Shown piece after piece: positions 1 through 41,259 of a DNA stretch of 41,259 nucleotides. This stretch comes from an uncultured Bacilli bacterium (GTDB lineage Bacteria > Bacillota_I > Bacilli_A > RF39 > UBA660): contig CANQHO010000004.1 of the NCBI GenBank assembly GCA_947623815.1, forward strand, positions 1-41,259, read 5' to 3'. Within the stretch, counting starts at the first letter, position 1, and the number at the start of each line of letters is the position of its first letter. Below the pieces are notes generated by a model that worked only from the letters and a program-made list of their open reading frames with translations, made no database searches and was not told the DNA's origin. The translations under genes were made by a program, and so were the position numbers.

Positions 1-7
1 TCATAGT

Positions 8-52
8 AAAAGAGAACTTCAACCCTTATTTTTCGGTGCGTTCTCTTTTTTT
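8..52 (+). terminator. intrinsic terminator for a gene left of the window
   Basis: A ten-base arm at 8-17 (AAAAGAGAAC) pairs perfectly with 40-49 (GTTCTCTTTT) around a 22-nt loop, and runs into eight or more T on the + strand. It is stronger in the + direction, so it probably ends a + strand gene to the left. On the minus strand it is followed only by TTTT, so it could act as a weak back-up for the 140-1315 gene. Confidence 0.6.
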
Positions 53-113
53 TACTACTTTGTTTTTCCTTATTTTTCCTGCTTATATTCTACAAAGGAA
101 TTAATTCATTAGA

Positions 114-141
114 TAAGAAAAAAATCAGTATAAACTGATTT
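114..141 (-). terminator. intrinsic terminator of the glycosidase operon
   Basis: Perfect 8-bp stem AAATCAGT (122-129) / ACTGATTT (134-141) with a 4-nt loop. On the minus strand it runs directly into a T-rich tract (complement of 114-124). It overlaps the TAA stop of the 140-1315 gene and ends that two-gene operon. Confidence 0.8.
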
Positions 142-1315
142 ATTTAAATAAAGCAATTCCGGTAGCAATCGGCCTAGTTGCATGACGTCCACTGCCATCA
201 ATTGGATCGTTTATCAATTTATTGTTGATAACTAAATTGCTGGAAGTACCTCCATCTAAGTTAGCGGCATTGATTGCTCCATAGTTTTCCATTATTTCTA
301 CTAAGTCACCCATATCGGCACCAGGATATTTTAACGTTCTACCATCGATAACTAACAATAAGACTATACCATCTTTTCTTTGTCCAATAGCAGTTCTTGG
401 GGCAGTTCCCCAACCACCATTACCTTTTACAAAAGCCGATTTACCATTGACAATTAAGAATGGTCCAAAAGTAACAGCATCTCTAATTCCTTTTTTCAAA
501 GCATTTTTTCCATTAGTGTCTTTTAATAATGTAAGTTTATTATCTTTAGTAAAACCAATTAGTCCTCCTGAACGACTATAGTTTCTTTCCGAAACAATTT
601 TTCCATTTTTTATAACTGTACCTTGGGGAATTCCACCATTACTTGAATAATTTGGATCATAGAATCCTCCCCCATTGATTGCTAGAACAGCCTTTTGTTC
701 AGTGGCCATTTTTGTTAAATATTGGCCAGTTTGACCTAAATATTTAGTAGTAATTACTTTTAATTTTTCCGGATGATAGATAGCCACTAAATATCCTTTA
801 TATTTTTTACCAGTTATTTTTATCATTTTATAGTCATCATTGTTGGGATCTTTAGTTAAAATATCTCTTTCATATTCATTTTTAAAATTTTTAACATTAA
901 AGTTTATTTTTCCAACATTTACTAATGATGTATCAGTATCTTCTTTTCTTTCAACAACTCTATTTTTTTCCATAATACTTTTTATTGTGGCATCATCATA
1001 AAACCAAGTTGCTAAATACTGATGACTTAAGGTAGTCATAGCAGTTGTAACTAACCATTCTCTAAAGCCTTTATATGGGCCATATAGTAAAAAACCTAAT
1101 GTACCAGCCCCTAACACAAATAAGGTTACAAAAACTATACAAATTTTTTTACCTAAACTCATCTTTTTTTTCCGTTTTGACAATTTTTCTTCTCTAGTTT
1201 CTTTTGGTTCTTCTAAATCCAATCGTTCCTCAATTTGATTTTTTTGCAATCTTTGGGTTATTTGTTGTTCATCTTGATCGATGAATAAATCGTCATCCCA
1301 TTCATTTCTATTCAT
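140..1315 (-). CDS. membrane-anchored phosphodiester glycosidase (NAGPA-type) family protein
   Basis: 391 residues. A charged, Lys/Glu-rich cytoplasmic N-terminus of about 55 residues is followed by one hydrophobic segment at about 57-78, so the rest should lie outside the membrane. The outer part matches the phosphodiester glycosidase/NAGPA family (often annotated as exopolysaccharide biosynthesis): AINGGGFYDP at 212-221, GIRDAVTFGPFLIVNG at 276-291, APRTAIGQ at 305-312, VIDGR at 322-326 and ANLDGGTSS near 351-359. The family hydrolyses sugar phosphodiesters. A role in cell-surface polymer metabolism is inference and the substrate cannot be read. The ATG at 1315 has GAGG upstream and overlaps the 3' end of the preceding gene by 8 nt, so the two are likely coupled in translation. 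Confidence 0.82.
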   Translation of the reverse strand: MNRNEWDDDLFIDQDEQQITQRLQKNQIEERLDLEEPKETREEKLSKRKKKMSLGKKICIVFVTLFVLGAGTLGFLLYGPYKGFREWLVTTAMTTLSHQYLATWFYDDATIKSIMEKNRVVERKEDTDTSLVNVGKINFNVKNFKNEYERDILTKDPNNDDYKMIKITGKKYKGYLVAIYHPEKLKVITTKYLGQTGQYLTKMATEQKAVLAINGGGFYDPNYSSNGGIPQGTVIKNGKIVSERNYSRSGGLIGFTKDNKLTLLKDTNGKNALKKGIRDAVTFGPFLIVNGKSAFVKGNGGWGTAPRTAIGQRKDGIVLLLVIDGRTLKYPGADMGDLVEIMENYGAINAANLDGGTSSNLVINNKLINDPIDGSGRHATRPIATGIALFK

Positions 1316-1835
1316 TGTTCACATCCTCAATCTTTAACTCATATTCTTCTATCGCTTTATATTTTTTATTTTTCTTAGTCCATTCGTTATATTTTATTAC
1401 CATTTGATTATAGTTATCGACATCTTGTTTTAAAACTTCAAAAATTTTAGGGTATGATTCTTCATAATTACTACATTTTTCGTTAATTTCCTCATTTGGA
1501 TAATAACTTTTACATAACTCTTTTAATTTTTGGTTTTTAGTTTGAATATTTTTAGCGGCATTTTCACATTCTTCTATTTTCTTCACAATTTTTGATGAAT
1601 TTTTAGAAAGGGTTGCATAATAAATACTATCGTCCTTTAAAACTTCGGCTAATTCTTCGCGTTTTTCATTAAAAGCAGTAACATTTTGGGAAAAATTGTC
1701 ATATTCAGTTTCTACATTACTCATTTTTTCTTTGGTTTCCTGTTGGTCTTTTTTTATTGATTGTTTCATAAAAAAGACAATGGCTACTATTCCAATTACT
1801 ACAAAAACGCCAATGATTATTCCAACTTTTTTCAT
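1308..1835 (-). CDS. single-pass membrane protein with coiled coil, unknown function
   Basis: About 175 residues from the ATG at 1835. That start is preferred over an upstream in-frame ATG at 1847 because GGAG lies about 6 nt before it, while the upstream ATG has its purine tract directly adjoining. The N-terminus (MKKVGIIIGVFVVIGIVAIV) is a membrane segment. The rest is highly charged and heptad-like (Glu/Lys/Asn), with two Cys pairs in the middle (ECENA, LCKSYY, EKCSNYEE). No family is recognised. It is the first gene of an operon with the downstream glycosidase and overlaps it by 8 nt, which suggests a related role at the cell envelope (inference). Confidence 0.7.
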   Translation of the reverse strand: MKKVGIIIGVFVVIGIVAIVFFMKQSIKKDQQETKEKMSNVETEYDNFSQNVTAFNEKREELAEVLKDDSIYYATLSKNSSKIVKKIEECENAAKNIQTKNQKLKELCKSYYPNEEINEKCSNYEESYPKIFEVLKQDVDNYNQMVIKYNEWTKKNKKYKAIEEYELKIEDVNNE

Positions 1836-1865
1836 ACTGCTCCACATCCTTATTTTATTTATTTT

Positions 1866-1894
1866 ATACTATCATATTAGACATAATTCGTCAA
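1866..1894 (-). promoter_or_regulatory. sigma-A-type promoter of the 1308-1835 / 140-1315 operon
   Basis: On the minus strand: -35 TTGACG (1889-1894), 17-nt spacer, -10 TAGTAT (1866-1871), about 30 nt upstream of the ATG at 1835. Confidence 0.6.
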
Positions 1895-1956
1895 GGTATG
1901 ACCTTTTTAAGCCTTTTATTTAAAACGGTTAATTTTTAAAATTACCAATATTTTAT

Positions 1957-1986
1957 CAAAAAGACTTTATTTAATCAATAAAGTCT
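1957..1986 (-). terminator. intrinsic terminator of the 1985-2440 gene
   Basis: 10-bp perfect stem AGACTTTATT (1962-1971) / AATAAAGTCT (1977-1986) with a 5-nt loop, followed on the minus strand by TTTT. It overlaps the TAG stop of the gene at 1985. Confidence 0.7.
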
Positions 1987-2440
1987 AAATAATCGGTTCT
2001 AAATTACTATTGTTCATATAATTTTCTAAAAATCTTTTTCGCATCTGTTCATCGTAATATTGCGTATCTATAGATTCTTTTTCAACCTTATTTTTTATCA
2101 AAGTCGGTTTTAAAGTTAGTTTACTAGTAATAGAACCTCTACTAATAAAATTTATTACTGGTTGATTACAAAAATCATCTAACCATTTTATAACAGGATC
2201 TTCTAAACAATTTGTATCAACTATAATTTCAAATTCACCAATTACTTGTTTAGAAAGTGTTTTTCTATTTACCCTTTTTATCTCAAAATGATAGCCTATA
2301 TTATCAAAGTTGCATTTCCTTTTAGTAAAAAAACCTAAAACATTTTGCTTTTTTATTTCTTTTAATATAGGAAGTAGTTTTTTTATAATGTGTTTATTGC
2401 TATCATTATAACAAATCGCATGCTTATCTACTTGCTCCAT
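1985..2440 (-). CDS. hypothetical protein, 151 aa
   Basis: No family recognised. The product is soluble: no signal peptide or membrane segment. It is basic, with a central strand-rich stretch (YHFEIKRVNRK, GEFEIIVDT) and a Cys at several positions (residues near 10, 43, 77, 91). The ATG is well supported by AGGAGG 7 nt upstream. It has its own promoter just downstream of feoB and its own terminator, so it is a monocistronic unit and its position beside the feo genes says little about function. Confidence 0.7.
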   Translation of the reverse strand: MEQVDKHAICYNDSNKHIIKKLLPILKEIKKQNVLGFFTKRKCNFDNIGYHFEIKRVNRKTLSKQVIGEFEIIVDTNCLEDPVIKWLDDFCNQPVINFISRGSITSKLTLKPTLIKNKVEKESIDTQYYDEQMRKRFLENYMNNSNLEPII

Positions 2441-2458
2441 ATCTATCCTCCTATTTAA

Positions 2459-2487
2459 ATATTATACTTTTTTAAACCTATTGTCAA
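2459..2487 (-). promoter_or_regulatory. promoter of the 1985-2440 hypothetical gene
   Basis: On the minus strand: -35 TTGACA (2482-2487, consensus), then either -10 TAATAT (2459-2464) at 17 nt or TATAAT (2461-2466) at 15 nt. It starts only 5 nt after the feoB stop, and no terminator is visible between them. Confidence 0.6.
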
Positions 2488-2491
2488 TTTT

Positions 2492-4417
2492 TTACAGTAA
2501 TTGACATAAATTGGCAAAATTATTGATAAATAAACATAATATTATTCCAATAAATGTCGGTATTAGGAATGATATAACCGCCCATTTCCAACTTCCCGTT
2601 TCTTTTTTGATTGTAAGTAAAGTAGTTGAACAAGGAAAATGAAACAAAACAAATATTAAAAAACACAGTGCTGTTTTTATAGTCCAACCATGACTTACTA
2701 AAAGAGATTTAACTGCTAATAAATTGGTAAATGATTCCATACTACCTCTTTGCATATAGTTCATAATTATTAAAGGTAAAACTATTTCATTAGCCGGTAA
2801 TCCTAGTATAAAGGCTAAAATAATGACCCCATCTAACCCAAGTAATTTTCCAAATGGATCTAAAAAATTAGATAAGGTAGTTAATACGGTAACCCCACCA
2901 ATTGTCGTATTGGCACAAAGCCAAATGATTAAACCAGCTGGTATAGCAATCATAACTGCTCGACCTAAAACAAATAAGGTACGATCAAAAATAGAACGAA
3001 CAATAACTTTACCAATTTGTGGTTTCCGATAAGGTGGCAATTCTAAAGTAAATGATGTTGGGATTCCTTTTAATAAAGTTTTAGATAAAATATAAGATAT
3101 TAAGAAAGTCATCAAAATACTGAGAACAATAAATAATGATAAATAAAAACTACTTAAAAATGAAGCGGATGTGCTGACTAAAAATAAACTAATTATAGCA
3201 ATCAAAGTAGGAAATCTTCCATTGCATGGCATTAAACTATTTGTGATAATAGCAATTAACTTTTCCCTTGGTGAATCGATAATTCTAGCCCCAGTTACAC
3301 CAGCAGCATTACATCCCAAACCTAGACACATCGTCAATGCTTGTTTTCCACAGGTCTGACATTTTTTAAAACATTTATCTAAGTTAAATGCTACTCTAGG
3401 TAAGTAACCTAAATCTTCTAAAATTGTAAATAGTGGAAAAAATATAGCCATTGGTGGAAGCATTACGGCAACAATCCAAGTAACTGTTCTATATATTCCA
3501 TCATAGATTAAACTAGTAAGCCAAGGCGGAAAGAAAGTGTATTTTCTTAGTAATGCTTCTAAACTATTAAAGCAATGAAATAAAAAATCAGATGGAATAT
3601 TAGCCCCTTTTATTGTTATCCATAAAATGGCTAATAACATAATAAACATAAGTGGTATTCCAGTCCAGGGATTAGTTAAATAATAATCTATCTTTAAATC
3701 TCTTTTTTTGTAATGTTTATTTTTATAAACAACTACATTTTTAGCAATTTTTTCAGCATTTAAAATTGTTGTTTTAGTAATATCTTCTATTATGTCTTCT
3801 TTAAACAAATTTTTATTATTTTTAATATATTCTATTTGATCAAATCGATTAGTAATTCCTTTATTTATTAAATCATTAAATAAATTATTTACATCATTTG
3901 AATATTCAATTTTATATATATTGTTATTTTTCCAACCTTCATTTTCTATTACTTTTTTTAAAGCACTCAATCCTTGTTTTTTCCTAGCCGCCATCGGTAT
4001 AACTGGTACTCCCAATATTGCACTTAATTTATCAATATTTATCTCTATTTGTTTTTTTAAGGCTTCATCCATTAAATTGACACATACTATTACATTTGGT
4101 GTGATTTGTAATACTTGTAAAACCAAATTTAAATTTCGTTCTAAACAAGTAGCATCACAAACAACTACTGTAACATCAGGATTTTCTTTACATATAAATT
4201 CTTTAGCAATCTGTTCTTCTAAAGATTTTGTTTGTAAAGAATAGGTACCCGGCAAATCATATACTTCATATTTTTTACCATTATATTGATAAATTCCTAA
4301 AGCATTAGCAACTGTTTTACCAGCCCAATTCCCCGTATGTTGCTTCATATTGGTCAAAGCATTAAACACTGTACTTTTACCAACATTGGGATTACCGGCT
4401 AATGCTATTTTCATCAT
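2492..4417 (-). CDS. feoB: ferrous iron transporter FeoB
   Basis: GTP-dependent Fe(II) uptake permease of the inner membrane, 641 residues. An N-terminal G domain is visible: G1 GNPNVGKST at 8-16, G3 DLPG at 54-57, G4 NLMD at 114-117. From about residue 250 a multi-pass membrane part follows with two Gate-type halves, containing LGLGCNAAGVTGARI and PCNGRFP. It is shorter than the classic FeoB of about 700-770 residues and lacks an extended C-terminal tail. The PCNGRFP motif replaces the better-known CSARLP form, a variant I associate with clostridial FeoB. The start (ATGATG at 4417/4414) follows a GGAAGG tract and lies 26 nt inside feoA, so the pair is coupled. Confidence 0.95.
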   Translation of the reverse strand: MMKIALAGNPNVGKSTVFNALTNMKQHTGNWAGKTVANALGIYQYNGKKYEVYDLPGTYSLQTKSLEEQIAKEFICKENPDVTVVVCDATCLERNLNLVLQVLQITPNVIVCVNLMDEALKKQIEINIDKLSAILGVPVIPMAARKKQGLSALKKVIENEGWKNNNIYKIEYSNDVNNLFNDLINKGITNRFDQIEYIKNNKNLFKEDIIEDITKTTILNAEKIAKNVVVYKNKHYKKRDLKIDYYLTNPWTGIPLMFIMLLAILWITIKGANIPSDFLFHCFNSLEALLRKYTFFPPWLTSLIYDGIYRTVTWIVAVMLPPMAIFFPLFTILEDLGYLPRVAFNLDKCFKKCQTCGKQALTMCLGLGCNAAGVTGARIIDSPREKLIAIITNSLMPCNGRFPTLIAIISLFLVSTSASFLSSFYLSLFIVLSILMTFLISYILSKTLLKGIPTSFTLELPPYRKPQIGKVIVRSIFDRTLFVLGRAVMIAIPAGLIIWLCANTTIGGVTVLTTLSNFLDPFGKLLGLDGVIILAFILGLPANEIVLPLIIMNYMQRGSMESFTNLLAVKSLLVSHGWTIKTALCFLIFVLFHFPCSTTLLTIKKETGSWKWAVISFLIPTFIGIILCLFINNFANLCQLL

Positions 4418-4646
4418 TGATCTTCCTTCCTTTTATTTGTAATGCATCCTCTTTTCGAATGGCTAAAACTGTTTGTTTTAATAAATAAGCCTTTGGATCT
4501 TTAAATGGACTAGTAAAAACACAAGTTATTTTGGATCCTGGTATCAGTCCCATATCTAAAAGTCTTTGTTTCATCTTAAAATCTAAATTTATATTTTCTA
4601 CCAAAAGAGTATCATTTATTTTTAAATCATAAAGTGTTTGATACAA
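4392..4646 (-). CDS. feoA: FeoA, accessory protein of ferrous iron uptake
   Basis: 84-residue SH3-like FeoA protein, a small cytoplasmic partner thought to modulate FeoB. Family features seen: YDLKINDTLLVENI near the start, then RLLDMGLIPGSKITCV and a basic end. The start appears to be TTG at 4646 (protein beginning Met-Tyr-Gln-Thr-Leu-Tyr-Asp-Leu) behind AGGGGTGTAGGATT. No better ATG lies upstream. It precedes feoB and overlaps its start by 26 nt. A -10 TATAAT sits at 4672-4677 (minus) with no clear -35, and no Fur box was recognised by eye. Confidence 0.9.
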   Translation of the reverse strand: MYQTLYDLKINDTLLVENINLDFKMKQRLLDMGLIPGSKITCVFTSPFKDPKAYLLKQTVLAIRKEDALQIKGRKINDENSISR

Positions 4647-4701
4647 AATCCTACACCCCTTTTCTCATTTTATTATATGTTTGTATTTTAATTTGGGCAT
4701 C

Positions 4702-4742
4702 AAAAAAACAGGTTTATTTAATATTGCAACTAAAACCTGTTT
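4702..4742 (-). terminator. intrinsic terminator of the 4714-5655 gene
   Basis: 10-bp stem AAACAGGTTT (4706-4715) / AAACCTGTTT (4733-4742), followed on the minus strand by a run of seven T (complement of 4702-4708). It overlaps the TAA stop at 4714 and separates this gene from feoA. Confidence 0.75.
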
Positions 4743-5655
4743 GTTCTTCTTTATTTTTTATATCTTCTAATAATTCATCACTTAAATCAATATTTAATCT
4801 AGAATCTTCTAATGAAATATTTTGTCCTTTTATTTTATCATAGTCATAAGTTGATTTAATTGTAACAGTATAATTGTTACTATCTTCAAAAAATTCATTT
4901 GTTATTCCATCTATATTAGGAAACATATTTTTTAAATTATTTATATTTTTTTCATATTCTTCTTTTAAGGAAAATACATATTTACTTTGCATTTCGGCTT
5001 TATATAAACCACTTTTTTGAGTATAATAAGTTTTTTGTAAAACAACGGATGCTTGATAGTCTGTTTGAGGATAATTTATTACACAAAATAATTGATGTTT
5101 ATTACTTGTCGGTCCCGTTAAGCGATAAATTATAAATCCTAAAATAATTATAAATATCAAGGCAATGATAATTATAATTTTTTGCCACATTTTTCTTTGT
5201 TTAACTCTTTTCTTTTGTTGTTCCATCTTCTTTTCTGCTTCAACATCGACATATTTTTGATCTTTCATTTCTTCTAAAATAATATTTTTACTTCCTTGTT
5301 CTTCCATAATAGTGGTTCCAAAGGTTGATGGATTTTTCATTTTGCCAAAGCTCACTTTAGAAAATGAACTAGAATTTATATCTTCATTACTATAACTATA
5401 TGTAGCATTCTCAACTTTAACGGGAACTCCTTCTCTTAAACCTTTACTTAATAAAGCATTCTTTTTTAAATTTTCGATTTCCTCGTGCTTTGGGACTTCA
5501 TTTGGTTTCATTGTAAAATTGTTTTGATTTAGAGAAACATTGGGTTGACTATTGACATTATTATTTTTTACTTCTTGATATGAATCAACTGCCGATTTTT
5601 CTTGTCTTTTAGGTATCGGTTTTGGAGTAAAAGATTTATTAAAATTTTGTTTCAT
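4714..5655 (-). CDS. membrane-anchored protein with long disordered cytoplasmic N-terminus
   Basis: About 313 residues from the ATG at 5655, chosen because AAAGGTGAT lies just upstream. An in-frame start at 5682 would add nine residues that overlap this binding site. The first 150 residues are low-complexity, rich in Asn, Lys, Gln and Pro, and probably disordered. A basic stretch (KKRVKQRKMWQK) precedes one membrane helix (IIIIIALIFIIILGFIIYRL, about residues 160-180). The outer 120 residues hold two Cys (near the start, LFCVINYP, and the end, FSCNIK) and alternating strands. The outer part faintly resembles YehR/DUF1307 lipoproteins, but this is not secure. Function unknown. Confidence 0.65.
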   Translation of the reverse strand: MKQNFNKSFTPKPIPKRQEKSAVDSYQEVKNNNVNSQPNVSLNQNNFTMKPNEVPKHEEIENLKKNALLSKGLREGVPVKVENATYSYSNEDINSSSFSKVSFGKMKNPSTFGTTIMEEQGSKNIILEEMKDQKYVDVEAEKKMEQQKKRVKQRKMWQKIIIIIALIFIIILGFIIYRLTGPTSNKHQLFCVINYPQTDYQASVVLQKTYYTQKSGLYKAEMQSKYVFSLKEEYEKNINNLKNMFPNIDGITNEFFEDSNNYTVTIKSTYDYDKIKGQNISLEDSRLNIDLSDELLEDIKNKEEQTGFSCNIK

Positions 5656-5672
5656 AATATCACCTTTAATAT

Positions 5673-5702
5673 ATATTAACACATATTATTTTTATCTTTC
5701 AA
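5673..5702 (-). promoter_or_regulatory. promoter of the 4714-5655 gene
   Basis: On the minus strand: -35 TTGAAA (5697-5702), 18-nt spacer, -10 TAATAT (5673-5678), placing the start of transcription about 10 nt before the ribosome binding site. Confidence 0.5.
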
Positions 5703-5801
5703 CATTTTATCTTTTGAACAGTAAAAATTTCTTATAAGTATATTTTAAAATATAAATTAGTTGTTGATAATATTGTTATTAGTTTATATTATAATAACTA
5801 A

Positions 5802-6830
5802 TTATCTAATTTTATTTTGATTATTCAAATTTACTAAAATTTCTTTTATATCTTCACTAGCAATTTCATATTCATGTCCGCCTGGATATTCTTTCAAAAT
5901 TATGTTGTAATTTAATTCATTTATTATTTTCTTAGTTTTTTTCCATCTAGTTTCTATATCAGTTCCTAAGAATTTATACATTTGAATGGCTTCATCATTT
6001 TGTAATATATCTTTATAAAGACACGTACCATCTTCACTTTGTTTATAACAATCATTTTTAGTGTCTTGTATCCCCATAAAATAAAATTGAGGAACTGTCT
6101 TATATACTTGTATTTTAAAATCATTTATTTCTTCAGCATTTCCAATACCTACTGGCCATAATAGTTTCTCATTATTTAATTCATTTAATGGTAACGTTAT
6201 AGTTCCATCTAATCCTCCAGCTATAACATATTTAACTATTTCTGGATGTAATAAAGTAAATCTATTAGCAAATTTAGCCGATGCGGAAAAGCCTGACATT
6301 ATTACTTTATCATCAATGTTTAAATTATATTGTTTCAATAATGCTTTAGCATGCTCTATCATTTTAATAACTTGTCTATCACATCTATAAATTCCCAATT
6401 TTTTCAATATGTTTTCATCTTTTTTATTAAATATACTATTACTTGATAACATATGATTAAAAAAAGTTTTTCCATGATATCTTAATCTTGGAAATAAAGG
6501 ATATAAAATTGGATAATTACTTGTTTGTTCATTTAATTTATATATTTGTTCTCTTAAAAATAATTTTTTTACATCATCAACGGCTTCTTGAATTTTAGTA
6601 TTTCTATCTTCTTCTTTTAAAATTGGAGTTGAATTTATAGAATTTGAACCATTTACAATAATAGTTGAATTTTTATTAACTGAAAATGGGATAAATAATA
6701 AATATGGGTAATTAAATCCTAAATCAGGATTACTATCAACTGTAACTTTATAACCACCATTACTAATACAGTAACTATCACAATTATTTATAATATCAAT
6801 TTTACAATTATTAGAAGTATTTTCTTTCAT
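5802..6830 (-). CDS. alpha/beta-hydrolase-like esterase
   Basis: 342 residues without signal peptide or membrane segment, so probably cytoplasmic. A nucleophile elbow reads GFSAS at 180-184 (Ser182), inside VIMSGFSASAKFANRF and followed by a Leu-His-Pro-Glu segment typical of esterase/depolymerase-like hydrolases. A late His sits in GGHEY (His about 319), and Asp in MGIQDTKND near 258 is a possible acid. The triad assignment is inference from motif spacing. The substrate is unknown. Several Cys pairs lie near the N-terminus (CKID, CDSYCIS). The ATG has AAAAGGAG upstream. The next gene upstream is S41-type peptidase copy 1, so both may act on peptides or esters. Confidence 0.65.
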   Translation of the reverse strand: MKENTSNNCKIDIINNCDSYCISNGGYKVTVDSNPDLGFNYPYLLFIPFSVNKNSTIIVNGSNSINSTPILKEEDRNTKIQEAVDDVKKLFLREQIYKLNEQTSNYPILYPLFPRLRYHGKTFFNHMLSSNSIFNKKDENILKKLGIYRCDRQVIKMIEHAKALLKQYNLNIDDKVIMSGFSASAKFANRFTLLHPEIVKYVIAGGLDGTITLPLNELNNEKLLWPVGIGNAEEINDFKIQVYKTVPQFYFMGIQDTKNDCYKQSEDGTCLYKDILQNDEAIQMYKFLGTDIETRWKKTKKIINELNYNIILKEYPGGHEYEIASEDIKEILVNLNNQNKIR

Positions 6831-6897
6831 TTTTTCTCCTTTTAAAATTAAATTTTTTTAATCATATAATAAATCATATTTATTTAATTACTTTTTA

Positions 6898-8067
6898 TCA
6901 TTTATAACTTTTTTCATTGATTATGTTTATTGCTTCTTGTTTTTGTCTATCAAAATTATCAATATAATCTTCCATTTTATTTTCAATAAAATAATCTGGT
7001 TCAAAGATATTAGGCTTTAAATATTTATGATTATATTTATTATCCTTGAATTTTTTAAATTCTTCTTTAGTAGTTATTATGTGAACACCATCTTTTTTAT
7101 CAAAATAAATATATTTAACTGATATAATTAAAACAAAATTATCAAAATGGTGGACATTTATATGTCCAAAAACATTAAAAGCAGTTCCTATTTTAGTTCC
7201 AACAAATTTACTTCCTATATTACTTAAATCCACTATAGCAAGACTTCCTGATGAAAATACTTTTCCATCAACCAAAGTAACAACTTTTTTTCCTTTTAAA
7301 AATTTTATTAAAGGCTTTATAATACGAGAATCTCCACCTGTATTTCCTCTTAAATCAATTATAAACTTATTTATATTATTATTTTTTGACAAAACTGATA
7401 TTTTATCTATCAATTCTAGCATTTGATTATGATAATTCTCATGACATGAATTATAAACTATGTAAATAATATCATCTATTACTTCAAAATAATAATTTTG
7501 TTTTGGTTTACTTGGTCCTAGTGAATATTTTTCTTTTGTTTTTATTTTTTTATTTATTATATTATTATTTAATAATATTTTAAAATTAAAAATATCTACA
7601 TTATTATCAATAGATGGTAATGTTTTTAGTATTTTATCATTATAAAAAATATTTTCAATACATGACGTTAGATATTCATCAGTTGAATAAACTACTACTT
7701 TTTTTATTTCTTGAATCAATTGTTTTATTTCTATATTATTTACTTCTAAAACTTGACCAAACAATATATCTTTATTTTCTTCATCAGTTCTAATTATGTA
7801 TAATTTATTATTCAAATATCTAAATCTTAATGATAAAGATGATGTATTTTTTTCCCAAACTAATTTTGTATGTGAATCAAAACAGTCAAATATTTTTTTT
7901 ATTATTAAGTTAAATACATAATATAAATCATAATCATCTTTAATTTTATATTTTTCTAAAATTTCTTTTATAAAAGTTTCTAAATCTTTTTTAGTTATAT
8001 TGAAATACATATCTAAATGGTTTTCTTCTACTAGCTTTAACATTTCATTTAGTTTATCTATATACAT
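6898..8067 (-). CDS. S41-family (C-terminal-processing-type) peptidase, copy 1
   Basis: 389 residues with no signal peptide, so probably cytoplasmic, unlike exported CtpA proteases. The S41 core is visible: FIIDLRGNTGGDSR at 235-248 and KVFSSGSLAIVDL at 269-281, where Ser273 occupies the nucleophile position of the FSSA/FSSG motif. IGSKFVGTKIG is the following conserved loop. A PDZ-like GQVLEVNNIEIKQLI segment lies at 104-118. The N-terminal helical region (residues 1-70) is nearly the same as in the copy at 20067-21245. The ATG follows AAGGAG. The promoter carries repeated TTGTTATAAC palindromes. Substrate unknown. Confidence 0.75.
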   Translation of the reverse strand: MYIDKLNEMLKLVEENHLDMYFNITKKDLETFIKEILEKYKIKDDYDLYYVFNLIIKKIFDCFDSHTKLVWEKNTSSLSLRFRYLNNKLYIIRTDEENKDILFGQVLEVNNIEIKQLIQEIKKVVVYSTDEYLTSCIENIFYNDKILKTLPSIDNNVDIFNFKILLNNNIINKKIKTKEKYSLGPSKPKQNYYFEVIDDIIYIVYNSCHENYHNQMLELIDKISVLSKNNNINKFIIDLRGNTGGDSRIIKPLIKFLKGKKVVTLVDGKVFSSGSLAIVDLSNIGSKFVGTKIGTAFNVFGHINVHHFDNFVLIISVKYIYFDKKDGVHIITTKEEFKKFKDNKYNHKYLKPNIFEPDYFIENKMEDYIDNFDRQKQEAINIINEKSYK

Positions 8068-8077
8068 ATAATTCTCC

Positions 8078-8131
8078 TTGTTATAACAATATTAACATAA
8101 TTTGTTATAACTATCAAAATAATTATAACAA
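8078..8131. promoter_or_regulatory. promoter and three TTATAAC operator-like sites upstream of S41 copy 1
   Basis: The minus-strand promoter is -35 TTGATA (8112-8117), 17-nt spacer, -10 TAATAT (8089-8094). A perfect 12-bp palindrome TTGTTATAACAA (8078-8089) sits at the expected transcription start. TTGTTATAAC (8102-8111) lies in the spacer, and TTATAACAA (8123-8131) just upstream of the -35. Such bracketing of a promoter fits repressor operators; the regulator is unknown. Confidence 0.5.
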
Positions 8132-8156
8132 TTTAGTGTAAAAGATATCTATTAAG

Positions 8157-8186
8157 TTGCGAACAAAATTATCGGTATGATATAAT
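8157..8186 (+). promoter_or_regulatory. promoter of the 8216-8593 gene
   Basis: -35 TTGCGA (8157-8162), 18-nt spacer ending in an extended TGA, -10 TATAAT (8181-8186, consensus), 29 nt before the ATG. It diverges from the S41 copy 1 promoter and may share its operator-like repeats. Confidence 0.6.
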
Positions 8187-8215
8187 CATTTTAAGATTTA
8201 AAGAAAGGAGATAAT

Positions 8216-8593
8216 ATGACAACAATAACCAAAAAAAATTTATCTAAATTTTTAGACTATTATCATGATTTGCATGATAGTTATATTACTAATATTAATT
8301 ATGATATTAAAAATTCTAAAATAGAGTTATATATTCATGTAGTATGGTCTGGCGATCCTGTTCTAAAAGAAAATGGTTTTTATGAAACTAATCCTACTAA
8401 ACTAAAAATTTGTTTAAATGATATTGAAACTTACAATATTAAAGAAATATTTAGTTGGGATTATATAACTAATATTTATATCAAATATATTAAACTTAAC
8501 AATAACGAATTTATTTGTTTGGCAGACAATAAAGAAAATCCTTTAATTTATATTGTCAGTCGTAGTATGGAATATGAAGAAAAAGACTTGTGA
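8216..8593 (+). CDS. hypothetical protein, 125 aa
   Basis: One of only two convincing + strand genes in the window. The ATG is supported by AAAGGAG with good spacing and by an extended -10 promoter. The product is acidic, soluble and strand-rich, with alternating hydrophobic residues (YDIKNSKIELYIHVVW, YITNIYIKYIKL). The N-terminus FLDYYHDLHDSYI resembles small proteins with a DxHDS motif seen beside immunity or phage loci, but I cannot name the family. It ends in TGA and converges on the UvrD-like helicase gene. Confidence 0.65.
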   Translation: MTTITKKNLSKFLDYYHDLHDSYITNINYDIKNSKIELYIHVVWSGDPVLKENGFYETNPTKLKICLNDIETYNIKEIFSWDYITNIYIKYIKLNNNEFICLADNKENPLIYIVSRSMEYEEKDL

Positions 8594-8649
8594 AAGTATT
8601 TTTTATAGATATTATTTTAAAATTAAAGACTAACTTCTTATATGATAAA

Positions 8650-8681
8650 CTTAATCTTGTTTTATCAAGTTAATTATTTTT
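8650..8681 (+). terminator. possible bidirectional terminator between convergent genes
   Basis: CTTAATCTTG (8650-8659) and CAAGTTAA (8666-8673) pair with one bulged base around TTTTAT, followed by a T-rich stretch on the + strand. It lies between the convergent stops at 8593 and 8670. The stem is weak. Confidence 0.3.
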
Positions 8682-10181
8682 ATCTTTTAAAATAATATTT
8701 TTTAATTCCTTAATAAATATAGATTTTTTATAGAATGGACTTAAAATATAAACTTTATTTTTAGTCCTTGTTAGGGCGACATAAAAAAGTCTTCTTTCTT
8801 CTGCATATTGATATGTTTCATTATTTATATAATTTAAATATAATGGTTCTTTTATTTGTGATGGAAAACCTAATAATTCATTTTTCATATTTATTATAAT
8901 GACATTGTCATATTCTAATCCTTTGGATTTATGAACTGTCATATATTTGGCTTGATAATTTTTATATTCAATTATTTCATTTTTTCTAATTATAATTTCT
9001 TTATCTTTTAATAAATTTATATCTTGATTATTACGTCCTAATATTAAAATTTTTCCTTTTAATTTTGGTAATAAATTTTTTATTGTTTGACTAATAGATA
9101 TATAATATAAAAATATTATAGGTTTATCATCTTTTTTATTAGATTTTAAATTTTTTTTAATTTGATTGGGATTTTTTAAAATAAATTTAGTTGTATAATC
9201 TAATAATTTTTGACTATTACGATAAGTATTTACTAGATACATAATACTAGAATATGGAAAATACAATTTAAAGTTAGTGAATAAATCTATTCTGCTTCCA
9301 GAAAATCCATATATACTTTGCCAATCATCACCGACGGCTAATAATTTTGCTTTAGTTTGATTTATTATTGCTTTAATTAACTGATATCTTATAAAGGATA
9401 TATCTTGATATTCATCTATAATAATATATTTATAATTTTTATATTTATGGTTTTTTATTAAGTTTGTTGCTTGGATAATCATCTCATTATAGTCAATCAT
9501 ATTTTTATCTTTTAATATTTTTTTATATTGTTGATAACATAATAAAGATAAATGATAAAACTTTTTTAAAAATATATTTTTTTCTTTATTTTTTAATTCA
9601 ACTATTTTATCAATAGTATAATTATTACATATAATTACATTTAAAAAATGTAATATTTGTTTTTCATAAATAATATTTTCTTTTTTTAATTGTTGTTTAA
9701 TAGTTGATTTAATTACTTGTAATAATAAATCATCGGCGGCAATTTTAACATTTTTATTAAAGTGTCTAATTATTTTTAATCCTAAACTATGAAAAGTAGA
9801 AATTTCAATTTTATCACTATAAATTAAAAGTTTTTCTTTTAATTGTTTAGCTGACTTTCTAGTAAATGATATACATAGTATTGCTTCAGGATCTATTTGT
9901 TTTTTTAAAAGTAAATATTTTATTTTACCTTGAATAGTTGTGGTTTTTCCACTACCCGCTCCCGCTATTAGTAATACTGCTTCTTCTTCTTTTAATATAC
10001 ATTTCTTTTGATAGTAATCTAAACTTATTTTATCTGATAGTTTAAATATTTCATCGTTGATATTATTTTTTATATATTGTCTATTGTGTTTTTCAATTTC
10101 TTTTTTGATTTTTAATTTATTATTCGATTTTTTTAAATATTTTTCCATTTCTAATTTTGATACATAATGATTTAATTGCAT
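8670..10181 (-). CDS. UvrD/PcrA-like superfamily 1 helicase, short form
   Basis: 503 residues. SF1A motifs in order: Walker A GAGSGKTT at 74-81, FTRKSAKQLKEKL (Ia), IIIDEYQDIS (II, Walker B), VGDDWQSIYGFSGS (III), VNTYRNSQ (IV), TVHKSKGLEYDNV (V) and RRLFYVALTRTKNKVYIL (VI). All are intact, so it is probably an active ATP-dependent 3'-5' DNA translocase. UvrD and PcrA have about 700-750 residues; here the accessory 1B/2B insertions are reduced and there is a 50-residue basic N-terminal extension (MQLNHYVSKLEMEKYLKKSN). It resembles stand-alone accessory helicases more than the housekeeping PcrA. The gene is monocistronic. Its exact role is unknown. Confidence 0.85.
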   Translation of the reverse strand: MQLNHYVSKLEMEKYLKKSNNKLKIKKEIEKHNRQYIKNNINDEIFKLSDKISLDYYQKKCILKEEEAVLLIAGAGSGKTTTIQGKIKYLLLKKQIDPEAILCISFTRKSAKQLKEKLLIYSDKIEISTFHSLGLKIIRHFNKNVKIAADDLLLQVIKSTIKQQLKKENIIYEKQILHFLNVIICNNYTIDKIVELKNKEKNIFLKKFYHLSLLCYQQYKKILKDKNMIDYNEMIIQATNLIKNHKYKNYKYIIIDEYQDISFIRYQLIKAIINQTKAKLLAVGDDWQSIYGFSGSRIDLFTNFKLYFPYSSIMYLVNTYRNSQKLLDYTTKFILKNPNQIKKNLKSNKKDDKPIIFLYYISISQTIKNLLPKLKGKILILGRNNQDINLLKDKEIIIRKNEIIEYKNYQAKYMTVHKSKGLEYDNVIIINMKNELLGFPSQIKEPLYLNYINNETYQYAEERRLFYVALTRTKNKVYILSPFYKKSIFIKELKNIILKDKNN

Positions 10182-10226
10182 ATTTTTATATTAAACTATT
10201 ATTATTATTTAAGCAATTGTTTCGAC

Positions 10227-10250
10227 AAAAAAAACCATTTTAATTGGTTT
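10227..10250 (-). terminator. intrinsic terminator of the SDR gene
   Basis: AAACCA (10232-10237) / TGGTTT (10245-10250) with a 7-nt loop, followed on the minus strand by a run of eight or more T. It overlaps the TAA stop of the 10240-10989 gene. Confidence 0.65.
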
Positions 10251-10989
10251 CATTTTGAATATTATAAACTATTTTCGCTTTAATTTTTTCTGGAAGAAAA
10301 TGTCTAAAATGATATATCAATTGCATTTTAAATCCGGGAACAATAATCATTTTCTTTTGAAACATTTTTTTAATAGCGTATTTAGCTATTTCTTCACCGG
10401 ATAAACTTGGCAACTTAAATGACACTTTGGCTACTTTATTAAATTCTGTATCTATTGGTCCTGGGCATAAAACAGATATGACTACATTGCTTTTTACTTG
10501 TTTAAGTTCTTCATGAATAGCCTCGGTTAATCTTAATACGTAGGCTTTAGAGGCATAATAACTAGCCATTAGTGGACCGGGGAAAAAAGCGGCTAAAGAT
10601 GATACATTCAATATATAACCTCTATTTCGTTTAGTAAATTCCTGTAAAAAAAGTTTGGTTAAAACATGAACACCTTTTATATTAGTATCAATCATATCTA
10701 ATTCTTTATCTAAAGAACTTTCAATGAAATCTTTAGATACTCCAAATCCAGCACAATTGACAAGTATTTCAATTTCTTCATCTTTAACTTGATTATATAA
10801 ATCCATACAATTGTATGTTGATGATATATCCAAAGGTATTACTGTGACATCAGTCATCAATTCTTTTTTTAATTTTGCTAGTCTTGTTTTTCTTCTAGCC
10901 ACTAAAATTAAATCATATCCTTGTTCACTAAGTTCTTTAGCAATTTCGGCCCCTAAACCCGAACTTGCTCCTGTTATCAATGCTTTCAT
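10240..10989 (-). CDS. short-chain dehydrogenase/reductase (SDR)
   Basis: 249 residues, the normal length for classical SDR enzymes, which oxidise or reduce alcohols and ketones with NAD(P)(H). Seen: TGASSGLG at 6-13 (dinucleotide-binding motif TGxxxGxG), basic Arg32-Arg33-Lys34 after the second strand (favours NADPH), NCAG at 78-81, NVSS at 128-131 (catalytic Ser), and YYASK at 144-148 (catalytic Tyr and Lys). The tail after residue 200 is hydrophobic and basic, as in the DltE/YqjQ-like subgroup. Substrate unknown. The ATG follows AGGTGG. The gene stands alone between two terminators. Confidence 0.88.
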   Translation of the reverse strand: MKALITGASSGLGAEIAKELSEQGYDLILVARRKTRLAKLKKELMTDVTVIPLDISSTYNCMDLYNQVKDEEIEILVNCAGFGVSKDFIESSLDKELDMIDTNIKGVHVLTKLFLQEFTKRNRGYILNVSSLAAFFPGPLMASYYASKAYVLRLTEAIHEELKQVKSNVVISVLCPGPIDTEFNKVAKVSFKLPSLSGEEIAKYAIKKMFQKKMIIVPGFKMQLIYHFRHFLPEKIKAKIVYNIQNETN

Positions 10990-11016
10990 AAAACCACCTA
11001 AATAAATTATACCTTA

Positions 11017-11052
11017 AAAAAAAAGAAAAATCAAACGTATGTTTTTCTTTTT
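11017..11052 (-). terminator. intrinsic terminator of the 11052-11261 gene
   Basis: AAAGAAAAA (11022-11030) and TTTTTCTTT (11042-11050) form a stem around an ACGT-containing loop, and the minus strand then runs into TTTTTTT. It may act in both directions. It separates the small coiled-coil gene from the SDR gene. Confidence 0.55.
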
Positions 11053-11261
11053 TATTTTATTTTTATGTGGTGGATTTCTACTTTTTTACCCACCGATTGT
11101 TCTTCCATAGTTAAGAAACTTAATATAGTTCTTCTAACACGTCGTAATTTTTGTAATTCTTGATAGTTATTTGTATAAAATCCCTTTTCATCTTTTGCTT
11201 TGTACTGTTCTAATTCAGCTATTCTTTGGTTTGTTCGCAATAGTTCTTCTTGATAATTCAT
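11052..11261 (-). CDS. small coiled-coil protein, 69 aa
   Basis: The start is the ATG at 11261, because AAAGGGGG lies at the right distance before it. An in-frame ATG at 11297 falls within the promoter -10 region and is unlikely. The product is charged and mostly helical (LLRTNQRIAELEQYKAK, YQELQKLRRVRRTILSFL) with a short His-containing tail (EIHHIKIK). It resembles the many small uncharacterised Bacillota proteins with a two-helix hairpin. It is transcribed alone from a near-consensus promoter and has its own terminator. Confidence 0.65.
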   Translation of the reverse strand: MNYQEELLRTNQRIAELEQYKAKDEKGFYTNNYQELQKLRRVRRTILSFLTMEEQSVGKKVEIHHIKIK

Positions 11262-11287
11262 AAAAATCCCCCTTTCAAACGGGATAT

Positions 11288-11316
11288 ATGATATCACTTT
11301 TATATTGCTTTGTCAA
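11288..11316 (-). promoter_or_regulatory. promoter of the 69-aa protein gene
   Basis: On the minus strand: -35 TTGACA (11311-11316, consensus), 17-nt spacer, -10 TATCAT (11288-11293). It lies about 30 nt downstream of the helicase stop. Confidence 0.7.
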
Positions 11317-11343
11317 GAACATATTTTTGGTTTTTTTGTCAAA

Positions 11344-14094
11344 TTATTTGGTTTTTCGATTTAATTCATCAATAAATTTATCGTTGATATCTTCTTTAGA
11401 TGGTAAATCACTTTCATCATATAAGTCTAAGTAAGTTATAACCCTATTTAATACTTCTTTTTGTTTAGCCTTAATATTTTTTTCAGTTATTTCTTCTTTT
11501 TGTAGTTTATCATCAGTATTTTTAGTAAACCAAATCATACCTATTTTGTTTAATAGCTCTATTTTCTCTAAAGATAGTTGTCCTGTTTTTCCTTTATATC
11601 TATTTCTTTGTCTGCTTATCCATGCTCCAAGTTTAACTTTACCATTTTCAGCATAATTGATTCCATCGTTAGTTTTAAAATCTTGAGATATTTTTAAATT
11701 CCCATAATGTTCATAATACTTTTTAGCTAGTTCATAATTTCTATTCCATTTGTCTTCTAATAAATCTTTTATAAATCCTATTTCTTCTAATTTTTTCTTT
11801 TTCTCTTCAGATAAATTTTCATAGTTGTACCTTTGATTATTTAGCCAAATTCCAAGTTTAACTTTACCATTTTCAGCATAATTGATTCCATCGTTAGTTT
11901 TAAAATCTTGAGATATTTTTAAATTCCCATAATATTCATAATACTTTTTAGCAAATTCATAATTTCTATTCCATTGTTCATCATTTAAATCTTTTATAAA
12001 TCCTATTTCTTCTAATTTTTTCTTTTTCTCTTCAGATAAATTTTTATAGTTTTCCCTTTGAGATGATATCCATCTTCCTAGTTTAATTTCTCCATTTTCA
12101 TCATGATTGATTCCATCGTTAGTTTTAAATTCTATACTAATATCTGAATTTCCATAATATTCATAGTATTTTTTCGCTAGTTCATATTTTCTATTCCATT
12201 GATTCTTATACAAATCTTCTATAAATCCTATTTCTTTTAATTTTGCCTTTTTCTCTTCAGATAAACTTTCATAGTTGTACCTTTGAGTAGAAAGCCAAAT
12301 TCCAAGTTTAACTTCTCCATTTTCAGCATAATTGATTCCATCATTAGTTTTAAATTCTATGCGAATATCTGAATTTCCATAATATTCATAGTATTTTTTC
12401 GCTAATTCATAATTTCTATTCCATTTGTATTCAAGTAGATTTTTTATAAATCCTATTTCTTCTAATTTTTTCTTTTTCTCTTCAGATAAACTTTCATAGT
12501 TGCACCTTTGAATGGAAAGCCAAACTCCAAGTTTAATAAATCCGTTGGCATCTTCATTAATTCCATCACTAGTTTTAAATTTAAATGGTATTCCTAAATT
12601 TCCATAATGTTCATAATATTTTTTAGCCAATTCATAATAATCATCCCAAGTCATTTTTAAACGGTCAAACACATATTTTATTATTTGATATAAATCTTCA
12701 TTAAGCATTTCAATATCGAAAGTGGCATCTTTAATATATATTTTTCTATTCTGATTATTTCCTTGTTTAACTATTTCTGATATCCTAGTTTTTAAATTAT
12801 TTTCCAGTTCTTTAATAAAATCAATATTACCAACTAAATCTATTATAATAGGGGCTAATAATCTTTCAATCATTTCTTCCTTTTCAGTATTCTCTTTTAT
12901 TTCAATACCCCTTTTTTTACATAGTAACTCTAACTCTTCTATACTTTTTAAAGCTAATTTATCATACTCTTTTTTAGTATCTCCTCTAACCGATAAAGCA
13001 CGACCTAATTGTTCAAAAAAAACTATATCTGAATTAGTAGACCTACCCATTATGACCCCATCTAATCTTGGGGCATGTACTCCTTCATTATACTGATTTT
13101 TCGCAAACATAATTCTCAGTTTATTATCTACTTTTTTTCCATTTAAATCTAGGTCATTATAAAAGGCTTGTCTATTTTCTTTCCCTTCTTTTCCCATATC
13201 ACTTGTTGTTATATAAAATTCAAAATCATTATCTGTTAAACCCATTTCATATAACCAATTTTTAGCTTCTTTGATTATATCTTCTATTTCATTTACCCCT
13301 TTTTCTGTTTTGACCGGGCAAAAATAGATATACTTCCCATCTTTTTTAATATTTTGTTTAAAAACATCTTTGATACTTAAAGCTTCATGGATTCTTTTTT
13401 TTATATCTTTTAATAATTTTGATAATTCTTGATAATCTTTAGAATTATGATCTAATTTTTCTAATCTATTTTCAATATATTCTTCTTTTTTTAATAAATG
13501 AACATAGGCACTTTTATAAATTGGTTTGGGTAAAATACCATCTATCAAAGCATCACATAAATCATATCTACTTACTACTTTATTGGAAAATATCTCATCT
13601 GTTTCTGTATCGGCCATATCTCTTTCATAACTTGTATTTCTATCTCTTACTGTATAAGCCGTTAAGCCAATTACTTTTATATTAGGATGAGTTTGAATAA
13701 TTAAATCGACCATCTTTCCCCAAATGGGGGCACCTAAATGATGAAATTCATCTAATATCAAAATATCAATATCTAAATTTTTTATTTCTTCTAATGATAA
13801 ATTAATTAAACTTTGATAAGTTCTAAAAGATAAATTAGGAAAATCTTTTTTTCTATCTAAATTAGGATTTTCTTCGATTACCTTTTCAATATGTTCAATT
13901 ATACTATTTGTCGGTGCTAAGTATAATGCTTTTTTATTTTTATTATCATATAAATATTGTATAGCATTATAACTTTTTCCTGTTCCAGTCGCATGAACTA
14001 TGGCAACAATATTATCTTTTTTTAAACCATCTTTTAATTTTTCATAAGATTTTATATTATGATCATATAAACCTACTACATTATAATTATTCAT
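11344..14094 (-). CDS. SF2 DEAD/DEAH-type helicase with five tandem helicase-associated domains
   Basis: 916 residues from the ATG at 14094. An in-frame TTG at 14103 is an unlikely start. The N-terminal 370 residues are a superfamily 2 motor: HATGTGKS at 34-41 (Walker A), DEFH at 115-118, LTAYT at 144-148, and QLGRAL at 362-367 (motif VI). This resembles the Res subunit/type III restriction helicase group. From residue 483 on come five consecutive units of 75 residues, each of the form WNRxYELAKKYYEYYGN...FKTNDGI...LGxWLxxQR...LSEEKKxKLEEIGFI. They match the helicase-associated (HA, PF03457) domain. A charged 60-residue tail follows. No nuclease motif is evident. It overlaps the 3' end of the small upstream gene by 8 nt. 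Confidence 0.85.
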   Translation of the reverse strand: MNNYNVVGLYDHNIKSYEKLKDGLKKDNIVAIVHATGTGKSYNAIQYLYDNKNKKALYLAPTNSIIEHIEKVIEENPNLDRKKDFPNLSFRTYQSLINLSLEEIKNLDIDILILDEFHHLGAPIWGKMVDLIIQTHPNIKVIGLTAYTVRDRNTSYERDMADTETDEIFSNKVVSRYDLCDALIDGILPKPIYKSAYVHLLKKEEYIENRLEKLDHNSKDYQELSKLLKDIKKRIHEALSIKDVFKQNIKKDGKYIYFCPVKTEKGVNEIEDIIKEAKNWLYEMGLTDNDFEFYITTSDMGKEGKENRQAFYNDLDLNGKKVDNKLRIMFAKNQYNEGVHAPRLDGVIMGRSTNSDIVFFEQLGRALSVRGDTKKEYDKLALKSIEELELLCKKRGIEIKENTEKEEMIERLLAPIIIDLVGNIDFIKELENNLKTRISEIVKQGNNQNRKIYIKDATFDIEMLNEDLYQIIKYVFDRLKMTWDDYYELAKKYYEHYGNLGIPFKFKTSDGINEDANGFIKLGVWLSIQRCNYESLSEEKKKKLEEIGFIKNLLEYKWNRNYELAKKYYEYYGNSDIRIEFKTNDGINYAENGEVKLGIWLSTQRYNYESLSEEKKAKLKEIGFIEDLYKNQWNRKYELAKKYYEYYGNSDISIEFKTNDGINHDENGEIKLGRWISSQRENYKNLSEEKKKKLEEIGFIKDLNDEQWNRNYEFAKKYYEYYGNLKISQDFKTNDGINYAENGKVKLGIWLNNQRYNYENLSEEKKKKLEEIGFIKDLLEDKWNRNYELAKKYYEHYGNLKISQDFKTNDGINYAENGKVKLGAWISRQRNRYKGKTGQLSLEKIELLNKIGMIWFTKNTDDKLQKEEITEKNIKAKQKEVLNRVITYLDLYDESDLPSKEDINDKFIDELNRKTK
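11530..12648 (-). repeat. five tandem 225-bp in-frame repeats in the helicase gene
   Basis: The Trp codons that open each unit lie at 12648, 12423, 12198, 11973 and 11748, exactly 225 bp (75 codons) apart. The last unit ends at a Trp codon at 11530. Units 4 and 5 are almost identical over about 120 bp (11850-11973 against 11625-11748), while unit 1 is more divergent. This is the pattern expected from recent unequal crossing-over or gene conversion. Confidence 0.95.
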
Positions 14095-14326
14095 TATAAT
14101 CAACCTTTTCTATATCAATAAATTCTTTGCCATTTATTACCTGTTTTATAATATTAACCTTATCATCTTTTAATATTTGAATATTATAATTATTCTGTTC
14201 TTCTTCTATTTTAATTATTTCATCATCTACTTGAACTTTAAAACCTATCTGATTACTTGAATATATATCTTCATTTTCTTTAACTGGTATATATACTTCT
14301 TTTACAATTCCTCTCTTTACTTCCAT
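14087..14326 (-). CDS. small hypothetical protein upstream of the repeat helicase
   Basis: 79 residues from the ATG at 14326, which has AGGTGATG just upstream. An extended in-frame start at 14371 would place a hydrophobic leader over the promoter region and is not supported. The product is acidic and strand-rich (GIVKEVYIPVKE, IGFKVQVDDEIIKIEE, KEFIDIEKVDY), suggesting a small beta-barrel or similar fold. No family is recognised. Its TAA overlaps the helicase ATG (ATGAATAA), so the two are translationally coupled and probably made together. A role as partner or regulator of the helicase is inference. Confidence 0.6.
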   Translation of the reverse strand: MEVKRGIVKEVYIPVKENEDIYSSNQIGFKVQVDDEIIKIEEEQNNYNIQILKDDKVNIIKQVINGKEFIDIEKVDYNE

Positions 14327-14376
14327 AACATCACCTATTATTATTTTATAATATTTTAAAAGAAAAAACAAATATA

Positions 14377-16110
14377 TTATTTTTCTTTTATTTCTGATTC
14401 ATATAATTTTTTATAAGAAGGACATCTTTTTAATAAATCATTGTGTGTACCTGTATCAACCACTTTTCCATTTTCCATAAAATATATTCTATCACAGTTA
14501 ATTATGGTAGAAAAACGATGAGCAATAATCATTATTGTATATTCTCTTTTCAAATTATCAATAGCTCTTTGAATTTTGGCTTGAGTTTCATTATCTAAAG
14601 CACTAGTTGCTTCATCAAACAAAATTATTTCAGTTTTTTGAATAAACGCTCTCGCTATGGCTAGTCTTTGTCTTTGACCACCAGATAAAGTAACCCCGCC
14701 TTCTCCAACAATAGTATCATATTTATCAGGTAAACTATCGATAAAATCATCTAAACAAGCTAATTTACAAGCTTCTTTCATTTCTTTTTCAGTTAAATTA
14801 TTTTTTACCAACTTTAAATTATCTTTAATACTCATATTAAAAATATAAGGATTTTGACCAATAATAGTTATATTACCCCGAATAGAGTCTTCGTCTAACT
14901 CGTTAATATCAACTCCATCAATAGTAATTAAACCTTGTTTTACTTCATACATTTTACATAACAAGCTAAATATAGTTGTTTTTCCTACTCCACTTTTTCC
15001 GACAAAACCAACAGTTTCATTGGCATTTACTTTAAAAGATAAATTATCAAGTACTTTTTTATTGTCGGTATAACCAAATGTCACATCTTTAAATTCAAAG
15101 TCTCCATTCACTTTACTTAAATGTTTAATTCCAAACTTTTCTTTTTTAAATTCTGTTTCGTCAAACATCGAAAAAACTCTTTTACTAGATAGATTAAAAC
15201 TTTTTATATTTATCAATAATTCTCCTATTTTTTCCATTAAATTATTCATAATATTGCTTCTATAAGAAAATAAAACCATAGCTGTCGCTAAATTTATATT
15301 GTTTATTTTAACTAAAATAATAAGTATTATGATCAACATAAATTCCATTAAACTAGTAACAATTTCAATTAAAAGGTTGTAACTCATTTCTGTATTTCGC
15401 ATATCATAAGTTTTATCCGATACAAAAGTAATACTTTTTTCTATTTCATCAATAAAAGATGATGATGCATTAAGCATTTTAATATCTCTTATACCTCTAA
15501 CTAGTTCACCAGTCAAACCGATATTTTTTTCTTGTTGAACTCGTAATATTTTATCTTTTTTATTAACATTTTCTACTTTGTTTAAATGAAGATAAGTTAT
15601 TATTAAAGAAGATACTAAATAAAACAAAAACAAAAATTTATTAATTATTAAAACCGCAATAAATATACCAATATTAGAAAGCAATCCACTCAAATTACCT
15701 ACACCAATTGTAAAAATATGGGATAATTCATTACAGTCTTTATTTAGTCTTTCAATAAAAACACCTGATGAATTTTTATCAATATCTTTTATTTTTATTT
15801 TTAATATTTCTTTACTAACTGCTATTTGTAATTTTTTAAATGTTCCTCTAAAAAATATCTGAGTATTTTTTCTTATAGCCACTGATTTAATAGCATTTAT
15901 AATAGAATATACTAAAATTACAATAGACACTATAATCAATTGTTCAAATAATCCTCCAGTTAAATAAGTAATTTGTTTAGCTGTAAAAATGGGATATATT
16001 ACATCAACAATAACAAATATAAATGATAGTGTTGTAAAAATTATCATATTTAACTTAAACTCTTTACCATATTCATAGACTTTTTTTAAATTGTTTATTG
16101 TTTCTTTCAT
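14377..16110 (-). CDS. ABC exporter half-transporter (permease-ATPase fusion), copy A
   Basis: 577 residues. The N-terminal 300 residues carry the membrane segments of a type IV (ABCB/MsbA-like) exporter, with the coupling region GLTGELVRGIRDIK at about 198-211. The C-terminal nucleotide-binding domain shows Walker A GKSGVGKT at 371-378, Q-loop IIGQNPYIF at 416-424, signature LSGGQRQR at 475-482, Walker B IILFDE at 495-500, D-loop SALD and H-loop His531. All are intact. Substrate unknown. It starts immediately after the TetR-type regulator stop (TAG then ATG) and shares its transcript. It is similar along its length to the second half-transporter at 16824-18563, so the two could form a heterodimer (inference). 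Confidence 0.93.
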   Translation of the reverse strand: MKETINNLKKVYEYGKEFKLNMIIFTTLSFIFVIVDVIYPIFTAKQITYLTGGLFEQLIIVSIVILVYSIINAIKSVAIRKNTQIFFRGTFKKLQIAVSKEILKIKIKDIDKNSSGVFIERLNKDCNELSHIFTIGVGNLSGLLSNIGIFIAVLIINKFLFLFYLVSSLIITYLHLNKVENVNKKDKILRVQQEKNIGLTGELVRGIRDIKMLNASSSFIDEIEKSITFVSDKTYDMRNTEMSYNLLIEIVTSLMEFMLIIILIILVKINNINLATAMVLFSYRSNIMNNLMEKIGELLINIKSFNLSSKRVFSMFDETEFKKEKFGIKHLSKVNGDFEFKDVTFGYTDNKKVLDNLSFKVNANETVGFVGKSGVGKTTIFSLLCKMYEVKQGLITIDGVDINELDEDSIRGNITIIGQNPYIFNMSIKDNLKLVKNNLTEKEMKEACKLACLDDFIDSLPDKYDTIVGEGGVTLSGGQRQRLAIARAFIQKTEIILFDEATSALDNETQAKIQRAIDNLKREYTIMIIAHRFSTIINCDRIYFMENGKVVDTGTHNDLLKRCPSYKKLYESEIKEK

Positions 16111-16665
16111 CTATATCACATCCTTTAAATTCTTTATTAAATTTTTTATCAATTTTTTTATTTCTGATTCTGTTACAATTATACTATTACAAGCTATTTG
16201 ACAAGAAAGCCCATGAGTATAAAATCTGACATCACGATACAATTTCTTACTTTGACTTTTTGATATGTTATATTGTTTTGGTATTGATTCAATAGTTTCT
16301 ATATTCCAATTGGATGTTAAAACTTCATCAATAGTTCGACTACCAGCTAAGTCACTCATAAATAAGGCTTTAAATATTTTGGGCTCTTTTAAAGCAAATA
16401 AAGCATAAGCATAACTAATTGTATATAAGTAATCATTTTTATCAACTATTTTATAAATAAAACCATCATAATAATCATGTAAATATTTTTTTAGTTGTTT
16501 TTTTAAACCTTCCATATTCCCAAAATTTTTAAATAATGGTTGCGTGGAACAACCAATATATTTGCATAAATCCCTAGCATTCATGGAATCAACACCATAT
16601 TCTTTAATAAAATTGCTAGTTTGTTCTAATATAAATTCTTTATTAAATACAGTTTTTCTAGCCAT
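16111..16665 (-). CDS. TetR/AcrR-type transcriptional regulator
   Basis: 184 residues from the ATG at 16665, chosen by AAAGGAG upstream. An in-frame start at 16686 lies inside the operator palindrome. The N-terminus is a TetR-type DNA-binding domain: ILEQTSNFIKEYGVDSMNAR, then the helix-turn-helix DLCKYIGCSTQPLFKNFGN (about 30-48). The C-terminal 130 residues are a ligand-binding/dimer domain without named motifs. The gene lies between two ABC half-transporters, directly upstream of copy A with no gap. Its promoter carries a 22-bp perfect palindrome, the classic arrangement for an autoregulated exporter repressor. The inducer is unknown. Confidence 0.88.
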   Translation of the reverse strand: MARKTVFNKEFILEQTSNFIKEYGVDSMNARDLCKYIGCSTQPLFKNFGNMEGLKKQLKKYLHDYYDGFIYKIVDKNDYLYTISYAYALFALKEPKIFKALFMSDLAGSRTIDEVLTSNWNIETIESIPKQYNISKSQSKKLYRDVRFYTHGLSCQIACNSIIVTESEIKKLIKNLIKNLKDVI

Positions 16666-16675
16666 AAAGTCTCCT

Positions 16676-16697
16676 TTAAATAACAATTGTTATTTAA
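16676..16697. promoter_or_regulatory. 22-bp perfect palindrome, putative TetR operator
   Basis: The two 11-bp half-sites (TTAAATAACAA at 16676-16686 and its exact reverse complement at 16687-16697) meet without a spacer. The site covers the transcription start and the edge of the -10 of the regulator promoter. Confidence 0.7.
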
Positions 16698-16725
16698 TTA
16701 TACATATTTTTATATAATTTGTCAA
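16697..16725 (-). promoter_or_regulatory. fully consensus promoter of the TetR-ABC (copy A) operon
   Basis: On the minus strand: TTGACA (16720-16725), a 17-nt spacer, and TATAAT (16697-16702); both hexamers are exact consensus. Such a strong promoter under a palindromic operator fits a tightly repressed, inducible exporter. Confidence 0.85.
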
Positions 16726-16729
16726 CAAA

Positions 16730-16758
16730 AAATAACAAAAGTTATTTATTTGTTATTT
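16730..16758. repeat. second AAATAAC/GTTATTT inverted repeat upstream of the TetR promoter
   Basis: AAATAAC (16730-16736) and GTTATTT (16741-16747) flank AAAA, and another TTTGTTATTT follows at 16749-16758. These share the half-site of the palindrome at 16676-16697 and lie just upstream of the -35, so they may be a second operator. Confidence 0.45.
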
Positions 16759-16827
16759 TTTATAAATCTCAATTAAGCATTCTCGATATAAGTTTTCACA
16801 TACTATAGCTATTTGTTCTTTATTCAT
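16753..16827 (-). CDS. possible 24-residue mini-protein coupled to ABC copy B
   Basis: The reading frame starts with ATG at 16827 and overlaps the TGA stop of the upstream ABC gene (ATGA), so it is suited to translational re-initiation. AAGGAT lies about 9 nt before it, inside the ABC gene. It encodes MNKEQIAIVCENLYRECLIE followed by IYKK, an amphipathic charged helix with two Cys spaced 7 residues apart, and ends at TAA (16753-16755) inside the second operator-like repeat. I recognise no family. It may be a chance frame; the exact ATGA overlap is the main support. Confidence 0.35.
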   Translation of the reverse strand: MNKEQIAIVCENLYRECLIEIYKK

Positions 16828-18563
16828 TTTTTCAAATCCTTACTATATAAATTTCGATAAAATGGACTAGTTTTTAATAATTCATCATGTGTTCCACTAG
16901 CTATTATTTTACCATCATCAACTACAAATATCTTATCACAGTCTATAACCGTTGACAATCTATGGGCAACTATTAAAATTGTATATTCACCTTTTAAATT
17001 ATTAATGGCTTCTTGAATTTTAGATTGAGTTTCATTATCTAAAGCTGACGTAGCTTCATCAAATAAGATTATTTCGGTTTTCATAAGCAAAGCTCGAGCA
17101 ATAGCTATTCTTTGCTTTTGTCCCCCAGATAAAATTATTCCATTTTCTCCCACTTTTGTTTCATACTTATCTGGTAAAGACATAATATAATCATCAATAC
17201 ATGCCAATTTACATACCTTTCTTATCTCCTCCATACTAGCATCTTCTTTGGCTAGTAATAAATTATCTTTAATAGAAAAATTAAATATATATGGATCTTG
17301 TGTAATAATTGACATATTATCTCTTATAGTAGAACAAGTTAAATCATTTATATCATGACCATCTAATAAAATTTTTCCTTGTTTATTCTGATACATTTTA
17401 GTTATTAAACTGAAAATAGTTGTCTTACCGGCTCCACTTTTACCAACAAAAGCTACTCTTTCATTAGGATGAACTTCAAAATTCATATTTTTAATAACCA
17501 TTTTATCATTATAACCAAATGTTACATTGACAAACCTTATATGTCCTTCTAATTTTTTTACTTCAACATTACCAAATTGTTCTTTTTTAAACTTATCACT
17601 TTGAATTATTTCATATATTCTATCAGCCGCCAAAGTAAATTTTTTATTATATTCCTTTATTTTGATTATTCCGTTTAATAAATTTCTAATTCTAGGTTGA
17701 TAGTTATAAATTATCATAAAGGTTGGTATTGTAAGTAAAGATTTTTGATATAAATAACAACTTATTAAAATAAATATAATGTTAACAATAGTCCGAGCAT
17801 TTTCTTCAATATAAGAATATATTCCATTGATTTTCATTATTCGAACTTGTTCTTTGGTTGCTTCGTCTATTTTATTAGCAGTTTGATTTAAAATATTTTT
17901 TTGAGCATTTAATACTTTTATATCTCTTATTCCTCTAACTAATTCACTAGTTAAACCGGTTTTTTCTTCTTCAATAATTTTTTGTTTTTTTCTAACCTTA
18001 TACTGTTCTGATAATCTTTTTCTATTAATTAAATACATAGATATACAAGTAATTAGAGCATAACAAAATAAATATTTATTCAATAAAAATACTGTAAATA
18101 ATACTCCTAAATTAGATATTACAATAGAAAGCCAATAAGTATATTCCATAAATAAACCAGATATATCTTGAGTATCTTTATTTAACCTATCAATAAATAA
18201 TCCAGATGAATGTTTATCTATTTCTGATATTTCTAAATTTAATATTTCATTAGCTATTGATTTTTGAAAACTTGTTAAAGTTTTTTGGAAAATTTTTTGA
18301 TAAAACAATCCTTTAAAAAAATATAAAATGTATAATATGATTTCCATAAAACAAACTAATAATGCAGAAAGAATTATTTGATCAATTACACCATTAGTAA
18401 TATTGATTATTACTTTAGCCGACATTAATGGTAAAACAGCAGTTACTATAGCTTCAAATATACTAACTATTCCATACCAAATTAAATTTGTTTTAGATTT
18501 TTTTATGTACTTCCATGTTCTTTTAGCATTTAACAATAAGTTTGTTTTTTCTTTTTTTAACAC
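16824..18563 (-). CDS. ABC exporter half-transporter (permease-ATPase fusion), copy B
   Basis: 579 residues with the same layout as copy A: a membrane domain over the first 310 residues and the coupling segment GLTSELVRGIRDIKVLNAQ. The nucleotide-binding domain has GKSGAGKT, IITQDPYIF, LSGGQKQR, IILFDE and AHRLST, all intact. The start is GTG at 18563 behind GGGGTGG; no ATG is better placed. It is the first gene of the exporter cluster, followed by the mini-gene and the TetR-type regulator, and has its own weaker promoter. Paired half-transporters that share so much sequence commonly work as heterodimers. Substrate unknown; drugs, peptides or lipids are possible. Confidence 0.92.
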   Translation of the reverse strand: MLKKEKTNLLLNAKRTWKYIKKSKTNLIWYGIVSIFEAIVTAVLPLMSAKVIINITNGVIDQIILSALLVCFMEIILYILYFFKGLFYQKIFQKTLTSFQKSIANEILNLEISEIDKHSSGLFIDRLNKDTQDISGLFMEYTYWLSIVISNLGVLFTVFLLNKYLFCYALITCISMYLINRKRLSEQYKVRKKQKIIEEEKTGLTSELVRGIRDIKVLNAQKNILNQTANKIDEATKEQVRIMKINGIYSYIEENARTIVNIIFILISCYLYQKSLLTIPTFMIIYNYQPRIRNLLNGIIKIKEYNKKFTLAADRIYEIIQSDKFKKEQFGNVEVKKLEGHIRFVNVTFGYNDKMVIKNMNFEVHPNERVAFVGKSGAGKTTIFSLITKMYQNKQGKILLDGHDINDLTCSTIRDNMSIITQDPYIFNFSIKDNLLLAKEDASMEEIRKVCKLACIDDYIMSLPDKYETKVGENGIILSGGQKQRIAIARALLMKTEIILFDEATSALDNETQSKIQEAINNLKGEYTILIVAHRLSTVIDCDKIFVVDDGKIIASGTHDELLKTSPFYRNLYSKDLKK

Positions 18564-18593
18564 ACTACCACCCCTTTTTTTAAATATACATAT

Positions 18594-18621
18594 ATTCTAC
18601 ATTATTTAAGATAGAATACAA
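18594..18621 (-). promoter_or_regulatory. probable promoter of ABC copy B
   Basis: On the minus strand: TTGTAT (18616-18621), 16-nt spacer, TAGAAT (18594-18599). It matches the consensus only moderately and lies 31 nt before the GTG start. Confidence 0.45.
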
Positions 18622-18624
18622 GCC

Positions 18625-18653
18625 TTGTTTTTTAAGGAAAAAAATGGTATAAT
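18625..18653 (+). promoter_or_regulatory. orphan + strand promoter-like sequence
   Basis: TTGTTT (18625-18630), 17-nt spacer with TGG before it, TATAAT (18648-18653). No + strand gene follows. Within 15 nt it meets the ATPase-gene terminator hairpin, so any transcript would be very short or antisense to the ATPase gene. Confidence 0.35.
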
Positions 18654-18661
18654 ATAGGTAC

Positions 18662-18684
18662 AAAAAAATCACTGAATGTGACTT
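18662..18684 (-). terminator. intrinsic terminator of the AAA ATPase gene
   Basis: In minus-strand RNA, AAGTCAC and GTGATTT pair (7 bp with one G-U) around a 5-nt loop and run into seven U. It lies 2 nt past the TAA stop at 18686. The + strand version has one mismatch. Confidence 0.65.
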
Positions 18685-18685
18685 T

Positions 18686-19882
18686 TTATTTTTCTAATAA
18701 CCAATCTATAATGTTTTTATGAATAATACCATTTTTAGAAAAATCAAATTTATCCATTGTTAAAACATATTTGGGATAATTATCATTTACTTTATCATAG
18801 ACATCAAATTCTCTTTTTATAACTGTTTCATCAGTTAATATATACGCTACTTGAATATATATTTTTTCTTCAAATCTAGTAGCGATAAAATCTATTTCTT
18901 GATTATCAGTATTACCTATATTTACTTTATATCCTCTGGATATTAGTTCATTATAAACAATATTTTCTAAATAAGAACCTATTTGTTCTTTTTTCCCCTC
19001 ATTTAAAATATTTGTAAAACCTAAATCAGTTAAGTAATATTTATATTTACCTGTTAAAATTCTTTTTCCTCTAATATCATATCTTTCGGCTTTTTCTATT
19101 AACATAGATTTAGTTATGTATTCAACATAATTATATATTGTTTCAATAGAAACACCTCGCGATTCACTTTCAAAATATTTACATATAGCCGTTGGAGAAA
19201 ATGTTTGAGATGGAGTTGTTATTATATAGGTTACGATTCTATTTAACAGGTCTATATCTTTAACAGAAAATCTTTTAATAATGTCTTTAATAATAATAGA
19301 ATCATAAACATCATTTAAATAAGTTTTTTTAGACCAATCATCTTCTTGCATAAACCGTTGGGGCATACCACCCCATTTAATATAATCTTCAAATTCTAAT
19401 TCAATATCTTTTTTGTTTTTTAATTTTTTTAATTCTACTACTTCACTAAAAGTAAAAGGAGTTATTTTAAAACTAACATATCTTCCGGCAATATGAGTCG
19501 CTAAATCACCTGATAATAAATCACTATTAGAACCTGTTATAAATATAGAAGTATTTTTGGTAGCCCTAAAAGAATTAATTACTTTTTCCCAAGAAGTAAC
19601 GTTTTGAATTTCATCAAAAAATAAGTAATATTTTTTTTGATCTTTTATTTTATCTTTCACATATTTATTTAATTTTTTAGGCTCTGTATATTCTTCAAAG
19701 TCAAAATCTTCAAAGTTTATATATATTATATGGTCTTCTTTTATTCCATTTTGTTTTAGTTCATCAATTATTTGAGTTAATATAACAGATTTTCCAGAAC
19801 GTCTTATCCCTATAATAACTTTTATCAAATCTTGATTATAAAAAGGCCTTATTTGGTCTAAATATCTATGTCTAATTACCAT
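18686..19882 (-). CDS. AAA-family ATPase with C-terminal DUF4143-type domain
   Basis: 398 residues, typical of the widespread family of predicted ATPases with AAA_14 and DUF4143 domains. Seen: Walker A GIRRSGKS at 25-32, Walker B YLFFDEIQNV with Asp90-Glu91, sensor-like FITGSNSDLLSG, then a winged-helix-like middle. The DUF4143 end has GSYLENIVYNELISRGY, IGNTDNQEIDFIA and KIYIQVAYI, which resembles a PD-(D/E)xK nuclease fold. The cellular role of this family is not established; members are frequent in mobile and gut genomes. The ATG follows AAGGAGGG. It is monocistronic, with a fully consensus promoter and its own terminator. Confidence 0.88.
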   Translation of the reverse strand: MVIRHRYLDQIRPFYNQDLIKVIIGIRRSGKSVILTQIIDELKQNGIKEDHIIYINFEDFDFEEYTEPKKLNKYVKDKIKDQKKYYLFFDEIQNVTSWEKVINSFRATKNTSIFITGSNSDLLSGDLATHIAGRYVSFKITPFTFSEVVELKKLKNKKDIELEFEDYIKWGGMPQRFMQEDDWSKKTYLNDVYDSIIIKDIIKRFSVKDIDLLNRIVTYIITTPSQTFSPTAICKYFESESRGVSIETIYNYVEYITKSMLIEKAERYDIRGKRILTGKYKYYLTDLGFTNILNEGKKEQIGSYLENIVYNELISRGYKVNIGNTDNQEIDFIATRFEEKIYIQVAYILTDETVIKREFDVYDKVNDNYPKYVLTMDKFDFSKNGIIHKNIIDWLLEK

Positions 19883-19903
19883 TTTATCCCTCCTTTTGTT
19901 ATT

Positions 19904-19932
19904 ATTATATTATTTTTTATCATTTATGTCAA
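19904..19932 (-). promoter_or_regulatory. fully consensus promoter of the AAA ATPase gene
   Basis: On the minus strand: TTGACA (19927-19932), 17-nt spacer, TATAAT (19904-19909), about 22 nt before the ATG. Confidence 0.82.
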
Positions 19933-19958
19933 TTTATTACTGTATGTAGTAATAAATT
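19931..19958. repeat. 11-bp inverted repeat abutting the ATPase -35 box
   Basis: AATTTATTACT (19931-19941) and AGTAATAAATT (19948-19958) are perfect complements around a 6-nt spacer. The repeat shares two bases with the -35 hexamer. It could be an operator for the ATPase promoter. A T-run on the + side also makes it look like a + strand terminator, although no + strand gene ends here. Confidence 0.55.
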
Positions 19959-20066
19959 GCTTTTTTGTGTTGTTTTTTCTTTTTTAGTAAAATTTTTGAT
20001 TATCTAAACATTCTTTAGTTTGTAAATAAATAGAAGGGGATTCATTTTTTTAAATTTATTATTTTC

Positions 20067-21245
20067 TTACCTTCTGTAATTTTTTTCATTAATTATATTT
20101 ATGGATTCTTGTTTTTGTCTATCAAAATTATCAATATAATCTTCAATTGTATTTTCTATTAAATAATCTGGTTCAAAGATATTAGGTTCAAAATATTTAT
20201 GATTAACTGCATTATTTTTAAACTTTTTAAAATCTTCTTTATTTTTTATACAATATAATGAATATTTATTATTTTCTTTCGGAAAACAGAAATATTTATT
20301 AGCTACACATAAAGTAAATTCATCATAAGGAAAAACCTTTATATTACCAAAAGCATTTAAATCGGTAGCTATTTTTGTTCCTACAAATTTACTTCCAATA
20401 TTATATAAATCAACTATCGCAAACCTACCAGATGAAAATACTTTTTCATCTATTAAAGTTACTATTTTTTTATCTTTTAAAAACTCTATCAACGGTCTTA
20501 TAATACGAGAGTCTCCACCACCATTCCCTCTTAAATCAATTATAAACTTATTTATATTATTTTCTTCGGCCAACTTTGATATTTTATCTACTAATTCTAA
20601 CATTTGGTTTTGATAATTTTCACGACAAGATTTATACACAATATAAATAATATCATCTATTAATTCAAAATAATAATTCGGTTTAATATTTTTAGAAGTT
20701 AATAAATAATGTTCTTTTTGATTTAAAATTATATTTGTTTTTTTATTTCCTAATAATATTTCAAAATTAAAATCACGGATATTATTATCAATAGATGGCA
20801 ATGATTTTATTATATTTGCTCTGTAAAATGAACCTTCAATATTACTACTCAAATATTCTTTAGTTGAATAAGCTGTTATTGCTTCTTTTTCTTTAATTAA
20901 TTTTTTTATGTCTACATTGTTTATCTTTAAAACTTGTCCATACAAAAATTCTTGTTTTTCTTGATCTATTTCTGTTATATATAATTTATCATCTATATAC
21001 TTAAAGCGTATAGGTAAAAATATTCCATCTTTCCAATATAACTGGGTATGAGAATCAAAACGACCAAATATTTTTTTTATTATTAAGTTAAATACATAAT
21101 AAAAATCATAATCATCTTGGATTTTATATTTTTGTAAAACTTCTTTTATAAAAACTTCTAAATCTTTTTTAGATATATTGAAATACATATCTAAATGATT
21201 TTCTTCTACTAGTTTTAACATTTCTTTTAATTTATCTATATACAT
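20067..21245 (-). CDS. S41-family (C-terminal-processing-type) peptidase, copy 2
   Basis: 392 residues, a close paralogue of the 6898-8067 gene, near-identical over the first 70 residues (LKLVEENHLDMYFNI). The S41 core is kept: FIIDLRGNGGGDSRIIRPLI and KVFSSGRFAIVDLYNIGS, with Ser in FSSG as nucleophile candidate. There is no signal peptide, so a cytoplasmic site is expected. The C-terminal PNIFEPDYLIENTIEDYIDN is shared with copy 1, while the middle (residues 75-190) and a Cys/Phe-rich loop near 310-325 differ, suggesting altered substrate specificity. The ATG follows GGAGG. It lies downstream of the broken subtilase gene on the same strand. Confidence 0.75.
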   Translation of the reverse strand: MYIDKLKEMLKLVEENHLDMYFNISKKDLEVFIKEVLQKYKIQDDYDFYYVFNLIIKKIFGRFDSHTQLYWKDGIFLPIRFKYIDDKLYITEIDQEKQEFLYGQVLKINNVDIKKLIKEKEAITAYSTKEYLSSNIEGSFYRANIIKSLPSIDNNIRDFNFEILLGNKKTNIILNQKEHYLLTSKNIKPNYYFELIDDIIYIVYKSCRENYQNQMLELVDKISKLAEENNINKFIIDLRGNGGGDSRIIRPLIEFLKDKKIVTLIDEKVFSSGRFAIVDLYNIGSKFVGTKIATDLNAFGNIKVFPYDEFTLCVANKYFCFPKENNKYSLYCIKNKEDFKKFKNNAVNHKYFEPNIFEPDYLIENTIEDYIDNFDRQKQESINIINEKNYRR

Positions 21246-21310
21246 AATTCCTCCGATAATTCACTAGTAATATCATAAACTTACTATATACTAATATTGA
21301 TACTTAAAAT

Positions 21311-22369
21311 TTATCTTGTTTTTTTATTTTCTTTTAAATAATTTATTACCCCATTTATATTAAAAAATGTTATTTCATTATTTATTTGTTTGGTTTCATT
21401 AGAAATATCTACAAATTCATCATAAGTTAAATCCGGTTTTAACTGAAGAGCTAAAGCAAAGAACTCCGCTAATTTAGGTATACTCCAACTATATGTTGCT
21501 TGTCCACAATATAAATAATCATTTTTAGTTGTAACTAATGGAGTCATTTTTCCACCAGTTGAAATAGTCATGTGAGATGTTAATTCGTTTTCATTGACAC
21601 TAAGTAATTGCCAATCAGAATAATAAAACTCTTTAGTATTTGAATCTTTATTTATACAAGTAAAATTTTCTCCAAATATTAAAGAATCGATAATGTAACA
21701 TCCTTGAGATAATAATTTTTCTTTTATATCTTCAAATTCTTTATTTCCCCTATATAAAGAAGCCGAAATATTGATAATTTTGATATTAGCACCTTTTTTA
21801 TTTTGGTTATATATATCCTTTAAGGCAACCATATCATCAGTTATTGTATTCTTACCTTGTCTTGTACCATAAAACCATAAATTAACTTTAGGTGCAACTC
21901 CTAAATTTTTACCGCATAATTGGGTTGCTACTGTAGCTCCATGAAAATGAACTGGACATTCATTATGACAATTTTTATAACTTACCAAACATTCTTTTAT
22001 TTCATTTGGGACAGTTTCAAAGGCAAAATCTATTATAGCTACATTTACTCCTTCTCCATTTATTCCATCATTATGTAACTTTTGTAATTCTTCATCGACA
22101 TGAAATATACTATCATTAAAGTGAAATGGATGCTTATCAGGAAAAATAGTTCTAGTTAAAAAAGGAACTTTTCTAATAATTTTATTACTAATATTATCTT
22201 AAAATTGACAATTTGTTAAATCGTCAAAACAAAAGCCCCAATTTATAAAATAGCTTTTTCTAATCAATAATTGTTGCTCTAACCAATTACCTGTAATTAA
22301 ATTAGGTATTTCAGGTAAATCATTTTTAACAACTTCAACCCAATCTTCATATTTATTATATTTATTCAT
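21311..22369 (-). pseudogene. S8 subtilisin-like peptidase gene interrupted by one in-frame TAA
   Basis: A single frame runs from the ATG at 22369 to the stop at 21311, except for one TAA at 22199-22201 (codon 57). Upstream are 56 codons (MNKYNKYEDWVEVVKNDLPE...). Downstream, the subtilase triad is visible in the same frame: Asp114 in GVNVAIIDFAFE, His143 in HFHGATVA, and Ser294 in TYSWSIPKLAEF. The regions GVAPKVNLWFYG and LKPDLTYDEF also fit the family. The Ser motif departs from GTSxA/SxP. No ATG follows the stop before His143; a TTG at 21988 would lose Asp114. It is either a recent pseudogene or is expressed by readthrough or an unusual start. It begins 14 nt after the GNAT stop. Confidence 0.75.
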
Positions 22370-22383
22370 ATTTTCATCATTCC

Positions 22384-22923
22384 TTATTTTTTATTATTAA
22401 ACTCATAATATATTTTAGATAAATTTTTAAAATACATAACATACTCTACTAGCAATGTATCATCTAAGTATTCTTCTTTTATATCAATTTGTTTTCCACC
22501 AAATCTTTCGTAAAAATCTATATTTTTATTTCCTTTTAATACATTAAGTATCATATCTTGATAATTTAAGTTAATTAGTTCTTCAATTCCTTTTAAAAAT
22601 AATTTTTTACCTAATCCTATTTTTTGATATTCTTTCAATACATATAAAGCATATATTTCCCCAACATTAGGATAATTATCATTGTTAGATTTACCATATG
22701 TAATAAATCCAACTACTTTATCATCAACAGTAGCAACAAATATATTGTTTTTTTCTTCAATAATTCTTTTCATATTAGGTACAACTTTATCAATTCTACT
22801 TAGTTTATCATTTAATATTTTACTAGGTATTAAATTTTTATATGTTGTTGCCCAAGTATAAGTATTAACAATCACTATATCTCTAGCATCCTTAACTTCT
22901 GCTTTTCTAACTACTATTTTCAT
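22384..22923 (-). CDS. GNAT-family N-acetyltransferase
   Basis: 179 residues, the usual length for the family, which transfers an acetyl group from acetyl-CoA to an amine. The start IVVRKAEVKDARDIVIVNTY is the typical GNAT first strand and helix. VGFITYGKS and GEIYALYVLKEYQKIGLGKK hold motif A with the acetyl-CoA pyrophosphate loop (QKIGLGKK), and FYERFGGKQID is motif B. Substrate unknown. The gene sits between a HExxH protein and the broken subtilase on the same strand, with only 14 nt to the latter, so they probably share a transcript. Confidence 0.88.
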   Translation of the reverse strand: MKIVVRKAEVKDARDIVIVNTYTWATTYKNLIPSKILNDKLSRIDKVVPNMKRIIEEKNNIFVATVDDKVVGFITYGKSNNDNYPNVGEIYALYVLKEYQKIGLGKKLFLKGIEELINLNYQDMILNVLKGNKNIDFYERFGGKQIDIKEEYLDDTLLVEYVMYFKNLSKIYYEFNNKK

Positions 22924-22987
22924 ATTTTTTCCTTTCGACTATTTTTACCAATTTATTATGTTTTAATATTAAATAAATATTCTAAGA

Positions 22988-24028
22988 TTATTTCATTTTT
23001 AAATTATTTTCTTTTAAATACTCAATTATCGAATTAAATAAATTTATTTCAAAATCCTTGTCTTTTATGTCAATTCCAATACTCAAACAAATATCATAAA
23101 CACTTTTATTATCATATTCACCTATATGATTATTTAAATAAACAATATCTTCAAATTTAGAATATTTACGAGCTAAAAATACAAGAAATGTCCCTAAAAT
23201 ATAACGATAGTCTGATGAAATAAAAGGCTCACATAATATTTTTCCTAAAGATTGAGGCTCTTCTTTTACTTCTAATTCCCTCATTTTCTCTATACTACTG
23301 AAAACTCTATAATTTTCTTGACATTCACGTTCAAAAACTTCTGGTTTAATATCTATAATATATTGTCTTAAAAAATGAATGGTGTTTTCATCTATACTTC
23401 CAAATTTAATGAAGGCTAATAAAACGATTTCATAATTAAAAAATTGTATTGATGACTCTTTAATATTTTTAATTCTACTAAAATAATCAATTTCTTTTTT
23501 ATTTATTCCTTTAGATAATAAATAATCCGTAGCATAAAATTCAAAATAAATAGATAAAAATTCTGTAAAAAGATAAACATTTTCCGTTCTTTTTTTAGTA
23601 TTTGTATAATGAATAAATTCGTGAACTAAATTAATCACATCATTATAATTAAATTCTCTATTTACATTAATTAGTTGTCTTACTAGTTTTCCATTTTTTA
23701 TCTCTGTATTACAATGAGAATCTTTGTATTCATTGTCATAGCTAAAATCCAACTCCCCAGTTTTAATCAAATTATCAAAATCTTTAAGATAATTAGAATC
23801 AATAGTTTCTATAATTTCTCTAGTTAATAGATAAATATCTTCAAATGTCAATTTATTCTGAACTACTTCTATATCTAAAGAATCATAATACTTATTCATA
23901 AATTGTAAAAAATCATCATTTAAAATACGTATCTCATTTATATTATCTAATAAAAATGAATCTTCTTTTTGTAAGTAATTACAAATATCATTTAAATAAA
24001 CATTTAATTTTTCATATTTTTCCTTCAT
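22988..24028 (-). CDS. HExxH-containing predicted metallopeptidase
   Basis: 346 residues, no signal peptide or membrane segment. A zinc-binding HEFIH lies at 136-140 in DVINLVHEFIHYTN, and Glu156 and Glu163 follow at a spacing that fits the third ligand of a gluzincin (TEFLSIYFEFYATDYL). The body is helical and acidic. No named family is recognised, but the order of elements recalls the M3 protein encoded just upstream at 24158-25480. The C-terminal third (residues 250-346) has no visible motif. Whether it is active is unknown; the zinc-site reading rests on the motif alone. Start: ATG at 24028 behind GAGGTG. Confidence 0.65.
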   Translation of the reverse strand: MKEKYEKLNVYLNDICNYLQKEDSFLLDNINEIRILNDDFLQFMNKYYDSLDIEVVQNKLTFEDIYLLTREIIETIDSNYLKDFDNLIKTGELDFSYDNEYKDSHCNTEIKNGKLVRQLINVNREFNYNDVINLVHEFIHYTNTKKRTENVYLFTEFLSIYFEFYATDYLLSKGINKKEIDYFSRIKNIKESSIQFFNYEIVLLAFIKFGSIDENTIHFLRQYIIDIKPEVFERECQENYRVFSSIEKMRELEVKEEPQSLGKILCEPFISSDYRYILGTFLVFLARKYSKFEDIVYLNNHIGEYDNKSVYDICLSIGIDIKDKDFEINLFNSIIEYLKENNLKMK

Positions 24029-24157
24029 TGCTTACACCTCAATTAAAGTTTGTTTTATATATTATTTTCTTATGTCTTGATTCTTTAGTATTATTTTATA
24101 TTGAAAATATTGATTAAGATTTGGCATGTTTTATATTTTAGCACATTTTCTATTAAA

Positions 24158-25480
24158 TCACATTTTATTTTCCTTTTTACTCCTATCAAAACAATTTAAA
24201 GTATTAAAAAAATTATCATATAATTCCATATTATTTATTTCAATTCCTACAATATTTAATATTTTAGATATTTCAACTCTCTCATTTTCTTTTAACATTT
24301 TTTCTAACAACTTAATATCAATTTCTTTATTTATGAATTTATTTGCTAATAATATTGCAATTATAAAACCTATTGCATAGTTTATATCATAATAATCGTT
24401 AAAAATAAAATTTATATGTTTTTCAAAATCTATATCAAAATCTTTTAATAAATCTATATTTATTACATTGTAATTTTGATGAACAAAATACTCTAATTTT
24501 AAAGAATTTATAGCATCAATAAAAAAATTATTAAATAATGAATTAAATACATTAGTTTTTTCTACATCATCTATTTCATTTAGTAAAATAATTTCATTAA
24601 ACATAGAAAACATTTCACTTATAAATTGGTTAGGGCTATAATCTATCAAATTATTATCGCTAGCAATTATATAATGATAAGCATGGGATATTTCATGAAA
24701 CAATCTATCTACACTTTCTAAATCATTATTAAAATTTATAAAAATTGCTGGCTCCTTCTTATAAGAATTTAAAACAAAACTTTTACTATTTAAAATAATA
24801 TTGTTACATAGTTTTTCTATAATGTTTTTATTCAAATATTTATCTGAAATATTTTGAATAATTTTAAATGTTTCATTTAATGAATAATATTTTTTAACTA
24901 CATCATCTTTTATTTTAATTTTTTCAATATCTAAATTGATTAAATAAATAAAAATATCTTTACTTATTCCTAATTCATTTATTTTATAATCTAAAAATGA
25001 TGAATACCCCAAAATATGGGCCATTTGTTCTTTAAGTTCAACATACTTTTTTAAATACCCTATTTTATCATTAAGATTCATTTCATTTTTAAACACACTA
25101 TTAAATATTTCTTCACTTTTTTGATATAAAATTTCATATTCATTAGTTTTATTACTATTTTTTATTGCATCCTCAATATATATTTTGTAATGTTTATCAA
25201 TATCATTTATATCTATTTTAGTTAATAAATTAATAATAATATTAGTTTGTTTTAATTCAAACATACTATATAAATCGATAATTTTTTTAGTCTTAGTATT
25301 TTCTTTTTTTAAAATAGTTGCTTCAATATTATAATACTTATCATAAATATTTATATAATAATATATTGTAGCCAACTTATCTATTATATTTACATCATCT
25401 TTATTTTCTATTTTTTCTATTTCATTTTTTAATTCATCATAACTTTTTAAATCTTTTTCATATGATTTTAATATATTCAT
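24158..25480 (-). CDS. M3-family-like oligoendopeptidase, short form
   Basis: 440 residues, cytoplasmic. The zinc motif reads FHEISHAYHY at 261-270 (HExxH at 262-266), preceded by NDLESVDRL. Glu289 and Glu296 in FISEMFSMFNEIILLNEI follow at about 25-30 residues, as in oligoendopeptidase F (HExxH plus downstream Glu). YNVINIDLLKD and YDINYAIGFIIAILLANKF resemble the C-terminal substrate-pocket helices of M3 enzymes, and the N-terminal half is a long helical domain. PepF has about 600 residues, so this form is reduced. It would cleave short peptides. Start: ATG behind AAGGTGG. It is followed in the same direction by the second HExxH protein. Confidence 0.75.
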   Translation of the reverse strand: MNILKSYEKDLKSYDELKNEIEKIENKDDVNIIDKLATIYYYINIYDKYYNIEATILKKENTKTKKIIDLYSMFELKQTNIIINLLTKIDINDIDKHYKIYIEDAIKNSNKTNEYEILYQKSEEIFNSVFKNEMNLNDKIGYLKKYVELKEQMAHILGYSSFLDYKINELGISKDIFIYLINLDIEKIKIKDDVVKKYYSLNETFKIIQNISDKYLNKNIIEKLCNNIILNSKSFVLNSYKKEPAIFINFNNDLESVDRLFHEISHAYHYIIASDNNLIDYSPNQFISEMFSMFNEIILLNEIDDVEKTNVFNSLFNNFFIDAINSLKLEYFVHQNYNVINIDLLKDFDIDFEKHINFIFNDYYDINYAIGFIIAILLANKFINKEIDIKLLEKMLKENERVEISKILNIVGIEINNMELYDNFFNTLNCFDRSKKENKM

Positions 25481-25567
25481 AATTATACCACCTTATCATG
25501 AATAATATCTTAATTTTAAATATTTTTTTATATCATTCTTCTAAAAATTTCATTATCCATTTTGTTG

Positions 25568-26092
25568 TTACTTTATATTCTCTAACTTATTAAAAATATT
25601 TTTTTTAACTTTTTTCATAATTATAAATTCTACTATTGGAACTGCCAAACATAAACTACCTATAAATAATAAAATTCCCCAACTAGAATCTATAACATAT
25701 TGTTCTGGATTATCAGGATTATATTTTAATGATTTTTGTTTTTCAAAATTATTGCTTAATTCATCAGGAATAGCTTGATATGTTTTTCCATTTACAGAAT
25801 ATTCATAAATAGCCTCACATACACCATCTTGACAGTTTCTTTGATCAACCAATACAGCATTTGTCTTTAAATATCCTTTTGTTTTATTACTATTTAATAT
25901 TATGTTATAACCACTAACAGATACAAATATTGTACCGACAAGCAAAAAAGGAACAGCACAAAATATAAAAATTATTTTTATTATCATAAAAACTTTCTTT
26001 ATATTTTTTTTCAAATCTATCTGTTTAAAATTTAAACTATTTTCATTAAAAAAATTGGAATTATTATTTTCTACATTTTTATCATTTTCCAT
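25568..26092 (-). CDS. DUF3592-like membrane protein
   Basis: 174 residues: a polar N-terminus of 30 residues (Asn/Lys-rich), a membrane helix at about 36-58 (VFMIIKIIFIFCAVPFLLVG), an outer domain at about 70-130, and a second helix (GILLFIGSLCLAVPIVEFII). The outer domain has the DUF3592 pattern: KTNAVLVDQRNC, YEYSVNGKTYQA and LKYNPDNPEQYVID. Two Cys (in RNCQDGVCEA) could form a disulfide outside. Function of the family is unknown. The ribosome binding site GAGG overlaps the TGA of the preceding zinc-ribbon gene (7-nt gap), so the two form one unit. Confidence 0.75.
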   Translation of the reverse strand: MENDKNVENNNSNFFNENSLNFKQIDLKKNIKKVFMIIKIIFIFCAVPFLLVGTIFVSVSGYNIILNSNKTKGYLKTNAVLVDQRNCQDGVCEAIYEYSVNGKTYQAIPDELSNNFEKQKSLKYNPDNPEQYVIDSSWGILLFIGSLCLAVPIVEFIIMKKVKKNIFNKLENIK

Positions 26093-26099
26093 AATAACC

Positions 26100-26723
26100 T
26101 CACTTTATATAATTAATTTTACTTAGCACTAACAATATTGTAAGTATAACATATAAAAATGAAAAATAATCCTTGCCAATACTATTTTCTTCCCCAGTTT
26201 CACTTACATTTATTTTTTTCTCAATATTTAATACTATTGTACTTGATAATAAAAAAATATATGGATTATGAGGCATTAACAATGAAAATATAATTACTAA
26301 AAAATCAATATCTTTATAATTAAAAAGTATTAAATAAAAATATATAAAAGTAACAATAATATTTTTAAATATATTTTTTTTATTATGATTATTAAAATGC
26401 AATTTTATTATTTTTTTTATGCTTTTTATTATATATATAAATACTAATAAAAATTGTATCAAAAATATCAAAAAAACATAATGAAGACCATTTGGACCAG
26501 AAAAAAATTTAGAAATAAAATCAACATTTGAAATACAAAAAATTAGTAAAAAATACGTAATCAAAAAAGTAATTATTGAATACACCCAAGTTGTTCTTAA
26601 TAATTCACCTAAACTTTTAATATCATTATTGTTTATATTTTTGGGATTTTTCATATTTTTTTCACATTCTGAACAAATATTTTTATCATTATCAATATTT
26701 TTACCACAAATATTACAACGCAT
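26100..26723 (-). CDS. membrane protein with N-terminal zinc ribbon
   Basis: 207 residues. MRCNICGKNI followed by CSEC places four Cys at 3, 6, 17 and 20, a treble-clef or zinc-ribbon type site, on the cytoplasmic side. Hydrophobic segments follow at about 45-70, 85-105, 118-135, 140-160 and 185-204, with basic loops between. This layout (zinc_ribbon plus several membrane helices) is common in Bacillota hypothetical proteins. No family name is possible. It is the first gene of the leftward run of peptidase-type genes, with ATG behind AAGGAG and the divergent promoter just upstream. Confidence 0.7.
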   Translation of the reverse strand: MRCNICGKNIDNDKNICSECEKNMKNPKNINNNDIKSLGELLRTTWVYSIITFLITYFLLIFCISNVDFISKFFSGPNGLHYVFLIFLIQFLLVFIYIIKSIKKIIKLHFNNHNKKNIFKNIIVTFIYFYLILFNYKDIDFLVIIFSLLMPHNPYIFLLSSTIVLNIEKKINVSETGEENSIGKDYFSFLYVILTILLVLSKINYIK

Positions 26724-26743
26724 AATTTCACTCCTTATTTTAA

Positions 26744-26782
26744 TAATTATACCATAAAAATAAATATAATATGGTATAATTA
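26744..26782. promoter_or_regulatory. mirror-image divergent promoter region
   Basis: A perfect 12-bp inverted repeat, TAATTATACCAT (26744-26755) and ATGGTATAATTA (26771-26782), separated by 15 nt. Each arm holds an exact -10 TATAAT: minus strand 26746-26751 for the zinc-ribbon gene, and + strand 26775-26780 for the GNAT gene. Neither side has a good -35, so either the -10s are extended or an activator binds the repeat. Confidence 0.6.
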
Positions 26783-26802
26783 CTTTAATGGAGGTAATTT
26801 TA

Positions 26803-27315
26803 TTGTTTTATTTAAAACTTATTGATAAATGTATTGGTAAAAAAGAATACGAAATGTATCAAGATATTCCAAAACATTCAGTTGGATATGACAATGATTT
26901 ATATAAAGTAAGTTATAATGAATATTTAGAAAAAATGAATTATTATGTTCAAAACTTAACAAAATCATTTGACGATAAATTTCAATGTCAAACCAATAGA
27001 TACATTTTTTATGTCGATGATACCCCAGTTGGAGAAGTCGGTATAAGACTAGTAAAAAATGATTTTTATTTAAAAGGCGGTTCTCAAATATTTTATGTCA
27101 TTAGAAAATCTTATCGTAATAAAAAATTAGGCTATGTTTTAATTGATTTAATTATAAAAGAATGTCAAAAATTAGGTTTTACGGAAATACTTGCTAATTG
27201 TGATACTAATAATATCGGGTCAAATAAAATGTTAGCAAAACATGGTAAAATAATAAAAACTTATTCAAGAAATGATGGGGGAACTAGTAATAGATATAAA
27301 ATTATAATAAAATGA
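26803..27315 (+). CDS. GNAT-family N-acetyltransferase, + strand
   Basis: About 170 residues. The acetyl-CoA site is visible: QIFYVIRKSYRNKKLGYVLI (motif A with the R-N-K-K-L-G-Y loop) and NNIGSNKMLAKHGKI (motif B). FYVDDTPVGEVGIRL is the preceding strand pair, typical of the family. The start is probably TTG at 26803, because GGAGGT (26790-26795) sits 7 nt before it. An in-frame ATG at 26788 overlaps this binding site and lies only about 8 nt after the -10. If used, that ATG would give a leaderless mRNA. The gene is divergent from the peptidase-type run and convergent with the ribosomal operon. Confidence 0.82.
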   Translation: MFYLKLIDKCIGKKEYEMYQDIPKHSVGYDNDLYKVSYNEYLEKMNYYVQNLTKSFDDKFQCQTNRYIFYVDDTPVGEVGIRLVKNDFYLKGGSQIFYVIRKSYRNKKLGYVLIDLIIKECQKLGFTEILANCDTNNIGSNKMLAKHGKIIKTYSRNDGGTSNRYKIIIK

Positions 27316-27328
27316 ATAATTAAAATTT

Positions 27329-27355
27329 AAAAGCTCACTTATATGAGTTTTTTTA
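27329..27355 (+). terminator. intrinsic terminator of the + strand GNAT gene
   Basis: AAGCTCA (27331-27337) pairs with TGAGTTT (27344-27350), 7 bp with one G-U, and continues into a run of T on the + strand. It lies 15 nt after the gene stop. Confidence 0.65.
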
Positions 27356-27363
27356 TATTCCAA

Positions 27364-27388
27364 CAAAAAAATGCTTAAAACTAAGCAT
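27364..27388 (-). terminator. intrinsic terminator of the ribosomal superoperon
   Basis: 7-bp stem ATGCTTA (27371-27377) / TAAGCAT (27382-27388) with a 4-nt loop, followed on the minus strand by six U or more. It overlaps the TAG stop of rplQ at 27381. Confidence 0.85.
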
Positions 27389-27734
27389 CTTCTTCCACAA
27401 CTTCTAAAATTACCATTAAAGCATCATCACCACGACGTTCTGATAATTTTAGAATTCTTGTATATCCACCATTACGTTTTGCATAACGAGGAGCTAATAC
27501 ATCAAACACTTTTTTAGTTGCTTCCTTATCATTTTGTAAGAATGCCAAAACTTTTCTTCTTGAAACTAAAGAACCATTTTTACCATACGTAATCATTTTA
27601 TCAAAAAACTTACGTACTTCTTTAGCTCTAGTCTCAGTTGTTTCAATTCTTTCGTTCATGATTAAGTCTTTAGTTAAATTAGCTAACATACTTCTTCTAT
27701 GTTTGTTATCACGACCTAATTTTCTATATGCCAT
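27381..27734 (-). CDS. rplQ: ribosomal protein L17
   Basis: 117 residues, the usual length of bacterial L17 in the large subunit. The start [20 protein letters not shown] is the family hallmark and the end [18 protein letters not shown] fits too. It is the last gene of the operon, 14 nt after rpoA, and the terminator overlaps its stop. In many Bacillota the next genes are the ECF transporter ATPases; here a + strand GNAT gene converges instead. Confidence 0.97.
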
Positions 27735-27748
27735 AATTACCTCCTTTA

Positions 27749-28699
27749 TTAGTCATCTTCCCGGAATTTAAGTCCCATATCTTTAATTTTGTCAATAACT
27801 TCTTTTAAAGATTTCTTACCTAAATTACGAATTTTCATCATTTCTAACTCTGATTTTTCTGTCAAATCTCCAAGAGTGTTAATACCTGCTCTTTTTAAAC
27901 AATTATATGCTCTAACCGAGAAATCTAAATCATCAATAGATGTTTCTAATTTCTTAAGTTTGCTATCTTCTTGTTTAGCAGTCATAATTCCAGTCATATC
28001 AGCAATTGCACTTAGTTCAGTTAAAATATTAAAGTGTTCCATTAAAATTTTAGCACCTAAAGCCAAGGCTTCTTCTGGTCTAATTGAACCATTAGTTTTA
28101 ACATGCATAATTAACTTATCATAGTTATTATTTTGCCCAACCCGAGCATCTTCTACATCATAACTAACCCGTTCAATAGGTGAATAAATAGCATCAATTG
28201 GAATATACCCAACTGGAGCATCTTCTAAAAACTTTTTATTTTCATTTGATTGTACGTATCCACGTCCATTAGCAACCATCATTTCCATTTCAAGTTTTCC
28301 ACCTTTGGCAATAGTTGCAATAACTTGATCTGGATTTAAAATTTCCACATCAGAATCTGCTTCAATATCAGCAGCTGTAACAACTTTTTCTTCAGAAACA
28401 GAAAGATGGATAGTTTTAACACTTTCAGAATTGTTCTTTAAAACAACATTTTTTAAATTAAGAATAATAGCAGTTACATCTTCAACAACACCGTCAATTG
28501 TTTGAAACTCATGCATTACTCCTTCAATTTTTACAGCAACTATTGAACTTCCAGGCATACTTGATAATAAAACTCTTCTTAAAGCATTACCTAAAGTTCT
28601 ACCAAAACCTCTTTCTAAAGGTTCTAATTCAAATTCTCCATAATTATTATTTTCTATATAATTAGTTATTTTATATATTGGTTTATCAAAATTCAACAT
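27749..28699 (-). CDS. rpoA: RNA polymerase alpha subunit
   Basis: 316 residues from the ATG at 28699 ([13 protein letters not shown]). It is preceded by AAGGAG, whereas an upstream in-frame start near 28750 lies in rpsK. The N-terminal dimer domain ([20 protein letters not shown], and [13 protein letters not shown]) assembles RNA polymerase, and the C-terminal domain ([35 protein letters not shown]) contacts activators and UP elements. Length is normal. It sits 20 nt after rpsK and 14 nt before rplQ. Confidence 0.98.
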
Positions 28700-28719
28700 G
28701 ATTTTCCACTCCTTTTCTT

Positions 28720-29103
28720 TTATCCACGTGGACGTTTTGGTGGACGGCATCCGTTATGTGGTACTGGAGTAACATCAGTAATAGATGTAACCTCCAAATT
28801 TGCAGTTTGTAGAGATCTAATAGCTGTTTCTCTACCTGAACCAAGTCCTCTAACATAGACAGACACTTTTCTCATTCCCATATCATACGCAGCACGACCT
28901 GCTGCTTCTGCCGCCATACCAGCAGCATATGGAGTTGATTTTTTACTTCCTTTAAATCCTAATGTTCCAGCTGAGGCCCAACTAATAACATTACCATCAT
29001 TATCACTTAAAGTTACTATTGTATTATTAAATGTTGAATGAATGTATGCTTTACCTTCTGGCACATTCTTTTTAACTTTACGTTTTCTTGGTTTATAAGC
29101 CAT
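28720..29103 (-). CDS. rpsK: ribosomal protein S11
   Basis: 127 residues, the usual length. Family signature: [36 protein letters not shown], and [13 protein letters not shown] at the end. Small-subunit platform protein that contacts mRNA at the exit site. ATG follows GAGGT, 16 nt after rpsM. Confidence 0.98.
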
Positions 29104-29119
29104 AATTAACCTCCTTTAA

Positions 29120-29488
29120 CTATTTCTTCTTATTAGCTACGGTTTTCCCTTTTCCGCCTCTACGTGTTCTTGCATTACGGTTTGTTCTTTGTCCACGAAC
29201 AGGAAGACCTTTTCTATGACGAGAACCACGATAATCGTTTATTTCCATATGAGTTTTTATATTCATATTTACTTCACGACGTAAATCACCTTCTGTAGTA
29301 TATTTATCTACTTGTTCACGAATTCTAGCTTGTTCCTCGTTAGTTAAATCTTTTGCTTTTTTGTTTTTATCAACATCAGCATCTTTTAAGATTTTATTAG
29401 ATAAACTTCTTCCAATACCATAAATATATGTTAGGGCAATTTCAGCTCTTTTATTATCTGGTAATTCAATTCCTTTAATACGTGCCAT
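29120..29488 (-). CDS. rpsM: ribosomal protein S13
   Basis: 122 residues. [20 protein letters not shown] and the basic C-terminal tail ([34 protein letters not shown]) are diagnostic. It sits in the head of the small subunit near the P-site tRNA. ATG is preceded by AGGAGGTG, and the gene starts 11 nt after rpmJ. Confidence 0.98.
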
Positions 29489-29499
29489 AAAACACCTCC

Positions 29500-29613
29500 T
29501 TAACCTTGTACTTGTTTATGTTTTGGATTTTCACAAATTACTCTTTTTTTCCCTTTACGTGTAATTACTTTACATTTATCACACATAGGTTTCACTGACG
29601 ATCTTACTTTCAT
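29500..29613 (-). CDS. rpmJ: ribosomal protein L36
   Basis: 37 residues, [20 protein letters not shown] followed by a basic end with C and H ([10 protein letters not shown]). The zinc-binding set CxxC...C....H is complete, so this is the zinc-containing (C+) L36 form. ATG at 29613 has AGGAGG upstream. The 97-nt gap before it holds a structured region (29631-29708), unlike the other gaps in this operon. Confidence 0.95.
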
Positions 29614-29630
29614 ATTATCCCTCCTATTTA

Positions 29631-29708
29631 GTTCACATATTTAATTACTGTAAACCTGGTAAAATACGTGGTTCTATCGCATTTTACCAGAAATGTGAAC
29701 GATTACAG
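29631..29708 (-). ncRNA. structured RNA region between infA and rpmJ
   Basis: In the minus-strand mRNA a perfect 10-bp stem, CTGGTAAAAT (29681-29690 complement) with ATTTTACCAG (29656-29665 complement), closes a 15-nt loop. It is enclosed by a perfect 8-bp stem of GTTCACAT/ATGTGAAC (29693-29700 with 29631-29638). A third pair, CTGTAA/TTACAG (29703-29708 with 29648-29653), overlaps the outer stem, so it forms either a pseudoknot or an alternative fold. No U-run follows, so it is not a terminator. It ends about 18 nt before the rpmJ start, suggesting a control or processing element. Confidence 0.55.
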
Positions 29709-29710
29709 AA

Positions 29711-29983
29711 TTACAATTTTCTCCATATAATACGTCCTTTAGTTAAATCATATTCTGATAATTCCAAAGTAACTGTATCTCCCGGTAATATTTGAATATA
29801 GTTCATTCTTATTTTTCCAGAGCGATGCGCTTGAACAATATGACCACCGGCAATTTCTACTTTGAATTGTCCGCCTGGAATAACTTCTAAAACTTTTCCT
29901 TCTATTTCAATTGAATTAGAACTTTTTGTACCAACTGTTTTCTTTGGGTTGGTTTTTTTATTTTGAAATTGTTTTTTTGCCAT
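29711..29983 (-). CDS. infA: translation initiation factor IF-1, N-terminally extended
   Basis: 90 residues. The core is a clear IF-1 OB-fold: [39 protein letters not shown] and [13 protein letters not shown]-1 binds the A site of the small subunit with IF-2 and IF-3. Typical IF-1 has about 72 residues. Here about 20 extra basic residues come first ([18 protein letters not shown]), with no other ATG before the core and a good AGAGGTG site before this start. The extension is thus probably real. It begins 4 nt after map. Confidence 0.95.
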
Positions 29984-29987
29984 TTAA

Positions 29988-30734
29988 TCACCTCTTTGTC
30001 AATATGGTATACCCGTCTTTGGTAACCAAAACTGTATGTTCAAAGTGAGCCGATGGTTTATTATCTTCTGTTACAATAGTCCAATCATCATCCAATTCAG
30101 CGACATAACGTTTACCTGATGTTAACATCGGTTCTACAGCAATGGTCATTCCGGCTTTTAAAATGGGACCGGTCTTTTCTTTTCCATAATTTGGTACATC
30201 GGGATCTTCATGAACTTGATTACCAATTCCGTGTCCTACTAATTCTCTTACTACCCCTAAATGATGTTCTTTCGCATATTTTTCAATAGCGTGACTAACA
30301 TCACCTAAGTGGACACCATCTTTAATAACAGATAATCCTTCATATAATGCTGCTTCTGTATATTGTAATAAATATTCTTTTTCTTTATTTATTTTACCAA
30401 CAGCATAAGTCCAAGCAGAATCTCCATGATAGCCTTTATAACAAGCCCCAATATCCAAAGTAATGATATCTCCTTCTTTTAATTTTCTATTACTTGGTAT
30501 TCCATGAACAACTTCTTCATTTATCGATGTACAAATTGCTCCAGGAAAACCATATAAATGGTAAAAAGAAGGAGTTGCTTCATGACTAACAATATAATCA
30601 TAAGCTAATTGTTCTATTTTTTTTGTTGTAATACCTGGTTTAATGTATTTCTTTAAATAATTATGGGTGTCTCCAACTATTTTTCCAGCTTTTTTCATAA
30701 GTTCTATTTCATAGTCAGATTTTATTGAAATCAT
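29988..30734 (-). CDS. map: type I methionine aminopeptidase
   Basis: 248 residues. Removes the initiator Met from nascent proteins. All five metal ligands can be placed: Asp in TLDIGACYKGYHGD (two Asp), His in LVGHGIGNQVHEDP, Glu in VEPML and Glu in the C-terminal stretch. The His79-type residue is in EEVVHGIPS. Length is normal for the short bacterial type. It overlaps adk by 4 nt (ATGA) and is followed by infA after 4 nt. Confidence 0.97.
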   Translation of the reverse strand: MISIKSDYEIELMKKAGKIVGDTHNYLKKYIKPGITTKKIEQLAYDYIVSHEATPSFYHLYGFPGAICTSINEEVVHGIPSNRKLKEGDIITLDIGACYKGYHGDSAWTYAVGKINKEKEYLLQYTEAALYEGLSVIKDGVHLGDVSHAIEKYAKEHHLGVVRELVGHGIGNQVHEDPDVPNYGKEKTGPILKAGMTIAVEPMLTSGKRYVAELDDDWTIVTEDNKPSAHFEHTVLVTKDGYTILTKR

Positions 30735-31372
30735 ATTTCCTCCAATATTTTACTTATTTGAGTAAATGTTTCTTGTTTATCGATGTTTTCTACTTCTTCT
30801 AATAATCCTTTATCCTCATAATATTTAATTAGTGGCAAAGTATCATTTAAATAAGTATCATAACGTTTTAAAAATACTTCTTCGGTATCATCATCTCTTC
30901 TGATCAATTCATTTTGACAATTATCACAAATATTTTCATTTTTAGGTTTATTAAAGTAAATATTATATACTTTTTTACAATTTGGACAAACTCTTCTACC
31001 AATTGTTCTTTTTAAAGATATATCTTTAGAAACTGTTATATAAAGAACTTTATCAATTTTTTGATTTAAATTTGATAGAATTTTTTCTAATTCAACTGCT
31101 TGTGTAATAGTTCTTGGAAATCCATCAAAAATATATCCTTTTTCATTTCCACTACTTAATTCTTCTTTTACTAAAGATATTATATAGTCATCACTAATTA
31201 ACTGACCACTATTCATTTTTTCTTTTAACTGTTTTGCTTCGTCATCATCTTTTTTTAAAACGGCTCTTAATAAATCTCCTGTTGATAGTTGTTTTAAACC
31301 ATACTTTTCAACTAACAATTCAGCCATAGTTCCTTTTCCCGCTGCCGGCGGAGCTAAAAGTATAATATTCAT
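30731..31372 (-). CDS. adk: adenylate kinase, zinc-lid type
   Basis: 213 residues; interconverts ATP, AMP and ADP. P-loop APPAAGKGT at 7-15 differs from the usual GxPGxGKGT by an Ala at the first Gly and at one inner Gly; the Lys and Thr are kept. IFDGFPRT, GRRVCPNCKKVYN and ICDNCQNELIRRDDD are the AMP and LID regions. Four Cys (CPNC...CDNC) mark the zinc-binding lid of Gram-positive enzymes. It follows secY with no gap and overlaps map by 4 nt. Confidence 0.97.
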   Translation of the reverse strand: MNIILLAPPAAGKGTMAELLVEKYGLKQLSTGDLLRAVLKKDDDEAKQLKEKMNSGQLISDDYIISLVKEELSSGNEKGYIFDGFPRTITQAVELEKILSNLNQKIDKVLYITVSKDISLKRTIGRRVCPNCKKVYNIYFNKPKNENICDNCQNELIRRDDDTEEVFLKRYDTYLNDTLPLIKYYEDKGLLEEVENIDKQETFTQISKILEEI

Positions 31373-32659
31373 CTATGATTGTCTCCGTCTTCTAGTTCTT
31401 TGTTTTTTAAAACTACGAGATATTAATTCACTTTCTAATTGCTTATATGCTTCAAGTGAAACACCAACAACAATTAAAAGTCCGGTTCCACCTATACTGA
31501 TTTGAGTCGAAAGATTTGATACGGCTTCAAATACAATTGGAATTCCCGCTATAATAGCAAGTGATAAAGCACCGACTGTTGTGATATTGGTAATTACTTT
31601 TTTTAAATAAGTTGAAGTTTCTTTACCTGGTCTAATTCCGGGTATAAAACCACCATTTTTATTTAAAGTATCAGATATTTCTTCTGGCTTTAATTGCATA
31701 TAGGCATAGAAGTATGCAAAGACAAATATAGCAATCATATAAATAATGAATCCAGTTAATGATGTTGTTACTAAATATTTATTGACAAATAATCCTAAAC
31801 CACTATTTTTACTAAATACTTTTGCTATAAGCGAAGGTATTGATAGTAACATAGAAGCAAAGATTACCGGCATTACTCCACCAACATTTAGTTTAAATGG
31901 AATATAACTTTGTTGTTTACCATAGGCATTAGTAGATTTATTAGCATATTGAATAGGTATTCTTCTTTCACTTGTTTCAACAAATACTACACCTATTAAG
32001 ATGGCTAAATAAAGTAATACAAATAACGCAAATTTAGTTATTCCTAAGGCCATTGCTTGAGTACTAGCGGTTGTAAATAATTCATTCCATAAACCAACAA
32101 ACATAGTTGGAATACTAGCTATTATACCGGCCATGATGAGTAAAGATACACCATTACCAATTCCTTTTCTAGTAATTTGATCTCCCATCCATAAGCAAAG
32201 GGCAGTACCGGCTGTCAATATTGTAGCATAAGTTAAATGATCAACTAATTGCCCACCTTTGACAAAAGCATATGAATATATAAGACCTTGAATAAATGCC
32301 ATTATAATTCCTAAATATCTAGTAATTCTATTTATTTTATCTCGACCTGTTTGTCCTTGTTTAGCAAGTTCTGAAAAATAAGGGACAATATCCCATTGTA
32401 ATATTGATGTGATAATTGAGGCACTAATGTAAGGTGACACTCCTAATGCAAAGATGGAAAATTGTGATAAAGCTCCTCCACCCATAACATTTAAAAGTTC
32501 TAGAAACCCTAAACTACTAGTGTCAACTGAATCTTTTACCCCAGGAACGACAATTGTTGTTCCTAATTTAAAGATAAAAAGCATAAAGAATGTAAAATAT
32601 ATTCTTCTTCTTAAATCTTTATTTTGAGGAGTAAATATTTGCTTTAATGTGGCAAACAT
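31373..32659 (-). CDS. secY: preprotein translocase subunit SecY
   Basis: 428 residues with ten predicted membrane helices; forms the protein-conducting channel in the membrane. Typical starts and turns are present: RRRIYFTFFMLFIFKLGTTI, VSPYISASIITSILQWDIVP, RIPIQYA and NKNGGFIPGIRPGKETS. The tail ends in a basic run (KKQRTRRRRQS). Length is normal. It begins 1 nt after rplO and ends directly at adk. Confidence 0.98.
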   Translation of the reverse strand: MFATLKQIFTPQNKDLRRRIYFTFFMLFIFKLGTTIVVPGVKDSVDTSSLGFLELLNVMGGGALSQFSIFALGVSPYISASIITSILQWDIVPYFSELAKQGQTGRDKINRITRYLGIIMAFIQGLIYSYAFVKGGQLVDHLTYATILTAGTALCLWMGDQITRKGIGNGVSLLIMAGIIASIPTMFVGLWNELFTTASTQAMALGITKFALFVLLYLAILIGVVFVETSERRIPIQYANKSTNAYGKQQSYIPFKLNVGGVMPVIFASMLLSIPSLIAKVFSKNSGLGLFVNKYLVTTSLTGFIIYMIAIFVFAYFYAYMQLKPEEISDTLNKNGGFIPGIRPGKETSTYLKKVITNITTVGALSLAIIAGIPIVFEAVSNLSTQISIGGTGLLIVVGVSLEAYKQLESELISRSFKKQRTRRRRQS

Positions 32660-32660
32660 T

Positions 32661-33104
32661 TTAAATCACCTCTGCTTTTCCACCTAATTTTTCTATTTGT
32701 TCTTTAGCTGTTTCTGAGAAACAGTGAGCTTTTACAGTCAATTTTTTTTCTAGTTTTCCATTACCTAGTACTTTAACTCCCGCAAGTTGTTTTTTTAAAA
32801 CACCCATTTCTTTTAATATCTCTGGAGTAACAACTGCTCCATCTTCAAATTTATTTAAATCGCTTAAGTTAAGTACTGCATATTCTTTTTTAAATAAGGC
32901 GTTAGAAAATCCTCTTTTTCCAATACGACGGAATAATGGAGTTTGACCACCTTCAAAGCCTACTCTAACTCCTCCACCGCTTCTAGAGTTTTGTCCTTTG
33001 TATCCACGTCCGGCAGTTTTACCTTGTCCACTACCAATTCCTTGCCCTTTTCTCTTTTTGGAATGGGTTGCTCCTTCTGGAGTTTTAATCGTATGTAATT
33101 TCAT
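32661..33104 (-). CDS. rplO: ribosomal protein L15
   Basis: 147 residues from the ATG at 33104 ([20 protein letters not shown]), supported by AGGAAATC upstream and by the family start; an in-frame start farther up lies in rpsE. The Gly-rich N-terminus ([17 protein letters not shown]) and [19 protein letters not shown] are diagnostic. It starts 1 nt after rpsE, with no rpmD between them. Confidence 0.97.
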
Positions 33105-33105
33105 A

Positions 33106-33672
33106 TTAGATTTCCTCCACTTTCTTACCACGAAGTCTAGCAACTTCTTCTTTGGTTTTTTGTACTTTTAAAGCTTTTAATGTTGCATACGCTACATTGA
33201 TTTTAGTGTTTGAACCTAATGATTTAGATAAAATATCTTTGACACCGGCTAATTCAAGTACATAACGTACTGCACCACCAGCCTTTATTCCAGTACCTTT
33301 TGAAGCTGGTTTTAATACAACACGACTAGCGCTTTGAATACCAATTGCTTCATGAGGTATGGTTCTTTCATCAACAAGTGCAACTTTAACAATATTTTTT
33401 GTGGCTGCTTCGCTGGCTTTTCTAATAGCGTCTGGTACTTCATTGGCTTTACCTGTACCAATTCCTACTTTACCTTTTCTATCTCCTACAACAACAGTTG
33501 CCGCAAAACGGAAGTTACGTCCACCTTTCGTTACTTTAGTTACTCTTTTGATGTCAATTACTTCTTCATCATAAAGTTTAACTTTTTTAGGACGTGGATC
33601 TCTTTTGCGATTACCTCTTGGTTTTCTTTTAGGAGATGCTTCAGTTTCTTTTACTTTCTTTGTTTCTTCCAC
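33106..33672 (-). CDS. rpsE: ribosomal protein S5
   Basis: 188 residues. Family core: [37 protein letters not shown], and [19 protein letters not shown]. The start is GTG at 33672 behind AGGAGGAA. The N-terminus has about 25 additional charged residues (METKK-like, with [12 protein letters not shown]) and the C-terminus a short basic end ([10 protein letters not shown]). Small-subunit protein involved in decoding fidelity. Confidence 0.97.
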
Positions 33673-33686
33673 GCAATTTCCTCCTT

Positions 33687-34049
33687 TTAGAATTCTAATC
33701 CGTTTTCGCGTGCAGCTTCAGCTAAAGCTTTTACACGTCCATGATATAGATATCCACCTCTATCGAAAACGACTTTACTAATATTATCTTTTTTTGCTCT
33801 AGTTGCTAATAAAGCACCAACTTTTTTAGCAGCTTCGACATTTCCACCATTTTCTAGTTTTAATTCTTTATCAATTGATGAAGCACTAACAAGTGTTACG
33901 CCTTTTTCATCATCAATAATTTGAGCAAAAATGTTTCCATTGGATCTAAACACACTTAGTCTTGGAACATTAGTTGTTCCACTTATTTTTTCCCGTACTC
34001 TTTTGTGTCTAGCTTGACGTACATCATTACGAGCTACTTTTTTTATCAT
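33687..34049 (-). CDS. rplR: ribosomal protein L18
   Basis: 120 residues. [40 protein letters not shown] and [20 protein letters not shown] are the family's 5S rRNA-binding signatures. Length is normal. ATG follows GGAGAG, 25 nt after rplF; 14 nt then leads to rpsE. Confidence 0.97.
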
Positions 34050-34074
34050 AAGTATTTCTCTCCTTTACTAAACA

Positions 34075-34605
34075 TTATGCCGCTTTTTTACCGACTTTAC
34101 GATTTATGTGTTCATCGGCATAACGAATTCCTTTTCCTTTGTAAGGTTCTGGTCTTCTTATATCTCTTATTTCAGCAGCAAATTTTCCAACTAATGCTTT
34201 ATCGATACCTCTAATAAATAATTCAGTATTGCTTGGAGCTTCTAAAGTTATTCCTTTTGGTGCTTCAACAATAACTGGATGAGAATATCCGGCATTTACT
34301 GTTAGTTTACTTCCGGAAACTTGGAAACGATAACCAACACCTACTATTTCTAATTTCTTTTCAAATCCTTTTGTGACACCATCGATCATGTTTTTTATTA
34401 GTGCATTAGCAGTTCCATGAAATTTTTTATAAGTGTCATCTTTTCTGTTAACAACTATTTGATTATCTTGTTGTTCAACAGTTATGTTTTCATTGATAAT
34501 TGTAGAAAGTTCTCCTTTAGGACCAACTACTTTCACACAATTACCGTCGATAGTTACTTGTACACCTTCAGGTATATCTAATTTTCTTAAACCAATTCGA
34601 CTCAT
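34075..34605 (-). CDS. rplF: ribosomal protein L6
   Basis: 176 residues, the normal length. MSRIGLRKLDIPEGVQVTID and the C-terminal PEPYKGKGIRYADEHINRKV are diagnostic. It sits at the base of the large-subunit stalk, near the factor-binding site. It begins 16 nt after rpsH. Confidence 0.98.
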   Translation of the reverse strand: MSRIGLRKLDIPEGVQVTIDGNCVKVVGPKGELSTIINENITVEQQDNQIVVNRKDDTYKKFHGTANALIKNMIDGVTKGFEKKLEIVGVGYRFQVSGSKLTVNAGYSHPVIVEAPKGITLEAPSNTELFIRGIDKALVGKFAAEIRDIRRPEPYKGKGIRYADEHINRKVGKKAA

Positions 34606-34621
34606 AGTTTATCCTCACTTT

Positions 34622-35014
34622 CTACCAAATGTAAGCTAAAACTTCTCCACCTAATGATTGTTTTCTTGCTTCTTTATCAGTCATCAATCCTTTTGATGTT
34701 GATATAATGGCAATTCCTAAACCATTTAATACAGTTGGGATTTCTTCGGTTTTAGCATAGACACGTAATCCTGGTTTTGAAATTCTTTTTAATCCAGAGA
34801 TGATACGTTCTTTTGTATCGCTGTATTTTAATGTTAGTACTAGGATACTTTGAACATTACTTTTTTTTACTTTGTAATCAGCAATAAATCCTTCGTTTTT
34901 TAAAATAGCAGCAATTCCTTCTTTCATTTTTGAAGTTGGCATTTCAACTTCTTTATACTTCATTTGATTCGCATTACGAATTCTTGTAAGCATATCTGCG
35001 ATTGGATCTGTCAT
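34622..35014 (-). CDS. rpsH: ribosomal protein S8
   Basis: 130 residues. [40 protein letters not shown] and the end [20 protein letters not shown] match the family. In many bacteria S8 is the translational repressor of the spc operon, acting at rplE. I cannot recognise its binding structure by eye here. Confidence 0.98.
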
Positions 35015-35028
35015 CTAATCCCTCCTTC

Positions 35029-35214
35029 TTACCAACTAGATTTTTTCATTCCAGGGATTTGTCCTTTATACGCTAATTCTCTAAAGCAAATACGACAAAT
35101 TCCATATTTTTTAAGAACAGCATGTGGTCTTCCGCAACGAGAACATCTAGTATATTCACGCACTTTAAACTTTGCTTTTCTTTTTTGTTTTTCTTTTAAG
35201 CTTTTCTTAGCCAT
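35029..35214 (-). CDS. rpsN: ribosomal protein S14, zinc type
   Basis: 61 residues, the short zinc-binding form: [20 protein letters not shown] holds four Cys (CxxC...CxxC). [20 protein letters not shown] is the N-terminus. This form (often called rpsN1 or type Z) is typical of Bacillota. It lies 15 nt after rplE. Confidence 0.98.
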
Positions 35215-35229
35215 ATTTTCCTCCTAATC

Positions 35230-35769
35230 TTACTTTTTAAAAGGCATTCCAAACCCTTTTAAAAGAGCAAGTGCTTCTTCATTTGTTTTTGCTGTTGTAA
35301 CAAAAACAATATCCATACCACGTAATTTTACAACATCATCATAGTTTATTTCTGTAAAAATTAGTTGTTCTGTTAAACCTAAAGTATAGTTTCCTCTTCC
35401 ATCAAATGACTTTGGAGAAATTCCTCTAAAGTCTCTAACCCGAGGAAGTGTAATACTAATTAGTTTATCTAAAAAGTTATACATATTTTCTCCTCTTAGA
35501 GTAACTTTACAACCAATTCCTTGTCCGGCTCTAATTTTAAAACCAGCGATTGATTTTTTTGATTTTGTAATAATTGGTTTTTGTCCAGTTATTGCTTCTA
35601 AATCACGAGCAGCGGCTTCAAGTAATTTTGAATTACTTGCTCCATCTCCTACTCCAATGTTGACAACTATTTTTTCTAATTTTGGTGCTTCCATTACGTT
35701 TTTATAAGCAAATTGTTCTTTTAAACTAGGTACAATCTCTTCTATATATTTTGCTTTTAGGCGGTTCAT
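35230..35769 (-). CDS. rplE: ribosomal protein L5
   Basis: 179 residues from the second ATG of ATGATG (35769), which matches the family start MNRLKxKYxxEI and is about 6 nt from GGAGG; the first ATG would add one Met. [36 protein letters not shown] and [17 protein letters not shown] are diagnostic. Binds 5S rRNA. It follows rplX by 18 nt. Confidence 0.97.
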
Positions 35770-35787
35770 CATTTCCCTCCTTCCAAA

Positions 35788-36096
35788 TTAGTCAAGGTTT
35801 TCGCCTGACTTTTTAGAAATTCTAATTTTTTTACCTTTTTTATCTACTGTATGTCCAATTCTGGTTCTTTTCTTTGTTTTTGGGTCAATCATCATTACAT
35901 TAGATACATGGATAGAAGCTTCTATTTCTTCGATACTTCCGGCTGTTTGTCCATTGCCTTTAACATGTTTTTTTACTATGTTAATTCCTTCGACAACAAC
36001 TCTATCATTTTTACGATCAACAGTTAAAATTTTACCTTCTTTTCCTTTATCTTTTCCAGCAATGACAACAACTTTATCTCCAACTTTAAAGTTCAT
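35788..36096 (-). CDS. rplX: ribosomal protein L24
   Basis: 102 residues. [20 protein letters not shown] is the KOW motif, and [20 protein letters not shown] and [15 protein letters not shown] complete the family. Assembly-initiator protein of the large subunit. It begins 16 nt after rplN. Confidence 0.97.
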
Positions 36097-36112
36097 GTCT
36101 TATCCTCCTTGG

Positions 36113-36481
36113 TTATAAAACTTCTTTAGCAAGTGATACAATTTTCATAAATTCTTTATCTCTTAATTCACGTGCTACTGGTCCAAAAATACGAGTTCCA
36201 ACTGGGGTTTTATCATCTTTAATTAAAACACAAGCATTATCATCAAATTTGATATATGAACCATCTTCTCTTCTTAGACCAAATTTACTTCTAACTATAA
36301 CAGCCTTTGCCACTTTCCCTTTTTTAATAGTTCCGTTAGGTAAGGCTTTTTTTACAGTTACGGTAACAATATCACCAATATTACCAGTTTTTACTTTGCT
36401 TCCACCTAGAACACGAATAATTGATACTTCTTTAGCTCCAGAATTGTCAGCAACTTTTAAACGGCTTTCTTGTTGTACCAT
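36113..36481 (-). CDS. rplN: ribosomal protein L14
   Basis: 122 residues. [20 protein letters not shown] and [20 protein letters not shown] are diagnostic. It lies at the subunit interface of the large subunit. The gene starts 18 nt after rpsQ with an AGGAGG site. Confidence 0.98.
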
Positions 36482-36499
36482 ATTTATCCTCCTTTACAA

Positions 36500-36754
36500 T
36501 TATAAGATAATTGCTTTCTCTACGATTTCTACTAAACGGAAATGTTTTGTGCGAGATAGCGGTCTTGTTTCAACGATACGTACTATATCTCCAACTTTTG
36601 CTTCATTTTTTTCATCATGAGCAGCATATTTTTTTGAATATTTTTTTCTTTTACCATATAATGGATCTTTTTTATATGTTTCAACTAAAACTGTAATAGT
36701 TTTATCTGTTTTGTCACTTACGACTTTTCCTACTAATTCACGTTTTGATTCCAT
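36500..36754 (-). CDS. rpsQ: ribosomal protein S17
   Basis: 84 residues. [20 protein letters not shown] and [20 protein letters not shown] fit the family. An early assembly protein of the small subunit. Its start shares one base with the rpmC stop (TAATG). Confidence 0.98.
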
Positions 36755-36951
36755 TATTTAACTTCCTCCTTACGTTCGTTTAACACCGTTTTCATACGGG
36801 CAACAAACTTTCTTAATTCTTTAATTCTAGAAGGCTTTTCAAGATTACCAGCAGAATTTTGGAAACGTAAATTAAATAGTTCTTTTTCAGTTTCTTCTAT
36901 TTTGGCTACGATTTCTTCATTAGATAAGTTTCTAATTTCTTCCATCTTCAC
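36754..36951 (-). CDS. rpmC: ribosomal protein L29
   Basis: 65 residues. The probable start is GTG at 36951, giving [20 protein letters not shown], which aligns with the usual MKxxEIRxLS start. GGTGAG lies just before it. The nearest ATG (36945) would lose two residues, and a GTG at 36960 overlaps the binding site. [19 protein letters not shown] and [12 protein letters not shown] are family marks. It overlaps the 3' end of rplP by 20 nt. Confidence 0.93.
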
Positions 36952-37372
36952 GTTTCTCACCGCTTTCTTTTTTTACAAATTTACAACGAATTGGCAATTT
37001 ATGCATTGCTAAACGTAATGCTTCTCTTGCTACTTCTTCATCAACTCCAGCTATTTCAAACATTATTTTTCCTTGTTTTACAACAGCTACCCATTGTTCT
37101 GGTTGACCTTTACCTTTACCCATACGAGTTTCCAAAGGTATTTTAGTTAATGATAAGTGTGGGAAAATATTTATCCAAATTTTTCCTCCACGTTTCATAT
37201 AACGGTTCATAGCTACACGAGCTGCTTCAATTTGTTGTTGCGTTATCCAAGCACCTTCTAATGCCATCAAACCGTAATCACCAAAATGTAATTCTGTATT
37301 ACCTTTAGCTTTTCCTTCATAAGGTATTCTATGAGGTTTACGGTATTTAGTTTTTTTTGGTATTAGTGCCAT
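36932..37372 (-). CDS. rplP: ribosomal protein L16
   Basis: 146 residues from the ATG at 37372 ([20 protein letters not shown]), preceded by GGGGTGGGG. The upstream in-frame start (37399) would add nine residues absent from the family. [20 protein letters not shown] and [20 protein letters not shown] are diagnostic. Near the peptidyl-transferase centre. It overlaps the 3' end of rpsC by 26 nt. Confidence 0.97.
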
Positions 37373-38021
37373 TTTCCCCACCCCTTTCTTTTGAGGCAAG
37401 AATTTCGCCTTTATAAATCCATACTTTTACTCCTATTTTTCCATAGGTAGTATCTGCTTCTTTATGAGCATAATCAATATCTGCTCTAAGTGTATGTAAT
37501 GGAACATTTCCTTCTACATAATGTTCGGTACGAGCCATATCTGCTCCACCAAGACGTCCTGATACTGCGGTTTTAATTCCTTTAGCACCGGCTTTCATAG
37601 CATTCCTAATAGCTCTTTTTTGAGCAATACGGAATGATACTCTGTTTTCAATTTGATGAGCAATATTTTCAGCTACTAAAGCAGCATCGATATCTGGTTT
37701 TTTAATTTCTTTAATTGATATTTGTATATCTTCTTTTACTAATTTAGCTAATTCTTTCTTTAATTTTTCTATTTCTTCTCCACCATGTCCTATAATAACA
37801 CCTGGTTTTGCAGTGTTGATAATGACATTAGTTTTATCCTTAGTTCTTTCAATTAAGATACTAGATACTGAAGCATTTTTTAATTTTTTTTCTAAAAATG
37901 TTCTAATATCATTATCTCTTTTTAGAAAAGTGGCAAAGTCTTTTTTCTCGGCATACCAAGTTGATTGCCAAGTTTTGTTAATACCTAGGCGTAGTCCGCC
38001 TGGATGTACTTTTTGTCCCAC
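37347..38021 (-). CDS. rpsC: ribosomal protein S3
   Basis: 224 residues. The start is GTG at 38021 behind AGGAGG ([20 protein letters not shown]). The KH domain ([20 protein letters not shown]) and [20 protein letters not shown] and [20 protein letters not shown] are diagnostic. It lies at the mRNA entry channel. A tail of about 14 charged residues overlaps the rplP start. Confidence 0.98.
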
Positions 38022-38036
38022 GAGTATTCCTCCTTA

Positions 38037-38372
38037 TTATTTTTCGTCACTAACAACGATTGTAATATGACTGGTTCTTTTTTTAATAGGATCGATATGT
38101 CCTCTTGAACCAAATCTATAACGTTTCATAGTTTGACCTTCGTTTATATATGCTTCTTTTACATATAAATTTTCTTTATCCATATTAAAATTGTGTTCGG
38201 CATTGGCAACTGCAGACACTAAAACTTTTTTAATCAAGCGAGCTGCTTCTTTGTTTATATTACTTAAAATCACGTCTGCTTCTTCTACATCTTTTCCTCT
38301 AACTAAATCGATAACTAAACGGGCTTTACGAGGAGCGATGCGTACACCTTTAGCTATTGCTTTTGCTTCCAT
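38037..38372 (-). CDS. rplV: ribosomal protein L22
   Basis: 111 residues. [20 protein letters not shown] and [20 protein letters not shown] with [17 protein letters not shown] match the family. Its loop lines the peptide exit tunnel. It starts 23 nt after rpsS. Confidence 0.98.
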
Positions 38373-38395
38373 TATTTTAATCTCCTTTCAAATCC

Positions 38396-38668
38396 CTATT
38401 TTTTCTTTTTATCATCACCGTGTCCACCGAATGTTCTAGTAGGTACAAATTCACCTAATTTGTGACCAACCATATCTTCTGTTACATATACAGGCACATG
38501 TTGTTTTCCATTATGAACAGCAAATGTTAATCCCACAAAACTAGGATAAATTGTAGAACGGCGTGACCAAGTTTTAATGACTTCTTTTTTACCTTCAGCA
38601 TTTACTTTTTCTACTTTTTTTAGTAAATGTTCATCGGCAAAAGGTCCCTTTTTTATACTTCTTGCCAT
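38396..38668 (-). CDS. rpsS: ribosomal protein S19
   Basis: 90 residues. [40 protein letters not shown] and [11 protein letters not shown] are diagnostic. Small-subunit head protein that pairs with S13. It begins 15 nt after rplB. Confidence 0.98.
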
Positions 38669-38683
38669 TTAAATCATCCTTTC

Positions 38684-39514
38684 TTATTTTTTACGACGAC
38701 GAACGATCAATTTATCTGATTGTTTCTTATTTTTGCGTGTCTTATATCCAAGTGCTGGTTTACCCCAAGGAGTAACAGGTCCTTTACGTCCTATTGGTGC
38801 ACGACCTTCTCCACCACCATGTGGGTGATCATTTGGATTCATAACAGAACCACGAACTGTTGGGCGAATTCCCATATGTCTTTTACGACCTGCTTTTCCT
38901 AAATTAACTAATTCGTGATCAGCATTTCCTACTTCTCCAATAGTAGCACGACATGTGCTTAAAACTTTTCTTACTTCTCCACTAGTTAGTCTAAGTAAAG
39001 TGTATTTTCCTTCACGTCCTAGTATTTGAACACTAGAACCAGCAGAACGAGCTAATTGTCCACCTTTTCCAGCTTTTAATTCAACATTGTGAACCATCGT
39101 TCCTTCAGGAATGTTGGCAAGTGGTAAACTATTTCCTACTTTTATGTCAGCATTTTCGCCACTTTCAATAACATTTCCTACTTTTAATCCTTTTGGAGCT
39201 AATATATATCTTTTTTCTCCATCAGCATAAGTAATTAAAGCAATATTGGCACTTCTATTTGGATCGTATTCAATTGATGAAACAGTACCTAAAACTCCAT
39301 CTTTATTTCTTTTGAAATCTATAATACGATATTTCCTTTTGGCTCCGCCACCACGATGTCTAACTGTGATGCGACCTTGATTATTACGACCACCATTTTT
39401 TTTGATTGTCACTAATAATGTTTTTTCTGGTGTAGAGGTTGTGATTACTTCATTATCTAATGTAGTCATTCCACGACGACCATTGGTTGTTGCTTTATAA
39501 GTTTTAATCGCCAT
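38684..39514 (-). CDS. rplB: ribosomal protein L2
   Basis: 276 residues, the normal length. [40 protein letters not shown] and [20 protein letters not shown] (with the essential His of the GGGEGR segment) are diagnostic. It is a core protein near the peptidyl-transferase centre. Confidence 0.99.
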
Positions 39515-39526
39515 TATATCCCTCCT

Positions 39527-39805
39527 TTAGTTTAGTTCGATTGAACTTCCTTCTTTTAATTTTACTATTGCTTTTTTTACTCTATTTGTTTTTCCAACGT
39601 AACGTCCTACTCTTCTTTTTTTAGGTTTTACGTTGATTGTATTTACTTTTTCTACTTCAACACCAAATATTTTTTCCACAGCCTGTTTAATTTGAGTTTT
39701 ATTAGCATTTATATCTACTTTAAATACTACAATATTTTTTTGTCCCAAATCCGCTGTTTTTTCGGTAATGACTGGTGCTTTAATTACATTGTTATATGAA
39801 TTCAT
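39527..39805 (-). CDS. rplW: ribosomal protein L23
   Basis: 92 residues. VIKAPVITEKTADLGQKNIV and FGVEVEKVNTINVKPKKRRV are family marks. It sits at the exit of the peptide tunnel, where trigger factor and signal recognition particle dock. Its start shares one base with the rplD stop (TAATG). Confidence 0.97.
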   Translation of the reverse strand: MNSYNNVIKAPVITEKTADLGQKNIVVFKVDINANKTQIKQAVEKIFGVEVEKVNTINVKPKKRRVGRYVGKTNRVKKAIVKLKEGSSIELN

Positions 39806-40428
39806 TATACAAGCACCTCCTCAATTCTTTCTATTGCTTTTGACGTAATTAGCATTTTATCAGCAGCAATAATATCATATGTGTTTATTTCATCAGCAGC
39901 AAGTAAAACAATATTTTCTAAGTTACGAGTTGCTAAAATAAGGTTGTCTGTCAATTCATCAGTAACTATTAAAGTTTTTCCTTCTACTTTTAAATCAGAT
40001 AATATTTTAATCATATCTTTTGTTTTTAAACTTTCGATATTTAATGAATCAACAACAGTAATTTCATTGTCTAATTCTTTATAAGATAAAGCTGATTTTA
40101 AAGCTAATCTTCTTTCTTTTTTGTTTTGTTTTTTATCATAACTTCTTGGATGAGGTCCAAATACAATTCCACCTTTAATCCATTGTGCTGCTCTAGTTGA
40201 TCCTTGACGAGCACGACCAGTTCCTTTTTGGCGCCATGGTTTTCTTCCACCACCGCTTACTTCACTACGTGTTTTAGTATCATGAGTACCTTGTCTTAAA
40301 GCACTTCTTGTTTTCATAAGAGCGTCGTATAATACACTGTCATTTGGTGTAATTCCCCAAATTTGTTCATTTAATGTAATATCTCCGACTTTTTTTCCTT
40401 CGATATTCAAAATGTCATGTTTTTTCAT
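39805..40428 (-). CDS. rplD: ribosomal protein L4
   Basis: 207 residues. RQGTHDTKTRSEVSGGGRKP, WRQKGTGRARQGSTRAAQWI and GGIVFGPHPRSY are diagnostic of the L4 loop. In several bacteria L4 represses its own operon by acting on the leader; that leader is not in the window. It follows rplC by 10 nt. Confidence 0.98.
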   Translation of the reverse strand: MKKHDILNIEGKKVGDITLNEQIWGITPNDSVLYDALMKTRSALRQGTHDTKTRSEVSGGGRKPWRQKGTGRARQGSTRAAQWIKGGIVFGPHPRSYDKKQNKKERRLALKSALSYKELDNEITVVDSLNIESLKTKDMIKILSDLKVEGKTLIVTDELTDNLILATRNLENIVLLAADEINTYDIIAADKMLITSKAIERIEEVLV

Positions 40429-40438
40429 TTTTGACCTC

Positions 40439-41185
40439 CTATTCTTCTACACTTTCTTGTGTTTCTTCTGTTTGTTCACTTAGTGTTTCAGGAGTTTCTT
40501 CTTTTTGAGGTTCTTCAACTATATATGTGTGAAGTTTTTCAACCTCATTAACTTTTCCAGGATTTTTTACAGCAGTTTTAATAATTACTAAACCTTTTTT
40601 AGGTCCTGGAATATTTCCTTTGACTAAGATAACATTATTTTCTACATCGACAGCAACTATTTCAAGGTTTTGAATTGTTACTGTATTTACTCCCATATGT
40701 CCTGGTAATTTTTTACCTTTAAATACACGCATTGGTCGCATTGTTCCCATTGAACCTGGTCCTCTGTGATAATGTGAACCGTGCCCCATAGGTCCTCTTT
40801 GTTGGTTATGTCTTTTGATAACCCCTTGGAAACCTTTTCCTTTTGAAGTTCCTGTTACATCAACAACTTCTCCTTCGGTAAAGATGTCTACTTTTACTTC
40901 TTGTCCTAATGTATAGTTATTTACATCTACACCTCTTATTTCTCTAAAGAAGCGCTTAGGTGTAGTTTTTGCTTTGTTGGTAATTCCAACAGAAGCTTTT
41001 GTCGCTAGCTTTTCTCTCTTTGTATCAAAACCAAGTTGAATTGCTTCGTAACCATCGTTTTCTTTAGTTTTTATTTGTGTTACAACATTTGGTTCAACTT
41101 CAACGATAGTAACTGGAATCAATTTACCTGATTCTGTAAATACTTGAGTCATATCGCCTTTACGACCTAAGATTCCTTTTATCAT
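40439..41185 (-). CDS. rplC: ribosomal protein L3 with acidic C-terminal extension
   Basis: 248 residues from the ATG at 41185 ([20 protein letters not shown]), the family start. In-frame ATGs at 41197 and a start at 41212 would add residues absent from homologues; the binding site AAGGAATG is 12 nt from the chosen ATG, so the start is not certain. [20 protein letters not shown] and [19 protein letters not shown] are diagnostic. L3 usually has about 210 residues; here an extra Glu/Thr-rich tail of about 35 residues follows ([18 protein letters not shown]). The usual GRKIGMTQ start reads GRKGDMTQ. Confidence 0.95.
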
Positions 41186-41259
41186 ATTTCTAATCATTCC
41201 TTTCCGTCTCACTGTGTTCGTCTTTAAGAAACAAACGACAATGAAAATAAAATCTTCAA

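Follow-up and report, generated by a model that had tools for sequence, protein, structure and literature searches.

Helicase-associated (HA) domains are annotated on helicases, where Pfam itself suggests nucleic-acid binding, but we know of no job established for them. The window analysed here, a contig of 41,259 nucleotides from an uncultured gut bacterium of the Bacilli, holds a helicase gene in which such domains form an exact tandem array.

A helicase with five HA units of constant length

ORF and Pfam analysis revealed a protein of 916 amino acids composed of an SF2 motor, five HA domains (PF03457) and a C-terminal tail (Table 1). The translated motor contains ATGTGKS, DEFH, LTAY and QLGRALSVR, which we take to be SF2 motifs I, II, III and VI; on its motor match and these motifs the protein is classified as a predicted SF2 helicase/translocase. 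Each HA unit begins in frame with a Trp residue (amino acids 483, 558, 633, 708 and 783) at a period of exactly 225 bp (75 codons), and Tandem Repeats Finder recovered the same period with a score of 1310, far above chance. The helicase matched PF03457 over five stretches (E = 1.4e-75; 250 bits; cut-off 28.4), and all five units passed the curated cut-off singly. The sequence-only reading, which had described five in-frame 225-bp units starting with Trp and had assigned them to HA domains on a helicase, was thus correct in position and description. Sequence likeness to a solved chain was found for 2kta ('Putative helicase'; E = 8.5e-5).

Table 1. Positions in the window of the helicase gene, its parts and the adjoining small genes. 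Patch residues are those defined in the text (loop/helix 2).
Feature	Position	Strand	Basis
Whole helicase gene, 916 aa	11344..14094	-	ORF, Pfam
SF2 (ResIII/DEAD) motor, aa 1-482	12649..14094	-	PF04851 (E 5.3e-13) and PF00270 (E 5.3e-07), both above cut-off
HA unit 1, patch FK/VSICN (codons ~12580-12585 and within 12499-12525)	12424..12648	-	Pfam, unit alignment
HA unit 2, patch IE/ISTYN (codons ~12355-12360 and within 12274-12300)	12199..12423	-	Pfam, unit alignment
HA unit 3, patch IE/RSSEN (codons ~12130-12135 and within 12049-12075)	11974..12198	-	Pfam, unit alignment
HA unit 4, patch QD/INNYN (codons ~11905-11910 and within 11824-11850)	11749..11973	-	Pfam, unit alignment
HA unit 5, recombinant, patch QD/ASRNR (codons ~11680-11685 and within 11599-11625)	~11512..11748	-	Pfam, unit alignment, recombination tests
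C-terminal tail, retained in the two-unit orthologue	11344..11511	-	Translations
Small acidic protein A, 79 aa from the second ATG, overlaps the helicase start	14087..14326	-	ORF, neighbour comparison
81-codon ORF downstream, relative at the same place in G001; cassette membership uncertain	11052..11297	-	ORF, neighbour comparison

Nucleotide alignment of the five units, a check that had been proposed with the first description, gave 76-80% identity of unit 1 to units 2 to 4 and 83-87% among units 2 to 4 themselves. Units 4 and 5 were identical at 120 of their first 125 nucleotides, with an exact stretch of 83 bp in common, in agreement with the earlier remark that they differ at few positions over about 120 bp. 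Beyond these 125 nucleotides the two did not align, and the second half of unit 5 is different and longer. Unit 1, which had been singled out as divergent, is only mildly so; the real outlier is the second half of unit 5.

Unit number changes between species and the last unit is a mosaic

The genome to which the window belongs holds a second HA gene, on contig C11, with five diverged units; few genomes of the phylum have HA domains at all (2 of 392, this one included). A same-genus genome (G001) carries an orthologue in the same setting: it is preceded by a piece of an ABC transporter and by small protein A, and followed by a short-chain dehydrogenase and a UvrD-like gene. The motors of the two genes are 88% identical, but the orthologue has two units versus five. 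A scan of named genomes returned this orthologue as its sole match. Among 386 genomes drawn from the family, 44 had a motor match at E≤1e-20. The second congener, G002, had none in this search; there, another, unrelated frame adjoins the dehydrogenase gene, and the site is seen in part, with the contig ending 371 bases away.

Units were counted in the close motor matches (>500 bits; 28 loci). Seven loci whose contig runs out at or inside the array (G008, G083, G114, G283, G322, G374 and G396) and one with a broken frame (G208) were left out. The remaining 20 complete genes comprised 12 with five units, two each with six, seven and eight, and one each with two and four. Distant motor matches (<240 bits) were kept out of the array statistics, four such loci being fetched and scanned for units; the HA units of G012, G029, G030 and G036 were inspected and then left out of further analysis.

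The composition of unit 5 points to recombination. Its first part groups with unit 4 (17 informative sites versus 3), and the remainder with the final unit of the G001 orthologue (19 sites versus 3). The mosaic was significant in permutation tests (p = 5e-5; p = 4e-4 without hypervariable columns), indicating that unit 5 recombined with a unit 4-like unit after the two species parted. Across 19 arrays, between 0 and 40% of unit triplets were flagged at p<0.01 in a triplet test; because selection on the variable patch described below can also raise this figure, our claim of mosaicism is based on the unit 5 case. The proposal that the array is changing in copy number by recombination is supported between species, each represented by one genome, as seen in two versus five units at the same locus, two to eight units in complete genes, and the clear breakpoint in unit 5. 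Neither a constant unit number nor equally old units were found among the relatives.

About seven positions per unit diversify, probably under selection

In an alignment of 125 units from 28 genes or gene pieces, most columns were nearly uniform inside an array. At columns 22, 23, 41, 44, 45, 48 and 49, units of the same array differed almost as much as units of different arrays, and loop columns 52 and 53 behaved likewise. Of the seven positions (hereafter the patch), two fall in the motif I-P-x-x-F, and helix 2 (LG-x-W-I-xx-QR-xx) bears the other five on one face. The helix-2 columns span an arc of 140 degrees, which is as tight as 1.1% of six-column sets, for columns that were not chosen blind. 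Trp1, Tyr5, Tyr11, F-K-T, Gly29, Leu39, Trp42 and Gln46 are kept. In this alignment each unit combines a conserved scaffold with few variable positions, and 120 distinct seven-residue patch strings occurred among 121 units.

Unit pairs that were ≥55% identical and had ≥50 columns in common, from 22 arrays including partial ones, were used to calculate within-array pN/pS. This ratio reached 1.24 at the seven patch columns (bootstrap 1.05-1.51) versus 0.37 elsewhere, with similar pS (0.38 and 0.34, respectively). The patch value exceeded that of the rest in 20 of the 22 arrays; it was above 1 in 15, below 1 in six and undefined in one. The seven columns had first been picked by eye and by diversity, a bias that is answered in part by a split-half test over 16 genera, in which columns were picked on one half and tested on the other: the held-out values were 1.22 versus 0.37, and the patch value exceeded 1 in 494 of 500 splits.

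The patch is chemically distinct. Asp and Glu make up 3.5% of its residues, versus 23% at other variable columns and 8.3% (SD 0.7) expected from shuffled codons. Asn, Gln, Ser, Thr and His account for 44%, and Lys and Arg for 23%; Phe, Tyr and Trp are no commoner than at other variable columns. This composition would be expected of a nucleic-acid reader. The sequence-only reading had suggested that recognition-like units could make target binding adjustable, and this suggestion is strengthened: the variable positions form a small, fast-evolving and acid-poor set, as expected of recognition residues. Fold prediction, proposed at the outset for one and for five units, succeeded moderately for the single unit (mean pLDDT 73; helices at 2-15, 40-49 and 56-64) but not for the five-unit array (pLDDT 40). 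A fold search with the single-unit model found no similar fold.

Natural comparisons separate fast and conserved patches

Tandem paralogues in G066 have motors that are 98% identical, carry five and seven units, and have no patch string in common. Between the window gene and its G001 orthologue, the two end units differ at 12 of 14 patch residues and at 23 of 123 others. In tandem paralogues of Ruminococcus albus the patch was kept at 10 of 56 positions and the rest at 238 of 436 (p = 1e-7). Two Pseudomonas plasmid lineages gave the opposite picture, the patch (36 of 42 kept) being better preserved than the other positions (213 of 325; p = 0.008). Among four arrays of Streptomyces terminal helicases, conservation of the patch was roughly equal to or higher than that of the rest in all six pairs, significantly so in one, and the contrast with a 'frozen' patch is carried mainly by the one Pseudomonas comparison. 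Rapid change of the patch where genes have multiplied, and conservation no weaker than that of the other positions where a plasmid retains a single copy, would be expected of specificity residues.

Related HA proteins with 4 to 11 units are found on plasmids of Ruminococcus, Aneurinibacillus, Pseudomonas, Streptomyces and Rhodococcus. From 155 matching records 12 stretches were fetched, and eight arrays were used, with near-duplicates left out. In these eight distant arrays Asp and Glu made up 4.7% at the five helix columns versus 18.6% at other variable columns. Many other columns were equally variable there, and loop columns 22-23 were not strongly depleted of acidic residues (12%).

A small chromosomal cassette

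In at least 18 of the 28 close loci, a relative of protein A immediately precedes the helicase gene. A further protein of about 100 amino acids, protein C, is encoded directly downstream of nine (L084, L085, L076, L078, L074, L077, L081, L083 and L089). Protein C had 19 matches below E 1e-15 in the 386 genomes, 13 of them within the 25 genomes with a close motor match, and it also occurs in six genomes without one. The window locus has protein A and lacks protein C. Among the loci listed, the cassettes sit singly among varied, mostly housekeeping genes, and on inspection no defence island was noticed beside them. The chromosomal place of the cassette differs between genera.

No strong match of the helicase to a known anti-phage system was obtained with PADLOC (best match 38 bits over 54 residues), and neither protein A nor protein C matched a Pfam or PADLOC family above cut-off; a known defence system is disfavoured as the identity of the locus. 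Two scans of viral contigs found no viral relatives of the helicase, and among 50,697 phage records a single match covered the motor only.

Other genes of the window were noted in passing, all on the minus strand. The stretch 27381-41212 looks like the ribosomal-protein S10-spc-alpha cluster, with rpoA (27749-28750), secY (31373-32659) and L2 (38684-39514) recognised by Pfam and the rest by ORF order and size. At 8670-10181 lies a short UvrD-like helicase of 503 amino acids; its nearest NCBIfam model is DNA helicase IV, far below cut-off, and its matches to defence helicases such as GajB may reflect only a shared motor. Near the HA helicase are also two S41-peptidase-like proteins (6898-8067 and 20067-21245) and a protein without a Pfam match (5802-6830).

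Comparison with known recognition systems

PF03457 proteins have the same layout as the window protein, with tandem HA domains placed after an SF2 motor. Unlike in the known members, the window units are recently duplicated and homogenised, vary in number between close relatives, and bear a variable patch under selection. The open-access literature searched, which leaves out most subscription journals and preprints, yielded no relevant paper on HA repeat specificity or on such variable HA arrays; PF03457 itself appeared in a single paper on an unrelated subject.

Tandem zinc-finger proteins have variable residues on one helix face, grow their arrays and show positive selection on contact residues, and the window array resembles them in all three respects. 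It differs in that its units are of another kind, with no zinc ligands seen, and are bacterial and fused to a helicase. Type I restriction specificity subunits likewise combine quickly changing target recognition with a constant motor; unlike there, Pfam detected no nuclease or methylase domain in the helicase protein, and the proposed recognition would use many small repeats. TAL effectors and TALE-like proteins resemble the array in having near-identical repeats that differ at few positions and in a unit number that changes between genes. The likeness is one of logic and not of fold, with no sequence relation shown: TALE-like repeats have 30-43 residues and two variable positions, whereas the window units have 75 residues, about seven variable positions and a helicase attached. 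A published screen for TALE-like repeats was limited to 30-43 residues (PMC5472282), a range into which the period of 75 residues does not fall.

The array as a probable modular nucleic-acid reader

The explanation that we consider probable takes the HA array for a modular nucleic-acid reader, which through its patches would address an SF2 translocase. Each unit of about 75 amino acids would be a fixed scaffold presenting a small variable patch, formed by the I-P-x-x-F loop and the face of helix 2. By reading a composite target, the array would bring the motor to selected sites. Unequal recombination would add, remove and shuffle units while selection alters the patch, such that target specificity turns over and the motor stays constant. 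We infer from the sequence comparisons that the patch contacts nucleic acid and sets specificity, with double-stranded DNA as the target thought likeliest. As to its role, there are faint indications that this small chromosomal cassette (protein A, helicase and sometimes protein C) could be aimed at foreign or selfish DNA.

A different role, which would be compatible with the same reader mechanism, is that of a helicase serving transfer or a selfish element, comparable to Streptomyces TtrA, with the array reading the element's own DNA and its diversity separating competing elements. The ttrA gene lies near the ends of linear Streptomyces replicons and is needed for transfer of SLP2 (PMC8743542). 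We found four-unit HA helicases near the ends of linear Streptomyces plasmids that read inward, as does ttrA in that source, and these genes are presumably ttrA; HA helicases also occur on megaplasmids, and the shifting position of the cassette between genera would suit a mobile element. The window gene, unlike ttrA, does not appear to lie near the end of a linear replicon. It is a chromosomal gene that shares its 41-kb contig with rpoA, secY and the gene for ribosomal protein L2 (rplB), and the G001 locus is likewise near rpoA; its patch turns over, whereas the four Streptomyces arrays keep theirs. Among ORFs and Pfam matches no transfer or integrase gene was seen next to the window helicase. 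We regard this role as unlikely.

The patch might instead recognise proteins of a phage, a competitor or a partner, and have diversified in an arms race, the array serving as a protein-binding scaffold on the helicase. Surface patches involved in protein recognition are just as typically under positive selection, and the small partner proteins A and C are conserved. The acid-poor patch, rich in Asn, Gln, Ser, Thr and His together with Lys and Arg, suits nucleic acid better, however, and aromatic residues are not enriched in it, so that we consider protein recognition distinctly unlikely. Somewhat less credible still is that the HA units form a non-specific nucleic-acid clamp in an array homogenised by conversion, the variable positions being merely unconstrained. 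The homogenised scaffold columns and the strongly diverged HA arrays elsewhere would fit such a clamp, but it accounts poorly for held-out pN/pS values above 1, for an acidic content below that of shuffled codons, and for patch positions that are conserved in the Pseudomonas plasmid lineage.

Diversification by a diversity-generating retroelement is disfavoured and has very little credibility. The genome does contain one reverse-transcriptase gene (G000 contig C30, 12710-13312, L125, 330 codons), but a search of the genome, about 5% of which is missing, with the DNA of unit 3 gave nine matches, all within the two HA genes (contigs C4 and C11), and there is therefore no template repeat; moreover, one of six HA-bearing genomes tested (G373, with eight units) had no reverse-transcriptase match, and the patch also has Lys, Gln and Arg codons. 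That assembly error produced the array or its number of units is equally improbable even though such arrays are hard to assemble, as the seven of 28 loci broken at or inside them illustrate, because no two units are identical and the longest exact repeat is 83 bp, with an intact frame and a different patch in every unit.

Returning to the nucleic-acid reader, a wider reading can be put forward tentatively, at somewhat less than an even chance: HA repeats may be an unrecognised class of modular, rapidly re-specified recognition repeats, with a code of about seven residues per 75-residue unit and two to eight units addressing a motor that is re-aimed by recombination and selection. As part of the same tentative reading, and by analogy, such arrays might be the equivalent, built of protein alone, of a guide-addressed system. 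Should the patch determine sequence preference, addressable binding of DNA or RNA would gain a new repeat scaffold in the HA unit, and these bacteria would possess a system in which the target of a helicase turns over more quickly than the motor itself. A clue would also follow as to how TtrA and other plasmid and terminal helicases locate their sites.
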